Made by a program: the position numbers and the translations under genes. Source: an uncultured Geobacteraceae bacterium (GTDB lineage: Bacteria; Desulfobacterota; Desulfuromonadia; Geobacterales; Pseudopelobacteraceae). Taken from it: a stretch of 64,000 nucleotides of DNA. This document shows, one piece after another, positions 1-64,000 of this stretch. Each line of letters starts with the position of its first letter. Position 1 is the stretch's first letter. The DNA is taken from assembly GCA_903875605.1 (NCBI GenBank), contig CAIQWT010000076.1, positions 1 to 64,000 on the forward strand, written 5' to 3'. The notes below the pieces were generated by a model. It saw only the letters and a program-made list of their open reading frames with translations. It searched no databases and was not told the origin of the DNA.

Positions 1-1
1 C

Positions 2-3000
2 GCCGCTGAAAGCGCCAGTGACCTCTTCACCATGAGCGTCAGCGACGGCGACGGCACCCCGGTAACGCAGAACTACACGGTGACCGTCACTGGTGCTGAC
101 GACGCTCCGACGCTTGCCGCCGACACAAAAACCGTAGCCGAAGACACCGCTGCCAGCAGCAATGTCCTTGCCAATGATAGCGACGTTGACAACACCCTCA
201 CGGTCAGCAGTTTCACCGTCACCGGTGATGCCACGGTCCACGCTGTCGGCACCACCGCCACCATTGCCGGCAAGGGCACCCTGACCATAGCCGCCAACGG
301 CGACTACACCTTTACCCCTGTTGCCAACTGGAGCGGCACTGTTCCTCAGGTCACCTACACGGTAAATACCGGCTCCACCAGCACGCTTGATATCACTGTG
401 ACTGCGGTCAATGATGCTCCTGTCCTGGTCGCCGACAGCAAGGTCGTGGCCGAAGACACCACCACTACCGGCAACGTACTTACCAACGATAACGTCGTTG
501 ACAACACGCTGAATGTTGCGAGCTTCCGGATCCTTGATGATGCAACTGTGTATACCGCCGGTCAGACCGCCACCATCACCGGCATAGGAACCCTCACCAT
601 TGCAGCCAACGGCGCCTACACATTCACCCCGGTTGCCAATTGGAACGGCAGCGTGCCAGAGGTGACCTATACTGTTACTACTGGTGAAACCAGTACGCTT
701 GCTATTCTGCTTACACCGGTTGACGACCCCTCCGTCCTGGTTGCCGATACAAAAACCGTTGTTGAAAACATCACGGCCACGGGCAATGTGTTGACCAATG
801 ACAGTGATGTTGACAACACGCTCACGGTAGCCACGTTCAAAGTATCCGGTGACGTCACGGCCTACGTCGCCGGCACCACCGCCACCATCGCCGGTAAAGG
901 TACTCTGACCATAGCCGCCAACGGCGCCTACACGTTCATACCGGCTGTTGCCTGGAGTGGCAGCGTTCCGGAGGTGACCTACACGGTCAATACCGGTTCC
1001 ACCAGCACCCTGAATATTTCCGTCACACCGGCGGATCATTCTCCGGGTCTGGCCGCCGACAGCAAAATTTCTCTTGAGGATGCAACGGGCGGTGGCAATG
1101 TTCTTGCCAACGACAGCAATGCTTCCAGTGTTACGAGCTTCCAGATTCTTGATGACGCCACTTTATATACCGCCGGTCAGACGGCCACCATCGCCGGCAT
1201 AGGCAACCTCACCATCGCCCCTAATGGCGCCTACACCTTTACCCCGGTTGCTAATTGGACCGGCACTGTTCCGGAAGTGACATACACGGCCAATAGTGGT
1301 GAAACCAGCACGCTTTCTATCCTGCTCACGCCGGTTGACGACGCCTCCGTCACGGTTGCCGATACAAAAACGGTAACTGAAGACACGGCTGCCACGGGCA
1401 ATGTACTGACCAACGACCGTGACGTTGACAACAACCTCACGGTTACCACTTTCCAGGTGAGCGGTGACGCCATGCTCTACAATTTCGGTGACACTGCAAC
1501 TATCGCCGGTAAGGGGACGCTGACCATAGGTTCCACCGGCGCTTACGCTTTCACCCCCCTTGCTAACTGGAACGGCACTGTTCCGCAGGTGACCTACACG
1601 GTTAGCACCGGTTCCGTCAACACGCTTGACATTACGGTAACCGCCATCAACGATGCGCCGATCGCCAGCATGGTCACGCTTACAGCTATCGCCGAAGACA
1701 GCGGCGCTCGCACCATCACCCAGACAGAACTGCTTGGCAACGCTGCCGACTTCGAGGATGATATATTGACTGCCAGCGCCCTTGCTATAGTCGACGGCAG
1801 CGGCACTATGGTTGACAACCACGACGGAACCTTTGTCTACACGCCTGCGCTGAACGACAACAGTTCTGTCAGATTCAGCTATACCATCAGTGACGGCAAC
1901 GGCGGCACGGTGGCGGGCAGCGCCATCCTTGACATTACTCCGGTTAACGACGCTCCGGTTGCCACCGGAGACAGCATCACCACCGCCGAAGACACGGCAA
2001 AAACCATCAGTGTTGCCACGCTGCTCAGTAACGACAGCGACGTAGACGGCGACACGTTTTCCATCAGCAGCATTACGCAGTCGGGCCACGGCAGTGTGGT
2101 TGAAAACCATGACGGCACCGTTACCTACACTCCGGTGGCTAACTACAACGGCTCCGACAGCTTCACATACATGGTATCCGACGGTATTACCTCCACCACC
2201 GGCACAGTGAGCGTTACGGTTACTCCGGTAAACGACGCCTCGGTCCTGGTCGCCGACAGCAAGGCTGTAGTCGAAAACACCACCGCTACCGGCAATGTGC
2301 TGACAAATGACAGCGATGTCGACAACACGCTGAGTGTTACATCATTCCAGATATTCGGTGACTCTACTATTTACAGGTTCGGACAGACTGCAGTCATCTT
2401 CGGTAAGGGGGCACTGACCATTGCTGCAAATGGTGAATATTCCTTTGTTCCTGTGACGGCTTGGAACGGCAGCGTTCCCGAAGTGACCTACACAGTCAGT
2501 ACCGGTTCTTCCAGCACACTGACTATTTCCGTCACGCCGGTTGATCAAACTCTAGGTCTGGTCGCCGACAGCAACATCACTCGTGAGGATTCCACCGCCA
2601 GCGGCAATGTTCTTGCCAACGACAGGAATGTGACCGGACTTACTAGCTTCCTGATCCTTAATGACACAACTGTTTACACCGCCGGTCAGACGGCCAGCAT
2701 GGCCGGAATAGGTTCGCTAAAAATTTCCGCCAATGGCGCCTACTCTTTTACCCCGGTTGCTAACTGGAACGGCAGTGTCCCGGAAGTGACGTACACAGCC
2801 AATAATGGAGGGACCAGCACGCTTGCTATCCTGCTTACGCCGGTTGACGACACCTCCGTCACGGTTGCCGACACAAAAACCGTTGCTGAAGACACCACTG
2901 CCTCGGGCAATGTACTGGCCAATGACAGCGATGTTGACAACACTCTTACGGTAGCCACGTTCAAAGTATCCGGTGATGCGACTGCTTATACGTTTGGGCA

Positions 3001-4420
3001 GACCGCCACCATTGCAGGGAAAGGCACTCTGACAATAGCCGCCAACGGCGACTACACCTTCACCCCTTCTGCCAACTGGAACGGCACTGTGCCGCAGGTT
3101 AACTACACGGTAAGTACCGGTTCTACCAGCACCATTGACATCACGGTAACAGCTGTTAACGATGCACCGGTCGCGTCACCTGATTCCGGTGCTGTCGGCA
3201 ATGATACTGTCCTGACAGTTAATGCCGCTCACGGCGTGCTTGCCAATGATGCTGACCCTGATGTTGGCGACATCTACACTGTCAGCGCCGTTAACGGTGA
3301 TGCAGCTAAAGTTGCTGCAGTCGTTGCAGGAGCTGGTGGCGGCACGTTTGTTATCGGGGCCGACGGTTCCTATTCCTTTAATCCAGGCAATGATTTTGAC
3401 AATCTGTCAGTCGGTGCGACGCGCACTAGCATGGTCAGTTGCACCATTCTGGATAACAACGGTCTCAGCTCTACCAGCACGCTGACGGTTACGGTCACAG
3501 GGGTGAAAATGGTTGCCGTGACCACTCCTGTTGTGGACACCACTCCTGTTTCTCCTGTAGTTGCTGTTTCCTCTGCCGCAGTTCCAGTCATCAGCCTGCC
3601 ACAGGTGTCTGAGACAACCTCTCCGGCTCTTCTGACAACAACAGTGGTTACGTTACCCTCTTCGGCGGATGTAGCTCAACCATCTTCCTTGAATGCTGTC
3701 GCTCCATCTGACACCGTTAAGGCGCAAAATGCTGAACCTTCTAAAGGGACTACTAATCAGGGAGCCGTGAACGACGCTACAGCGACGGGCTTGAGTACCG
3801 GACTTGTTGTTATGGGGGGGGCTGATCGAACTTTGGGTGGTGATGGTCTTTATCTGGTAAAAACACCATCTTCACAGGAGTCTTTGACCAATGTAACTAC
3901 CTCATTTAATCTCCCACTTGGCATGTTCAGGCATTCCGATTCCAACGCTAATGTCAAGGTGGAAGCAGTGCTGTCCGATGGGCGACCTTTGCCGGACTGG
4001 ATGACATTCGACCCGGCCAGCGGCCGCTTTACCGCCAAGCCTCCGGCTGATTCCGGCGGTACTCTGGATATTAAGATAACTGCGCGGGACCAGAATGGTA
4101 ATCTGGTTGAAACCCAGTTCCTCTTCCATATTACGAAAACCAAGTCGACTAAGCCGGCGGCTGTTGACACCGATGCAGCCAATGACGGTGCGACACAAAA
4201 AGACGGTAAACCATACGACAACGTCGATGATATTCTGCTTTCACCTCGAACGGATAACAGGGACAGGCTGGATCCGAGAAGATACCCATCTGTAAAACCG
4301 CTTAAAGGGAGACCTTCCTTGACCGAGCAGTTGGCGGCTTTCGACCAGCGAAGCAACAAAGTACCAGTACTTTTTTCTGCCTTAAACAAAACCGTTTATT
4401 CCATGAGTAAGGGTGGCTGA
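2..4420 (+). CDS. Giant tandem-repeat cell-surface adhesin, 3' part (5' end outside window)
   Basis: The frame is open to the left edge of the window, so this is the C-terminal part (about 1,470 residues) of a larger protein. The first ATG at 32 is internal. It has about eleven units of roughly 90-105 residues. Most have the pattern VADTKTV.ED..A.GNVL.NDSDVDNTLTV, then TATIAGKGTLTIAANG, then NWNG.VPEVTYTV. Two central units are shorter cadherin-like modules with DGT..YTP and NDAP. These are VCBS/cadherin-type Ig-like folds found in biofilm adhesins. After a Thr/Val/Pro-rich spacer comes a CADG/putative-Ig domain (LPDWMTFDPASGRFTAKPP) and a basic tail with GRPSLTEQL. I see no RTX nonapeptides in this part. 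The gene lies 45 bp upstream of a four-gene export set, so it is probably the cargo. The function as an adhesin is inferred from architecture. Confidence 0.85.
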   Translation, partial: AAESASDLFTMSVSDGDGTPVTQNYTVTVTGADDAPTLAADTKTVAEDTAASSNVLANDSDVDNTLTVSSFTVTGDATVHAVGTTATIAGKGTLTIAANGDYTFTPVANWSGTVPQVTYTVNTGSTSTLDITVTAVNDAPVLVADSKVVAEDTTTTGNVLTNDNVVDNTLNVASFRILDDATVYTAGQTATITGIGTLTIAANGAYTFTPVANWNGSVPEVTYTVTTGETSTLAILLTPVDDPSVLVADTKTVVENITATGNVLTNDSDVDNTLTVATFKVSGDVTAYVAGTTATIAGKGTLTIAANGAYTFIPAVAWSGSVPEVTYTVNTGSTSTLNISVTPADHSPGLAADSKISLEDATGGGNVLANDSNASSVTSFQILDDATLYTAGQTATIAGIGNLTIAPNGAYTFTPVANWTGTVPEVTYTANSGETSTLSILLTPVDDASVTVADTKTVTEDTAATGNVLTNDRDVDNNLTVTTFQVSGDAMLYNFGDTATIAGKGTLTIGSTGAYAFTPLANWNGTVPQVTYTVSTGSVNTLDITVTAINDAPIASMVTLTAIAEDSGARTITQTELLGNAADFEDDILTASALAIVDGSGTMVDNHDGTFVYTPALNDNSSVRFSYTISDGNGGTVAGSAILDITPVNDAPVATGDSITTAEDTAKTISVATLLSNDSDVDGDTFSISSITQSGHGSVVENHDGTVTYTPVANYNGSDSFTYMVSDGITSTTGTVSVTVTPVNDASVLVADSKAVVENTTATGNVLTNDSDVDNTLSVTSFQIFGDSTIYRFGQTAVIFGKGALTIAANGEYSFVPVTAWNGSVPEVTYTVSTGSSSTLTISVTPVDQTLGLVADSNITREDSTASGNVLANDRNVTGLTSFLILNDTTVYTAGQTASMAGIGSLKISANGAYSFTPVANWNGSVPEVTYTANNGGTSTLAILLTPVDDTSVTVADTKTVAEDTTASGNVLANDSDVDNTLTVATFKVSGDATAYTFGQTATIAGKGTLTIAANGDYTFTPSANWNGTVPQVNYTVSTGSTSTIDITVTAVNDAPVASPDSGAVGNDTVLTVNAAHGVLANDADPDVGDIYTVSAVNGDAAKVAAVVAGAGGGTFVIGADGSYSFNPGNDFDNLSVGATRTSMVSCTILDNNGLSSTSTLTVTVTGVKMVAVTTPVVDTTPVSPVVAVSSAAVPVISLPQVSETTSPALLTTTVVTLPSSADVAQPSSLNAVAPSDTVKAQNAEPSKGTTNQGAVNDATATGLSTGLVVMGGADRTLGGDGLYLVKTPSSQESLTNVTTSFNLPLGMFRHSDSNANVKVEAVLSDGRPLPDWMTFDPASGRFTAKPPADSGGTLDIKITARDQNGNLVETQFLFHITKTKSTKPAAVDTDAANDGATQKDGKPYDNVDDILLSPRTDNRDRLDPRRYPSVKPLKGRPSLTEQLAAFDQRSNKVPVLFSALNKTVYSMSKGG

Positions 4421-4465
4421 CAGACTGATACGTTTACATATTACTGCTAACAGGGAGCAGACAGG

Positions 4466-6559
4466 ATGAAACACCTAAGTATACTGATTGTATTATGTTC
4501 AATTTTAACAAGTTGTGCTGTGTCCACCACACCACAGGTGCAGAAGGATATCCTGAAACGGATCGACACAGACCGCGAAGCGATATACAAAGACCAGGAG
4601 CCTCTGGTGGGCGCAATCACCCTTGAGGAGGCTATGGCGCGATCCATCAAGTATAATCTGGACCATCGGCTCAAGATTATGGAGGATGCACTTGCCCTGA
4701 GACAGGTTGACCTTATGAAATATGATATGCTTCCCAAGCTCGTGGTTGCGGCAGGGTATACGGAACGGAATTCGTACAATGCCTCTTCCAGTATGAATGT
4801 GGCTACTAACACGCAATCTCTTGCGCCATCGACGTCACAGGATAAGGGGCATTATAACGGTGACCTGACGCTTACCTGGAATATACTGGATTTCGGGGTG
4901 AGCTACTTCCAGGCCAAGCAGCAGGCAGACCGTGCCCATATCATGGCAGAGCGTCGCCGGAAGGTTGTTCATTCGATCATGCAGCAGGTTCGTCAGGCAT
5001 ATTGGCTTGCCCTGGGTGCTCAACAGCTTGAGGGACGTTTCGAACCGCTGCTGAAGGGAGTGGCAAAGGCACTACAGGATTCTTCCAGTATCGAACAGGA
5101 AAAGCTACGTGCACCACTCGAGGCTCTGAACTACCGGAAGACGCTACTTGAAATCATGAAACAACTGGAGACGTTCCGCGATGAACTGGCCCAGGCAAAG
5201 CCAAGACTTGCTTCTCTGATGAACGTCCCCTTGGGACAGTCCTTTACCCTGTATCCTTCAAAGATGGAGATGTTGGAACTTTCCGTCAAGCTGGGTGAAA
5301 TGGAAAACAAAGCTCTTTTGCAGCGCCCAGAGCTTTTGGAGGCGGACTACAACGAGCGGATCAGTGTTAACGAAACCCGTAAGGCCATTGCCAGGATGCT
5401 TCCGGGCATTGAGCTGTCGGTTGGAGGACACTCTGAAAGCAACAGTTTTCTGGTAAATCAGCAGTGGGTTGAAGGAGGAGCACGGCTCACCTGGAACCTG
5501 ATGAATCTTATCAGCGCCCCAAGCCAGTACAAGATTGCCACAAGTCAGGTCAAGATTGTACAAACGCAGCGTCTTGCACTCAGTATGGCGGTCCTCACCC
5601 AGGTCCACGTTGCATACCGCGACTTCTACAATCGCAAGCGTCAGTATGAACTGTCGGAGCAGTTGCAGGACATAGATGCCCGAATCCATGAACAGACGAT
5701 GAACCAGGCAAAAAGCGGTGCACAGAACCAGTTGAACGAGATCCGATCTGAGACGGCATCACTTATGGCAGAATACCGGAGCTACCAAAATTATGCCTCC
5801 CTGCAGAGTGCCTGCGGTCAAATGCTGGCTACCCTCGGTGAGGATCCGTTGCCGGCAACAGCCACATCCCACGACATAAAGCCGCTTTCCGGGGATATTG
5901 GCGTGTGGCTCCACGGCTCTGGTGCACTGTGTTTGCCCGTGCCGGTCGCTCCGGTTGCAGCTGTCCCACCGGTCCCTGCTGTGAAACCACCGGCTGCGGT
6001 TGCTGCTGTCCAGCTGGTTCCTTTTGTGAAGCCACCGGTTGCCGATGCTACTGTAACCACTATTCCGGCGGCGGCTCAGCCGGTCTCAGCGGTGAAACCA
6101 CTACCGTTTATCGAAGCTACTGCCCCGCCGACTCCGGTGGCTGTTGCTCAGTCGGCTGTTGTGGTTGCTCAGCCCAAAGCCCATTCACTCAAGACGGCCA
6201 GCCCGATTATACTGCCGCTGAAATTTGGCCAGTCGCAGTCGGAAGTGAGGCCATATCATTACGATGCACTCAAAATATTTGCTGATTACTTTAAAGAATG
6301 CCCTGATGCAACGGTAGAAATTTCAGGCCATACTGACAACATTCGTTTTGTTGACAATTCTGACAGCAACAGGAGGCTGTCCCAGCGTCGAGCGGACAAT
6401 ATCCGCAACTATCTCACCACTACTTACGGCATTGATCCGGGGCGTATTACCGCCAGAGGATTCGGGCCACTGAAACCTGTTGCAGGTAATGGCACCGAGG
6501 AGGGCAGGCGGAAAAATCGTCGCATTGAGGCAAATTTTACCTGTGAAAAGAAACAATAA
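4466..6559 (+). CDS. TolC-family outer membrane lipoprotein fused to a C-terminal OmpA domain
   Basis: 697 residues. It starts with a lipoprotein signal peptide whose lipobox is L14-T15-S16-C17. Residues about 50-470 are a TolC/OEP-type outer-membrane channel, with long helical stretches and repeated 'LTLTWNILDFG' and 'ARLTWNLMNL' strands typical of the family. A Pro/Val/Ala-rich linker follows at about 485-585. The last 100 residues are an OmpA-like peptidoglycan-binding domain (ISGHTDN, LSQRRADNIRNYL, GFG, RRKNRRIE). TolC proteins form the outer-membrane exit duct of type I secretion and efflux systems. The OmpA domain would tether this duct to the cell wall. A good ribosome-binding site (GGGAGCAGACAGG) precedes the ATG. 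The gene sits between the adhesin and the adaptor genes, so export of the adhesin is the likely role. Confidence 0.88.
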   Translation: MKHLSILIVLCSILTSCAVSTTPQVQKDILKRIDTDREAIYKDQEPLVGAITLEEAMARSIKYNLDHRLKIMEDALALRQVDLMKYDMLPKLVVAAGYTERNSYNASSSMNVATNTQSLAPSTSQDKGHYNGDLTLTWNILDFGVSYFQAKQQADRAHIMAERRRKVVHSIMQQVRQAYWLALGAQQLEGRFEPLLKGVAKALQDSSSIEQEKLRAPLEALNYRKTLLEIMKQLETFRDELAQAKPRLASLMNVPLGQSFTLYPSKMEMLELSVKLGEMENKALLQRPELLEADYNERISVNETRKAIARMLPGIELSVGGHSESNSFLVNQQWVEGGARLTWNLMNLISAPSQYKIATSQVKIVQTQRLALSMAVLTQVHVAYRDFYNRKRQYELSEQLQDIDARIHEQTMNQAKSGAQNQLNEIRSETASLMAEYRSYQNYASLQSACGQMLATLGEDPLPATATSHDIKPLSGDIGVWLHGSGALCLPVPVAPVAAVPPVPAVKPPAAVAAVQLVPFVKPPVADATVTTIPAAAQPVSAVKPLPFIEATAPPTPVAVAQSAVVVAQPKAHSLKTASPIILPLKFGQSQSEVRPYHYDALKIFADYFKECPDATVEISGHTDNIRFVDNSDSNRRLSQRRADNIRNYLTTTYGIDPGRITARGFGPLKPVAGNGTEEGRRKNRRIEANFTCEKKQ

Positions 6560-6673
6560 GAGCAAATACTGCAGTAATAAGGCAACACCATATTTTAGAG
6601 CTAATACCCGATCAAATCTGCCTTCAGTCGTTCCAACAGAATCGGGTGAGGGTAACACGGATAAAGGACTACT

Positions 6674-7459
6674 ATGAACTGTACGATATACAAAACTACA
6701 TGTAATCCTGCCGGTTGCTGCAGTTGGGGGATTTTTCTTATGATGTCGGCGCTACTGTTTCCACAGTTTGCCGCCGCCCAGGAAAACCTGTTTGGTAACC
6801 GTATCCGGGCCCAGCTTACGGCCTTTCAGCAGACGACACTTTCCGCCGAAATAGCGGCTAATATTTCAAAGCTTCCCCTCCACGAAGGTGAGTCGTTTAA
6901 AAAGGACGATCTGCTTGTCGAGTTCGACTGTGCCCTCCTGAATGCCCAGCTGAACAAGGCGGAGGCTACTGCGGAAGTCGCGCGGCAGGGGTTGAAGGTG
7001 AGCAAGCGTCTTGAAACGCTGAATTCGATCAGCACTCTTGAAGTCGACCAGGCAACGGCACGCGTCAAGGAGACCGAAGCCGAACGTGAGGCGATGAAGG
7101 TGAATGTTTCCAAGTGTTCTCTGGCGGCTCCGTATTCAGGCAGAATTGCCAAGCTGCATGTGGATGCCTACCAGTATGTCACACCGGGCAAACCGCTCAT
7201 GGATATTCTTGATACGAGCCGTCTTGAAGTGCGGCTGATTGTTCCCTCTGTCTGGCTCACCTGGCTTAGGCCTGGTGGCCGTTTTGCCATTCAGATCGAG
7301 GAATTGGGGAAAAACTACACTGCCCGTGTCATTAGGCTTGGTGCACGCATCGATCCGGTAAGCCAGTCTCTGTCGATAACCGGCGAAATTGAGGGGATCC
7401 ATGGCGAGCTTCTTCCCGGCATGAGTGGCTGGGCCACTTTCAGCAAGGCGAAAAAATGA
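6674..7459 (+). CDS. HlyD/RND-type periplasmic adaptor protein
   Basis: 261 residues with an N-terminal signal or anchor segment (about residues 15-36). The mature part is a membrane-fusion protein: a lipoyl half-motif (LSAEIAANISKLPLHEGESFKKDDLLVEFDC), an alpha-hairpin (about 85-140), the returning half-motif (LAAPYSGRIAKLHVDAYQYVTPGKPL), then a beta-barrel domain ending GMSGWATF. Adaptors of this family bridge an inner-membrane transporter and a TolC duct. At 261 residues it is shorter than most HlyD proteins (about 350-450), and its hairpin is short. AAAGGA lies upstream of the ATG. Its stop overlaps the next gene by four bases (ATGA), which suggests translational coupling. Confidence 0.85.
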   Translation: MNCTIYKTTCNPAGCCSWGIFLMMSALLFPQFAAAQENLFGNRIRAQLTAFQQTTLSAEIAANISKLPLHEGESFKKDDLLVEFDCALLNAQLNKAEATAEVARQGLKVSKRLETLNSISTLEVDQATARVKETEAEREAMKVNVSKCSLAAPYSGRIAKLHVDAYQYVTPGKPLMDILDTSRLEVRLIVPSVWLTWLRPGGRFAIQIEELGKNYTARVIRLGARIDPVSQSLSITGEIEGIHGELLPGMSGWATFSKAKK

Positions 7460-8787
7460 TTGAGAATGCGGAAGGTCAAATAATAGGGCTAAGTATTCTC
7501 GTCCAGCTCTCAAGACGAGTCAGAGAGGCTGCCTCAACTGAAGAGATCGGGTTCATTGCTGTCAATGAAAGCAAACAGCTGCTCCCGTACCGTCAGTCCG
7601 CAATCTGGATGCGCGGCAAAGGTATCCTTAGTGTTTCAGGTGTTCCTGATCCGGACCGCAGTTCTCCGTACATACAATGGCTTTCGGAATGCTGCAAGAT
7701 ATGGGATACCGTAAAAACGAGCTGTTGCCATATTCCGGAAGATCTTTCAGATGAACTTTCCAGCTTATGGGGCGAGTGGGCACCGTCCAATGCGGCAATA
7801 GCCCCGTTAAAATTTAAAGATGGTGACCCTCTCGGAGTATTCATTCTCTTTCGAGAAGATCCTTGGCATGAGAACGACCTGGCACTTCTGAACGAACTCG
7901 CTGCAATTTATGCCCACGGTTTTTCTGTATACTCCGGGCGTGGCAATGTTTGGGACAAGTTAAGAAAGATCAACCTCTCAATTAGTATTAAAGCGGGACT
8001 GGCCCTGCTTGCCGTTGCGTCCCTGTTTTATCCGGTGAGTATGTCGGTTCAGGCTCCGGCTGAGATTGTACCGAAGGACGCGTTTGTGGTGAGATCTCCG
8101 CTCGATACGGTTATTGATAAGTTCCATGTACGGCCCAACCAGGCCGTTGTTCAGGGACAGCTCCTTTTTGAGTTTGACCGGACAAACCTCGGTGCCAAGT
8201 ATGGTGTGGCAAGTAAAGCGTATCAGGTGGCTGCAGAAGAATACCGTCAGGCGGCCCAGACGGCCCTTGTGGATGACCGGTTCAAGGCGGAGATAACGCC
8301 GCGAAGGGGCAGGATGGAGGAGAAGGCGACGGAACTTTCCTTCTCCCGGCATCTGTTAAGCAGGGCGGAGGTCCGTGCCCCGCGCTCAGGCATCGTTATT
8401 TTTGCTGAACAAAGCGACTGGATAGGCAAGAGCGTTTCAATCGGGGAGCGGGTTTTGACTATTGCCGACCCGAATCGGGTTGAGATGCTGATTCGACTTC
8501 CGGTAGCGGATGCCATCGATTTTGCCCTGGAAAGTCCGGTACGGCTTTATCTTACGTCGGACCCCAATAATCCGCTGGACGGCACACTGCGTTATGCCGC
8601 CTACAAGCCGGAGGCAACCTCCTCTGGGATTGCCGCCTATCGCCTGAAAGCGGATCTTGCCTCCGGAACCACGCCACCGCGTATCGGGATGAGCGGTACC
8701 GCCCGCATCTACGGTAAAAAAGTGTCCCTCGGCTACTATCTCTTCCGCCGACCACTGACGGCGGTCCGGCAGCGTCTCGGATGGTAG
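7456..8787 (+). CDS. GAF-like domain / HlyD-type membrane adaptor
   Basis: 443 residues. Residues about 1-155 resemble a cytoplasmic GAF-like sensor fold (SIL.QLSRRVREA.S.EEIGFIAVNES, LKFKDGDPLGVFILFRE). A single membrane helix follows at about 175-195 (AGLALLAVASLFYPVSMSV). The rest is a periplasmic HlyD-like domain with both lipoyl half-motifs (VRSPLDTVIDKFHVRPNQ, VRAPRSGIVIFAEQSDWIGKSV) and a barrel ending PPRIGMSGTARIYG. The layout would link a cytoplasmic signal to the export machine. It is translationally coupled to the preceding adaptor and overlaps the M50 gene by seven bases. The GAF assignment is by pattern only. The ligand is unknown. Confidence 0.8.
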   Translation: MIENAEGQIIGLSILVQLSRRVREAASTEEIGFIAVNESKQLLPYRQSAIWMRGKGILSVSGVPDPDRSSPYIQWLSECCKIWDTVKTSCCHIPEDLSDELSSLWGEWAPSNAAIAPLKFKDGDPLGVFILFREDPWHENDLALLNELAAIYAHGFSVYSGRGNVWDKLRKINLSISIKAGLALLAVASLFYPVSMSVQAPAEIVPKDAFVVRSPLDTVIDKFHVRPNQAVVQGQLLFEFDRTNLGAKYGVASKAYQVAAEEYRQAAQTALVDDRFKAEITPRRGRMEEKATELSFSRHLLSRAEVRAPRSGIVIFAEQSDWIGKSVSIGERVLTIADPNRVEMLIRLPVADAIDFALESPVRLYLTSDPNNPLDGTLRYAAYKPEATSSGIAAYRLKADLASGTTPPRIGMSGTARIYGKKVSLGYYLFRRPLTAVRQRLGW

Positions 8788-10895
8788 AGGCCCGCCCGCT
8801 TCCACCGCTCCGCGAGGAGCTGGGGCTGTCTCCTGCGCCCACGTCAAAAAATGGTACACCGGCCTGGACACTGCATGACCCTCCGGCCAACAAATTCTTT
8901 CTGCTTGAATGGCCCGCCTTTGAAATCCTTTCGCGCTGGAGCCTTGGCTCTGTTCAGGTCGTTATCGATGCTGTCAATCAGGAAACGACCCTTACCGTTA
9001 CGGAACATGATGTGCTCGGCATGATCACTTTTCTGGACCAGAATTTTCTGTTTCAGACAACAACTGCGGCCGGAAGTCAGCGGCTTGTGTCGGCTCAGGC
9101 AGCAGGTCACCCCGGATGGGGCATGTGGCTTCTGAAAAACTACCTGTTCATTCGAGTCCCAGTGGTTCATCCGGAAAAATTTCTCAAGAAAGCCGGCCCA
9201 GTCGCCGGATTGTTTTTTTCGCGTTCTTTTTTAGCCATGGTGGGCGTAGCAACTTTGGCGGCATTTTACCTCCTCTCGCACCAATGGGATGTCTTCCTCC
9301 ATTCGTTCACTGCATATCACAGCCTCGAAGGGATACTCATTGTCGGCTGCGCTATTCCGCTTGCCAAAGTAGTTCATGAACTGGGACATGCGTTCACCGC
9401 GCATCGTTATGGCTGCCGTATACCAACCATGGGCTTTGCCCTCGTCGTTATGACCCCTATGTTGTACACCGATACCAACGAAGCCTGGAAGCTTACCTCG
9501 CGATCCCAGCGGCTTGCCATCGGTATCGCCGGCATGGCTGCAGAGTTGCTGCTCGCCCTGGCTGCATTATGGGTATGGCTTCTGATGGCAGATGGGCCAT
9601 TGCGCGGTGCAGCGTTCATACTGGCAACCACAACCTGGATCATGACTATTGCCCTTAATGCCAGCCCTTTCATGCGTTTTGACGGTTATTTTATCCTTTC
9701 GGACTTTCTTAGTCTGCCCAATTTACACAACCGCTCTTTTGCCTTTGGCAGGTGGTGGCTGCGGGAATGGCTTTTCGGACTTGGAGCGCCGGAACCGGAA
9801 CCGGCCTCGTTGCAGCGCAAGGTTTTTCTGATATGTTTTGCTTTTCTGGTGTGGGTGTATCGTCTGGTGGTGTTTTTTGGTATCGCTGTAATGGTTTACC
9901 GCTACTTTTTCAAGGCGCTCGGCATCTTTCTGTTTGCTGTTGAGATCGGCTGGTTTATTGTGCATCCAGTGTATAAAGAGGTTATCGCGTGGACGAAAAT
10001 GAAAGATAAGCTCCGGATAAATATGAATATGATTAGAGGGTTGCTACTGGTCATCGCGATCATCTTTATGATCGTAGTGCCATGGAACGGTCATTTTTCT
10101 GCACCGGCCACACTTTCTGCGATCCGGGAGCAGCAGGTCAACGTGCCGTTCGCTGCGATGATAACCGGTGAATCCGCTGCTGATATGAAAAAGGTGCGCA
10201 GTGGCGAAACAATATTACAGCTGCGTTCTCCAGATATGGATCAACAGATCAGTCAGGTAAAGACGTCAACGGGTGTTTCACAGTGGCAGGCGGACCAGCA
10301 GACGTTCGATGAAAAGCTGCTCAGTCAGGGGAATGTTCTCAACCGTCGCCTGGAAGCCGGAACAACTGAACTCTCGGGCCTGATAGATGTTAAGGGCCGA
10401 CTGACGCTGCGGGCTCCGTTCGATGGGATCATTGTGGCCCGCAACGACGAACTTGCCAACGATGTCTGGCTGCCGCGCAGAGAGCCTCTGTATGTGATTG
10501 CGGATACCGGCAGTAACAGGGTTGATGCCTACGTTAGTGAGCGTGAGCTGGAGCGTATCAGGGTGGGTGCTCCGGCACTGTTTGTGCCTGATGCCCTTGA
10601 TTTCGGTGTGTACAGATGCCGGGTAGCCGAAATAGACCGGGTAAATATTTCAACTATAGATGAGCCGTTTCTGGCTTCCACATTCGGTGGTCCGATCGCC
10701 GCACGGAATGACCCGCAGGGGGCGATTATCCCCGACCTGCCTGTCTTTAGGGTCCGTATGGACAGCTGTTCCCCTGCCGCTGTTCCATTAATTAAGTTGA
10801 AAGGGGTTGTGCATGTTAAAGCCGAGATGCGAAGTTCATTGATTGATATGCTTCGTAACGGCTATGCGGTTATCATACGGGAAATCGGGTTTTAA
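8781..10895 (+). CDS. M50 (site-2-type) zinc metalloprotease fused to a HlyD-like domain
   Basis: 704 residues, polytopic. Residues about 20-95 resemble a PqqD-like winged helix. The M50 core carries the zinc motif H199-E-L-G-H203 inside a membrane helix and the distal N293...D301-G302 motif typical of site-2 proteases, so the active site appears intact. After further membrane helices (last near 430-445) comes a periplasmic lipoyl/HlyD-like domain (about 455-670: VNVPFAAMITGESAADMKKVRSGE, LRAPFDGIIVARNDE). This build is known in 'putative peptide zinc metalloprotease' proteins found beside HlyD and TolC genes. It is the only multi-spanning inner-membrane protein in the operon, so it may be the inner-membrane platform or may process the cargo. 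That role is inference. Confidence 0.85.
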   Translation: MVEARPLPPLREELGLSPAPTSKNGTPAWTLHDPPANKFFLLEWPAFEILSRWSLGSVQVVIDAVNQETTLTVTEHDVLGMITFLDQNFLFQTTTAAGSQRLVSAQAAGHPGWGMWLLKNYLFIRVPVVHPEKFLKKAGPVAGLFFSRSFLAMVGVATLAAFYLLSHQWDVFLHSFTAYHSLEGILIVGCAIPLAKVVHELGHAFTAHRYGCRIPTMGFALVVMTPMLYTDTNEAWKLTSRSQRLAIGIAGMAAELLLALAALWVWLLMADGPLRGAAFILATTTWIMTIALNASPFMRFDGYFILSDFLSLPNLHNRSFAFGRWWLREWLFGLGAPEPEPASLQRKVFLICFAFLVWVYRLVVFFGIAVMVYRYFFKALGIFLFAVEIGWFIVHPVYKEVIAWTKMKDKLRINMNMIRGLLLVIAIIFMIVVPWNGHFSAPATLSAIREQQVNVPFAAMITGESAADMKKVRSGETILQLRSPDMDQQISQVKTSTGVSQWQADQQTFDEKLLSQGNVLNRRLEAGTTELSGLIDVKGRLTLRAPFDGIIVARNDELANDVWLPRREPLYVIADTGSNRVDAYVSERELERIRVGAPALFVPDALDFGVYRCRVAEIDRVNISTIDEPFLASTFGGPIAARNDPQGAIIPDLPVFRVRMDSCSPAAVPLIKLKGVVHVKAEMRSSLIDMLRNGYAVIIREIGF

Positions 10896-11048
10896 AAGAC
10901 GATTATGGAGTGGTCTTCGCCACTTGCCATGGTTCTGAAATATGCTCACGCAAGTCAAACTAACATACAAGAGGACATGGATAGGTTTGAAGATATGTTG
11001 GATGCTGCATAGAAAGATTTGACCCAATTATACCAAAATTACACAGAC

Positions 11049-11090
11049 AAACAAGAAGGCTTCCGGTAGGAATCGGAAGCCTTCTTGTTT
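11049..11090. terminator. Strong hairpin terminator after the export operon
   Basis: A perfect stem of about 16 bp (AACAAGAAGGCTTCCG pairing with CGGAAGCCTTCTTGTT, loop 8 nt) is flanked by A-rich sequence on the left and T-rich sequence on the right, so it could act in both directions. It lies about 150 bp after the M50 gene and just left of the island boundary. It may also be the original terminator of the minus-strand tRNA-Phe gene before the island inserted. Confidence 0.75.
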
Positions 11091-11110
11091 ATGCTTGTGT
11101 TTCTGAATAG

Positions 11111-11140
11111 TTAAGTGGTGCCAGGGACGGAATCGGACTG
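11111..11140 (-). repeat. Displaced tRNA-Phe 3'-end copy (distal att site of the island)
   Basis: TTAAGTGGTGCCAGGGACGG followed by AATCGGACTG closely matches the plus-strand reading of the tRNA-Phe 3' end and its flank at 31901-31931 (TTAAGTGGTGCCCAGGGACGG AATCGAACCG). It has one missing C and an A-to-G and nearby differences. Same orientation means a direct repeat, as expected for the two ends of an element integrated into the 3' end of a tRNA gene. It marks the left end of a 20.8-kb island. Confidence 0.7.
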
Positions 11141-11422
11141 ATTGCGTAAGCTGATGATATATAAATATAATTATTTGAGCAGATAATGCAAAGCCCCCCA
11201 AAAAGCCCCGTTACGATGTTTATGATACTACTTTTCTAGAAATTCCACCCCTTATTATCATTCAGAAATCTGATTAAAAACTCCATTTATATCACTCACC
11301 ACTCCATTGAGCATGCAGTTCGTCTTTGGGCATAAGTTGCTAACTTTTGGCAGTAGATAATAACTGCTGACAATTGTTGTTAATATATTACCATGTGATA
11401 AATTGAGATGGAGGACGCCACA

Positions 11423-11632
11423 ATGAATGTATTAATTGCAGACCTTGATGTCATTTGCAATGAAGAACTGGAGTTACTGCAGTCTGGTGCTGAGCGGGTA
11501 CACGCATTATATTCGGATGTGAAACGGCAACTTCCATTGAGCGCTGTTCGTATAATTGCACAGTGGGCTGCCAAGGGAATTCTGTATCTAGACAGCTCGG
11601 TGATCCGTTCAATCAGGATCGTGAAGGGCTGA
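11423..11632 (+). CDS. Small hypothetical protein at the left end of the island
   Basis: 69 residues if it starts at 11423, which has GGAGG eight bases upstream. An in-frame ATG at 11408 lacks a site. The product is mostly helical (MNVLIADLDVICNEELELL, then VHALYSDVKRQLPLSAVRII) and I do not recognise it. Its last 70 bp overlap the next frame, whose product continues with helical, basic sequence. This may therefore be the N-terminal half of a single gene broken by a frameshift near 11600. Confidence 0.4.
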   Translation: MNVLIADLDVICNEELELLQSGAERVHALYSDVKRQLPLSAVRIIAQWAAKGILYLDSSVIRSIRIVKG

Positions 11633-11826
11633 TCAGAAAATTCATGTTCCTGGCAGGGCATTATGCAAACAACGGCAATAGAGTTGAGGTTATTGCTGAA
11701 GACTGGTTGATGAGAGAACTAGGGAAAGAGCTTATGCCTCTTGCGGGATACGCGACTGGCCCATTTATGGTCTTTGGCTCTAGTACAATGGCAAAATCGC
11801 TTTACGAAATGGAGCCTGTTCTATGA
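11563..11826 (+). CDS. Hypothetical protein, possibly the second half of a frameshifted gene
   Basis: 87 codons in a frame different from the preceding gene. It begins inside that gene without a clear ribosome-binding site. The coherent part runs from about 11617 (REGLIRKFMFLAGHYANNGNRVEV, then IAEDWLMRELGKEL). The start of the frame (MGCQGNSVSRQLGDPF) looks like noise, which supports a frameshift rather than a separate gene. Family unknown. Its stop overlaps the ATG at 11823 by four bases. Confidence 0.35.
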   Translation: MGCQGNSVSRQLGDPFNQDREGLIRKFMFLAGHYANNGNRVEVIAEDWLMRELGKELMPLAGYATGPFMVFGSSTMAKSLYEMEPVL

Positions 11827-12284
11827 TAGGTTCTCTCCAATCAACCGGTCAATTGCCCGGGAAACTTGTGAGGCTCCTTGAAAATCATGGAATTCTGTCT
11901 GACAATGAGTAATTGAACCAATTGACGGTAGACGTAATCAGCCGTATTTATCGCGACATTGAGCTGACAAGGTTTTTTGTGTCCGGAATTCGCCGAAGAG
12001 ATAGGGTTAATCTTGTTCAGACCGCAGAACTGTCGAAACCGGAAAGATATGCCTATCATAGATTCCGTAATAGTTTGACTGAGCACAAAAGGCTCAGGGT
12101 GGAAAACATTACGGACGAGATCCTTACATATATCATCGGTCGTACTGATGGCCACCCTGACTTTGACCGTAATGACCGGACGCCGTTAAGGCTAAAACGC
12201 ACTGAAATGATATATAAAATGCGTAAAAAAGCTTATAAAGAAACATCTAAATGTACTCTGAATAAACAGGCTCAAGTCATATAA
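11823..12284 (+). pseudogene. Hypothetical gene interrupted by an in-frame TAA
   Basis: ATG at 11823 opens a frame of 29 codons (MIGSLQSTGQLPGKLVRLL, then ENHGILSDNE), stopped by TAA at 11910-11912. The same frame continues directly for 123 codons (LNQLTVDVISRIYRDIELTRFF...) to 12284. Read through, this is one 153-codon helical protein. Read separately, the second part would need the TTG at 11913 as a start with no ribosome-binding site. A nonsense mutation in a decaying gene is the simplest view. Product unknown. The C-terminal tail is Lys/Arg-rich. Confidence 0.4.
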
Positions 12285-12501
12285 AATTCCCGCCAGAATT
12301 TTAAGGCACTCAGACTGACTCAGTCACATCCCATATCCCATGTTCCAAAAATCATACAAATTTCGTCACAAGTTCATAATGATCTGACGGTCTGCAACCC
12401 TTGCAAGAAGCTTTAATGAAGAGGCTTTCCGGTGGCTATTCCGATTGATTTCTGATATGAAAGTTCAGCTTTCACATTCGGGTAACCAGCGGGAAATAGT
12501 G

Positions 12502-13842
12502 ATGAAATATCAGGAAACCGAAACCGTTGAACTGAAAAAATCCACCTCTGAACTGAAGGAGGCGGTGCACTCCATTGTGGCGATGCTGAACAAGCACCAG
12601 CGGGGTGAGGTCTGGTTCGGCGTTAAAAACGATGGGACGATTGTCGGTCAGCAGGTCTCAGATAAAACGATGCGGGATGTCTCCAAATCGATTTCCGAAC
12701 ATATCGAACCAAAGATATATCCCGTTGTTGAGCAGGTAGATGTTGACGGTAAACAGTGCATCAAGGTTCAGATTGAAGGCGGAGAACACCCTTACTATGC
12801 GTATGGACGGGCGTATATCCGTGTGGGTGATGAAGATAGGCAGTTAAGTGCCAAAGAGCTGGAAAATATGGTTCTGACCAAGAACCGTGACCGGCTCCAC
12901 TGGGATACTGAGGTTTGCGATAAAGCGACCTTTGATGATATCGGTGCCGGTAAGCTTAAATCATTCCTGAAACTCTGCGGTTTAACATACGACACAATTC
13001 CTAACTCTCTTGAAAAACTGAATCTGATCAAAGACGGCAAGTTATTGAATGCCGCTGTACTCTGCTTTGCCCGCAAGCCTGAGAAGATCTTCCCCAACGC
13101 CAGATTACGCTGTGCGGTATTCGGTACGTTGGATACAACAGTGACTCTGGATATGAAGGATTTCTACGGTGATGTTTTTGCTCTGATCAGTAAGGCCGAA
13201 GAATATGTTCTGGAGCACATCAACATCGGTATGCGTCTGGATGGATTGTTGCGGGTAGATGTCCCTGAAATTGACCGTGAAGCGATTCGTGAAGCGATTA
13301 TCAATGCATTCTGTCACCGGGATTACCGGGAGTATGATTCCGTCAACATTGCTATATTCAAGGATCGTATCGAAATCAGAAGCCCGGGAACTCTGTATGG
13401 CGGGCTTACTATCGACAGCATCAGAAAGAAAATGGTTTCAGCACGGCGAAACGAGTTGCTGGCAGAACTGTTCCAGCGAAGCCACCGCATTGAAAAATGG
13501 GGGCGTGGTATCAAGATGATCCTGGAGCGGGAGCCTGCTACAGAGTTTGAAGAGATAGGAACCGTAAAGTTTTTTGTCACGTTCAAACGGAAAACAGGTG
13601 AATTGACTACTGGAAGTTTTCAGGGAACCGGTACCCAGAAAAGTTCACAGAAAAGTTCACAGAAAATCCTCGATATGATAGTCTCCAATCCGCATATCAC
13701 CATCAGGGAGATGGCAGACGTTCTGAAGATCACGGACCGGGCGATTAAGAAGAATATCGAAAACCTGAAGAAGGATGGCGTACTCAAGCGTGTTGGTCCG
13801 GATAAAGGCGGGTCTTGGGAGGTTGTACGTAATCCCGAGTGA
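12502..13842 (+). CDS. AlbA_2 (Schlafen-type) / HATPase_c_4 / winged-helix regulator
   Basis: About 446 residues from ATG 12502. The frame extends upstream to a TTG at 12445, but family members begin near ETETVELKKS. Residues 1-120 are an AlbA_2/'divergent AAA-4' domain (VELKKSTSELKEAV, GEVWFGVKNDGTIVGQ, YIRVGDEDRQL). The middle and C-terminal half hold the HATPase_c_4 region (REAIINAFCHRDYREYDSVN, RIEIRSPGTLYGGLT, KWGRGIKMI). A SSQKSSQK linker leads to a winged helix (about 395-440). Such proteins are putative transcriptional regulators, common in islands and near defence genes. The gene lies about 115 bp before the McrB-like gene in the same orientation and may regulate it. Confidence 0.8.
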   Translation: MKYQETETVELKKSTSELKEAVHSIVAMLNKHQRGEVWFGVKNDGTIVGQQVSDKTMRDVSKSISEHIEPKIYPVVEQVDVDGKQCIKVQIEGGEHPYYAYGRAYIRVGDEDRQLSAKELENMVLTKNRDRLHWDTEVCDKATFDDIGAGKLKSFLKLCGLTYDTIPNSLEKLNLIKDGKLLNAAVLCFARKPEKIFPNARLRCAVFGTLDTTVTLDMKDFYGDVFALISKAEEYVLEHINIGMRLDGLLRVDVPEIDREAIREAIINAFCHRDYREYDSVNIAIFKDRIEIRSPGTLYGGLTIDSIRKKMVSARRNELLAELFQRSHRIEKWGRGIKMILEREPATEFEEIGTVKFFVTFKRKTGELTTGSFQGTGTQKSSQKSSQKILDMIVSNPHITIREMADVLKITDRAIKKNIENLKKDGVLKRVGPDKGGSWEVVRNPE

Positions 13843-13957
13843 CTGATCACTTCAACAAGGATTCGCGATCAGGAAGATGCTGGGTACCGCGTGATTCCGG
13901 TTTAGTTTGCATGATAAGGGTCTCTTCTGCATGCACAAATTAAGGTGAGGTCTATGT

Positions 13958-15796
13958 ATGATTCAACAAGATTTTGAAGCAATTTTGGGGAGGTACACTC
14001 GTGCACGCACAGGTGAACCTTTCAATGGTGAACATGATATATTCAAATATTTTGAATCAATACGTGAATGCATTTCACAGTCTGAAGTAGTGAAGAGCAG
14101 ACCTCATATTCGAGTGAAATTTAGTGCCGGACAAGGGAATTGGGCAAGAGTACCGTGGATTGCTTTTCTTGATTCAAGAGAAACATCAACGACTCAAAAG
14201 GGCGTATATTGCGTATACCTGTTCCGCCAAGATATGTCAGGTCTTTATGTGACTTTCAATCAGGGCGTCACGGAACTCATCAACCAAAACGGTCGACCAA
14301 AAGCACACCAAGAACTGCAACGAAGAGCTAAAGACTTTCAACAATATTGCGATTTCGATAAGTCAAAAGGTTTTACGCTTGGACAAGGAATTGATTTGCG
14401 AGCAGACCCTGGACTTGGAGCTGATTATGAGTATTCAACTATTGCCCACAAATTATATGAAACAGGCAAAATACCAATCGATGCAACTATCTTAAGTGAT
14501 TTGGATACAACACTCATGGCTTATGACAATTATATGAATAGAACTCCTATGCCGGCTCCGCCTATTGCAAAACCCATGACACCCAAAAAACAAACAAATC
14601 TCCCCAAGCCTTTCCTCCTACTTGCTGGTATCTCAGGTACAGGAAAAACCCGGTTCGTTCGCGAACAGGCAAATGCATCAGCCTCACTATTTAGCTTGCC
14701 CGAAGGCAACAACTATTGTCTTGTCCCCGTTCGCCCAGACTGGCACGAACCATCCGATCTTCTTGGCTATATCTCCCGCATTGGCTGTGACGGCCCCCGC
14801 TATGTTGTTACAGATCTGCTCCGCTTCATTGTGGCAGCGTGGAAACATACTGTAGAAACTGCATCCGCAGAGGGTATAATCTATAAACCATTCGACACCG
14901 TGTGCCCTTATTGGCTCTGTCTTGATGAGATGAATCTGGCTCCGGTTGAACAGTATTTTGCTGATTATCTGTCCATTCTTGAAACCCGCAAATGGGAAAA
15001 AGGTGCCTATTCATGTGATCCGCTTCTCAAATCGGCAGTAATTAAACAGCAACTTGACGCAGAAGGTCAGATCGATTTATGGAAACGATTGGGTATCAAT
15101 GATGCCGAATCTACCGGATTGGTAGAATTCTTCACAGAATACGGAATCGCGCTGCCTCCCAATCTGATCGTGGCCGGCACGGTAAATATGGATGAGACTA
15201 CCCATGGCTTTTCACGCAAGGTTATTGACAGGGCGCTGACTTTTGATTTCGGTGAGTTTTTCCCCAATGATTATAGCCAGTATTACGAAGCGGATAAGCT
15301 GCAGTCGGTCCGGCCGCTCGGCTTTCCACGTATGTCCGGAGTGCACCATGAGGGTGCTCTTGCTTCAGTATCTGCTGACAGGGACGGTCGAAATACAATA
15401 CGCTTTTTGAATGCTGTCAATGGAATCCTCAAAGATACTCCTTTCGAGCTTGCCTATCGTGCTTTGAACGAAGCCTTATTGGCAGTTGTCTGTTTCAATC
15501 CTGCTGATGAAATCCAATTGCAGGCGGTCTGGGATGATTTTCTGATGATGAAAGTGCTTCCAAGGATTGAGGGTGATGCAGAAAAACTGGGCTATGAAGG
15601 TGATGATACCGGACGGTTGATAGAATTATCACAGCTTCTGAAGACGGAGTTGGCGGCTATTGCAGATGGCAGACCTGACCTGTTGAGAGTTAATGATGAC
15701 GGATCAGCGGCTCAATCCTCGTGTCGGTCGTTGAAGAAACTCGCATGGATGCAAAAGCGTCTTTCCGGAAGTAGCTTCACTTCCTTCTGGCCGTAG
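13958..15796 (+). CDS. McrB-like AAA+ GTPase/ATPase (DUF3578 N-terminus)
   Basis: 612 residues. The N-terminal about 190 residues match the MrcB/DUF3578 type (FSAGQGNWARVPWIAFLD, GVYCVYLF). The AAA+ domain has Walker A G224-ISGTGK-T231, Walker B with D323-E324 (LCLDEMNLAPVEQYFADY) and the McrB-type motif T-V-N410-M-D-E followed by R425 (VIDRAL). McrB motors work with McrC-type nucleases in type IV, modification-dependent restriction. Here the partner is the DUF2357 gene 13 bp downstream. The ATG at 13958 has AAGGTGAGG upstream. The ATG four bases earlier runs into a stop. The first 500 bp are visibly more AT-rich than the rest. Confidence 0.85.
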   Translation: MIQQDFEAILGRYTRARTGEPFNGEHDIFKYFESIRECISQSEVVKSRPHIRVKFSAGQGNWARVPWIAFLDSRETSTTQKGVYCVYLFRQDMSGLYVTFNQGVTELINQNGRPKAHQELQRRAKDFQQYCDFDKSKGFTLGQGIDLRADPGLGADYEYSTIAHKLYETGKIPIDATILSDLDTTLMAYDNYMNRTPMPAPPIAKPMTPKKQTNLPKPFLLLAGISGTGKTRFVREQANASASLFSLPEGNNYCLVPVRPDWHEPSDLLGYISRIGCDGPRYVVTDLLRFIVAAWKHTVETASAEGIIYKPFDTVCPYWLCLDEMNLAPVEQYFADYLSILETRKWEKGAYSCDPLLKSAVIKQQLDAEGQIDLWKRLGINDAESTGLVEFFTEYGIALPPNLIVAGTVNMDETTHGFSRKVIDRALTFDFGEFFPNDYSQYYEADKLQSVRPLGFPRMSGVHHEGALASVSADRDGRNTIRFLNAVNGILKDTPFELAYRALNEALLAVVCFNPADEIQLQAVWDDFLMMKVLPRIEGDAEKLGYEGDDTGRLIELSQLLKTELAAIADGRPDLLRVNDDGSAAQSSCRSLKKLAWMQKRLSGSSFTSFWP

Positions 15797-15809
15797 CCGG
15801 TGCCTTACT

Positions 15810-18167
15810 GTGCCTGAAGTAGTCAGGATACATACGGCTGACTGGAATCTTTCCGTCTGGACGAAGAATATAAGCGTACCGACCGAACGCCTTACGTCAA
15901 CCCTTGTAGCCAGAGGAAAAGAACTTCCTGTTGGTGCAGTCCGCTTGTTTCCCGCTCTGAAAATTTCCGGCGTATCCCCTGAACCAATAAATTCAATTGA
16001 TGAAAAAATATCTGAATTATCTATTCCGGCACCGGTTTTTTTCGAAAACCGGCTCTACGAGTTTGAATTTCAGTTTTCCGGCTGTAGTTCAACCTCCTGT
16101 CCCGAAATCATTCACTGGCGCACCGATGTAGTCGATGCCTTCCACACGTCAGGAAACAGTCTCAGGGGAAGTATCAACTTCGGTAATGATGTGGGTTGGT
16201 TTCGACTGGGACTGAAGTTTAACAGCGGTCAGCGGGATGCAGAGCAGTATTTATCTTTTGAAGTTTTGCCGACCAAGATGGACCTGGCGGGAGACTTTGA
16301 TCAGATTCACCGGGATATTGACAGCTCCTATCCGCTCTGGCGTTTTTCGTTTGCCCAGAAAACCGAACATGAACTTGCTAAATCACGGAAACCGCACGAA
16401 CGTTTTCCTCTGCTCTGGCTGGCATTATTCAGAAGTCTGCGTGCTGAACTTCAGGAAGCAGTAAAACTGATCTGCAGGTCTCCTCATGCGCGGCTTCTCC
16501 CGCAGGAAAAATTTCTGCGTCCGGACCGGCTTAAAGGAAGGCTTACTCCACGCCTGGAAGAACAGGTAACAGAACAATGTCTGAACGGAGAAGTGCACCG
16601 TCGTCACAGGGTGGAGACTCGTCGTCTGTCGGTTGATACGCCTGAGAACCGTTTTGTGAAAATGGTGATTACCCGCTGTGTTAAGGAGTTATCACGATTC
16701 AGTCAGAGAGCACGATTGAATAATGCCATACCGGACAGAGAAAAACTCAGTCAGGCATTTTTTGATGAGTTGGTGAGTTGGCAGAAACCACTTGAGCAAA
16801 GGCTGGCTGAACCCCTGTTTCGTGAAGTCAGCAGTTTTAACGGATTGTCAGGTGAGTCTCTGGTGCTGCATCACAGAGCCGGTTATGCAAAAGTGTACCG
16901 AATCTGGCAGGAGCTGAAGCTGTATCTTGATCTTTTCGGCCGCCAGGCGGCAATCTCGATGAAGTCTGTATCTGAACTGTATGAAGTCTGGTGCCTGCTT
17001 GAGATGCGTCGAATGCTGATTGGCCTGGGCTTTGTTGAAGTGGAAAGCCGTAAAGCGGCGATACGGACAAAAGGTCTGGAAAAAGATCTGGTAGACGGCA
17101 TGGGTACCGCATTCCGCTTCACAAGGCGTGACGGGTTGAAAATCCGTCTTGCCCATGAACCGCCGTTTTCCGTTACGAACAAGCCTGACGCCAGAGGCAT
17201 CTACTCATGGACTACACCTCAGAAACCAGACATTCTTCTCGAAGCATCTTTTCCTGACAACAGCAGGATCAGATGGATATTTGACGCAAAATACCGGATA
17301 GCCTCTGAAGACGCAAACGATGATGACCTTATTCCCGATGATGCAATCAATCAGATGCACCGTTACCGTGACGCACTGATACATCTGTCTGCCGGAGATG
17401 ACGGCGTTACTGAAAAAAGCCGTCCGATTGTGGGAGCATTTGTGCTCTATCCTGGATGGTTTGATGAAGAGACTGGTACAAACCCGTATGCTGCAGCAGT
17501 TGAGTCTGTCGGCATCGGAGGGTTCCCGCTTCTGCCGGGACGTGACAACCTTTGGCTGAAGGCATTTCTGAAAGAGAAATTCGGAGATCTGTCCTGCCCA
17601 GAGTCAACAGAACGGGCACTGGATCCTGATGAACATCTTTTGAACGAATCGGTAAGGATAGCGCCGACAGGGTTGTCATTAAGCCGATATGACGACCTGA
17701 CACTTGTAGCTTCACTGGGGAATGTTTCAAAAAGAGATAAGTCGTATGTTGACGGCTTTTTAAGTGGAACAGCAGGTTGGTACCATATTCCGGCCAGCAC
17801 CACTGACAAGAGAATTTCAAGAACGGTCATGCGCGAACTCAGCTGTTGTGCTGTAGCTGTCCATCCATCTGGAGCTGGAGAAAGGCTGATTGAATACCTG
17901 TACGAAGTTGAATCAGTGGCACTGTTAAAACGATGTGAACTGACAGTTGAACAGGCTGGAAACGTTGACCTCGGAAACCAGAACGAATACTGGTTGCTGA
18001 AGCTTGGTACCGCCCGGTGTTTACCAGATCCAGTTAAAGCCGGTGGAATCCGTAAATTCCGGTACCGCTTTACTTCTGCATCAGATCTTATCTCCGCACA
18101 AAGCTGGGAAGATCTCTCCGAACTTTACCAGTGTGTCGCTGGCAAAAAGCCTGTTTCAGCTGTTTAA
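15810..18167 (+). CDS. DUF2357 / McrC-like PD-(D/E)XK nuclease subunit
   Basis: 785 residues, starting at GTG 15810, 13 bp after the McrB-like stop. The N-terminal half is DUF2357-like (SVDTPENRFVKM at about 275-286). The nuclease core is visible as Y391-EVW..LEM, P473-D474-ILLE and F491-D492-A-K494-YR, the D...DxK signature of PD-(D/E)XK enzymes. Such proteins pair with McrB-like motors and are proposed restriction nucleases of type IV systems. The long C-terminal extension (about 620-785) is conserved-looking but unknown to me. Target specificity cannot be read from sequence. Confidence 0.8.
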   Translation: MPEVVRIHTADWNLSVWTKNISVPTERLTSTLVARGKELPVGAVRLFPALKISGVSPEPINSIDEKISELSIPAPVFFENRLYEFEFQFSGCSSTSCPEIIHWRTDVVDAFHTSGNSLRGSINFGNDVGWFRLGLKFNSGQRDAEQYLSFEVLPTKMDLAGDFDQIHRDIDSSYPLWRFSFAQKTEHELAKSRKPHERFPLLWLALFRSLRAELQEAVKLICRSPHARLLPQEKFLRPDRLKGRLTPRLEEQVTEQCLNGEVHRRHRVETRRLSVDTPENRFVKMVITRCVKELSRFSQRARLNNAIPDREKLSQAFFDELVSWQKPLEQRLAEPLFREVSSFNGLSGESLVLHHRAGYAKVYRIWQELKLYLDLFGRQAAISMKSVSELYEVWCLLEMRRMLIGLGFVEVESRKAAIRTKGLEKDLVDGMGTAFRFTRRDGLKIRLAHEPPFSVTNKPDARGIYSWTTPQKPDILLEASFPDNSRIRWIFDAKYRIASEDANDDDLIPDDAINQMHRYRDALIHLSAGDDGVTEKSRPIVGAFVLYPGWFDEETGTNPYAAAVESVGIGGFPLLPGRDNLWLKAFLKEKFGDLSCPESTERALDPDEHLLNESVRIAPTGLSLSRYDDLTLVASLGNVSKRDKSYVDGFLSGTAGWYHIPASTTDKRISRTVMRELSCCAVAVHPSGAGERLIEYLYEVESVALLKRCELTVEQAGNVDLGNQNEYWLLKLGTARCLPDPVKAGGIRKFRYRFTSASDLISAQSWEDLSELYQCVAGKKPVSAV

Positions 18168-18234
18168 TACTACCTGGGTATTCGCCTCGTTTTCAGACAT
18201 TGTTAAGGACGGACATTTTGCAGGAGATGGTATT

Positions 18235-18657
18235 ATGTTACAAATCAGATTTTTAACAAGCAATCCGCATAAAATTGCTGAGGCTCAGACAATTCTAGCT
18301 CATGCCGGTGTTCATGTTTTGCCAGTACAGCTGAAAATTGAAGAACTGTAGACTGAAGATACAAAGCGTCTCGTAAAAGATAAAGCTTTGAAGGCATTTC
18401 AGCAGATTGGCAGACCTCTTTTCGTCGAGCATACCGGGCTCTATCTCAATTACGTGAATGGCCTTCCCGGCGGACTTACTCAGATTTTCTGGGATACCCT
18501 GCAGGCTGATAAATTCGCACGGATGTTTGGCCAACCTTCAGATTGTACTGTTAATGCTAAAACGATAATCGGTTTTATAGACGGAAAACAATTTTATGAT
18601 TTTGAAGGATCTGTGTCCGGCCGTATGAACTGTAGCAATTCTGCAACAGGTCTTTGA
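18235..18657 (+). pseudogene. HAM1/RdgB-like non-canonical purine NTP pyrophosphatase, inactivated
   Basis: ATG 18235 reads MLQIRFLTSNPHKIAEAQ, the start typical of HAM1 proteins (TxNxxKxxE), and is stopped after 38 codons by TAG at 18349-18351. The same frame continues TEDTKRLVKDKA, PLFVEHTGLYLNYVNGLPGG, DFEGSVSG to 18657. Homologues commonly have Gln at the stop (EELQTED), so a single C-to-T change explains it. The 3' end also lacks the expected 'G(F)GWDPIF' segment, so the gene is truncated or frameshifted there too. An intact gene would remove ITP/XTP or dITP from nucleotide pools. A GGAG ribosome-binding site remains upstream. Confidence 0.75.
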
Positions 18658-19192
18658 CGCTCATTACTAATATAGTATGGAGAATACTTATGTAGCACTA
18701 GATGTTGTGGATATGTTTAGTAGTCACTACTACCTGTAGTGTTCTTGACCTCTAACAGCCAACCTATATACTGTTTTGCCCAGGTAGCTGCCGCGAACGG
18801 AGTGAGAGGGCAGCATTTTTTCGTAGAGATTTATCTCGGAGAAAAGATGCGTGAGGTAGAGCAGATGGCGGTAATAAAATAGGTGTGCTGCAACAGTGTC
18901 GCAACAAAAGTCGCAACAGCAAATAAAAAAGACCACCTATTTCTAGGCAGCCCCTTTTAATTATCTGAACAAAAACAAGGATTTAAGTGGTGCCAGGGAC
19001 GAGTTCACACTGATGTTGTAATATGCTGTAATTGCTTGTCTATTGTTGATGCCATTTGTGAGTCTGACTCCATAAAGACCTCCAAAGTATTTTGTGTAAC
19101 GTACTTTGGCAGTATGTCTCGCAAGTGAATACTCTTTACTGCAGCTCATCAAGTAAGCCTTCCTTGACGACAAAGAATGTAGACCGCATGAG
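18658..19192. other. Gene-poor junction inside the island
   Basis: No intact gene is visible in these 535 bp. It contains a possible fossil of an integrase C-terminus on the plus strand near 18835-18880 (YLGEKMREVEQMAVIK then stop), an inverted repeat AAATAGGTG...CACCTATTT around 18876-18940, and a tRNA-Phe 3'-end remnant at 18983-19001. A minus-strand frame through 18961-19215 overlaps the radC end and has no family resemblance. I read the stretch as the junction of two consecutive insertions. Confidence 0.5.
18983..19001 (-). repeat. Internal tRNA-Phe 3'-end remnant (second att copy)
   Basis: TTAAGTGGTGCCAGGGACG is identical over 19 bp to the left-boundary copy at 11111 and differs from the intact tRNA-Phe 3' end only by one missing C. 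It is in the same orientation. It splits the island into a left part (11111-18983, defence genes) and a right part (18983-31906, RadC/ArdC, kdp, integrase), consistent with two elements inserted one after the other at the same tRNA gene. Confidence 0.6.
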
Positions 19193-19696
19193 CTACAGTA
19201 ACCCCCTCTCAACAAAACTGCAATAACTGTCTTGTCCGATGATACAGTGATCCAGTACCTTGATGCCCATAATCTCTCCAGCCTCCTTGAGCCTTTTGGT
19301 AATGGTAATATCTTCCTGACTCGGTGCAGGATCGCCTGACGGGTGCTGATGGATCAGAATCAAAGCGGCTGCATTTGACAAGCATGCTGTTTTGAATACC
19401 TCCCTTGGGTGTACGATGCTCTGGTTAAGAGAGCCGATGCTCACAATGTCCATCGCCATGATTCTGTTCTTGCCGTCAAGGTGCAGCGTCATAAACATTT
19501 CCTTCGTTTCCTGCATCAGAAAACGGAACGTCTCATACACCTGGCTGGGAGCGGTGAAGCGTGTTCCGGTCTTCAGATAGTCGGCAATCTCTTCTTTGAC
19601 GGTCAGTGTCTCGTACACTGCCTTGATCTGTTTGAACTTGATCGTTCTGGGCTTACTGGTGGTTTCCTCTTTGCCGAATAATGTCTCGATGGTCAT
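19193..19696 (-). CDS. radC: RadC-family JAB/MPN+ domain protein (mobile-element type)
   Basis: 167 residues from the ATG at 19696, chosen because AAAAGGAGAACACC lies just before it. A longer frame upstream has no site and no family resemblance. The protein is essentially the RadC/JAB metalloprotease-like domain with the H-x-HPSGDP-x-PS-x-ED motif (LIHQHPSGDPAPSQED). It lacks the N-terminal helix-hairpin-helix of chromosomal RadC, as do the short YeeS/YkfG-type copies in prophages and islands. The biochemical role of this family is unsettled. It forms a minus-strand pair with the ArdC-like gene upstream. Confidence 0.85.
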   Translation of the reverse strand: MTIETLFGKEETTSKPRTIKFKQIKAVYETLTVKEEIADYLKTGTRFTAPSQVYETFRFLMQETKEMFMTLHLDGKNRIMAMDIVSIGSLNQSIVHPREVFKTACLSNAAALILIHQHPSGDPAPSQEDITITKRLKEAGEIMGIKVLDHCIIGQDSYCSFVERGLL

Positions 19697-19787
19697 GGTG
19701 TTCTCCTTTTCTGTTGGTAGTGGAACGCAAAAGGAGCAGTGCCGGAATTGGCCTTGCTCCTCTTGGCGTCGATATGGTGTTGTGGGA

Positions 19788-20636
19788 TCAGTCTTCTGAT
19801 TTGTGATTAACGTTGAGGATGTAGTCAGTAGATCGTTGCGCCTGGGCAGCTGCATGAACCAGTAGCGTCTTGTCGTTCTTGAGTGCCTTGAGCCACCCAT
19901 GAATATATGCGGCACTGTTCTCGATGGTGACATTCTCAATACCAGCATGACCGCAGAGGAAGGATGCCCCCATTTCTGCTACCAGCTCCTCCTTGGAGTA
20001 AATTTCGTCACCCCACTTATGAACCTGGCTTGTGACATTACGATCAAGTCGGCTCTCGTGCATGGTTGAGTGAGTCAGTTCATGGAAAACGGTACTGTAG
20101 TATTCTTCCGGTGACTCAAACGATGTCTGGGTTGGCAGAGTTACGGAATCATGTCGTGGACTGTAGTACGCTCTGTTACCCATGTGCTCAATCAGCGGTT
20201 TGTTCGGCATGCCGGTTATGATCTGCTCTGCTGCTTCAATCGAGGCAAACGGGTTGGTAATGGTTACCAACTCAGGGTATGTGAGCCCGTCTACCTGTTC
20301 GACATTGAAGACGTTGTAGTAACGAAGCAGCGGTACTTTGTTCTTGTCTTCAGGATCAGTGCGGTCGATCCACTTCCAGAAAACAATCGGACAGGCTTTC
20401 TCTCCCTGTCTGATAACGCCGCCGCGCTCCTTGATCTGGTTGAAGGTCAGAAACCACGGCTGTGCATACTGCATGGATGCCAGTAGAAATACATTGATGC
20501 CGCGGTACTCTTTCCTGGTGGCGAGAGATCGAGGCATACTGCTGGTAACATTCCAGCCTCTCTTCCACGGTACGGTTCCTTTTTCAAGTAACTCCATGAT
20601 CCTTCTGTTGATGATGTCGTACACGTTGGTTGCCAT
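19788..20636 (-). CDS. ardC: ArdC-like anti-restriction protein (ssDNA-binding / zincin domains)
   Basis: 282 residues. The N-terminal ArdC-N/DUF1738 domain is clear (VYDIINRRIMELLEKGTVPW, NVFLL, FLTFNQIKERGG, RQGEK). The C-terminal half is a zincin-type metallopeptidase fold with H185-ELT-H189 and a downstream E-E-L-V-A-E (216-221) that can supply the third ligand. ArdC proteins ride on conjugative plasmids and protect incoming DNA against restriction. AGGAGC precedes the ATG on the minus strand. It lies upstream of radC with a 91-bp gap, so the two may be co-transcribed. Its presence opposite a McrBC-like system suggests the right half came from a conjugative element. Confidence 0.85.
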   Translation of the reverse strand: MATNVYDIINRRIMELLEKGTVPWKRGWNVTSSMPRSLATRKEYRGINVFLLASMQYAQPWFLTFNQIKERGGVIRQGEKACPIVFWKWIDRTDPEDKNKVPLLRYYNVFNVEQVDGLTYPELVTITNPFASIEAAEQIITGMPNKPLIEHMGNRAYYSPRHDSVTLPTQTSFESPEEYYSTVFHELTHSTMHESRLDRNVTSQVHKWGDEIYSKEELVAEMGASFLCGHAGIENVTIENSAAYIHGWLKALKNDKTLLVHAAAQAQRSTDYILNVNHKSED

Positions 20637-21467
20637 TTTGTTGCTCCTTTCACGTAGTGATGTGCTGCGGAGGATAATAAAAAAGCCGTACCTCGATATG
20701 AGATACAGCTTGACGGACTGAACGGCCTGTCAACATCGGGAACGATTGCCAGAGATCGGTTGTTAAGAAGAAAGACCCGAAGGGCAGATCATCAGTCCCA
20801 CCCTGATAGCTCAGTATTTATCAAATTACTGATAGGCAGAGAGTGACTTGAAACAGGATGTGGTTGGCATAGCCACGAAGACTCGTAGAGAATACTTTTG
20901 ATATTCACCCGATAAAGTAAATGGCTCATCGTTTATGATTCGATTATCGGCGGCAGTGACGCAGGGAGAGGCGGGTGGCATGGCAAACGATTGATGGCCT
21001 ATGGGTCACCTTGATTGCTATGCAAGGTTGCTTTACAGACTGGTAGCTGATTGTACTTTCTGATGTGAACACAACGCCCGTCTATAGCCGCCCTCATGAC
21101 TGCCTATGGACAGCCAGGGTGCCTGACCACAGTCAGCCATTCGTGATCGGCTGGCTCTTGGGGAGCCTACGACTCGTTGCAGGTTGTTCAATAGTGATTC
21201 TATCGCTATCGCAATTTCTAACCTCGAAACGAATGAATTTTGTCAGTAAGGCAATGCTGCTGAAAAGTCGATGGGGTGGTACCTCGGCAGACACCCGCCT
21301 TGTATCGTCATAAATATACTGACGTGCACGAGTGCAGTCTCAGATGTCCCGGCAGAAAAAATCATCTTGATAAAAAATTGACATTTTAGACCCTCATTTT
21401 GACACCTAATTGATATCTGTTCTGCTAGCGTAAAATCATGGAAGGTATGCCGAAGTACCAGGAGCGA
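20637..21467. other. Non-coding stretch between ardC and the kdp operon
   Basis: About 830 bp without a supported gene. Near ardC is a minus-strand hairpin terminator (20677-20711). The remainder shows several short inverted repeats, for example around 21131-21150 (CAGCC...GGCTG), but no recognisable origin, riboswitch or insertion sequence. The last 100 bp before the kdp genes are AT-rich with two TTGACA boxes (21378 and 21399), but no convincing -10 at the right spacing. The kdp promoter probably lies here. Confidence 0.5.
20677..20711 (-). terminator. Minus-strand terminator or attenuator in the ardC leader
   Basis: Read on the minus strand, AAGCTGTATCTC pairs with GAGGTACGGCTT (12 bp, two G-U pairs, 5-nt loop) and is followed directly by a T run. 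It sits only about 40 bp upstream of the ardC start, in the same orientation. It either ends a transcript entering from the kdp side or attenuates ardC transcription. Confidence 0.6.
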
Positions 21468-21704
21468 ATGATGAAAGCTTATCTGTTTGATATCGAAAAT
21501 GGCTTGTACGAGGGAGAAGCTTTTGAAGACCCGGAAATGCTTCAGTATGAAGAAGGTATCACACCTGTTCCCCCTCCAGAATATGAACATGGTCAGGTGC
21601 CGGTGTATGATCGCCTAAAGAATGAATGGGCCGTAATACCAATCAACACTGCAAAGCAACTGCTCAATATCAGCTCGGCAACGTCAACGGAGAATAAACT
21701 ATGA
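21468..21704 (+). CDS. Small acidic protein translationally coupled to kdpA
   Basis: 78 residues starting at ATG 21468 (or 21471), with AGGAG six to eight bases upstream. An in-frame ATG at 21438 is further from that site. The product is soluble and acidic: [47 protein letters not shown]. The pattern faintly recalls short phage tail-fibre-assembly-type domains (tyrosine-rich, PP...W.V). It has no membrane helix, so it is not KdpF. The stop overlaps the kdpA start in ATGA, showing it belongs to the operon. Function unknown. A regulatory or assembly role for Kdp is conjecture. Confidence 0.7.
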
Positions 21705-23485
21705 ATTCCTACGAATGGCTGCAAACAATCATCTTTTTTGTCGTATTACTGGCACTGATCAAGCCGCTGGGAAGTTTCATGGCCAAGGTCTTCCAAGGTG
21801 AGAGAACATTTTTGTCACCGGTCTTGGCTCCTTGCGAAAAAGTGATCTACCGCATCAGCGGAGTACAATCGGAAGATGAGATGGGGTGGAAGCGCTACGC
21901 AGGCTCCGTCCTGCTCTTCAACCTGGTGTTGTTCGTTGGACTCTTCATATTGCTATTGACACAACATCTTCTACCGCTCAATCCTCAGAAGGTTCCGGCA
22001 TTCTCATGGCAGTTAGCGCTCAACACGGCGGTCAGTTTTGTAACCAATACCAACTGGCAGGCCTATGTTGGCGAACAGGCCGCCAGCTATTTCACCCAAA
22101 TGGTTGGGTTGGCAGTGCATAACTTTGTCTCCGCTGCCACCGGCATAGCAATAGCGATTGCCGTTATTCGCGGATTCGTACGCCGCAAAACTGCTCTGCT
22201 GGGTAACTTCTGGGTCGACATGACCCGCTGTACCCTCTACATCCTCCTGCCGATATCCATCATCGCTGCCACTGCACTGGTTTCTCAAGGTGTGATTCAG
22301 AACTTCAGCGCCTATAAAACTGTGCGGCTGATCCAGTCCACCAACTATGACAAACCCAAAATGGACGATAAAGGGAATCCGATAAAGGATACCGCCGACA
22401 AGCCGGTCACTGAAAACGTAATCGTAAAAGAGGTAACCATCCCCATGGGTCCGGTGGCCTCCCAGGAAGCGATCAAGGAGCTGGGCACCAACGGAGGCGG
22501 TTTCTTCAACGCCAACTCGGCCCACCCTTTTGAGAATCCGACTCCACTTTCCAACATGCTGGAGATCCTGCTAATCCTGCTGATCCCCGGCGCCTTGACC
22601 TACACCTTCGGGGTCATGGTGGGCAACACCCGCCAGGGATGGATGCTGTTGGGAGTAATGCTATTCATACTAGTGGGGTGTTTCGGTGTGCTGCAAGGTG
22701 TCGAGAACAGCGGTAATCCGCTGGTAGCCAAGCTGGGTGTACAGAGCATCAACATGGAGGGTAAGGATCTCCGTTTTGGCATGGCCGGGAGCAACCTCTT
22801 TACCGTAGCCACAACCGGGACCTCCTGCGGCGCGGTCAATTCCATGCATGATTCACTCACTCCCATTGGCGGCATGATCCCGCTTTCCCTGATTCTGTTG
22901 GGCGAAATTATCTTCGGCGGGGTCGGTTCCGGTCTCTACACCATGCTGGCCTTCGCTATCATCGCAGTCTTTGTCTCAGGATTGATGATCGGTCGCACGC
23001 CGGAATACCTGGGCAAGAAGATCGAGGTGCGCGAGATGTGGATGTCGATCCTCGTCATCCTGACCGCCGGGATAACGGTACTGATTCTGTCAGGCATTGC
23101 CATGATCACCCCCCAGGCAGTGGCTTCCATGTCCAACCCGGGCGCTCACGGATTGTCGGAGGTGCTCTACGCACTGGCTTCCATGGCCAATAATAATGGC
23201 AGTGCCTTTGCCGGATTGAATGCCAATGTCAATTTCTACAACCTGTTCGGCTCTTTGGCTATGACCGTCGGTCGTTATGTCCCAGCCGTTGCAATACTGG
23301 CTATGGCTGGTTCTCTGGCTGAAAAGAAGTATGTCCCCCCCAGTCTAGGCACCCTGCCGACCGACAAGGCACCCTTTGCCATTTGGCTGACGCTGGTAAT
23401 TCTGATTGTTGGAGCACTGACTTTCTTCCCTGCTCTGGCCTTGGGACCGATAGTTGAACATCTGACCATGCTGGGAGGTAACTAA
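21701..23485 (+). CDS. kdpA: Potassium-transporting ATPase subunit KdpA
   Basis: 594 residues, polytopic, the potassium-binding and translocating channel-like subunit of the high-affinity KdpFABC pump. All four selectivity-filter regions are visible: [39 protein letters not shown] and NNNGSAF. Length is close to the usual 550-600. One loop (about residues 215-255) is lengthened by a Lys/Asp-rich insert. It starts in a four-base overlap with the preceding small gene and is followed three bases later by kdpB. Confidence 0.97.
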
Positions 23486-23488
23486 GCC

Positions 23489-25555
23489 ATGTCAAAACCA
23501 ATCCAACAACCGAAATCGGCCTTCGATGCAGAACTCATGAAGGGTGCTTTGATTGATTCACTTAAAAAGCTTGATCCCCGTACACTCTGGCGCAATCCGG
23601 TCATGCTCTGTGTCGAGATTGCCAGCCTTATTACCCTGGTCACCTTTGCCATGTCGCTGACAGGTGCCAACAAAGAGCCGGCCTGGTTTACGGGCAGTGT
23701 TGCGGTCTGGCTCTGGCTGACCGTTATCTTCTCAACCTTTGCCGAGGCACTGGCGGAGGGGCGCGGTAAGGCCCGTGCCGCCAGCTTGCGCAAAAGCCGC
23801 ACTGACGTTACCGCCAAAAAGGTGGAGAAGCCGGAGTTTGGAGGCAACTTCACTACTGTTGGAGCAAGCCAGCTCCGCATGGGAGACCTGATCCTGGTAG
23901 AAGCCAACGAGATGATTGCCGGTGATGGCGACGTAGTGGCCGGAGCAGCCCTGATCAACGAGTCGGCAGTTACCGGTGAGTCAGCCCCAGTGATCCGCGA
24001 ATCGGGTGGGGATCGCAGTGCCGTCACCGGTGGTACTACGGTTATTTCCAGCTCCATTATCGTCCGGATTACCGCCAATCCGGGTGAAACCTTCCTAGAC
24101 CGGATGATCGGCCTGATTGAGGGCGCCAAAAGGCGCAAGACCCCCAACGAGGTCGCTCTGGAGATATTGTTGATCGCTCTGACCCTGGTTTTCCTGCTGG
24201 TCTGCGCAAACATAAGTCCTCTCTCGATCTACAGCGTCAAGGTAGCCGGCCACGGAACACCGGTCTCTTTGACCATTCTGGTAGCCTTATTCGTCTGCCT
24301 CGCTCCGACTACCATCGCGGCACTTTTACCTGCTATCGGCATCGCTGGCATGGATCGACTGTTCCAGAAGAATGTCATCGCTCTTTCTGGACGGGCCATC
24401 GAGGCTGCTGGTGACGTCAACGTGCTGCTGTTGGACAAGACAGGCACTATCACCCACGGTAACCGTCAGGCGGTGGCATTTGTACCGGTTGGCGGGCACA
24501 ACGAACGGGAACTGGCCGAAGCGGCTCTGATGTCGTCGCTGGCTGATGAAACTCCGGAAGGACGTAGTGTGGTCGTATTGGCCAAAGAGAAATATGGCCT
24601 GAACAGGGAGACACCGAATAAAGCGGAAGTGGTCGAGTTCAGCGCAGACACACGCCTCTCTGGCATCAATCTGGACGGCAATCAGTACCGTAAGGGTGCT
24701 TCTGATTCGACGATTGCATTTGTCAAAAAACTGGGTTGTACAGCCATTCCCGCTGACCTTGCCGAAGTTGTCGACCGTGTAGCCCGTGCAGGTGCCACGC
24801 CGCTGGTGGTCTGCAAAGGGTGCGAAATTCTGGGCGTCATTAACCTAAAGGACATCGTCAAAGCAGGCATTCAGGAGCGTTTTCTGCAGCTGCGCAGCAT
24901 GGGGATCAAGACAGTGATGATTACCGGAGATAATCCGTTAACCGCTGCCGCTATCGCTGCCGAGGCCCAAGTGGATGATTTTCTGGCCCAAGCCAAGCCC
25001 GAGGAGAAACTGCGCCTGATCCGAGAATACCAGGAGCAGGGCTTCATGGTGGCCATGACCGGCGACGGCACCAACGATGCCCCGGCTCTGGCACAAGCTG
25101 ATGTTGCTGTGGCCATGAATACCGGCACCCAACCAGCCCGCGAGGCGGCAAATATCATCGACCTAGACAGCAACCCGACCAAATTGCTGGATATTGTCGA
25201 GGTTGGAAAACAGATCCTGATGACCCGTGGTAATCTGACCACCTTCAGTATTTCCAATGACATTGCCAAGTACTTTGCCATCATACCGGCAGCGCTGTTA
25301 TCGATCTATCCCCAGCTGGGTGTGCTGAACGTGATGGGGTTAGCCAGTCCTTTCAGCGCAATTCTGTCGGCGGTTATTTTCAATGCCATCATAATCCCTA
25401 TGCTGGTGCCGCTGGCTTTGAAGGGGACCAGGTTCCGTCCCATGCCCGCTGAGAAACTATTGATCCATAACCTGTTGATCTATGGTGTTGGTGGCATCAT
25501 TGCCCCGTTTGTTGGGATCAAGGTTATCGACATGGTTATCGGCTTGATAGTGTAG
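23489..25555 (+). CDS. kdpB: Potassium-transporting P-type ATPase subunit KdpB
   Basis: 688 residues, the ATP-hydrolysing subunit of the Kdp pump. The phosphorylation motif is D316-KTGTIT, the actuator motif T162-GE-S165 (the serine corresponds to the inhibitory phospho-site of E. coli KdpB), and the hinge motifs [10 protein letters not shown] and [21 protein letters not shown] are intact. Membrane helices lie where expected. The gap to kdpA is 3 bp and to kdpC 23 bp. Confidence 0.98.
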
Positions 25556-25578
25556 ATAATTAAAAAGGAGATAAACCC

Positions 25579-26148
25579 ATGAAAGATATAAAACCGGCAA
25601 TTCTGCTCTTCATCATTTTTACCATCATCTGCGGAGGTATATATCCTGCAGTGGTTACTGGCCTGGCATATGCCATCTTCCCCAAGCAGGCTACGGGGAG
25701 TTTCATCACGGACAACAGTGGTAAGGAAATTGGTTCGACCTTGATCAGTCATCCCTTCTCAGATCCGAAATACTTCTGGCCGCGCCCTTCAGCCACAAGT
25801 GATTTCGGTAATAATCCCATGGCTTCTGGTGGGTCTAATGCTGGCCCTACAAATCCAGATTACTTGAAAACAGTGGGTGACCGAATCAAAGTGCTCCGCG
25901 ATACAGGCGTGACCGGTCAGGTTCCAGCCGACCTGGTACAGGCTTCTGCCAGCGGACTTGACCCGCATATTTCGCCCGAGTCGGCACTTTTACAAGTTCA
26001 ACGTGTAGCCAAGTCACGTGGCGTATCTGAAGATGTGCTGAAAAAGGTTGTGGCTAAGACTACCGAAGAGCGCCAATTTGGTTTTCTGGGGCAGCCGCGG
26101 GTAAATGTGCTTGTGTTGAATCTGGAATTAGATAGACTGTCACCATGA
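25579..26148 (+). CDS. kdpC: Potassium-transporting ATPase subunit KdpC
   Basis: 189 residues with a single N-terminal membrane helix (about 8-30) and a periplasm-facing domain with the conserved stretches YFWPRPSAT, NPMASGGSNAGPTNPDY, VPADLVQASASGLDPHISP and VNVLVLNLELD. KdpC stabilises the complex and raises potassium affinity. AAAAGGAG precedes the ATG. Its stop overlaps the kdpD start by four bases. Confidence 0.97.
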   Translation: MKDIKPAILLFIIFTIICGGIYPAVVTGLAYAIFPKQATGSFITDNSGKEIGSTLISHPFSDPKYFWPRPSATSDFGNNPMASGGSNAGPTNPDYLKTVGDRIKVLRDTGVTGQVPADLVQASASGLDPHISPESALLQVQRVAKSRGVSEDVLKKVVAKTTEERQFGFLGQPRVNVLVLNLELDRLSP

Positions 26149-28835
26149 CCGATAACGACGACATACGTCCTTCCCCCGAAGCAATGCTCAAGTTGGCCAA
26201 TGCCGAAGAGGTTTCAGCTGAGCTGGGCAAGCTGAAGATCTTCCTTGGCTATGCAGCTGGAGTTGGCAAGACCTACGCCATGCTGGAGGCCGCTCGCCAG
26301 AGAAAGAAGGATGGCCGCGACGTGGTGGTCGGCTATGTCGAATCTCATGGCCGTAGTGAGACCGATGCACTGCTGGAGGGAATGGAAGCCTTGCCGCGTA
26401 AGGAAGTCCAATATCTGGGAGTCGCACTGCCGGAGATGGACCTTGATGCCATTTTGAGCCGTAAACCACAGATTGTTCTGGTGGACGAACTGGCTCACAG
26501 TAACGCCCCTGGTTCGAGACATGAGAAACGGTGGCAGGATGTTGAAGAGATTCTTGAAACTGGAATTGATGTCTACACGACCGTCAACATTCAACACTTT
26601 GAAAGCCTGAATGACGTAGTAGCTCAGATCACCGGCATCGTCGTACGTGAAACAGTTCCGGATCGGCTATTGGATCTTGCCTTCGAGATCAAACTGATCG
26701 ATATCTCTCCTGAAGATCTGATTCAGCGTTTGAACGAGGGGAAGATTTACATCCCAGATCAGGCTGCCAAAGCCATCGAGAAGTTCTTCCGTCCCGGAAA
26801 CCTGATGGCTCTGCGGGAGCTATCGCTGCGCCGCACCGCCGCCCGAGTGGACGACCAGATGCGGGCTTATATGGAGGTTCAATCCATCGCCGGACCCTGG
26901 CCCACAGCTGAACGGCTGCTAGTCTGCGTCAGTGGCAGCCCCTACAGTGAAAAACTCATTCGCGCCACCTGCCGCCTGGCTGAAGAACTTAAGGCACAAT
27001 GGTTCACGGTCTACATTGAAACTCCGGCCGGAGGGCGACATGTTCAGGAAAACCGAGAGCGTGTTTGGCAGAACCTGAGACTGGCGGAGGGACTAGGTGC
27101 TCAGGTCGGCACGATAACAGCCACCGATGTTACCGATGCGGTCATGGAATACGCTGGTCGTCATAACATCACCAAGATCGTTATGGGCAAGCCCAACAAG
27201 CCTCGCTGGCGCGAAATTCTTAATCCACCTGTCGTTGACAGGATTATCCGTAGAAGTGGTGCCGTAGATGTTGTTATTGTAAGTTTTGAACAGGATAAAT
27301 CCGCTGATGCCCATCCTTCTCCGAAGCGTCGACGTCCGTTCGAACTGCGCGGGTACGCTGCAAGCATGGCTCTCATAGCAGCCGCAACAGTACTATGCGA
27401 ATTACTGCGCCCCTTTCTGGCACCGACCAACATGGTCATGTTCTATCTGCTGGCAGTTGTCATTGCTTCTGTACGTCTCGGACGCAAACCGGCCATTGCC
27501 AGTGCCTTTTTAGGCGTACTTGCGTTCGACTTCTTCTTCGTTCCTCCCCGCATGACCTTTGTAGTGGCTGACACCCAGTATCTTCTAACGTTCCTGGGGT
27601 TGTTCGTAGTAGGGGTTGTCATCAGTACCCTTGTTGCCCGTGCCAGAGAACGGGCAGAAGTAATGCGGGCACGTGAGGTCCAAACTGCCAGCCTCTACTA
27701 CCTGAGCCGCGATCTTGCCGCCTCTGCGAATATTGATGCCGTACTGAAGGCGGTGCTCAGAAACGTGGAAGAGGCGCTCAATGCCCAGATAGTGATTCTG
27801 CTGCCGGAAGGAGAACGGCTCGATATCATGGCGACCAGTGATGGGCTGGTGCTGGACATCAAGGAGCAGGCCGTGGCTGATTGGGCATTCCGCAACAGTC
27901 ACCCTGCCGGACGTGCAACGGATACACTGGTGTCCGCCGACCTGATCTATCTGCCACTACAGACTCCTGCCAGTGTCCTGGGGGTTATGGGTGTCAAATT
28001 GGAGAGTCAGCAAGACTACCATTCACAGGAAACACGCCGCCTGCTGGACGCTTTTGCTACCCAGGCTGCAATGGCCATGGAGCGCATCCGATTCTCCCGT
28101 CAGGCGGAGCAGGCTCAAATTCTACAGGCACGGGAAAATCTGGAACGCGCACTGTTGAATTCAATTTCACACGATCTTCGTACTCCATTAGTTTCCGTGA
28201 CCGGAGCTCTTTACAGCTTAAAAGAAGAGAGAGCCCACCTCAGCGACCAGGCACGGCGGGATCTTCTGGATTCTGCCTGTAGCGAGGCGGAGCGACTAAA
28301 TCGTTTTGTTGGCAACCTGCTGGACATGACCCGCATTGAAGCGGGAGCAATCAGGCCAAATGCTGAACTGTGTGATATACAGGATCTGGTCGGCTGCGCC
28401 CTAGCCGCAGTTGAACAGCGAATAGGTACTCGTTCTGTCGAGATCCAGTTACCCGATGATCTGCCGTTGGTCTCCATGGATTTGGTATTGATGACCCAGG
28501 TGTTGGTAAATCTCCTGGACAACGCGCACAAATACGCACCAACGGAGAGCAGCATTGAAGTCAGTGCCACTACTGACAACGACTGGTTGTCTCTTGAGGT
28601 TGCTGATCGGGGTCCCGGAGTACCTGAACATGACCTGAGACGCGTCTTTGACAAGTTCTATCGAATCCCGATTCCCGAGGGTGCTGGTGGAACCGGACTT
28701 GGGTTGTCCATCTGTAAGGGGATCATCGAAGCTCACGGCGGAGAGATAAGTGCAGAAAACCGCCTTGGCGGAGGGCTGAGAATTGAGCTACGTTTGCCAC
28801 TATTAAGTACCAGGGAACTGAACCATGACAGCTGA
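26145..28835 (+). CDS. kdpD: Sensor histidine kinase KdpD
   Basis: 896 residues, full length. In order: the N-terminal KdpD domain with Walker A G35-YAAGVGK-T43 and LVDELAHSNAPGSRHEKRW; a universal-stress-protein-like domain (about 255-375); four membrane helices (about 400-500); a GAF domain (about 520-660); the dimerisation domain with phospho-acceptor H676 (ISHDLRTPL); and an HATPase domain (NLLDNAHKYAP, DRGPGVP, GTGLGLSICKGI). It senses potassium and turgor and phosphorylates KdpE. It overlaps kdpC by four bases and kdpE by eleven, so all five kdp genes form one transcription unit. Confidence 0.97.
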   Translation: MTDNDDIRPSPEAMLKLANAEEVSAELGKLKIFLGYAAGVGKTYAMLEAARQRKKDGRDVVVGYVESHGRSETDALLEGMEALPRKEVQYLGVALPEMDLDAILSRKPQIVLVDELAHSNAPGSRHEKRWQDVEEILETGIDVYTTVNIQHFESLNDVVAQITGIVVRETVPDRLLDLAFEIKLIDISPEDLIQRLNEGKIYIPDQAAKAIEKFFRPGNLMALRELSLRRTAARVDDQMRAYMEVQSIAGPWPTAERLLVCVSGSPYSEKLIRATCRLAEELKAQWFTVYIETPAGGRHVQENRERVWQNLRLAEGLGAQVGTITATDVTDAVMEYAGRHNITKIVMGKPNKPRWREILNPPVVDRIIRRSGAVDVVIVSFEQDKSADAHPSPKRRRPFELRGYAASMALIAAATVLCELLRPFLAPTNMVMFYLLAVVIASVRLGRKPAIASAFLGVLAFDFFFVPPRMTFVVADTQYLLTFLGLFVVGVVISTLVARARERAEVMRAREVQTASLYYLSRDLAASANIDAVLKAVLRNVEEALNAQIVILLPEGERLDIMATSDGLVLDIKEQAVADWAFRNSHPAGRATDTLVSADLIYLPLQTPASVLGVMGVKLESQQDYHSQETRRLLDAFATQAAMAMERIRFSRQAEQAQILQARENLERALLNSISHDLRTPLVSVTGALYSLKEERAHLSDQARRDLLDSACSEAERLNRFVGNLLDMTRIEAGAIRPNAELCDIQDLVGCALAAVEQRIGTRSVEIQLPDDLPLVSMDLVLMTQVLVNLLDNAHKYAPTESSIEVSATTDNDWLSLEVADRGPGVPEHDLRRVFDKFYRIPIPEGAGGTGLGLSICKGIIEAHGGEISAENRLGGGLRIELRLPLLSTRELNHDS

Positions 28836-29523
28836 AAAAGCTACTGAAAATCTTCCAAGAATACTGGCCGTTGATGATGAACTAGCGATCCGGCGGTTTT
28901 TACACACAGTCTTGCCCAGCGAGGAATTCTCACTTCACGAAGCGGAAAACGGGCATGCCGGTCTTGCCGCTGCTGCTTCTTTCCGGCCGGATGTCATCCT
29001 GCTTGACCTCGGATTGCCCGATATGGACGGCATTGAAGTGATCAAAAGGATTCGCGAATGGTCACAGGTACCGATCATCGTTTTGTCGGTCCGGGACAGG
29101 GAAAACGACAAGGTCGCAGCCCTCGATGCCGGTGCCGACGACTATCTCACCAAACCATTTGGAGTAGGTGAATTGCTGGCCCGCATCAGAGCCAACCTGC
29201 GCCGTTCGCTGCAGGAGATTGCCGAGCCGGTATTCATTAGTAACGACTTGGAGGTGGATCTGGGCAACAGACTGGTGGCTGTGAATGGGGCAGCCATCTC
29301 ACTGACCCCGACGGAGTACGATATCCTGCGCCTTTTGGTCACACATGCCGGCAAAGTTCTGACTCTCGGCCAAATACTGAAGCAGGTTTGGGGCATCGCC
29401 TATCTGGAGCAGCCCCACGTGCTGAGAGTCAATATCAGCAACTTGCGCCGTAAAATCGAGCATGATCCTTCTCGTCCACAACATATAACCACTGAGCCGG
29501 GGGTTGGGTATCGACTGAGATGA
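28825..29523 (+). CDS. kdpE: Response regulator KdpE
   Basis: 232 residues: an N-terminal receiver with phospho-acceptor D61 (VILLDLGLPDMDG), acidic pair D17-D18, the conserved Lys in DDYLTKPFG, and a C-terminal OmpR/PhoB-type winged helix (LTPTEYDILRLL, VLRVNISNLRRKIE, TEPGVGYRLR). It activates kdp transcription when phosphorylated by KdpD. It ends the operon. The nearest downstream hairpin is at 29806. Confidence 0.96.
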   Translation: MTAEKATENLPRILAVDDELAIRRFLHTVLPSEEFSLHEAENGHAGLAAAASFRPDVILLDLGLPDMDGIEVIKRIREWSQVPIIVLSVRDRENDKVAALDAGADDYLTKPFGVGELLARIRANLRRSLQEIAEPVFISNDLEVDLGNRLVAVNGAAISLTPTEYDILRLLVTHAGKVLTLGQILKQVWGIAYLEQPHVLRVNISNLRRKIEHDPSRPQHITTEPGVGYRLR

Positions 29524-29859
29524 ATTTGTTTTAGCCTGCCAAGTATAGAGATGCTTGTTTAAACTTTAGTATTTTAGAGTAGTTGAAGCGCAAAAGCACT
29601 TTCTCCCGCCTCGCGTATAAAGATACACGGTCTATATGTTTTATAGATAATAACTTTTATTGATGATGAAGCCAGCATTTATTGCATTTTAAGTGTGCCT
29701 GAAGTGTTGTAAAACAGAGCTTAAATCTACTGTTTAAGTAGGGATATAGTGTTGCTTTACTCGGGAAAAAGTGTTCGAAAGGGTGTGTTCCAATACATTT
29801 AAAAATGGAGTGGTGCCAGTCACGATTATCGCCTGACAGCCACTCCACTTGGCTGAGAA
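29524..29859. other. Intergenic region between kdpE and minus-strand island genes
   Basis: 336 bp, AT-rich, without a supported gene. It lies between convergent genes. It holds the inverted repeat at 29806-29847, whose left arm includes AGTGGTGCCAG, an 11-bp match to the tRNA-Phe 3' end, too short to call a further att site. Confidence 0.5.
29806..29847. terminator. Inverted repeat between convergent kdpE and island genes
   Basis: TGGAGTGG at 29806-29813 pairs with CCACTCCA at 29840-29847, with an inner GTCA...TGAC pairing. The region is flanked by A-rich sequence on the left. Its position between convergent genes fits a bidirectional terminator, though there is no good T run to the right. 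Confidence 0.4.
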
Positions 29860-30141
29860 TTACTGTTTCACTTCAGTGTTCCATTTAGCGCTGATTTCTA
29901 TTCGAGCCGAATCAATGTCTGCTGCAAGTTGCTTGAGTGTCGTTGCATCAGAAGATCGAACCTTCATGTCCAGCAGTTTATTCAATGCCTGTGACAATGA
30001 GGCAAAAAACTTTACCGCTTCCCACTCTGTCACAACATTACCGTCAAAATCGGTCCTGCTCCTTAATTGGCAGATTTCGTAATTCTGTGAGTCAGCTCGA
30101 AGAAGTATCGGTTCCTTCTTTATAGTGAATTCGATGTTCAT
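29860..30141 (-). CDS. Hypothetical island protein
   Basis: 93 residues, mostly helical and soluble (TEWEAVKFFASLSQALNKLL, LKQLAADIDSARIEISAKW). The minus-strand start has AGGAG (AATAAGGAGATATAGAAATG) just upstream, supporting translation. I do not recognise the family. It sits 12 bp from the next minus-strand small gene and downstream of the plasmid-like and integrase genes, so it is probably part of the mobile element's own gene set. Confidence 0.6.
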   Translation of the reverse strand: MNIEFTIKKEPILLRADSQNYEICQLRSRTDFDGNVVTEWEAVKFFASLSQALNKLLDMKVRSSDATTLKQLAADIDSARIEISAKWNTEVKQ

Positions 30142-30153
30142 TTCTATATCTCC

Positions 30154-30336
30154 TTATTGTGGTATAAGTTTGATGGTAAAAGTGTCCTCACCAACTTCTC
30201 CCGAAGCGAGAGGCAGTTTCGTGATTGCCTGTTCCCTGATCATCTTTATGCCGGTAAGCAGATTTGCCATACCTGCCTTTTCAGATGCTGTGAGTGAACG
30301 GGGCTTCTTTATGAATTTGTGGATGTAATATTCCAT
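30154..30336 (-). CDS. Small hypothetical island protein
   Basis: 60 residues (MEYYIHKFIKKPRSLTASEK, AGMANLLTGIKMIREQAITK, LPLASGEVGEDTFTIKLIPQ). The spacing to the next minus-strand gene is 12 bp and an AGAGAAG-type site precedes the start, so both are likely translated from one message. No family recognised. Confidence 0.5.
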   Translation of the reverse strand: MEYYIHKFIKKPRSLTASEKAGMANLLTGIKMIREQAITKLPLASGEVGEDTFTIKLIPQ

Positions 30337-30409
30337 TCATGACTTCTCTTTCTTTTATAAGTTGAAAACCGGAGGTGATGGCTAGAGGTATAGAATGTCT
30401 AAAGACCCG

Positions 30410-31111
30410 TTAAACAGGATGATAGGCATTCTCGTTAAAGGCTGCTTTACCGACAAAGATCACATTCGGCCTGTCACGGCTTAAGGCTTCTTTATCGATA
30501 CTGTTTAAGGCTTCTTGACTCGGCTTTTGTTTTCTTGCCGCGCGTGCTTTTGTGATGTTGGTATTGTCTCGCCTCGGTGGTTGCCATGACTGCCATTTGT
30601 CAGATAGACGGTATAGTGCCTTAACTCCGGTGCCATTGACCATGCCACCAGGTCGAGAGTATTCGATAAAGCCAATGTGCAATAGCAGTCGAATCGCTTT
30701 GGTGAACGTTGGCGGTGTCAGCTTAAATACTACTTCGGCTTCTGACACCGTGAAATCAAAGATTGGCCTACCGCTTGAGTCCTTCTCTCCCGCTTTTGCA
30801 GCACGTCCCGCTTTCGCCCTGCAGATAGTAACGACATCAGTTGCAGTTTTAGTCATGGATCGCCAAGCAGGAGCGGCAATCTCTGATGGGAATACTTGGC
30901 AAAACCATTTGTCAAACGATGGGAGTGCCTTTGAGTTACGCCCGTTAGCAAGGCTGCCTCTGTGACTTTTGGGTGATTTAGCAGCCGGTAAAGGGCTGTT
31001 AACTGGTGCTGACAACGATCTACCGGCTGGTAAAGGAGCCTTAGTCAGTTCTTCAAGAAACTCTGTAACTGGTAAAGCCAGCTTTAACTGCGCTCGATTC
31101 ATAAGCACCAT
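30410..31111 (-). CDS. Winged-helix plasmid/replication-type protein
   Basis: Up to 233 residues. A second ATG at 31102 is equally possible. The middle part looks like a winged helix: FTVSEAEVVFKLTPPTFTKA, IRLLLHIGFIEYSRPGG, ALYRLSDKW. This is typical of replication or regulatory proteins that neighbour integrases in islands. The N-terminal 60 residues are Pro/Ser/Ala-rich and low in complexity. The start lies inside the broken 3' end of the integrase gene, so the N-terminus may have been altered by the same deletion. The specific function is not known. Confidence 0.5.
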   Translation of the reverse strand: MVLMNRAQLKLALPVTEFLEELTKAPLPAGRSLSAPVNSPLPAAKSPKSHRGSLANGRNSKALPSFDKWFCQVFPSEIAAPAWRSMTKTATDVVTICRAKAGRAAKAGEKDSSGRPIFDFTVSEAEVVFKLTPPTFTKAIRLLLHIGFIEYSRPGGMVNGTGVKALYRLSDKWQSWQPPRRDNTNITKARAARKQKPSQEALNSIDKEALSRDRPNVIFVGKAAFNENAYHPV

Positions 31112-31727
31112 GTGCAGCCCACCGTTTTGAAGATAAAACTCGAGTGTTCCTGTCTACATGCCCACACACAACTGCATATTTAAAAATCATTCCGCAGTGG
31201 TGCCGAAGTCTGTGAGCGGAATCAAGCGCCCCTCGGCTTGCTACTCTCTCCAGAACTGTCAACAGCTCCTTCGGCTTGATTTCTGATATAGGACGAGAGC
31301 CAAGAGGTGGGAAGATGTCTTTTTGAAGACGGTGAAGGATGTCGGCTGCATGGAGTGGAGTCCACTTTCCAGCTGACGAGAATTTGAGGTGCCACTGTCT
31401 GGCAATTCCTTCAAATGTGTTGGCGGCAATTTCTTTGCCGGTTGATTTGAGATTCTTTTTCATCTCGCCTGGATCAATGCCATTCGCAAGAAGTTTTCTC
31501 GCCTCTTCGCGGCGCTGCCTGGCCTCGGCAAGAGAGAGATTAGTGTAAGCGCCAAATGCCATCGTCTTGCGCTTGACTCCAAAACGATAATCAAAGCGCC
31601 ATAGTTTCCCGTTAGTAGGTGTTACGAGCAGAAAAAGTCCAAAACCGTCCATCAGTTTATATTCTTTTTCTTGTGGTTTTGCTGTTCTTACTTGGATTTC
31701 AGATAATGGTGCAATCCTTTTCGGCAT
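31053..31727 (-). pseudogene. Tyrosine integrase, truncated before the catalytic domain
   Basis: 224 codons from the ATG at 31727 (AAAAAGGAG upstream). The N-terminal DUF4102 arm-binding domain (DGFGLFLLVTPTNGKLWRFD, KTMAFGAYTNLSLAEARQRR) and the SAM-like core-binding domain (THE type: GSRPISEIKPKELLTVLERV, RLRHHCGMIFKYAVVCG) of P4-type integrases are intact. The protein then runs into unrelated residues and stops. The catalytic R...HxxR...Y half, about 180 residues, is missing. It lies about 180 bp from the tRNA-Phe 3' end, the normal place for the integrase of an element using that tRNA. The element can no longer move by its own integrase. Confidence 0.85.
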
Positions 31728-31848
31728 GGCAAATCTCCTTTTTGGAGTTATCCAGGTTGCTTTGGAGGTGGAGTCACTCTATATATAACTCCATAACTCT
31801 TGGATTCTGCCATATCATAATGGACAACAATAGACAATAGACAAAGAA

Positions 31849-31872
31849 AAAGCCCTTATTTCTAAGGGCTTT
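31849..31872 (-). terminator. Terminator of tRNA-Phe
   Basis: On the minus strand, AAAGCCCTTA and TAAGGGCTTT form a perfect 10-bp stem with a 4-nt loop, followed by TTCTTTG. It lies about 35 bp after the tRNA 3' end in the direction of tRNA transcription. Since it is inside the island, it would have been supplied by the element and restored termination for the tRNA gene. Confidence 0.75.
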
Positions 31873-31905
31873 CTGGACTACATCGGACAAGTCCGGATAT
31901 TTAAG

Positions 31906-31981
31906 TGGTGCCCAGGGACGGAATCGAACCGCCGACACGAGGATTTTCAATCCTCTGCTCTACCGACTGAGCTACCTGGGC
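31906..31981 (-). tRNA. tRNA-Phe (anticodon GAA), island integration site
   Basis: The minus-strand sequence folds as a complete 76-nt tRNA. The acceptor stem is GCCCAGG/CCTGGGC, the D arm AGCTCAGTCGGTAGAGC, the anticodon arm AGAGGATTGAAAATCCTC with anticodon GAA, and the T arm GGCGGTTCGATTCCGTC. The discriminator is A and the CCA end is encoded. It has its own promoter upstream and a terminator downstream. Its 3' end points into the island, and partial copies of that end occur at 11111 and 18983. Confidence 0.97.
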
Positions 31982-31994
31982 GAAAAGGATTTTC

Positions 31995-32024
31995 TTTATA
32001 ACCTTTCAGTGTGCGCTCTGTCAA
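31995..32024 (-). promoter_or_regulatory. Sigma-70 promoter of tRNA-Phe
   Basis: On the minus strand TTGACA (32024-32019) is followed after 18 bp by TATAAA (32000-31995), close to the consensus. The tRNA 5' end begins 13 bp after the -10 box, with a short leader. Confidence 0.75.
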
Positions 32025-32036
32025 TAGTAAAGTTTA

Positions 32037-33113
32037 TCAATCGTCTTTTTTCTGTTGCATTTTTATCGGAACGTAATTGCAAAACGGTTCCTCTTCCATA
32101 TAGTCGCCATGTACAGCATCTGCTCGAGCACGGCATCCTCCGCAAACATTCAGATATTCACACTGGCCACATTTTCCCTTATAGGATTTAAAATCACGAA
32201 GGTCTTTAAACATTTCTGAATTTTCCCATATTTCGCGGAAAGGAATTTGTTTGATATTCCCGGCTGTGCGGTGAAAATAGGAGCATGGCTTTACGTTACC
32301 AAAGCAATCAATCAAACAGATAGACTGCGCGGCAATACATCCTTTACCACCACCTGTGGAGAATGTCAGAGAGCGTCGCTCAAATTTAGTGCCCTCGGCT
32401 TTTGCTTTTTGCGGTACGATTCTGTAGTAGTGAGGAGCACAGGTTGGGCGCATCAGGATGTCATCCTCACTCTTTTCCTGTTGATAGTGCCAATCCAGGA
32501 TTTCCTCGTAGTCTTCTTTTGAGATGAGTTCGCTCATAATGTCTTCGCCGCGCCCAGTCGGAACGATCATGAACATATACCAGGCTGTCGCACCGAGCCC
32601 CTTTGCGGTTTTAAAAGTAGCTGCAATGTCGGTTTGATTACGTTTGGTAAAAGATGAGTTGATTAAAAACTTTTGGCCGTTTCGTCTGAAAATCTCCGCA
32701 GCCCGAATTACTCCATCAAATGAGCCAGGAGACTGGCGAAAATTATCGTGAACTTCCGCATTCGAACCATCAAGTGACAATGACACCATTTTTATGTCGG
32801 CCCGTTTCATTTTCAGACAGATTTCGTCTGTAACTAATGAGCCATTGGTCGCCATGCACATCCGGAGGCCGAGTGATGTCCCGTATTCAGCCAGTTCAAA
32901 AATATCAGGGCGCATCAGAGGTTCTCCACCGGAAAGAACCACAACCGGCTTGGAGAAGTCTGCAATTTCCTTGAGGAGTTTTTTCCCCTCTTCCGTTGAA
33001 AAGTCACCTTGTGAAGATGTCTGATCGGAAGAACAGCGACAATGTACACAGTGAAGATTGCATTTTTGCGTGGTTTCCCATGCTATCCATTTTGGAATAA
33101 ATTCTGTACTCAT
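32037..33113 (-). CDS. ahbD: Radical SAM / SPASM protein, AhbD-like (heme b synthase type)
   Basis: 358 residues. The radical SAM cluster motif is C18-x3-C22-x2-C25 (CNLHCVHC). The glycine-rich SAM region ([19 protein letters not shown]) follows. The C-terminal SPASM part is rich in cysteines ([47 protein letters not shown]). This combination and the '[20 protein letters not shown]' stretch fit AhbD, which oxidatively decarboxylates Fe-coproporphyrin III to heme in the siroheme-dependent pathway. NirJ-like or peptide-modifying relatives remain possible, because no other ahb gene lies nearby. It is a single gene, divergent from the chaperone gene. Confidence 0.7.
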
Positions 33114-33251
33114 ATTGCTCCCATAGCGTTATCTAAGTTAAGATCTTAAGCTCTAGCACTAAAAGAAAATCGTACCTGAATGACTGCGTAAACTCAAGAA
33201 TATATTCAGTAGGCATGGTTACGACGGTTGCCGGTCTAAGCAAACAAGCAC

Positions 33252-33280
33252 TTGCAATCAAGGTGTACGTATAGTAGTAT
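33252..33280 (+). promoter_or_regulatory. Possible sigma-70 promoter for the chaperone-purC genes
   Basis: TTGCAA (33252-33257), 17-bp spacer, TAGTAT (33275-33280), each matching four of six consensus bases. A GC-rich hairpin (GCCGC...GCGGC, 33288-33303) lies in the leader before the ribosome-binding site. Confidence 0.35.
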
Positions 33281-33341
33281 GCGCTCCCGCCGCCTTTCGC
33301 GGCGTTTTACGTACATTCACCCCCTCAAGGAGCACCAATCC

Positions 33342-34928
33342 ATGTTGAGCATCATGCGTAAGCAGAAAGAATCAATTGTCATCAAGATTGTCTTCGTCAT
33401 CATCGTTATGTCCTTTGTGGGCACCATATTTTTGGTGTGGGGAAAGGGCAGTGACGGGATTGGCGGTGGTAAGGGTGGGTATGCGGCCAAGGTAAACGGA
33501 ACACGTATATCTCTTGAAGAGTACCAGAGCGCGTATCAGCGTATCAGAAATATGTATCAGCAGATCTATGGCCAGTCGATTCCACCTGAAATGGAAAAGA
33601 TGCTTGGCTTGAAAAAAGTTGCACTTGATGGTCTTGTCGATAACATGCTTGCTTTGAAGGAAGCCAAGTCACTTGGAATAAAGGTTTCAAAAGACGACAT
33701 TTCAGCATCGATAGAAGCTATGCCGATGTTCCAGAAAGATGGAAAATTCAGCTTTGATCAATATCAGCAGGTATTAAAATCAAATCGTATGACGGCCAAG
33801 GATTTTGAGGAGGGACAGGAAGCTGAAGTCACTCTCAAAAAAGTTCGTCAGTCAATAAAAGACAAGGCTGTAGTTACAGATGCAGACGCTCTCGCTCAGT
33901 ACAAAAAAGAAAATGACAAGATGGATCTGGAGTATGTCGGATATGCACCTTCAGATGTCACCTCTGAGGTAAAGTTGAGTGATGCAGACCTGAACGACTA
34001 TCTGCAGAAGAATCCGAATGATTTTAAAACCGCTGAAAAGGTAGCACTCTCGTATATTTTTATCGATCCGTCTGCCCTGGCTGCAAAAACTTCAGTGTCG
34101 GAAGAGGAAATTCAAACATTTTATCAGAAAAATATTGATCGTTGGCAGGGTAAGGATGGAATTCAGCCTTTGACAGAAGTGAAGGAAAAAGTCAAAGCTG
34201 AAGCAATAAAGCAGAAGACTGCCAAACTGGTTTTTGAGCAGGCAGCTGACACATTATACAAAAACATCAAATCCGGTGACTTAAATCTCATTGCCGGCGT
34301 ATTGACACAAAAAGTTCAAGAAACGACTCTATTTGCAGCGAATGCCCCTGTTGCCTCCCTGATTGGCGAAGCTGCGGTAATTAAGAAAGCTCTTGAGCTT
34401 AAACAGGGTGAACTTGGTGGCCCGGTTGAGACGGCTAAAGGAATCTATATACTCAAGGCCAAAGAGCGGAAAGCTTCTGCTGTGCCTGCTCTGGCTGAAA
34501 TAAAAGGGGCTGTAGAGGAGAAAACTAAGGGGGCCAAAGCAATCGAACTGGCAAAGAAAAAAGCTGATGATGCCGCAAAACAGTTGTCAACCAATGCCGC
34601 CCTTAAAACCCAAACGACTGGAAGTTTCAACTACTCTGCCAAAGGTGATATTCCATCCATCGGCGCCTCCTCAGAAATAGTTGATGCCGTCTTCAAGCTT
34701 ACTGCGTCACAAGCTCCAGCAGCGCCGTTCAAAGTTGGTAATCGCTGGTACGCTGTTCGTGTGAAAAGCCGCACGGAAGCTCCTAAAGCCCAGTTTGATG
34801 CCTCCAGAGAAGAGTTGAAGAAAAAAATGCTCCCCAAAAAGCAGGAAGATGCATTAACTGAATGGGCCAAAGGATTGCGGGAAAAGGCTAAAATTGAAAT
34901 CAATCAGGCGCTGCTTGCCGATAAATAG
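33342..34928 (+). CDS. Membrane-anchored SurA/PpiD-type periplasmic folding factor
   Basis: 528 residues from ATG 33342, chosen for AAGGAG ten bases upstream. The longer frame has no site. One N-terminal membrane anchor (about 11-34, VIKIVFVIIVMSFVGTIFLV) is followed by a SurA_N_3-type chaperone domain (VNGTRISLEEYQSAYQRIRN, LVDNMLALKEAKSLGIKVS, FSFDQYQQVL) and coiled-coil-rich regions. A rotamase-like segment is seen near 360-410 (LELKQGELGGPVETAKGIYI), resembling PpiD/PpiC. PpiD helps outer-membrane and secreted proteins fold after leaving the Sec channel. Ten base pairs separate it from purC, suggesting co-transcription. Confidence 0.8.
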   Translation: MLSIMRKQKESIVIKIVFVIIVMSFVGTIFLVWGKGSDGIGGGKGGYAAKVNGTRISLEEYQSAYQRIRNMYQQIYGQSIPPEMEKMLGLKKVALDGLVDNMLALKEAKSLGIKVSKDDISASIEAMPMFQKDGKFSFDQYQQVLKSNRMTAKDFEEGQEAEVTLKKVRQSIKDKAVVTDADALAQYKKENDKMDLEYVGYAPSDVTSEVKLSDADLNDYLQKNPNDFKTAEKVALSYIFIDPSALAAKTSVSEEEIQTFYQKNIDRWQGKDGIQPLTEVKEKVKAEAIKQKTAKLVFEQAADTLYKNIKSGDLNLIAGVLTQKVQETTLFAANAPVASLIGEAAVIKKALELKQGELGGPVETAKGIYILKAKERKASAVPALAEIKGAVEEKTKGAKAIELAKKKADDAAKQLSTNAALKTQTTGSFNYSAKGDIPSIGASSEIVDAVFKLTASQAPAAPFKVGNRWYAVRVKSRTEAPKAQFDASREELKKKMLPKKQEDALTEWAKGLREKAKIEINQALLADK

Positions 34929-34937
34929 GAGACGGAT

Positions 34938-35828
34938 ATGTCCACACTTGTAATGCAGACCGATTTTCCCGGGTTAAACCTGGTTGCTCGCGGTAAAGTA
35001 CGTGATATTTATGACCTTGGAGAATCTCTGCTCTTGGTAACGTCTGATCGAATCTCAGCCTTTGATGTTATAATGAACGAGCCTATTCCTGATAAAGGAT
35101 TTGTGCTTACCCAGATTTCAGCCTTCTGGTTCCGCCAGATGGAAGACATCGTCCCCAACCATATTATTTCTATTGACGTTGCCGATTACCCGGTTGAGTG
35201 CCAGCCTTATGCCGAAGTCCTTAAAGGCCGTTCGATGCTGGTCAAAAAAGCAGTGCCTCTGCCGGTAGAATGCATCGTTCGCGGTTATGTTTCCGGCTCG
35301 GGATGGAAGGATTATAAGGCCACCGGTGCTATCAGCGGGCTTCAGTTGCCGGCTGATTTGAAAGAATCAGATCGTCTGCCGGAGCCGATATTTACTCCAT
35401 CTACAAAAGCTGATCTCGGCGCTCACGACGAAACGATCACATTTGAAAAAATGATTGAGCTTTGTGGTCGCGATCTGGCAGAAAAAGCCCGTGATTATAC
35501 GCTCAAAATATATACTCGCGCACGAGATCTGGCCGACAGAAAAGGCATCATAATTGCCGATACCAAATTCGAGTTTGGCGTGTATGAGGGCGAATTGATT
35601 ATTATCGATGAGTGCATGACCCCGGATTCCAGTCGTTTCTGGCTGAAGGAAGCTTATCAACCAGGGGGGCAGCAACCGAGCTTTGATAAACAATTTCTGC
35701 GCGATTATCTTGAAACTCTGGATTGGGGCAAGTGTGCGCCACCACCAACTCTGCCGCAGGAGATTCTGGATAAGACCGCTGATAAATATCGGGAAGCTCT
35801 GCAGAGAATCGCCGACATTACGGTCTAA
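34938..35828 (+). CDS. purC: SAICAR synthetase
   Basis: 296 residues. Phosphoribosylaminoimidazole-succinocarboxamide synthase joins CAIR and aspartate using ATP in purine synthesis. Conserved stretches include [61 protein letters not shown] and [10 protein letters not shown], and [12 protein letters not shown]. The length is of the longer class (about 295-300) seen in many delta-proteobacteria and in yeast rather than the 237-residue E. coli type. AGGAGACGG precedes the ATG, and a strong terminator follows. Confidence 0.97.
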
Positions 35829-35848
35829 CATAAACTCTGAGAAACAGA

Positions 35849-35884
35849 AAAAAGAGGCGGTCTTTTTAAACCGCCTCTTTTTTT
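35849..35884 (+). terminator. Intrinsic terminator of purC
   Basis: AAAGAGGCGGT pairs with ACCGCCTCTTT (11 bp, loop of 8 nt), followed by TTTTT. It starts about 20 bp after the purC stop and is preceded by an A run, so it could work both ways. Confidence 0.85.
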
Positions 35885-36061
35885 ACGCGCGCAGTCTTGA
35901 CTAAGCTCAATAGTAGGGTAAGCTACTGCCTATAACAATTTTCAATCAAACGGGCATCTTCGTCGGCTTCACAATGTACAGATAGTACGCTTTGCCGCCT
36001 TGATGGTGTTTTTTTGATTTAAAATCGGAATTAATAAATCAACTACACAGGAGGATATGAA

Positions 36062-36241
36062 ATGAAACTGGACGAAATTAAAGAAATTGCGAAGCAGCAT
36101 AACATCAAGATCGCTAAGTTGAAAAAAGCTGATTTGGTTAGAGCCATACAGTCGGTTGAAGGCAATGAAGTTTGTTTTGAAACCGGTCAGGTCTCTGAAT
36201 GCGGTCAGGCGGAGTGCCTCTGGCGATCGGACTGCTGCTGA
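36062..36241 (+). CDS. Small Rho_N/SAP-like protein with Cys-rich tail
   Basis: 59 residues: MKLDEIKEIAKQHNIKIAKL, KKADLVRAIQ, then VCFETGQVSECGQAECLWRS and DCC. The N-terminal 30 residues have the helix-extended loop-helix pattern of SAP and Rho-N domains (nucleic-acid binding). The tail has five cysteines and could hold a metal. AGGAGGATATGAA gives an excellent start. It is bracketed by the purC terminator and its own terminator, so it is monocistronic. Similar short proteins are, as I recall, common in Geobacter. Their role is not established. Too short for ordinary gene finding at default cut-offs. Confidence 0.85.
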   Translation: MKLDEIKEIAKQHNIKIAKLKKADLVRAIQSVEGNEVCFETGQVSECGQAECLWRSDCC

Positions 36242-36268
36242 TTTGTACTGTTGGGGGCTTTTATTAAG

Positions 36269-36299
36269 GGCCGTGGTGCTGAGTTAATGCACCACGGCC
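36269..36299. terminator. Shared terminator between convergent small gene and hemerythrin
   Basis: GGCCGTGGTGC and GCACCACGGCC make a perfect 11-bp stem with a 9-nt loop. It is followed by a moderately T-rich tract on the plus strand and by a weaker one on the minus strand. It separates the Rho_N-like gene from the convergent hemerythrin gene. Confidence 0.7.
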
Positions 36300-36307
36300 A
36301 GTTGGTT

Positions 36308-36715
36308 TTACGGAGTTCCGGATCTTAAAAATTTACCTAGCTCCATATCCACTTTGGATATGTGGTTGAGCAGCCATTTGAGGAGCATGTTGTTTGTCTC
36401 AATGACGTGGTGGGTAGAAACTCCCTCAGTTGCGGTTTCAGATTTCAACTTGTTTAGCTGTTCAATGAAATAGATGTGTTCTGCTCGATGGGCTTGGTAG
36501 CCTGGATAGTTATGCAGGCGCTGTAGTGCCTCCTCAGCATTAAAATGAGTATGTACATACTCATCAAGAAACATCTGTAGTTTCTTCAGTTCCTCGATCC
36601 CATGTCCCGCCTGACACGCATTAAGTAACCCGTCAAAACGAAGCAAAAGTTCCTTATGCTGATTGTCAATGGCTTCAACTCCTATTGATAATGACTCTCT
36701 CCACTCTATGCCCAT
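36308..36715 (-). CDS. Bacteriohemerythrin
   Basis: 135 residues with the full set of non-haem di-iron ligands of the family: H20, H57, E61, H76, H80, H118 and D123 (DNQHKEL, HTHFNAEE, HRAEH, NHISKVD). Bacteriohemerythrins bind oxygen reversibly and are used for oxygen sensing or delivery in microaerobic and anaerobic bacteria. There is no fused signalling domain. The start follows AGGAAGC. It lies 29 bp downstream of the Lon-like gene in the same orientation and may be co-transcribed. Confidence 0.95.
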   Translation of the reverse strand: MGIEWRESLSIGVEAIDNQHKELLLRFDGLLNACQAGHGIEELKKLQMFLDEYVHTHFNAEEALQRLHNYPGYQAHRAEHIYFIEQLNKLKSETATEGVSTHHVIETNNMLLKWLLNHISKVDMELGKFLRSGTP

Positions 36716-36744
36716 AATGCTTCCTCTTAGATGTCTACGCGTTT

Positions 36745-39171
36745 TTATTTTTTTACAGCTGGTTTTTTGACGGTTTTTGCTTTCTGTTTTTGTTCTTTTA
36801 ATTGGTCTGCCATTTTTGATAGTCTGGCGTCAACTAGCTGATATATTGTGTCTTTCGGATACTTTCCGTTTTTACCACGTTGCCCCGCCTTCCTGCCGGT
36901 GAGGATTTCAATTCCCTGCTCAATCGTCTCAGCACTCCAGATATGGAATTGACCCGTTTTTACTGCCTGAACAACATCTTCGTGAAGCATGAGATGGCGT
37001 TCGTTAGATTTTGGAATCATAACCCCTTGCTGCCCGTTAAGTCCCTGAGCACGGCATACCTCGAAGAACCCCTCGATCTTATGGTTAACTCCGCCTATTG
37101 CCTGCACCATGCCGCGCTGATTAACGCTGCCGGTTACCGCAATTCCCTGCTTTATGGCAACGCCGGAAAGGGCTGACAAGAGGGCGTAAAGCTCTGTGGA
37201 AGAGGCGCTGTCTCCCTCTATGCCGTCGTAAGACTGTTCGAAGCAGATTGAAGCTGATAGTGACAGCGGACGTTCTCCTGCAAAGGTTCCGCCAAGATAA
37301 CCCGTTAGTATCAAAACTCCCTTGTCGTGGATTGGGCCGGAAAGTTTGACTTCACGCTCAATGTTAACCATTCCGGCCTGCCCGGTATAGACCATCGCTG
37401 TGATACGGGTAGGGCGCCCAAAGGTATGGTCTCCCAGATCCATGACTGATAAGCCGTTGATCTGTCCAACGACTGCCCCGGAAGTATCAACCATGATGAT
37501 ACCGTCATCGTACAGTTCCTGCATTCGTTCTTCTATACGGTTAACACGGTTGAGGCTTTCTTCGGCAGCGCTTCGAACATCATCGCCATTAATTATAATT
37601 CGGCCGGCTTTCGTTGCCCAAAAACTTATTTCACGAATGAAGTCCCCGATTTCCATGAAGTGGGATGAAAATTTAGCCTGGTCATCTGCCATGCGCGCGG
37701 TGTGTTCCAGCAGGGCCGCAACTCCACTTTTATGGAATGGCAGCAGCCCTTCAGAGTGGCAGTGACTGGCAATAAACAATGCATAATCACGCATGATTTC
37801 AGGAGTTCTAGTGACGCGGCTGTCAAACTCTGCTTTTACTTTAAAAAACTTTCGATAATCTGGATCAAGATGAAAAAGCAGATAATATATCCATGGGGTT
37901 CCAATTAATACTATTTTAGCTTGCATCTGGACGGGTTCCGGTTTGAGTGAAACCATGGTCATGAAGCGATACTGCTCCAGCACATCCTCGATTCTGATCT
38001 CACTGTTGCGTATGCAGCGTTTCAAGGAATCCCATACGAATGGATTCATCAATACCTCGCGTGCGTCAATTACCAGATAGCCGCCGTTTGCACGGTGCAG
38101 AGCACCTGAACGGATCATGGTAAAATCGGTAACGGCAACACCGCCGTACTGCATGACATGCTCAATCCGGCCGAAAAGGTTGTTGTACGTCGGATTAGAC
38201 TCAAAAACCACCGGTGCGCCGTCAGTATCCTTGTTATCCACCAGTACATTGACCTGATAGCGATCAAAGGTCGGTTCCTGGCGCGGCATCTTGATGCCTG
38301 GTATCTGCGGTTGAGTAGGCTGAGGCTTAAAATCGTCGAGGGTGTTCAGGATGTCTTCCTGGACAGCATCCAGATAGCCGATTACTTTTTCCAGTTCTGC
38401 ATACTTTTCTTTCAGGGGATTAAGCCGGTGTCCCAGGCATGACATGCCCAGATCGCGATCTGCCTGTGCCAGGGAATCCTTCGTAGTTTTTTCCTGTTCA
38501 CGAACCTGACGCAGAACGTCATTCAACTTCTCAGTTAATTCCTTGCCCTGTTTTTCCAGTTTCAGGCGTTTTTTTTCGTTTAGCGCATCATATTCTTCCT
38601 GGGAATAGTTGTGTCCGGCTTTCTGGGGCACTATAACCAGGCCTGATACAGTTCTCTGCAGTGAAAAGCCAATTTTTTCTGCAGCTTTTTCCAACTCTTG
38701 AAAAAGATCGTTTGAGGCAGACTGAAAGCTTTCGAGCAGTTCGGCACGTCTGCTTTCATATTCATTGCTTTCAAGCGCTTTGGGTATGTCCTTGCGAAAG
38801 GCTTCGATCAGCACTTTCAAATCAGCCGCCAGCTCACTTCCCTTTCCGGCAGGAAGATCGAGCGATATGGCGGAGTCATTATTTTTAAAATTATTGACAT
38901 AAACCCAGTCATGGGGCTGTGGTTCGCTTTTTGCGCGTTTATTAAGGATGCTGGCAATGGTATGCGTGCGACCGGTGCCGGTCTCGCCTGATACGTACAG
39001 ATTGAAACCGGAACCGTCAACTCCGAGGCCGAATTCAATCGAACGGAGCGCCCGTTTCTGGCCGATGGCGTCATTAAAGTCAGGAAGTTCTGCAGTCGTT
39101 TCAAAACCGAGAAGTTCTGGATCACAGCTCCAGCGAAGTTTGTCAGCAGGTATAAGGCGGTAGTCGGACAT
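36745..39171 (-). CDS. Lon-family ATP-dependent protease (AAA_32 type)
   Basis: 808 residues. An N-terminal nucleotide-binding part (GETGTGRTH at about 62-70, with Arg in place of the Walker A Lys) encloses a long coiled-coil insertion (about 140-270). A 'GGYLVIDARE' Walker B-like segment and the AAA module follow. The C-terminal Lon proteolytic domain holds the Ser-Lys dyad S655 (EGDSAS) and K698 (NHKIEGF), 43 residues apart as in E. coli Lon. The tail is Lys-rich. This family (YcbZ/LonH-like relatives) is thought to degrade misfolded proteins. The start at 39171 has AAAAGGAG upstream. Confidence 0.9.
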   Translation of the reverse strand: MSDYRLIPADKLRWSCDPELLGFETTAELPDFNDAIGQKRALRSIEFGLGVDGSGFNLYVSGETGTGRTHTIASILNKRAKSEPQPHDWVYVNNFKNNDSAISLDLPAGKGSELAADLKVLIEAFRKDIPKALESNEYESRRAELLESFQSASNDLFQELEKAAEKIGFSLQRTVSGLVIVPQKAGHNYSQEEYDALNEKKRLKLEKQGKELTEKLNDVLRQVREQEKTTKDSLAQADRDLGMSCLGHRLNPLKEKYAELEKVIGYLDAVQEDILNTLDDFKPQPTQPQIPGIKMPRQEPTFDRYQVNVLVDNKDTDGAPVVFESNPTYNNLFGRIEHVMQYGGVAVTDFTMIRSGALHRANGGYLVIDAREVLMNPFVWDSLKRCIRNSEIRIEDVLEQYRFMTMVSLKPEPVQMQAKIVLIGTPWIYYLLFHLDPDYRKFFKVKAEFDSRVTRTPEIMRDYALFIASHCHSEGLLPFHKSGVAALLEHTARMADDQAKFSSHFMEIGDFIREISFWATKAGRIIINGDDVRSAAEESLNRVNRIEERMQELYDDGIIMVDTSGAVVGQINGLSVMDLGDHTFGRPTRITAMVYTGQAGMVNIEREVKLSGPIHDKGVLILTGYLGGTFAGERPLSLSASICFEQSYDGIEGDSASSTELYALLSALSGVAIKQGIAVTGSVNQRGMVQAIGGVNHKIEGFFEVCRAQGLNGQQGVMIPKSNERHLMLHEDVVQAVKTGQFHIWSAETIEQGIEILTGRKAGQRGKNGKYPKDTIYQLVDARLSKMADQLKEQKQKAKTVKKPAVKK

Positions 39172-39260
39172 AAGCGAACTCCTTTTACTTCATTACCGCA
39201 TAATTTTGTGTCGGATCATGGAAATTCAAAATTGCATTGTGTTAATAGGGTGCCGATAAG

Positions 39261-42166
<2,906 letters not shown>

Positions 42167-42181
42167 AGAGAGGATCCAAAC

Positions 42182-43081
42182 GTGGAAAAAGTTTCAATGA
42201 TGATAAATGCACGCAAGCTTTTCAAGGATATCAGTGACCTGCCGACCATTCCAGCGATTGTGTCCAAGGTAGTCTCTATGCTCGACAATCAGGATGCCAA
42301 CCCTGATGAAATTGCGGATTTGATTCTTTCTGATCAGGTGCTGGCTGCAAGGGTAATCAGGGTTGTAAACTCGCCATTATATCGTACCACCAATCAGATA
42401 TCATCTGTAAAGCGGGCGCTCCTGTTTATTGGTTTTAAAAGTGTACGCGAGATGATTTTGACCAGTTATTTTGTAGAGGGTTTCAAGCAGAAAGATCAGC
42501 CTTTCGATATGAAAATGTTCTGGATGCACTCTTTCAGTGTTGGAGCGATCTCCCGAAGAATTGCCAGGATTGTGGATTTCCCGGATATAGAAAAGGCTTA
42601 CCTGGTCGGGATTCTTCATGATATCGGGAAGGTGTTTCTGGGGCATTACTGCAAGGAAGGTTATGGGCGGATGCTGGCCAGTATCAGGAATACTAGCTAC
42701 ACGACCTATGAGGCGGAATACGAATTTTTCGGTACCACTCACTGCGAAGTAGGTCTTTGCCTGGCACAGCGCTGGAACTTTCCATCTGTTTACTGCGATG
42801 TGATTTCATACCACCATTCTTCTGAAATGGCTACTGAGGATCCTTTGCTGACGGCAATAGTGGCGTTAGCCGATTTTTACTGTCTGTCTCATGTGACTGC
42901 CGACAGCGTTGCACAGGCAAGTATTCCGGGACGATCGGAAGAAAATGCCTGGAATGTTTTTAAGCAGCTTGCCACGGAAAAACTCCCGTTAAGCCTGGAA
43001 CATTTTTTGTCGGAACTGGATGAAGAGTTCGAAACGATCAAACAGGAAGTAGATATACTGTTCGACACCATGACTACTTAG
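42182..43081 (+). CDS. HDOD-domain signalling protein
   Basis: 299 residues from GTG 42182, 15 bp after ligA, with AAGAGAGGA upstream. An ATG at 42197 is possible. The HDOD domain covers about residues 10-210 (DLPTIPAIVSKVVSMLDNQD, DLILSDQVLAARVIRVVNSP, ISSVKRALLFIGF, LVGILHDIGKVFL). HDOD is a non-catalytic relative of HD/HD-GYP domains, frequent in Geobacter signalling, though this one keeps an HD pair (L-H-D-I-G-K). Role unknown. Confidence 0.9.
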   Translation: MEKVSMMINARKLFKDISDLPTIPAIVSKVVSMLDNQDANPDEIADLILSDQVLAARVIRVVNSPLYRTTNQISSVKRALLFIGFKSVREMILTSYFVEGFKQKDQPFDMKMFWMHSFSVGAISRRIARIVDFPDIEKAYLVGILHDIGKVFLGHYCKEGYGRMLASIRNTSYTTYEAEYEFFGTTHCEVGLCLAQRWNFPSVYCDVISYHHSSEMATEDPLLTAIVALADFYCLSHVTADSVAQASIPGRSEENAWNVFKQLATEKLPLSLEHFLSELDEEFETIKQEVDILFDTMTT

Positions 43082-43099
43082 ATAAAGGGGGGCGTTTCC

Positions 43100-43825
43100 A
43101 TGTCAGAGCAGATATCGGTTACCTGCGCCAACTGCAGTTCCGTATGGCAGAATCGAGGCACCACTAATTGTTGGAGCGGTGAACCGGCTCAAGCACCGCC
43201 AAAGCCCGGTAACTGCCCGTCTGATGCTTATGAAGAGGTTGTACAGCAGTCATTCGATGAATATCTTGGAGACAGTGAAGATGCGAAAATAGCTTTTGTG
43301 GCGGCCAGGGTCGAAGGTCTATGCTATCAGCCGGTGCCGGGGAGCGACGCAGTTAACGCGCGTTGGACAAGGGTTGAGGATACAATCGCCTTTGCAAAAC
43401 TGATGGGGTATAAAAAAATCGGCATGGCCACATGTATCGGCCTGCTTGACGAGTCAGCCCGATTGGCAAAAATCTTGACAGCACAGGGATTTGAACCGGT
43501 AAGTGTTTGTTGCAAGGCTGGCAGTATCGATAAGCTGGAGCTGGGATTGGCGGAATCTGACAAGGTCAGGCCGGGTACTTTTGAACCGGCCTGTAACCCG
43601 ATTGCTCAGGCCGAAATATGCAATCGCATGGAAACCGACATGAACATCATCGTCGGTCTCTGTGTCGGTCACGACATGCTATTTAACAAACACTCTAAGG
43701 CGCCGGTTACAACGTTGATCGTCAAGGACCGCGTCACCGGCCACAACCCGGTTGCCGTTCTGTACGGCCAGAATTTTTATTACAAACGTTTACAGAAGCA
43801 GATGGTAGTGAACGGGGACGAATAA
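43100..43825 (+). CDS. DUF1847 cysteine-rich protein
   Basis: 241 residues. The N-terminal metal-binding-like motif C9-x2-C12 and C24 (CANCSSVWQNRGTTNCW) is followed by a Rossmann-like core (YKKIGMATCIGLLDESARLA, VSVCCKAG, PACNPIAQAEICN, IIVGLCVGHDMLFNK). It contains about ten cysteines. DUF1847 proteins are widespread in anaerobes and of unknown function. An iron-sulfur or zinc site is likely. AAAGGGGGG precedes the ATG. It converges with cbiA, leaving only 10 bp between. Confidence 0.85.
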   Translation: MSEQISVTCANCSSVWQNRGTTNCWSGEPAQAPPKPGNCPSDAYEEVVQQSFDEYLGDSEDAKIAFVAARVEGLCYQPVPGSDAVNARWTRVEDTIAFAKLMGYKKIGMATCIGLLDESARLAKILTAQGFEPVSVCCKAGSIDKLELGLAESDKVRPGTFEPACNPIAQAEICNRMETDMNIIVGLCVGHDMLFNKHSKAPVTTLIVKDRVTGHNPVAVLYGQNFYYKRLQKQMVVNGDE

Positions 43826-43835
43826 CAGAGCTTGT

Positions 43836-45224
43836 CTAATCTACGCATGCCGCAACGAAAGTTGCGGCAATCTCCTGATTGCTGCCGAAATGTAGATGAA
43901 TATATGATGCAAAACAGTTGCGAGTCCTGAATCCTTCCACACCCAGTATAATTCCCTGCCTTGATACCTGATAACAACGTTCGATCTCTGGCGGCATTGT
44001 GCCGATTTCAGAGTAATGGAACTCATGCCCACGTACTACAGCCCCTTTTACGCCGATGACAGAATTCTGTGTCAGTTCAGCCTGCCGGTAACCGAGCGCT
44101 TTGCGGCGTGGTAGCATCCTGCAGCGTACTTGAAAAACTCCAGCAAAATCAGCTGCCGGTTGATTGTCTGATTCGTCAATCCCCTCTGTGAGATAGACAA
44201 ACCCGCCACACTCGGCATACACCGGAACGTCTCCACCCACGGCCTCCCTGATGGACTCTTTCATACCTCTATTGTCATGCAGTTGTCTGGCGTACAGTTC
44301 GGGGTAACCGCCCGGCAGGTAGATGCCGTTGATATTTCCGGGGAGTGCAGCATCGGAAAGTGGTGAAAAAAAAGATAGTTCTGCACCGGCTTCCCTGAGG
44401 AGGCGCAAGTTATCCTCATACATGAAACAGAACGCGGCGTCGCGGGCCACTGCGATACAAATCCTCTCAGCTCCACCTTTCACAGAGGGGGTGGATTCGC
44501 TTGATCCTTGTTTCTCCAAAGTGAGGGGGGGGGAGATTTGCAGTTGACTCAACTCATTCATATCCAGGTAGCTCTCTGCAATGTCTGCGAGTTTTCCGAT
44601 AAAAAGGTCAGATAGCGGATTGTCTTCTGCAGTCACAAGTCCAAGGTGGCGCGACGGGATGACGAGCGCTTCATCACGTGGGATACAGCCATAGCAGATG
44701 ATCTCAGGGCAATGAGTCGCCATAGTTTCCTTGAGCAAGGCCGCATGGGAATCGCTGCCTACGTTGTTGAAGATAACGCCAGTCAAGCTGATTTGTGGAT
44801 CAAACCCTGCGAACCCCTTAACCAACGCTGCTGCACTGGCTGCCATGCCGCGAGCATTTACCACCAACACAACCGGAGCCCCGGTAATAGCAGCGATCTG
44901 GGCACTGCTGCCTTCTTTGCTGGTAGATCCGATACCGTCAAAAAGGCCCATGACACCTTCGATGACAGCGATTTTCTGCCCGGTCATACATGTCTTAAAT
45001 GTCTGCCGCACAAACTCCACACTGCACATCCAGGCGTCCAGGTTTATTGAAGGGCAGCCGGTAATCATCCGGTGATAACTTGGATCGATAAAATCCGGGC
45101 CACATTTAAACGGCGCTACTGTTAAGTTACGCCGAACCAGTGCTGCCATAATAGCCAGGCTGATCGTAGTTTTGCCACTGCCGCTCTGTGGTGCTGCTAT
45201 CATGAAACCATGCATATTGGTCAT
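43836..45224 (-). CDS. cbiA: Cobyrinic acid a,c-diamide synthase
   Basis: 462 residues. The N-terminal P-loop ([10 protein letters not shown]) and the C-terminal class I glutamine amidotransferase domain are both clear, with nucleophile C339 ([12 protein letters not shown]) and the triad His in HEFHYSE. The enzyme amidates the a and c side chains of cobyrinate (CbiA/CobB) in cobalamin synthesis. The rest of the pathway is not in the window. The start overlaps the tonB-like stop by four bases, so it is co-translated with a TonB protein, perhaps for corrinoid uptake. Confidence 0.96.
43848..43869. other. GNRA-type hairpin at the cbiA 3' end
   Basis: TGCCGCAAC - GAAA - GTTGCGGCA forms a perfect 9-bp stem with a GAAA tetraloop inside the last codons of cbiA, directly downstream of the convergent DUF1847 gene. 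It lacks a T run. It may help to end or protect the DUF1847 message. Confidence 0.4.
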
Positions 45225-46063
45225 CGCAGAGACCTTTTTGACCCACCGTACTGGAAAAACGCTATCAAATGAAACTCCTCCTTATCATATCCCCTGGGAA
45301 ATCCTCCCATCGGACCGATGGCCCGTAGGGTGCGCAATACCTCTTCGTCCAGTATTCGTGCGCCGGAACTCTCCAGTTGCTGAATGTTGGTGATTTCACC
45401 TCGGCGGTTGAAGGTTATTCTGACAGGCGTGATCCCTTCAATGCCTTTCATAGCTGCTTCCTGAGGGTAGCGCCACACACCGTAAACAGCCCCCTCAAAA
45501 CGGCGCAGGAAAGAGCCGAAAACTATATCATCGCTGTTAAGAAAACGGGTATCACCTTCGGCGATATCATTTTCAAACATATGCCGATAGCTTTCTTCCA
45601 GTTTTGCCAATCTACTGGCTCCTGGAAACAGGTGCTGAACGGACGGAGGCAATTGAGCCGTCTGCACTTTTGGTTTTAAAAGACTTGCAGCAGAATACCC
45701 AGGGGGTTGTCCAGGCATTGCTTGAGGTGGCTGGGGGCGAACTGTGGGTGTTACAGATTGCTGTTCAGAAGATGCCGTAGCCGGCTTTTCAGTGGTCTGG
45801 TTTTTTTTTTGCGCTTCATCGCGCATGACGCTTTCGCTGGGGACTCTGACACGTTGTTCAGAATGACGTTTTGTGTCCTGTGGGTGCTGTTCAACCGGCT
45901 TTTCTGGTTCAGGCATTTGCTGCAGATCAATAAAAACCGGTTCTTTGGGAGGTTCTTGCCGTGGCTGTGGATAATAATAGAGTGCGGCACCCGATCCCAG
46001 ATGCAGAAGGAGTGAGATGCAAAGTACGAGGATAAACTTTTTTTCTATATATTTATCAGGCAT
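45221..46063 (-). CDS. TonB-family energy transducer
   Basis: 280 residues with an N-terminal membrane anchor (about 9-30), a Pro/Gln/Lys-rich periplasmic spacer (about 33-125) and a C-terminal TonB_C domain ([20 protein letters not shown], then [20 protein letters not shown]). TonB proteins pass energy from ExbBD to outer-membrane receptors for siderophores and cobalamin. It has no ExbBD neighbours here. The four-base overlap with cbiA points to a link with corrinoid supply, which is inference. Confidence 0.85.
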
Positions 46064-46144
46064 TGAAGACTTCAGGCGTAAAGTAATAATTATGCGTTAT
46101 CACTCTAATTCGCCAACTTGGTAATGATGAGCTGCCGTGATATC

Positions 46145-46990
46145 TCATGGAATCGAAGTTGCCGGTATTGTTTCCTGGGTGTATTCGCGGTGAGAATCGG
46201 CCTGTGGGCTGGTCTCTGCGCGTAGGAACGCGAGCATTTCCTTAAGGCTTTCCAGAATATTGTGTTCACCTTTGGGAAATTCATTCGGATCAAGTTCAAG
46301 AGTTACCGTGCTTTGATATTCGGTACTACGAAGGTGATTAAGGAATCGAGTCAGCGGCAGAATCCCATGCCCTGGAAGCAGGTGCTCACGATTATGGCCG
46401 TAGTCAGAGAAATGGATGTTAAGAATGCGCCCAGAATCATAACAGAGAAAAAAATCATTTATAAAATTTGTTTTTCCAGACCCCATATGGGTACAGTCAA
46501 AAGTCATATACAGATTATGATCCCTTATAAAATCAATCAATCGCTGTGTATTGGAAAGGATGTGCGGATTAATCTTCCATTTACCAACCCACGGCATGTT
46601 TTCCATAGCGATGGCTACTTCGCCATTCAGGCCAAGCTCTTTCTGGTAGTCATGTATGCTGTAAAGCCAACGCCAGAATCCCAATTCCATACCCATCCAG
46701 GACGGTGGGTGGAAATTTACCATAGGGATATTACATTCAGCGGCCAGTTTTACGGAATGCTTGATTGAGTCGATACTTCCCCCCCAACCGTCCAGTTCCA
46801 TAAAAGGGGAGTGAATGGAATGTATCGTTGCAATCTCCTGGAGAGATCGTACCAATTTCACAGAATTAACCCGCTGAAAATCCTGATTTATGATCAACTC
46901 AACCCCGTCGAAGCCGGACTCAGCCGCCAGTTCGAAGACCCTTTTCAGCGGCAGGGTGAACAAACTTCCGGTTGAAAGCGATAAAATCAT
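46145..46990 (-). CDS. Sugar phosphate isomerase/epimerase-like TIM-barrel protein
   Basis: 281 residues of the xylose-isomerase-like/AP endonuclease 2 superfamily: ESGFDGVELIIN, IHSIHSPFMELD, MVNFHPPSW, EVAIAMENMPW, YMTFDCTHMGSG, ILNIHFSDYG, VTLELDP. The His, Glu and Asp residues that bind metal in this fold are present. Substrate unknown. The start overlaps the nucleotidyltransferase-like stop by four bases, so it is the last gene of the symporter operon. Confidence 0.8.
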   Translation of the reverse strand: MILSLSTGSLFTLPLKRVFELAAESGFDGVELIINQDFQRVNSVKLVRSLQEIATIHSIHSPFMELDGWGGSIDSIKHSVKLAAECNIPMVNFHPPSWMGMELGFWRWLYSIHDYQKELGLNGEVAIAMENMPWVGKWKINPHILSNTQRLIDFIRDHNLYMTFDCTHMGSGKTNFINDFFLCYDSGRILNIHFSDYGHNREHLLPGHGILPLTRFLNHLRSTEYQSTVTLELDPNEFPKGEHNILESLKEMLAFLRAETSPQADSHREYTQETIPATSIP

Positions 46991-48246
46991 GGTCCATGCT
47001 CTCCCATGCCGGATAAAGTGATCCCGACATGCCGCTGAATAGCGTTTACTGATATCAACGCAGTTTTCAGAGACTGGCGCTGTTCGGTTGTCATTTCCTC
47101 AGTATTTAAGAACAGAGATTGTTCTTTCTGCTCAGCTATGAGGCCGCCCCGTTCGTTGCCAAGATGCAATTCATGGAGGTAATGCCAGGTCTCGAGCATT
47201 TTTTCAGCAAGGTCGACATCCAATTCACGGCGCTCCAACAGGTTTAGGATTCTATCGCTACTGCTTATGGCTGTACTTCCCTTTATCAGTGCCAGTGCTG
47301 ATAAAGCCGAAGAGAGTGGCAGCAGGCCATGTTGCCTCAGATTGAACAGGCCACGTTCAGCGCCACTGCGCTCCAGCTTAAATCCTCCCATCATTCCGAT
47401 GCCGTTTGAAAGCGACTCCATTTTAGCGATTAAAATCGTTTGAGTCGGACGGGTAGCCCTCAAACATCCGGTTGCCAAGGTTTTTAGCGCCTGAGCAACA
47501 TCTCCCGAAGGAGTCAATGGATACAGGTCAGTCAGGCGGGCAACATTAATCAAATCATCAGTAGAAGCTGGGCTCAGGCAGTTTTTACAGCGCTGCTCCC
47601 ATATTGCAATGCTGCCGCGCCATTCAGGATTTCTCGGTGAGATTATCGGGTCGAGGCTCAGTCCGCATGCTTCAATTTCGGAATGCAGCGTATGACAGAA
47701 GAGATTAATGGTCTGAATTTGAGCGGGGGTCGTTTCTCCGTGAACCAGCAGGAGTTGTAGTTTGTCAAAAGGCGAATATTCACAGCGTCCCGCAGTTCCT
47801 AGGGCTATCAGGTCCATTTTAGGGAGATAGCGGGCAAATAGTCCCAGTTGATCAGTGGTGTGAGCCATGGCGGCACAGCAGAGCATTTTTAAAAAGTCCA
47901 TGCTCTTTTTATAGAACGTGTAAGCGGAATTGAAGGTGTCCAAATGCCGATATAGCACATCGTAATATTCGCCGGACATCTCTTTAATACAAAAAAACGG
48001 AGGGTTTGACGCCCCTTTTTCAAGCAGATTGTTCAGCTGATTCATGAGAGTAAGGTCTGCTTCAGTAGACGCTTTGAGGGCCACCAGGCTTTCAGCGTAA
48101 ACGGTTTCAGCACTGCCATAGTCCCCTGAAACAGCGCGATCCAGAACTGACTGGCGATATCGGGAGGCAAAATCTTGGGCCGCACGCCAGGTCGTTATAT
48201 CCCTTCCTTTTGCCGACAACAGGAAATTCATCAGTTTTCTGGGCAT
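46987..48246 (-). CDS. DUF294-type nucleotidyltransferase-like protein of the symporter operon
   Basis: 419 residues, almost entirely helical. A segment near 155-180 (IALGTAGRCEYSPFDKLQLL) resembles the GSxGRxE...D motif of DUF294/GlnD-like nucleotidyltransferases, but the usual paired aspartates (D-x-D) are not seen, so it may be inactive. The C-terminal third (RSGAERGLFNLRQHGLLPLS, SDRILNLLERRELDVDLAEK) resembles the DUF294_C substrate-binding part. Such proteins often accompany DUF4212/ActP-type symporters. It overlaps the symporter gene by 16 bp and the TIM-barrel gene by 4 bp. Confidence 0.6.
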   Translation of the reverse strand: MPRKLMNFLLSAKGRDITTWRAAQDFASRYRQSVLDRAVSGDYGSAETVYAESLVALKASTEADLTLMNQLNNLLEKGASNPPFFCIKEMSGEYYDVLYRHLDTFNSAYTFYKKSMDFLKMLCCAAMAHTTDQLGLFARYLPKMDLIALGTAGRCEYSPFDKLQLLLVHGETTPAQIQTINLFCHTLHSEIEACGLSLDPIISPRNPEWRGSIAIWEQRCKNCLSPASTDDLINVARLTDLYPLTPSGDVAQALKTLATGCLRATRPTQTILIAKMESLSNGIGMMGGFKLERSGAERGLFNLRQHGLLPLSSALSALALIKGSTAISSSDRILNLLERRELDVDLAEKMLETWHYLHELHLGNERGGLIAEQKEQSLFLNTEEMTTEQRQSLKTALISVNAIQRHVGITLSGMGEHGP

Positions 48247-49760
48247 TCATGCACATCACGGCTGACAAAGTGCCGGATGGCTGCTGATGGCGGTGCGGTC
48301 ATCAGTGAGGTGAGTATCATGATGATCATGACCAGTGGCGCACCGATAAAAGCGGATGATGTTAGTGGAAAAAGCTGCAGGACCAACGGAAATGCTGTGC
48401 CGATCAAAAGAGGAGCAAGGCTGATTGCTAAGCCTGTCAACATGCCGCAGATCACTCCGGTGGCATTCGCCCTTGGCCACCAGATTCCAAGCAGGAAGGC
48501 GGGGAATATAGTGTTGCCAGCCAGAGCAAAGGCAAAAGCGGCAATTTCGGCAATCATCCCCCACGGTCGGAAAGCCAGTACCATCACAAGGGCAGCCAAA
48601 AGCAGAAAAAAGGCTTTCGCAGCGTAGACTTTGTCGCGCTCGGAAGCGTTTTTACGGATCAGTCGAGGGTAAATATCAAATGAAAAAGACGCAGAACCGG
48701 ACATCAGCAATCCGGTTGATGTTGAAAAAGCGGCGCTCATGCCACCGGCGGCGAGAAGTCCTACCGCCCAGAGAGGGGCTCCCCCAAGGCCGGCCCCGGA
48801 GAGAACGATCATGTCGGCGGCATCAGCACCGCCAGTGTTGAGTGCCAGGCCGTTGCGCGCTTCAAAAAGGCGGGCCAGCACGCCATAGGCAGGGGCAGAC
48901 CAGTAGATCAGGGCGATAAAAAACAACCCCCAGACGACACCCCAGCGTGCATCTCTGATGCCTGGAACCATGTAGAAGCGAGAAAGTACGTGCGGAAGTC
49001 CGGCTGTACCGAACATCAGGGTAAAGCAGAGGGCGAACCATTCAAACAGGGATGTGGTAGCAAACGGCTCCGACCAGTTAAAGCCGAACTGCTGCTGCAG
49101 TTCACCGATTGCCGCTCCGTAGCCGAATTGAGGCAGCACCCAGAAATAACCAAGTTTTCGGGTTAGCAACATTAACGGCAGGATAAAGGTGATAATCAGT
49201 ACGAAATACTGCAGCTTCTGATTGCGGGCAACCCCCATGGCACCGGACACGACGATATGGGAAACAACCAGTGATGTTCCGACAACAACCGCCGGTATAT
49301 AATCAATCCCGAACAGCCAGGAGACCAGCAGTGCTATGCCACGAAATTGGGCAACGCAATAAATTACCGAGATGGTGATCGAAATCAGTGCGGCAATAGT
49401 ACGGGCGGATTCTGACTCATAACGGAATCCGACAAAATCAGGTGCAGTAAATTTGCCAAATCGCCGAATTTGTGTGGCCATAAGTACCAGTAGGAGGACA
49501 TACCCGCCTGTCCATCCAACAACGTATGCCATGGCAAAATAGCCTTTCAGGTAAAACACCCCTGCCAGTCCAAGAAAGCTTGCTGCACTCATCCAGTTGC
49601 TGGCGATGCCAGCTCCAATACCGACTCGTCCGGTGTAACTGCCGCTGAATCCGTATTCAGTAGACTGGTTGCTGCGATTGCGCAATCCGGAAATGATGAA
49701 GAGTATAAAGATGCCTGCCACTATGGCTAATGGCACAAGTTGAATCATACCGTATGCCAT
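48231..49760 (-). CDS. Sodium:solute symporter (ActP-like, large subunit)
   Basis: 509 residues with about 13 membrane helices. SSF-family features include the N-terminal DFWVAGR-like region replaced by TEYGFSGSYTGRVGIGAGIA, then SNWMSAASFLGLAG, and the sodium-site helix near GMSAAFSTSTGLLMSGSAS. This type (relatives of acetate permease ActP) works with a DUF4212 small subunit and transports acetate or other short carboxylates with sodium. The substrate is not certain. It starts one base after the DUF4212 stop. Confidence 0.92.
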   Translation of the reverse strand: MAYGMIQLVPLAIVAGIFILFIISGLRNRSNQSTEYGFSGSYTGRVGIGAGIASNWMSAASFLGLAGVFYLKGYFAMAYVVGWTGGYVLLLVLMATQIRRFGKFTAPDFVGFRYESESARTIAALISITISVIYCVAQFRGIALLVSWLFGIDYIPAVVVGTSLVVSHIVVSGAMGVARNQKLQYFVLIITFILPLMLLTRKLGYFWVLPQFGYGAAIGELQQQFGFNWSEPFATTSLFEWFALCFTLMFGTAGLPHVLSRFYMVPGIRDARWGVVWGLFFIALIYWSAPAYGVLARLFEARNGLALNTGGADAADMIVLSGAGLGGAPLWAVGLLAAGGMSAAFSTSTGLLMSGSASFSFDIYPRLIRKNASERDKVYAAKAFFLLLAALVMVLAFRPWGMIAEIAAFAFALAGNTIFPAFLLGIWWPRANATGVICGMLTGLAISLAPLLIGTAFPLVLQLFPLTSSAFIGAPLVMIIMILTSLMTAPPSAAIRHFVSRDVHECPEN

Positions 49761-50108
49761 TTATTCATCCTCCCCTTTAACCGATTTGATGCGGAAGCGC
49801 AAAGATCCTTCCGTCGCTTGCACAGTGTGGCGGTCCATCCAGATGTTGAATAACACACAGAGGATAATGAACCAGAGAGGAAGGAGTTGGCCGCTTAGCC
49901 AGAATTGAATCGGCAGGTTGAAAAAGACAAGGTCTGTGAGCAGTAATTCCGAATAGCTCACTTCCAGAAAGTAGGCGAAAAACTGGAACCCGACAATAGC
50001 GACCAGCCATCCAAGCAGAATAAATTTGATTACACGAACCACACCCTGCATGGCAGTCCCGTGTGGCTTGAAAAAGCTGACATCCCTGTCTGAAGGTGAT
50101 TCATTCAT
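49761..50108 (-). CDS. DUF4212 symporter small subunit
   Basis: 115 residues with two membrane helices (about 26-47 and 72-92; LGWLVAIVGFQFFAYFLE, FWLSGQLLPLWFIILCVLFN). DUF4212 proteins are always found next to ActP-like symporters and are taken to be their small subunit. It directly abuts the symporter gene. First gene of a four-gene minus-strand operon. Confidence 0.88.
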   Translation of the reverse strand: MNESPSDRDVSFFKPHGTAMQGVVRVIKFILLGWLVAIVGFQFFAYFLEVSYSELLLTDLVFFNLPIQFWLSGQLLPLWFIILCVLFNIWMDRHTVQATEGSLRFRIKSVKGEDE

Positions 50109-50131
50109 GACAACTCCCGACTCAAAGCTCG

Positions 50132-50746
50132 TTAAATGTTTCGGTAATGTACGTAATAAATCGGCTGTCCCATGTCTAGAAAGCGCTTCATATATTTTGA
50201 AACCGGATAACCTTCAAGATTATGACGGAATGTATCCGGGGCGAGTTGGTTTTTGAATCCGGGCTGTACAGCCATAAACTCAGCAACATCCTGGCCGTAA
50301 TCAACAAAATCTGTTGCAAAAAATAAATCTGCTTCCGGTTGCATAAAACGCGACAGATAGGCTGCAAAAGCGGAGTTGACCAGACGCCTCTTTCTGTGGC
50401 GGAGTTTGGGCCATGGATCAGGGCAGTTTATGACAACCATTCGTAACGCGCCTGCCGGTATACATGCTTCAATGAAGCTGCGGGCCTCAGCTCGTAACAC
50501 CCGCACATTTCGCAGGCCGCTCTTGTCAACTCGCTTACAGGTTTTTATACAGCCCTTATTGTAAAAATCAAGCGCAATGAAATTCAGATCCGGGTGTAAA
50601 ACAGCCATCTGCACGACAAAATCACCAACTCCGCAGCCTATTTCAAGTGCTATTGGATTGTTATTGCCAAAAATGTCGCTCCATAACGGGGCTGGATCAT
50701 TGTCCTCCCATGGCAGGTAGGAGAGGGATGTGTTGGGGATCAGCAT
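50132..50746 (-). CDS. trmB: tRNA (guanine-N7-)-methyltransferase
   Basis: 204 residues. It methylates G46 in the variable loop of tRNAs using SAM. Visible motifs are the SAM site (ALEIGCGVGDFV), the conserved PDPWPK-x2-H-x-KRR stretch (INCPDPWPKLRHRKRRLVN), and the N-terminal LPW. The length is typical (about 210). It has AAAGGAA upstream of the start and runs in the same direction as the symporter operon, 23 bp upstream of it. Confidence 0.95.
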   Translation of the reverse strand: MLIPNTSLSYLPWEDNDPAPLWSDIFGNNNPIALEIGCGVGDFVVQMAVLHPDLNFIALDFYNKGCIKTCKRVDKSGLRNVRVLRAEARSFIEACIPAGALRMVVINCPDPWPKLRHRKRRLVNSAFAAYLSRFMQPEADLFFATDFVDYGQDVAEFMAVQPGFKNQLAPDTFRHNLEGYPVSKYMKRFLDMGQPIYYVHYRNI

Positions 50747-50829
50747 TGGACATTCCTTTAGAAAAATTGTGTAACTGTAGCATGTTTTGACGGTTGGCGG
50801 GAGGGTTTTTTTGTGCGGACAATACTGCT

Positions 50830-51441
50830 TTAGCCAGAGAAATCGTGGGGTGGGCTGAGAGGTTCAGTAAAGTGGTTTCCCCTGTGACAAAAGCAGCTGG
50901 TCAGATGGTCATTAACCATGCCGGTCGCCTGCATGAAGGAATAGCAGATCGTTGAGCCGACAAAGCGGAAGCCAATCCGTTTAAGCTCCTTGCTCATGTG
51001 GTCTGAAAGTGGAGTGTGTGTCGGTATTTCGCTCATTGTCTCCCAGTCGTTCAGTATCGGCGTCCCATCCACAAAACTCCATAGGTAGCTATCCAGACTT
51101 CCAAGGCGACTCTGTAGCTCAAGCACGGCACGGGCATTAGTAAGGGTGGATGAAACCTTCAGGCGATTACGGACAATCCCTGGGTCAGCCAGAAGTCTTG
51201 CCACATCTTCATCATTAAAAGCAGCAACTTTTTCAGGATCAAACCCGGCAAAGGCCCTGCGGTAACCTTCTCGTTTTTTAAGGATAGTAAGCCAGGATAA
51301 GCCGGCTTGAGCACCCTCCAGAGTCAGCATCTCGAACAGGCGCTTATCGTCATGGAGTGGCACCCCCCATTCCTGATCATGATATGCCTGGTACATTGGG
51401 TTGGCACCAGACCAAGGACAGCGACATTCCATTTCGATCAT
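50830..51441 (-). CDS. tag: DNA-3-methyladenine glycosylase I
   Basis: 203 residues. The family signature is intact: CPWSGANPMYQAYHDQEWG, FEMLTLEGAQAGLSWLTILK, F-x-GFDPEKVA, RFVGSTICYSFMQATGMVND and a zinc site formed by Cys near the N-terminus and HLTSCFCH at the C-terminus. The enzyme removes 3-methyladenine from DNA. The start at 51441 has AAGGAG six bases upstream. It is divergent from the GGDEF gene. Confidence 0.96.
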   Translation of the reverse strand: MIEMECRCPWSGANPMYQAYHDQEWGVPLHDDKRLFEMLTLEGAQAGLSWLTILKKREGYRRAFAGFDPEKVAAFNDEDVARLLADPGIVRNRLKVSSTLTNARAVLELQSRLGSLDSYLWSFVDGTPILNDWETMSEIPTHTPLSDHMSKELKRIGFRFVGSTICYSFMQATGMVNDHLTSCFCHRGNHFTEPLSPPHDFSG

Positions 51442-51551
51442 ATCAATCTCCTTATAAAAGTGAATTGTCTCTTAGTTGTACAAAGTTCTTTATATTCCTG
51501 CAAGAACGATTACAATGCGATCCCGTAAATTGGATGTTCAGGAGGATAGCC

Positions 51552-52559
51552 GTGAGTATAATTTCATTTTTCCTTGTTTTTTGTTCCGGCCTTCTGGCAG
51601 GTATTTTAATCCTTGTTATCGCCCAAAAGGTGAGCTCCGGAGAAGATGCGGATGTCATGGGGGCAATAAGGCGCCTGTTTTCGTCGTTGACCAGCGTCAT
51701 CGGGCTAACAACAGTTGAGAATATAGCAGTTGAGGGGGAAAAAACAGTTCAGTACCATGAGGTTGATCCCAGGGAACAGAATCTTTATGACTCCGCACAA
51801 ACAATCAGGAGCATACTCCTGATTCTGGCAACGAATATCCAGCGTACCGATAAAGCCGCCAGTGACTCTTCACTAGTGCTTGGGGATGTGAAAAGTGCTA
51901 TTAACACGATGGGGCTGCCAACGGACCTGAATGAGGCGCACTCGCTTTTAATGAGGGAAATTGATCGTGTTATTTCAAATAACGCATCGCTGAAAGTTGA
52001 GTTGGCCAAGTCGCAGGCTGTTCTGACGGAGCAGCAGCATCAGATTGAGGATCTTCGCACGGCTGTGCGAATTGACGGATTGACCCAGTTGGCAAATCGC
52101 ACCTATTTTGATGAAAAGCTGAATGAGATGATCATGTTACGCCAACGTTATGGTGACCCGTTTTCTTTGATGATGATAGATCTTGACAATTTTAAGCTAA
52201 TAAATGACTCCTACGGGCATCAGGCTGGAGACCGTATATTGAAGGGGGTCGCGCTGAAGATCAAAGCCTCACTGCGTGGGAGTGATTTTCTTGCCCGATT
52301 CGGTGGAGATGAATATGCAATTATTCTGATCAAAACGGACATAAAATCGGCTACAGAAGTTGCCTGGAAGCTTTGTGAAGAGGTTAGGGGAAGTCGTTTT
52401 TTTCTGGATGATGCTGCGCTTGCCCTAACACTTTCAATCGGGGTCGCCGAAGCGTGTGGAGACGATAACGATGCATCGTTGCTGAAACGTGCCGATGAAT
52501 CTTTATATCGGGCTAAAGCAGGCGGCCGGAATTGTGTCTCCGTCGCCGATTCAGCATGA
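51552..52559 (+). CDS. Membrane-anchored GGDEF diguanylate cyclase
   Basis: 335 residues from GTG 51552, chosen because CAGGAGGAT lies six bases upstream. An ATG at 51534 is in frame but lacks a site. One N-terminal membrane helix (about 1-25) precedes a helical, coiled-coil-like region (about 75-165) and a GGDEF domain with the active-site motif RFGGDEY and the product-inhibition site RGSD nine residues before it. It should make cyclic di-GMP and be feedback-inhibited. There is no recognisable sensor domain. It precedes the lysine operon but has its own unit. Confidence 0.93.
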   Translation: MSIISFFLVFCSGLLAGILILVIAQKVSSGEDADVMGAIRRLFSSLTSVIGLTTVENIAVEGEKTVQYHEVDPREQNLYDSAQTIRSILLILATNIQRTDKAASDSSLVLGDVKSAINTMGLPTDLNEAHSLLMREIDRVISNNASLKVELAKSQAVLTEQQHQIEDLRTAVRIDGLTQLANRTYFDEKLNEMIMLRQRYGDPFSLMMIDLDNFKLINDSYGHQAGDRILKGVALKIKASLRGSDFLARFGGDEYAIILIKTDIKSATEVAWKLCEEVRGSRFFLDDAALALTLSIGVAEACGDDNDASLLKRADESLYRAKAGGRNCVSVADSA

Positions 52560-52655
52560 ATAACAAGGTAATAAGCTGGAGGTAAATGTTCGCTGACTAT
52601 AGGAACTCGCAGGCATTTGGGCGCGGTTCAACCTCCTTGTATTTCACCTTATTTT

Positions 52656-52685
52656 TTGACTTTTGGCCATAGTCTGTGCTATAAA
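52656..52685 (+). promoter_or_regulatory. Sigma-70 promoter of the lysine operon
   Basis: TTGACT (52656-52661), an 18-bp spacer and TATAAA (52680-52685), 57 bp before the lysA start. Both boxes are near consensus. Confidence 0.65.
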
Positions 52686-52741
52686 TACGCACTTTTTCTT
52701 CATATCCACTGACTCGTCCATTCTTTATAAAGGAGTAAAAT

Positions 52742-53995
52742 ATGAATCATTTCCAGTTCAACGGTACTGAACTCTACGCTGAGGATGTTGCCATAAAAAA
52801 AATTGCAGCCAAGGTAGGTACTCCATTCTATGCATACTCGCATGCTACCCTTGTGAGGCACTTCAAAGCTTTTGATGACTCTTTTACGGACGTTCCTCAC
52901 ACGGTTTGCTATTCCGTCAAAGCTAACTCAACTCAGTCCGTGCTGAAAACATTTATCAATCTGGGTGGTGGCGTTGATATTGTCTCCGGCGGTGAACTCT
53001 ATCGTGCTCTTAAAGCCGGTGTGGATCCCAAAAAAGTAGTTTACTCCGGTGTCGGGAAAAAAGACGATGAAATTGAGTACGCGCTGAATACCGGTATCCT
53101 GATGTTCAATGTTGAATCAGAGCAGGAACTGACCCGCATCTCTGAAATTGCCTCCCGGATGGGTAAAAAAGCCGGCATCGCTATTCGCGTTAATCCAGAT
53201 GTAGATCCTGGTACACACCCTTACATCACCACCGGCCTAAAAAATGCCAAGTTTGGTATCACCATCGAGCGTGCCCTGGCTGAATACAGCCGAGCTGCAA
53301 CTCTTCCAGGTATTGAAGTAATTGGCATCGATATGCACATCGGCTCCCAGTTGACCAAGGTGAATCCGTTTGTAGATTCAATCGATAAACTTAAAATAAT
53401 GATTGGTAAGTTACAGAGTCAGGGCATCGCCTTGCAATACTTTGATTGCGGCGGTGGGCTCGGGATCCAGTATAACGACGAAGAACCGCCCTTGCCGGCT
53501 GACTATGGCAAGGAAATAGTGGCTGCTACCAAAGATCTCGGCATGCACCTGATCTTTGAGCCGGGTAGAAATATTGTTGGCAATGCCGGAATCCTGGTTG
53601 CTAAATGTCTTTACACCAAGGCACGCGACGAGAAAAACTTTATCATGATTGACGCCGGTATGAATGATCTGGCACGTCCGGCTCTGTATGGTTCGTTTCA
53701 TGGTGTGCTGCCGGTTGTAAAAGATCAGGACGGCATGATCGTAGCCGATATAGTCGGGCCTATCTGTGAATCAGGCGATTTTCTGGTAAAGGATCGTGAA
53801 GTGCCGATGTTCAAGCAGGACGACTTGATGGCATTTACCTCGGCCGGCGCGTACGGATTTGCCATGAGCAGCTCCTACAACAGTCGTCCCCGAGTGGCAG
53901 AGGTAATGGTAAAGGGTAATGCCTTCGAGATTATTCGCGAGCGTGAAACAATCGAAGACCTGATCAAGGGCGAAAAGATTGCATCGTTTCTGTAA
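52742..53995 (+). CDS. lysA: Diaminopimelate decarboxylase
   Basis: 417 residues. A PLP-dependent fold III decarboxylase that turns meso-diaminopimelate into lysine. The PLP lysine is K60 (CYSVKANSTQSVL). Other landmarks are GVDIVSGGELYRAL, IDMHIGSQLT, GGGLGIQY, EPGRNIVGNAG and the C-terminal active-site C-E-S-G-D (GPICESGDFL) with AGAYGFAMSSSYNSRPR. AAAGGAG precedes the ATG. First gene of lysA-dapA-dapB-dapL. Confidence 0.98.
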   Translation: MNHFQFNGTELYAEDVAIKKIAAKVGTPFYAYSHATLVRHFKAFDDSFTDVPHTVCYSVKANSTQSVLKTFINLGGGVDIVSGGELYRALKAGVDPKKVVYSGVGKKDDEIEYALNTGILMFNVESEQELTRISEIASRMGKKAGIAIRVNPDVDPGTHPYITTGLKNAKFGITIERALAEYSRAATLPGIEVIGIDMHIGSQLTKVNPFVDSIDKLKIMIGKLQSQGIALQYFDCGGGLGIQYNDEEPPLPADYGKEIVAATKDLGMHLIFEPGRNIVGNAGILVAKCLYTKARDEKNFIMIDAGMNDLARPALYGSFHGVLPVVKDQDGMIVADIVGPICESGDFLVKDREVPMFKQDDLMAFTSAGAYGFAMSSSYNSRPRVAEVMVKGNAFEIIRERETIEDLIKGEKIASFL

Positions 53996-54028
53996 AACAT
54001 ACCAGGACAAAACAGGGGGTATTCAGTC

Positions 54029-54904
54029 ATGTTCAAAGGAAGCATTGTAGCAATTGTGACGCCGTTTAAAAAAGATGGTGCGGTAGATTTTGAAAAACTT
54101 CGTGAGTTGGTAGAATTTCAGATTGAAAACGGTACAGATGCCATCGTACCCTGTGGCACTACTGGTGAGTCCTCGACTCTTGACAACGATGAACATCTCG
54201 GTGTTATCAAAGCCGTGGTGGATCAGGTAAACAAACGGGTTCCGGTCATAGCAGGCACAGGCTCGAACTGCACCGCTGAAGCCATTGAAATGACACAAAA
54301 AGCTAAGGATGTCGGTGCTGATGGAGCGCTGCTGGTGACCCCTTATTACAATAAACCGACTCAGGAAGGACTTTTTCGTCACTACATGGCCGTTGCCAAT
54401 GCCGTAGCGTTGCCGCAGATTCTGTACAATGTCCCTGGGCGAACCGGTATAAACCTGCTTCCAGAGACGGTTGCCCGTTTAGCAGAACATGCCAATATTG
54501 TTGCTATTAAAGAAGCGACCGGCTCGCTTCAGCAAGGCTCCGAAGTTATAGCGCTCTGTGGAGATAAAATCGACGTATTTTCCGGTGATGATTTCATAAC
54601 ATTCCCGATGATGGCCTGTGGTGCAAAAGGGGTGATCTCAGTGCTGGCTAATATCATGCCCAGGACTGTTGCTGATCTGGTAGATGCCTTCTTTGCCGGA
54701 GATTTTGAGAAAGCCCGCCAACTTCATCTTCAAACTCTTAAAATCGGCAGTGCAATGTTTATTGAGAGCAACCCTGTACCGGTAAAAACAGCTTTGGAGT
54801 TGATGGGAAAAGCCCCGGCTGATGTCCGTCTGCCGCTTTGCGAAATGGGTGAGGCGAATAAGTCCAGACTTGCAGCTATCATGAGAGAGTACAAGCTGAT
54901 CTAG
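54029..54904 (+). CDS. dapA: 4-hydroxy-tetrahydrodipicolinate synthase
   Basis: 291 residues. It condenses pyruvate with aspartate semialdehyde in lysine and diaminopimelate synthesis. The Schiff-base lysine is K161 (VAIKEATG) and the catalytic tyrosine Y133 (ILYNVPGRTG), at the same positions as in E. coli. The CGTTGESSTL motif supplies the Thr pair. It lies 33 bp after lysA and 58 bp before dapB. Confidence 0.98.
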   Translation: MFKGSIVAIVTPFKKDGAVDFEKLRELVEFQIENGTDAIVPCGTTGESSTLDNDEHLGVIKAVVDQVNKRVPVIAGTGSNCTAEAIEMTQKAKDVGADGALLVTPYYNKPTQEGLFRHYMAVANAVALPQILYNVPGRTGINLLPETVARLAEHANIVAIKEATGSLQQGSEVIALCGDKIDVFSGDDFITFPMMACGAKGVISVLANIMPRTVADLVDAFFAGDFEKARQLHLQTLKIGSAMFIESNPVPVKTALELMGKAPADVRLPLCEMGEANKSRLAAIMREYKLI

Positions 54905-54962
54905 CTTTTTTCTGTTGTGGAGGTTGTTCAACTCAAGGGGATATTTTCGAAGGAGCAGATAC

Positions 54963-55766
54963 ATGATTAAGATAGCTGTATGCGGCGCTGCGGGACGTAT
55001 GGGACAGCGCATTATTACTACCATAATTGAAACCGAAGGGGCCCTGTTCAGTGGTGCACTGGAGCGCCCGTGTCACCCTCAAATCGGCCATGATGCTGGA
55101 TTGTTGGCCGGTTGCGGCACAACAGGAGTTCACATTAGTGACTGCCTCAATAGCGTTGTCGCTGCCGGTGATGTGCTGATAGATTTTACCTCGCCTAAGG
55201 TGTCGCTCAAAAACCTGGAAATATGTTCCCTGAACAAAAAGGCCATCGTTATCGGTTCCACTGGCTTTACTCCAGAAGAGCGGGCTTTTGCTGCTGAACT
55301 GGCTAAAGAAATCCCTGTGGTGCTGGCCCCTAATATGTCGGTCGGCGTCAACGTCTGTTTCAAGGTTTTGAAAGATGTGGCCAGAATACTGGGTGATGAT
55401 TTTGATGTGGAGATTGTTGAGCTGCACCACAACAAAAAGAAAGATTCCCCCTCCGGAACCGCTGTACGCATGGGTGAAGTTGTGGCGGAGGCGTTGGGAC
55501 GTGACTACAAAAAGGTTGCCAACTTTCACCGTGAAGGGATTTGCGGTGAGCGAACTAAAGAAGAGATCGGCATGCAGACCGTGCGTGGTGGCGACATCGT
55601 CGGTGAACACACCGTATACTTCATCGGCCAGGGTGAGCGCATTGAAATCTCCCACCGCGCCATGACTCGTGACATGTTTGCGCGTGGCAGTGTGCGTGCT
55701 GCCAAGTGGGTGGTCGGGCAGAAGCCCGGGCTGTATGACATGCAGGATGTACTTGGATTGAAGTGA
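54963..55766 (+). CDS. dapB: 4-hydroxy-tetrahydrodipicolinate reductase
   Basis: 267 residues from ATG 54963, which has GAAGGAGCAG upstream. The frame extends 16 codons further without support. The NAD(P) site is VCGAAGRMGQRI. The substrate motif is ELHHNKKKDSPSGTA and the Lys/His catalytic pair is within it. It reduces hydroxy-tetrahydrodipicolinate. Length equals the usual 265-275. Confidence 0.98.
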   Translation: MIKIAVCGAAGRMGQRIITTIIETEGALFSGALERPCHPQIGHDAGLLAGCGTTGVHISDCLNSVVAAGDVLIDFTSPKVSLKNLEICSLNKKAIVIGSTGFTPEERAFAAELAKEIPVVLAPNMSVGVNVCFKVLKDVARILGDDFDVEIVELHHNKKKDSPSGTAVRMGEVVAEALGRDYKKVANFHREGICGERTKEEIGMQTVRGGDIVGEHTVYFIGQGERIEISHRAMTRDMFARGSVRAAKWVVGQKPGLYDMQDVLGLK

Positions 55767-55817
55767 CTTTTCATTATTTGTGACAACGAAAGAAAATATG
55801 TGGAGGATTAATCTGTA

Positions 55818-57050
55818 ATGGCAAAAATCAACGATAACTACCTGAAGTTGAAAGCAGGTTACCTGTTTCCTGAAATTGGTCGCCGTGTACGCGCTTTTGC
55901 CGAGGCCAACCCGACTGCCAAAGTAATCCGACTGGGCATAGGTGATGTTACCCGCCCGCTGGCGCCGGCTGTGTTGAAGGCTTTTCACGCAGCAGTCGAT
56001 GATCTGGCTACGGTCGAGCACTTTGCCGGTTACGGCCCGGAGCAGGGATATGACTGGCTGATCAATGCCATCATTGAAAAATCCTACAAGCCTTTGGGTG
56101 TGTCACTGAAAACAGAAGAGATGTTTATCTCAGACGGTTCGAAATGCGACTGTGCCAATATTCTGGATATTTTTGCCATGGACAACATTGTGGCTATCGG
56201 CGATCCGGTCTATCCGGTCTACAATGATACGAACGTCATGATCGGGCGCACCGGTGAAGCTGACGACAAGGGCTATTACCAAAACATTGTGTATCTGCCG
56301 TGCAACGAAGCCAATGGCTTCATTCCTGCTCTGCCGACCGGCAAAGTTGACATCATCTATCTCTGCTTCCCTAATAACCCGACTGGAGTCGTGGCAAGTA
56401 AGGCTGAGCTGCAGAAATGGGTTGATTATGCAATTGCCAATGACGCCGTTATCTTCTTTGATGCCGCCTACGAGGCATTCATCACAGATCCGGACATTCC
56501 TCACTCTATATACGAGATCGAAGGGGCTAAAAAGTGCGCCATCGAATTCCGCTCGTTCTCAAAAACAGCCGGTTTTACAGGTGTTCGCTGTGGTTTAGTG
56601 GTTGTACCGAAAGAGGTTATGGGTACCACGTCAACCGGAGAGCGTTACAGTTTCAATAATCTCTGGCTTCGTCGTACCACCACCAAGTTCAATGGTGCAT
56701 CCTACCCCGTGCAGAAGGCCGCGGCCGCGGTTTATTCCGACGAAGGTTGGGCGCAGACCAAAGAGACCGTTGATTATTACATGGAGAACGCCCGAATTAT
56801 CCGTGAAGGTCTTACGGAAGTGGGCGTAACAATCTTCGGCGGTGTTAACGCGCCGTATATCTGGCTCAAAACTCCGGGCGGCATGACCAGTTGGGAGTTC
56901 TTCGACAAGCTGCTGACGGAATGCAACGTGGTCGGCACTCCCGGTTCCGGTTTTGGCCCCAGCGGCGAAGGTTACTTCCGCCTCTCGGCCTTTGGTAATC
57001 GGGATAACGTGATTGAGGCGGTTGCGCGGATTAAGCAGAATCTGAAGTAA
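55818..57050 (+). CDS. dapL: LL-diaminopimelate aminotransferase
   Basis: 410 residues, class I/II aminotransferase. The PLP lysine is K249 ([15 protein letters not shown]) and the signature [12 protein letters not shown] is present. DapL converts tetrahydrodipicolinate directly to LL-diaminopimelate, bypassing the succinylase route. It is used by Geobacter, chlamydiae, cyanobacteria and plants. It ends the operon, with a strong terminator after it. Confidence 0.97.
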
Positions 57051-57059
57051 CTATTGCAA

Positions 57060-57091
57060 GCTGAAGGGTGCTGATTTTAGCACCCTTCAGC
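57060..57091 (+). terminator. Intrinsic terminator of the lysine operon
   Basis: GCTGAAGGGTGCT pairs with AGCACCCTTCAGC (13 bp, 6-nt loop), followed by CATTTTA. It lies 10 bp after the dapL stop. Confidence 0.85.
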
Positions 57092-57116
57092 CATTTTACC
57101 TGTCCACAATCATCCC

Positions 57117-57145
57117 TTGACTGGTCTTACCTTTTCTGGAATAAT
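57117..57145 (+). promoter_or_regulatory. Sigma-70 promoter of the amino-acid transporter operon
   Basis: TTGACT (57117-57122), 17-bp spacer, AATAAT (57140-57145), 41 bp before the start of the binding-protein gene. Each box matches five of six consensus bases. Confidence 0.65.
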
Positions 57146-57185
57146 CCCGTCGCTTTTTCAAATCTTTGTTTGGGGAGATCAATAA

Positions 57186-57977
57186 ATGAATAAACTGTTA
57201 TTTCTGTTGTCGTGCTTTGCTCTGTCGCTGTTTGCTGTTAGTTCTTTCGCTGGCGATGGTTCCTGGGACAAGGTCAAAAAAGATGGCAAGCTTGTGGTTG
57301 GCCTTGATGATTCCTTCCCGCCGATGGGGTACCGTCAGGCGGATGGTAAGCTGGTCGGCTTTGATATCGATGCTGCTGAAGAGGTCGGTAAACGGCTTAG
57401 TATCAAGATAGAGTGGCAGCCTACCGCCTGGGATGGAGTAATACACTCACTTGACGCCAAAAAATTTGACTGTATCTGGAATGGCATGACCATCACAGAT
57501 GAGCGGGCTACACAGGTCGCCTTCAGTAAGCCGTACATCATGGACGGTCAGATTGCTATCGTCAATTTCAAAGAAAAGCGATTCAAAGGGCTTAAGGATC
57601 TCAAAAACTTCAAAGCCGGTACTCAAAAGGGCTCATCCGGTATTCAGGCCGTCAAGAAGTTGGCAAATGCACCGACCGAAGTTAAGGAATACGAAGATTA
57701 TCCCAAGGCATTGCTTGACCTGGAAGCCGCCCGTATAGACGTAGTTGTCGTGGATAATGTTACCGGCCGTGACATGATTGCCAAACGTCCAGGCAAGTTC
57801 AAAATCATCCCCGGCATGATCAGCGTTGAGCCTTTCGGTGTGGCCTTCCGTAAGGGTGACAGCGATCTGCGTGAAAAAGTACAGCAGGCACTTGATAAAA
57901 TGGTTAAGGACGGTTCTATGGCTAAAATATCACGTAAATGGTTTGCTGAAGATCTGACTAATCCCAAGAAATTTTAG
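57186..57977 (+). CDS. Polar amino-acid ABC transporter, substrate-binding protein
   Basis: 263 residues with a cleavable signal peptide (about 1-22, ending SSFA-GDG). The SBP_bac_3 fold is clear: KLVVGLDDSFPPMGYRQADG, LVGFDIDAAEEVGKRL, FDCIWNGMTITDERA, FSKPYI, then the C-terminal GVAFRKGDSDLREKVQQALD. It binds a polar amino acid in the periplasm, probably glutamine, arginine or cystine type. GGGGAG precedes the ATG. The permease gene follows three bases later. Confidence 0.93.
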   Translation: MNKLLFLLSCFALSLFAVSSFAGDGSWDKVKKDGKLVVGLDDSFPPMGYRQADGKLVGFDIDAAEEVGKRLSIKIEWQPTAWDGVIHSLDAKKFDCIWNGMTITDERATQVAFSKPYIMDGQIAIVNFKEKRFKGLKDLKNFKAGTQKGSSGIQAVKKLANAPTEVKEYEDYPKALLDLEAARIDVVVVDNVTGRDMIAKRPGKFKIIPGMISVEPFGVAFRKGDSDLREKVQQALDKMVKDGSMAKISRKWFAEDLTNPKKF

Positions 57978-57980
57978 CCG

Positions 57981-59003
57981 GTGGAAGTTTTAATTAAATA
58001 TTTAATCAGCAGGGCTTTTGTAGCCCTGCTTTTTTTGTGTACGCTAACCGGAATCTGTTCAGCGGCAGGTGATTATGATCAGCTCTTTCGCCAGTCCAGT
58101 GATTTGATGGCTCAGGGTGATCTGGACGGCGCTTTGTTGCTGCTTAGGCAGATCCCGGCCCCCGTCGCTGGTGAAGAGGCTGGCGCCTTTGTCTCCAGTC
58201 GTATGCAGGCTGGCCGTATTCTCGCATCGCAGAATGAAACAAACAAGGCAATCGCCGTTTGTCAGGAGGTGCTGAAACTTTTCCCTGATAACAGTGAGGC
58301 CCGCAACTTTGTAGCGGCATTAAAAGATCAGCTCAAGCCCGGTTGGCACACTGTCCTGGCCGACACTCTGCGCTTTTTGCCTTCCCTGGCCAAGGGAGCG
58401 CTGATGACGCTGCTGCTGGTGCTCTGCACTATGCTGGTTTCACCTCTCGGAGGACTGCTGATTGCGCTTGGGCGCATCAGTACTCTGCGCCCTGTTTCGG
58501 GCGTCTGCTGGTTCATTATCTGGTTCTTCCGCGGTACCCCGCTGCTCCTGCAACTTTTCTTTATCTATTACGGTCTGCCATCGCTTGGTATAACTCTGTC
58601 GCCGTTTACCTCTGCAGTAATCGGACTTGGTCTTAACTACTCGGCCTATCTGGGTGAGATCATCCGTGGTGCAATCCAAAGCATCGATCATGGTCAGATG
58701 GAGGCGGCAAAAGCTATCGGCATGGGCTATGGGCAAGCCATGAGGCGTGTCATTATCCCACAGACCTACAAGCGCCTGATGCCGCCAGTAGGGAACGAGT
58801 TTATTGCTCTGATCAAGGACACTGCTCTGGTCTCAACTATTGCTATGGTTGAGCTGATGAGAGCTGCTGATCAGCTTTTTAACACATATTTCAATATCAC
58901 GGCACTGGCACTTGCGGCGGTCATTTATCTAGTGCTTACTACCATCTTCACTTTTATATTTGAAAAGATCGAGTATCGGGCAGGAATTTATGAACAACGC
59001 TGA
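57981..59003 (+). CDS. Amino-acid ABC permease with N-terminal periplasmic TPR domain
   Basis: 340 residues starting at GTG 57981, three bases after the previous stop. After a signal/anchor segment (about 10-28) come about 85 residues with TPR character (DYDQLFRQSSDLMAQGDLDG, NKAIAVCQEVLKLFPDNSEA), expected in the periplasm. The permease proper begins near 125 with about five membrane helices and the EAA motif (EIIRGAIQSIDHGQMEAAKA, then IGMGYGQAMRR). Normal permeases of this family are about 220 residues, so the N-terminus is an extra domain. It may contact the binding protein. The stop overlaps the ATPase start by 14 bp. Confidence 0.88.
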   Translation: MEVLIKYLISRAFVALLFLCTLTGICSAAGDYDQLFRQSSDLMAQGDLDGALLLLRQIPAPVAGEEAGAFVSSRMQAGRILASQNETNKAIAVCQEVLKLFPDNSEARNFVAALKDQLKPGWHTVLADTLRFLPSLAKGALMTLLLVLCTMLVSPLGGLLIALGRISTLRPVSGVCWFIIWFFRGTPLLLQLFFIYYGLPSLGITLSPFTSAVIGLGLNYSAYLGEIIRGAIQSIDHGQMEAAKAIGMGYGQAMRRVIIPQTYKRLMPPVGNEFIALIKDTALVSTIAMVELMRAADQLFNTYFNITALALAAVIYLVLTTIFTFIFEKIEYRAGIYEQR

Positions 59004-59766
59004 TCAACCACTTCTAAAGCTGGAAAATATCACGAAACGATTTAAGAATCTGACTGCAGTCAATGCTGTGAATCTGGAAGTCGCCACTGGTGAAAAGTTG
59101 GTAATCATCGGCCCCTCCGGATCTGGCAAGTCTACCCTGCTTCGCTCAATCAACATGCTGGAGGAGATTGAGGAGGGAACAATTCTTTTTGAAGGCCGCG
59201 AAGTGGGTTATGTAAAGCACAACGCGAAGCGCCACCTGGACCACCCTCATGCGATCAGTACGCTGCGAGCTGAAATCGGCATGGTCTTTCAGCACTTTCA
59301 TCTTTTTCCGCACATGACTGTGCTTGGGAACGTGATGGAAGGACCGCTAACCGTGCAAAGGAAGTCTGCTGCTGAAGCCCGTACCATTGCAACGGACATG
59401 CTGATTAAAGTCGGACTTTCCGACAAACGTGATGTGTTTCCTGCTACCCTGTCAGGTGGACAGAAACAGCGGGTTGCAATCGCCCGTGCTCTGGCCATGC
59501 GCCCCAAGCTTATGTTGTTCGACGAGCCGACCTCGGCCCTCGATCCGGAGCTGGTCGGTGAAGTTTTTGATACAATTCACACCCTTGCTGATGAAGGTAT
59601 GACTATGATTATTGTCACCCACCACATGGGCTTTGCGCGGGAACTCGCAGACCGGGTTATCTTTATGGAATCGGGTAACTTCCTGGCTCAGGGAACAGCT
59701 GACGAGCTTTTCAGTAAAGGGCAGGACAATGAAAGAATCAGAGGATTTCTCAATCGCTTACTGTAA
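58990..59766 (+). CDS. Amino-acid ABC transporter ATP-binding protein
   Basis: 258 residues from ATG 58990, overlapping the permease gene by 14 bp. Walker A is GPSGSGKST, Q-loop MVFQHFHLF, signature LSGGQKQR, Walker B LMLFDEPTSALD and the H-loop in IVTHHMGFA. It is of the GlnQ/HisP class and drives uptake together with the two preceding genes. A slightly enlarged loop (about 70-90) follows the Walker A region. Its last 38 bp overlap the following penicillin-binding protein gene. Confidence 0.96.
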   Translation: MNNADQPLLKLENITKRFKNLTAVNAVNLEVATGEKLVIIGPSGSGKSTLLRSINMLEEIEEGTILFEGREVGYVKHNAKRHLDHPHAISTLRAEIGMVFQHFHLFPHMTVLGNVMEGPLTVQRKSAAEARTIATDMLIKVGLSDKRDVFPATLSGGQKQRVAIARALAMRPKLMLFDEPTSALDPELVGEVFDTIHTLADEGMTMIIVTHHMGFARELADRVIFMESGNFLAQGTADELFSKGQDNERIRGFLNRLL

Positions 59767-61690
59767 AAATTTAACATACCGAATTGCATCAGGCTTTCTC
59801 CTGCTCTTGCTCCTGATCTCACCTGCTCAGGCACAGGATGCAATAGCCACCTATCCGATTCTTCCTACCGGTTATACGTCTCTTAAGATTTTTGATAACC
59901 AGGGGCGCTTTGTCGGCCGGATTCTGCCGGAGAAACGCTACTGGGTTGCCATTGATCGAATTCCTGCCTTTCTGCAAAAGGCTGTGGTCGCTGTTGAAGA
60001 CGCCCGCTTTTATGAACATGGTGGAATAGATATTCGCGGAATTGCCAGGGCGTTAGTGAAAGATGTTGTTAAGCGGAGATTGGCTGAGGGGGGCTCTACG
60101 ATCACCCAGCAGTTGATCAAAAACAGGCATCTGTCCGGTGCTAAAACCATAGAGCGTAAAATAGACGAAGCGCGAATGGCCATAGAATATGAGGGTAAAT
60201 ACAGTAAACAGCAGATTCTGGAGATGTATTTCAACGAAATTTATTACGGCAACGGTGCATGGGGTATTGCCCAGGCCTCACGTCTTTATTTCGACAAAAG
60301 CCCGGAAGAGCTAAATGAGGCCGAGTGTGCCATGTTAGCCGGGGTACAGAAAAACCCGTCCCGTTACAATCCGCTCGGGAAACCGGTAAATGTCACGGGG
60401 CGACGAGATGTCGTACTCAAGCGAATGGTGGCTCTGAATATAATTACCCAACGGCAGAGTGACACTTTGCGAGCCAATCCACCGCCTGTTATCAAGCCGG
60501 GGCAGGCTCCGCATTATCTCGCCCTTATACGGAGTAAACTTATAGAACGGTACGGGATCGAGATAACTGAACAGGGGGGGCTGGAAGTGACCGCAGCACT
60601 GGATTTAAGTCTCCAGAAGCAAGCGGAACAGGCTCTGCATGATGGAATCAAGAGAATCTCACCCGATCTGCAGGGGGCATTAATTTGCCTTGATACTGCC
60701 ACCGGAAATATCCTTGCGGCCGTCGGCGGTACCGATGTTGCCAAGAGTGGCTTTAATCGTGCCTTCCTCGCCAAACGTCAGCCCGGTTCGGCTATCAAGC
60801 CGCTTCTCTATGCCGCCGCGCTGGAAAAAGGGCTTACCGCCGGCAGTGTCTGGAATGATACGCCCGTCGCCTACAATCGTGGAAATAATGAAACATGGAA
60901 GCCGCTGAATTACGGGCGGGAAGTTTTGGGTGATCTGTCCCTCAGGCAGGCGCTGGCTCATTCAAGCAACGTAATTGCGGTAAAGTTGCTGGATTCTGTA
61001 GGAGTCCCGTATTTCATCGATTTTGCGGGTAAAATGGGAGTGCCGCTACGAGCCGAAAACGGACTCTCGCTGGCTCTCGGGACTGATGAAGTGACTTTAA
61101 ATGATCTGGTCCTGGCGTATGCGCCACTGGCCACTGGTGGCACTCGCCCCGAAGCCAGGCTAATAGTCAGGATTTACGACCGCAGTCGCCGCAGTTGGGC
61201 CGAGAACCCGCCTGTAATGACTCCGGTCCTGTCGCCGGCGACCGCCTACGTCACCACCCTGATGCTCAAAGATGTCATGACTTACGGCACGGCTAAATCG
61301 CTCAAAAAATTCAGTCAGGGATATCCCTCTGCCGGTAAGACCGGTACTACCGATGATTATCGCGATGCCTGGTTTGTCGGCTATACCCCCCGTATCGTTA
61401 CCGGCGTCTGGGCTGGATATGACAAGCCCCGACCGGGCGGGAAAGGTTTTACCGGCGGTGGGGTTGCCGCACCCATCTGGGAACGCTTTATGCGCAAGGT
61501 TGTGACGGTAAAGCCGGCCGAAGAGTTCCCGAGACCGGAGGGTGTTGTCACTGCAGTTATCGATCCTGTGACCGGCTACCTGGCGATGCCGGAATGCCCG
61601 GTGAAACGGGATGAATATTTTATTGCAGGAACTGAACCTACCGAGTATTGCCAGGTACATGTCGGAGCTACAGAGCACCTAACCCCTTGA
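59729..61690 (+). CDS. Class A penicillin-binding protein (PBP1A type)
   Basis: 653 residues from ATG 59729 (GGGCAGGAC upstream), beginning inside the ATPase gene. A membrane anchor lies at about 19-37. The glycosyltransferase domain has catalytic E90 (VAVEDARFYEHGG) and GGSTITQQLIKN. The transpeptidase has S354-x-x-K357 (QPGSAIKPLL), an SxN motif (AHSSNV) and K537-TGTT. It polymerises and cross-links peptidoglycan. It is shorter than E. coli PBP1A (850), lacking the OB insert, and is nearer in size to compact PbpC/PBP1a forms. Confidence 0.93.
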   Translation: MKESEDFSIAYCKNLTYRIASGFLLLLLLISPAQAQDAIATYPILPTGYTSLKIFDNQGRFVGRILPEKRYWVAIDRIPAFLQKAVVAVEDARFYEHGGIDIRGIARALVKDVVKRRLAEGGSTITQQLIKNRHLSGAKTIERKIDEARMAIEYEGKYSKQQILEMYFNEIYYGNGAWGIAQASRLYFDKSPEELNEAECAMLAGVQKNPSRYNPLGKPVNVTGRRDVVLKRMVALNIITQRQSDTLRANPPPVIKPGQAPHYLALIRSKLIERYGIEITEQGGLEVTAALDLSLQKQAEQALHDGIKRISPDLQGALICLDTATGNILAAVGGTDVAKSGFNRAFLAKRQPGSAIKPLLYAAALEKGLTAGSVWNDTPVAYNRGNNETWKPLNYGREVLGDLSLRQALAHSSNVIAVKLLDSVGVPYFIDFAGKMGVPLRAENGLSLALGTDEVTLNDLVLAYAPLATGGTRPEARLIVRIYDRSRRSWAENPPVMTPVLSPATAYVTTLMLKDVMTYGTAKSLKKFSQGYPSAGKTGTTDDYRDAWFVGYTPRIVTGVWAGYDKPRPGGKGFTGGGVAAPIWERFMRKVVTVKPAEEFPRPEGVVTAVIDPVTGYLAMPECPVKRDEYFIAGTEPTEYCQVHVGATEHLTP

Positions 61691-61748
61691 CGGTACCGCC
61701 TCTAGAGGTGTATTTCTATAAAATTAGCATGTCATCCGGAGGGTGGAT

Positions 61749-63455
61749 ATGATTAAGCTGTTATGGTCAGGTCTCGTAATACTGCAGCTTTTGGCCGGCT
61801 GCGGTTTTGATGGGACTGCAACCCGAAAAAATGACTTTACTCCGTTGACTTCAATCGAAATTGTAGCGGTTTCTTCTACTATTGCTGCGGGTACATCGAC
61901 CAAGCTTACGGTAAAAGGCAATTACTCCGGGTTGTTCACTAATGATGTTACGGATCAGGTAGTCTGGTCGAGCGCAACCCCGGGCGTGACGTTTACTACA
62001 ACAACCAATAACAACCGGGTTACCGGAACCAATACCGGTACGGTAATTCTGACCGCCACTGTGGGAACATTAACAGTAAACTATACGTTAACGGTGAGTT
62101 CGGCGACGGTCTCCAGCATGACGATCACTCCCGCCGCTTCAACAACCGCTAAAGGTTTGACCAGGCAATTTACCGCCAACGGCACTTTCTCTGATTTAAC
62201 AACACAGGATCTGACTTTTGACGCTGTTTGGGATTCGAGCGATAAAACAGTGGCCACAATCGACGATCCTGCTAATAAAGGACTTGCCCATGCAGTTGCC
62301 ATCGGAACGTCTACGGTCAGCGCAACTTTTGGTAGTGTGAGTGGCATTACTGCTATGGACGTCACGAAAGCGGCACTTCTGTCAATAGCCGTGACGCCGA
62401 ATCCCGCAACCATCCTGACGATCTCCACTACTAAATTTAAGGCTACTGGAAGTTATACCGACGGAACCACTCCGGATATTACGTCTCTGGTAACCTGGAG
62501 TTCGTCCACTCCTGCCTGTGCTACTATTATTCCTGCCGATGGATTGATCACAGCACTCACGCAGGGAACAACCACAATCAGTGCCAGTTTAGAAACTTTC
62601 AGCGGGACATCGGCTCTTAAGGTTACGGGAGGCAATCTTACATCAATTACGCTCTCTCCTTCGACCCCCACTCTGGTCAAGGATACGCTTGTTCGCGTGA
62701 TCGCTACTGGTACCTTTAGCAATAGTACTACCCGAGACATTAGTGGCGCTGTCGAGTGGTCACTAGCCGATCCGTCTAAAGCGACGGTGTCTAAGTCTGG
62801 AGGTAACCTGGCATTGCTTAGCGCCACTGCGGTTACATCCACTCCCACAGCAATTTCGGCCAAATCAGGTACTGTAACCTCTTCCACCACCAACCTGACA
62901 GTCACCGCTCCAACGCTTCAGGCTCTTACCATTTCACCTGTGAAACTTGACTTGACAGCCGGAACAAGCGGTCGCTTTACTGTGATGGCCAACTACAGTA
63001 ACGGTTCGAGTCAGGAAGTCACCTTCAGCAGTGTCTGGGCATCCAGTGATGCTGCGAAGTCAGTTGTAGGTAATAGCGGTATTAATAAGGGGCGGGTCAC
63101 CGGAATTGCTGCCACTATTGTTCCCGCCACTATAACAGCATCTTATGGTGGAAAGGATATTGCGGCTGTTGCGACTGTTGCTGCACGAACACTCAATACT
63201 CTGACAATTTCTGCGCCATCCGCTTCAGTTGCTTCCGGCAACCAGTTCAAATATTCTGCGACTGCTACTTACCTTGATGGTGCTGTCAAGGATGTTACCG
63301 AAGAGACAGTCTGGTCGATAGACAAGCCGAATGTTGCCATCATTGCTGATAGCACAAACCAACCGGGTCAGGTTTTCGCGGTAGACAGCGGGGTGGCGAC
63401 ACTTACTGCCACTTTTGGTGACAAAAGCCAAACAGTTACGATCACAGTGCCTTAA
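61749..63455 (+). CDS. BIG2-repeat surface lipoprotein
   Basis: 568 residues from ATG 61749, preceded by GGAGGGTG. A lipoprotein signal peptide ends in L-L-A-G-C18. Six tandem bacterial Ig-like group 2 (BIG2) domains of about 85-95 residues follow, each with the pattern 'L.ITP....L..G....F.A.GTYSDGT..D(I/V)T..V.W.SS....ATI'. Pairwise identity is low, so the array is old rather than freshly amplified. Thr and Ser are very frequent. It is probably exposed on the outer membrane, with adhesion or stalk function. It is followed by a beta-barrel gene. Confidence 0.85.
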   Translation: MIKLLWSGLVILQLLAGCGFDGTATRKNDFTPLTSIEIVAVSSTIAAGTSTKLTVKGNYSGLFTNDVTDQVVWSSATPGVTFTTTTNNNRVTGTNTGTVILTATVGTLTVNYTLTVSSATVSSMTITPAASTTAKGLTRQFTANGTFSDLTTQDLTFDAVWDSSDKTVATIDDPANKGLAHAVAIGTSTVSATFGSVSGITAMDVTKAALLSIAVTPNPATILTISTTKFKATGSYTDGTTPDITSLVTWSSSTPACATIIPADGLITALTQGTTTISASLETFSGTSALKVTGGNLTSITLSPSTPTLVKDTLVRVIATGTFSNSTTRDISGAVEWSLADPSKATVSKSGGNLALLSATAVTSTPTAISAKSGTVTSSTTNLTVTAPTLQALTISPVKLDLTAGTSGRFTVMANYSNGSSQEVTFSSVWASSDAAKSVVGNSGINKGRVTGIAATIVPATITASYGGKDIAAVATVAARTLNTLTISAPSASVASGNQFKYSATATYLDGAVKDVTEETVWSIDKPNVAIIADSTNQPGQVFAVDSGVATLTATFGDKSQTVTITVP

Positions 63456-63494
63456 CGTTGGGATAAGAGTAGTTTAAGCCATGAAAAGGATAAT

Positions 63495-64000
63495 ATGAAA
63501 CAAATCAGCCAGGTAATAATTATCTTCAGTCTGTCTGTACTTCTCTATGGACAGGCTGCCGCTCAACATTCTGGTCCATACGCGGGTGCTTTCATTGGCG
63601 GAAATGCGTTGCTTAATGCCAAGGGGGCCGACTCAGTTGGCAACTTTGGCCTCTCATTTGATAAAGCACTCACGGGGAGCGCCGTGCTTGGTTGGGACTT
63701 TGAACCTGGTAATCCTGCGGGGGAGGGGCGTATAGAGCTTGAATACAGTCGGCGCAGCAATCCGCTTAATCGGGCCAGGTTTGCAGAAGGCAGTTTTAAG
63801 GCTGGAGGCAGTGTCACTGCTGACAGTTTGCTGGTCAATTTCTTCGGGGTGCACCACGATGGCAGTAGGTTTGCACCTTATATCGGTGCCGGTGTCGGCG
63901 TCGGCAGGATTGAGTCGGCTAGCCTGACTGTAACCGGTGCGCCATTAGCCAATGACTCAGCAGTAGTTCTTGCATGCCAGTTGGGAGCAGGTATTGATTA
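63495..64000 (+). CDS. Outer-membrane beta-barrel protein, 5' part (runs off the window)
   Basis: ATG 63495 (AAAAGGA upstream) opens a frame that remains open to the right edge, 168 codons. A signal peptide (about 1-23, ending AAA-QHS) is followed by alternating hydrophobic strands and glycine-rich turns (PYAGAFIGGNALLN, FGLSFDKALTGSAVLGWDF, GRIELEYSRRSNPL, RFAPYIGAGVGVGRIE) typical of OmpA/Opacity-type eight-stranded barrels. Function unknown. It lies 39 bp after the BIG2 lipoprotein gene and may be co-expressed. Confidence 0.8.
   Translation, partial: MKQISQVIIIFSLSVLLYGQAAAQHSGPYAGAFIGGNALLNAKGADSVGNFGLSFDKALTGSAVLGWDFEPGNPAGEGRIELEYSRRSNPLNRARFAEGSFKAGGSVTADSLLVNFFGVHHDGSRFAPYIGAGVGVGRIESASLTVTGAPLANDSAVVLACQLGAGID

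Follow-up and report, generated by a model that had tools for sequence, protein, structure and literature searches.

A candidate ABC-independent export locus for giant adhesins that encodes an M50 protease fused to an HlyD-type adaptor

Type I secretion systems (T1SS) are recognised by a TolC-type outer-membrane factor, an HlyD-type fusion protein, a dedicated ABC exporter of the HlyB, PrtD or LssB type and one-step export directed by a signal at the cargo C-terminus, and those of the LapA, BapA and SiiE type serve large adhesins. RRE domains, in turn, bind leader peptides, and site-2 proteases are known chiefly for regulated proteolysis. Here we analyzed the first genes of a 64,000-nucleotide stretch of DNA from an uncultured Geobacteraceae bacterium (the window), where the TolC-type factor and three HlyD-type proteins are present and a dedicated ABC exporter was not found, the adhesin's 5' flank lying outside the data. 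According to the ORF calls in the window, the operon runs from the 3' part of an adhesin gene through TolC-OmpA, HlyD and GAF-HlyD to M50-HlyD, with the following features:

2-4420, + strand: giant adhesin, 3' part, with cadherin-like, tandem-95, VCBS and CshA repeats; truncated at its 5' end by the contig start
4307-4333, + strand: GRPSLTEQL cargo motif, 37 residues before the adhesin C-terminus, a putative export tag
4466-6559, + strand: TolC-type outer-membrane factor with a lipoprotein-like start and a C-terminal OmpA domain (Pfam)
6224-6520, + strand: OmpA domain of the TolC protein
6674-7459, + strand: HlyD-type periplasmic adaptor (Pfam HlyD_3)
7456-8787, + strand: GAF-HlyD adaptor (Pfam GAF and HlyD_3; model pLDDT 90.3)
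about 7537-7935, + strand: GAF part of GAF-HlyD
7975-8031, + strand: hydrophobic segment of GAF-HlyD
8032-8784, + strand: HlyD part of GAF-HlyD
8781-10895, + strand: RRE-M50-HlyD, putative inner-membrane protease/adaptor (Pfam and motifs)
8796-9059, + strand: predicted RRE (leader-binding) fold, residues 6-93 of M50-HlyD (predicted structure)
9375-9389, + strand: HELGH zinc site, residues 199-203 of M50-HlyD
9657-9686, + strand: NASPFMRFDG, expected third zinc-ligand region, residues 293-302 of M50-HlyD
10080-10892, + strand: HlyD/MacA-like adaptor part of M50-HlyD

The HlyD and GAF-HlyD genes overlap by 4 bp, and GAF-HlyD and M50-HlyD by 7 bp. An earlier note on this DNA had described a cargo, a TolC protein and three HlyD-domain proteins, and its gene order, coordinates and overlaps all proved correct. 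Pfam found HlyD_3 in all three adaptor proteins, OEP in two stretches of the TolC protein (1.2e-25) followed by the OmpA domain, a GAF domain in the second adaptor (5.9e-6) and Peptidase_M50 in the third (4.8e-7). The lipoprotein-like start of the TolC protein reads LTSC, and the HlyD protein has a single hydrophobic segment, close to its start and signal peptide-like. The LTSC start, the OmpA domain and a third, N-terminal domain on M50-HlyD are observations additional to those of the earlier note. Because the window starts at base 1 of its contig (C76), the adhesin's 5' flank is unreadable here; a search for the 5' end in the window's genome did not find it, so that the adhesin's own leader is unseen.

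The M50 identity of the third adaptor is assigned from its sequence. As had been claimed, both HELGH (199-203) and the N..P..DG site (within NASPFMRFDG, 293-302) are intact, the latter as NxxPxxRxDG. H199, E200, H203, N293, P296, R299 and D301 are invariant in all 18 sequences compared (the window and 17 relatives, 18-91% identical), and the HExxH plus NxxP...D site is also invariant across 60 sequences. Hydropathy and the helices of the model are consistent with about seven membrane spans, and the VIA structure list for this protein, which contains no M50 structure, still allows an M50 fold. In the predicted structure, residues 6-93 form three strands followed by three helices that can be superposed on a solved RRE, suggesting that the N-terminus of the window's M50-HlyD is an RRE-like leader-binding fold. 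This call rests on the predicted fold, since sequence matches are weak: Pfam PqqD matches relatives only, 4 of 18 and, among window-type N-termini, 1 of 15 (0.017), the window's own having no match; the N-terminal profiles of the two clades of the module match each other weakly (E 0.008, probability 4.8), and an RRE protein of solved structure comes up with the sister-clade profile at no better than E 0.96. The best NCBIfam match of M50-HlyD is the daptide leader peptidase NF041824, at 132 bits, below the cut-off of 300. The predicted RRE fold and this match support in outline the suggestion, made in the earlier note, that M50-HlyD acts as a platform or cargo processor.

Position and composition guided the choice of cargo ORFs, which were taken from 58 of 80 related loci (the other 22 were dropped) and read from stop to stop, so that their start sites are approximate; giant cargo ORFs are as long as 15,080 residues. 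A basic stretch and an LExRxxFDAA-type motif open most of the complete cargos seen, and a GRPSLxxQL-type motif closes most of them; the latter pattern occurs in 50 of 58 cargo tails and was defined from the same tails in which it was counted. The N-terminal motif is missing from the Magnetospirillum cargo, and in that of Zoogloea it is preceded by a type V extended signal-peptide (ESPR) domain, which hints at Sec; no classical signal peptide was found in the 12 cargos examined. Sister-clade cargos score over the cut-off of the NCBIfam model LEPR-XLL (NF012209), as does the cargo of G153, a family relative of the window (19.4 bits), and two of four plasmid cargos scanned fall just under it. From genome to genome, the cargo motifs follow the module; the list had been seen before the 0.0062 cut was set, and the Fisher test ignores kinship.

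The search for the five-gene order across genomes, which the earlier note had proposed, showed that the export module beside giant adhesins recurs widely. Among the 80 named loci, the best 80 of at least 587 relatives, 47 show the four export genes in the window's order, and in 78 the GAF-HlyD gene comes before M50-HlyD. Plasmids of Azospirillum, Burkholderia, Variovorax and E. coli carry related loci, so culturable hosts exist; in the Azospirillum relative the cargo is annotated as two ORFs, and a further match falls in Cupriavidus metallidurans CH34. Within the genus the module is patchy, with a full window-type gene in six of 36 other genomes and a fragment in one more, and a scan of viral contigs gave one relative. 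Additionally, the module of a sister clade comes with a truncated accessory SecA. In 15 of the 18 sister-clade loci its gene directly follows M50-HlyD; in G017 it lies 5.7 kb away, in G004 about 13 kb away, and the stretch around one G440 copy lacks it. This protein is a SecA paralog that keeps the motor motifs, scores below the SecA2 model cut-offs and ends shortly past the start of the scaffold helix, missing what we take to be the wing, the two-helix finger and the tail of housekeeping SecA. No accessory SecA was found in the window's own clade within the genomes and flanks tested: the window's genome (G000) has one full SecA and no second, its other match being 69 residues (E 2.3e-5) inside a 772-residue ORF, and one full SecA is present in each of the eight genomes assigned to type A alone (G000, G007, G032, G153, G442, G071, G172 and G336).

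We consider it rather probable that this locus exports giant adhesins through a dedicated, ABC-independent machinery spanning the envelope, with RRE-M50-HlyD recognising and probably cleaving a LEPR-type leader. In the cytoplasm, the RRE domain would bind the cargo leader, that is, the basic stretch and the LExRxxFDAA-type motif, and the M50 part with its predicted spans would form the inner-membrane gate and probably clip the leader. The HlyD part of the same protein, together with GAF-HlyD and the soluble HlyD protein, would form a conduit through the periplasm as far as TolC, whose OmpA domain would anchor it to peptidoglycan, and GAF-HlyD may switch export via a cytoplasmic ligand. As for the energy source, the module-encoded truncated SecA would be the likely motor in the sister clade, and housekeeping SecA the first motor candidate in the window's SecA-less clade.

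An ordinary T1SS, with its ABC exporter encoded elsewhere and M50-HlyD as an accessory, would account for the TolC and HlyD proteins, which are T1SS parts. The earlier note had stated that a dedicated ABC transporter is missing and had suggested looking upstream for one; as the 5' flank of the window's adhesin is unreadable, this was done in relatives, and the gene table for the stretches around six plasmid relatives, which is incomplete, lists no ABC ATPase; a seventh relative carries no annotation. None of the five ORFs of at least 250 aa between the operon and base 20636 is an ABC gene, and an ABC ATPase lies 48 kb from the operon, at about 59017-59727. In the window's 99.25% complete genome no LssB/LapB-type ABC passes the cut-off (best 314 vs 693 bits), and the three matches that cover both permease and ATPase score highest with models of the MsbA type and stay under the HlyB, LssB and PrtD cut-offs. 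No ABC exporter was found around the contiguous locus of G153, nor in the 10 stretches with DUF4347 matches in the genus, whose flanks are short. Nine of the 80 flanks hold ABC-motif ORFs, 10 in total, of which eight were scanned (all except the L090 ORF and the second L142 ORF): six are importer-like, one is unassigned and one, in the Serratia locus L141, is an HlyB-type ABC encoded on the opposite strand, 2.1 kb downstream. An ABC exporter as hidden partner was rejected on these searches, L141 being the one locus with an HlyB-type neighbour. The Serratia gene and the MsbA-like exporters of the window's genome speak for an ordinary T1SS; set against the profile scores, the scarcity of such ORFs in the flanks and the invariant M50 active site, they leave it quite improbable.

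A two-step route, in which Sec carries the adhesin over the inner membrane, TolC and HlyD take it onward from the periplasm and the M50 part only trims or quality-controls, agrees with the single full SecA of the eight type-A-only genomes, with the sister clade's partner being itself a SecA paralog and with the ESPR domain in Zoogloea. We regard this route as unlikely given that 12 cargos lack a classical signal peptide and that, without wing, two-helix finger and tail, it is doubtful that the accessory SecA pushes through SecY as known. Finally, M50-HlyD could perform regulated intramembrane proteolysis of a regulator, with GAF-HlyD sensing a ligand and the adhesin as a regulated neighbour, which would suit the GAF domain and the best-known role of site-2 proteases. 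This signalling module seems very improbable, as no regulator gene recurs beside the module in the annotated relatives (six plasmid loci), the cargo motifs track it across genomes and RRE domains bind leaders, an RRE-dependent peptidase having been reported in the accessible part of the literature.

Returning to ABC-independent export, we propose more tentatively, as a possibility, a new secretion class: a leader reader of the RiPP type, joined in one protein to an intramembrane protease and a periplasmic adaptor, would take the place of the ABC exporter; in one clade a stripped-down SecA would pass the chain directly into the M50-HlyD-TolC conduit, while the other would use another or a borrowed motor, and the LEPR-type motif would be the entry tag, with giant proteins as cargo. 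We found no recognisable description of such a system in the literature searched, which was accessible in part and included few subscription papers, no preprints, and PMC10868602, PMC10036551, PMC10885120, PMC8277102 and PMC12322963. If confirmed, this would add a previously undescribed route of protein secretion in bacteria and explain an adhesin without a matching ABC exporter. It would also provide a machine for the giant LEPR-XLL and DUF4347 proteins, the export of which is unexplained in that literature, and suggest that RiPP-like reading of leaders can extend to the secretion of proteins.

Compared with known systems, the locus resembles T1SS for large adhesins of the LapA/BapA/SiiE type in joining a TolC-type duct, HlyD-type adaptors and a giant repeat adhesin in one operon, and differs in having no adjacent ABC exporter, a putative RRE-M50-HlyD protease as the polytopic inner-membrane part and an N-terminal LEPR-type motif in its cargo family. 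It shares an M50 intramembrane protease with the daptide leader peptidase (NF041824; MpaP) and the epipeptide protease YydH/EpeP (NF058609); however, the window protein stays below the 300 bits of NF041824, is fused to HlyD and neighbours a giant cargo rather than a small peptide. For MpaP, RRE-dependent leader removal is reported in the accessible part of its description. As in accessory SecA (SecA2) systems, a second SecA with conserved motor motifs is present in the sister clade, although this one lacks wing, finger and tail, sits with M50-HlyD and falls under the SecA2 cut-offs. Sister-clade cargos and that of G153 carry the tag of LEPR-XLL proteins (NF012209) over its cut-off; unlike in LEPR-XLL proteins so far, for which the literature searched gave no machinery, the tag here tracks an export module. 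Lastly, in contrast to the MacAB-TolC pump, the module has no MacB-type ABC and its adaptor is fused to a protease, which, if our reading is true, would make it a tripartite route with a protease, not a pump, as the inner-membrane part.

Re-reading the window bore out the gene order and the two overlaps that had been described for its five ORFs, and Pfam assigned OEP and OmpA to the second protein (TolC), HlyD_3 to the third, GAF and HlyD_3 to the fourth and Peptidase_M50 and HlyD_3 to the fifth. The M50 site of the fifth protein (M50-HlyD) is likewise intact, with HELGH at residues 199-203 and NASPFMRFDG at 293-302. The adhesin, the presumed cargo, is cut because the window begins at base 1 of contig CAIQWT010000076.1. 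Other genes in the window were as follows:

12445-18167: a Schlafen AlbA_2-type protein, then a McrB_N and DUF2357-PDDEXK_7 pair, forming a McrBC-like restriction system
19193-20636, minus strand: an ArdC-type anti-restriction gene overlapped by a RadC-like gene, a pair that suggests a mobile element

The gene order recurs widely. A genome-contig scan gave at least 593 pattern matches, at least 587 of them relatives, and in the best 80 of these TolC, HlyD, GAF-HlyD and M50-HlyD stood in this order at 47 loci, the others being rearranged (7), too short upstream (15) or different (11), and GAF-HlyD lay ahead of M50-HlyD in 78. These 80 loci came mainly from Proteobacteria, with some Desulfuromonadales-type bacteria and Nitrospira and one MAG titled Mycobacterium. 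Among the matches listed, the closest named relative was an uncultured Geobacteraceae MAG (fifth protein 91% identical), and distribution within the window's genus was patchy (full fifth gene in 6 of 36 other genomes, a fragment in one). A family relative, G153, carries a contiguous locus in which a cargo ORF of 3,515 residues precedes the four genes; in another genome, G032 (L046:15524-18240), the TolC match is divided between two ORFs. The module is also found on plasmids: of 72,556 records, 72 gave a tblastn match to the fifth protein, 54 of them at coverage of at least 80%. In the annotated plasmid stretches of Burkholderia anthina, Azospirillum argentinense, Variovorax paradoxus, E. coli, Magnetospirillum and Niveispirillum, a giant or repeat protein was accompanied by TolC, M50-HlyD and two further HlyD proteins, one of them a small adaptor. 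The M50-HlyD gene occurred in 24 of 5,426 E. coli genomes, 21 of its 25 places being plasmids. One plasmid, from E. coli strain 0H23 (Alberta; L067, L039), bears an entire locus of the window's type, and GAF-HlyD and M50-HlyD of the same kind occur together on an IMG/VR contig (L043).

The earlier note had proposed that no ABC transporter accompanies the module. This held for the six plasmid stretches, in whose incomplete gene table no ABC ATPase is annotated, and for the stretches fetched around the G153 locus, which contained no ABC-motif ORF, and failed in Serratia marcescens (L141), where an HlyB-type exporter (884 bits, cut-off 726) lies 2.1 kb downstream on the opposite strand. ABC-motif ORFs were present in 9 of the best 80 flanks, and the eight that were scanned were importer-type (6), without a match at 1e-60 (1) or HlyB-type (1). 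In the window's own genome (3.58 Mb, 109 contigs), a search for an LssB/LapB-type ABC returned 63 model matches, the best reaching 314 bits where the cut-off is 693, and the three matches spanning permease and ATPase scored highest against MsbA-type models and fell under the HlyB, LssB and PrtD cut-offs. An ABC gene may exist in the gap 5' of the adhesin, since the missing adhesin end was not found in this genome despite its 99.25% completeness.

In a sister clade the module has a SecA-like partner. In relatives about 25% identical, from the same genus and order, a SecA-like ORF of about 640-700 residues joins the module, either as giant ORF, TolC, HlyD, GAF-HlyD, M50-HlyD and SecA (L054, L055, L165, L224) or as giant ORF, GAF-HlyD, M50-HlyD and SecA, often then an HlyD-like ORF; in one case of the latter form (G039) TolC lies ahead of the giant gene. 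SecA immediately follows M50-HlyD at 15 of 18 sister-clade loci fetched, the exceptions being G017 (5.7 kb off), G004 (about 13 kb off) and one G440 copy, whose fetched stretch (L226) has none. Ten aligned accessory SecAs retain the Walker A, DEAD-box, M[TS]GT, NMAGRG and QG-PGS-type stretches. Wing, finger and tail are missing, as these proteins end soon after the point where the scaffold helix begins in housekeeping SecA. A tree of 51 M50-HlyD proteins set apart both the window's clade (A) and the sister clade (B), each by a branch with SH-aLRT 99, and placed the SecA-less G440 copy among the B rows. A third lineage, which has no SecA, comprises G157, G366 and G439 and, on long branches, G160 and G265. 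Each of the eight genomes assigned to type A only has a single full SecA, four (G013, G004, G014, G020) combine type A with an accessory SecA, and no ORF in the fetched flanks of the best 80 loci had SecA as its best match.

The cargos share features at both ends. Six of the seven plasmid cargos carry an N-terminal leader motif following a basic stretch, the Magnetospirillum ORF being without it:

Leader motifs of plasmid cargos
E. coli: LESRQLFDGA
Variovorax: LEARYMFDAA
Niveispirillum: LEPRMMFDAA
Burkholderia: LEPRVVYDAS
Azospirillum: LEPRFMFDAA
Caballeronia: LEQRILFDGA

The motif was also present in 6 of 8 genome-contig candidates (absent from L084 and from L110, which has masked bases), in genomes G153, G071 and G366, and in 5 of 10 stretches fetched within the window's genus, each truncated or finished too early for the 3' end to be assessed. 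Hydropathy around the motif stays at or below 1.8 over 15 residues in 12 cargos, which gives no sign of a classical signal peptide. In a Zoogloea oleivorans cargo (L139:1000-1500), an ESPR domain (type V extended signal peptide, 3.5e-14) precedes LEQRFMFDGA. DUF4347 occurs in 8 of 10 cargo N-termini, including the sister-clade cargo of G039; at L107:161-1360 this region also weakly matches Peptidase_C80 (0.005), and DUF4347 may be a cysteine-peptidase relative. Three genomes (G004, G014, G020) have five DUF4347 N-terminus matches each, spread over separate contigs, which suggests multiple cargos per machine. At the other end, 50 of 58 cargos have [RKQ]xx[LF]xxQ[LFMIVA] within their final 90 residues, a pattern derived from the same 58 tails (200 shuffles: mean 2.2, maximum 8 of 58; interior stretches: 0.2, maximum 2), and GRPSLTEQL begins 37 residues ahead of the C-terminal end of the window adhesin. 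Cargo ORFs reach 10,562 (G039) and 15,080 (G208) residues.

Furthermore, the NCBIfam tag LEPR-XLL (NF012209) and M50-HlyD co-occur. Among 395 genomes spread evenly over the phylum, the M50-HlyD profile matched 27 at E<=1e-20 (21 across most of its length) and LEPR-XLL matched 29 at E<=0.05 (28 above the family cut-off); M50-HlyD was present in 15 of these 29 versus 6 of the other 366, and the six include the window's own genome, whose cargo is truncated. Under a stricter limit of E<=0.0062, picked after the results were known, 12 of 14 LEPR genomes had M50-HlyD (one-sided Fisher p 1e-15, uncorrected for kinship). Both exceptions show a second match to SecA: in G190 it is truncated at the end of a contig, and in G137 it lies on a different contig from the LEPR hits.

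The genes, domains, predicted fold, motifs and co-occurrence are established, and from them we infer the events in the cell. The modelled RRE (residues 6-93 of M50-HlyD) probably binds the cargo leader, M50-HlyD would keep the cargo at the inner membrane, clipping its leader, and the three HlyD proteins with TolC-OmpA would form the conduit. The accessory SecA would drive export in clade B and perhaps housekeeping SecA in clade A; to judge by its domain, GAF-HlyD might switch export in response to a cytoplasmic ligand. We recognised no description of the module in the journal papers searched, where passages on DUF4347 and LEPR-XLL name each domain and say no more. Since no ABC exporter of the kind that defines type I secretion was found for the window's module and no other system considered fits, we regard the module as a new system with a putative function.
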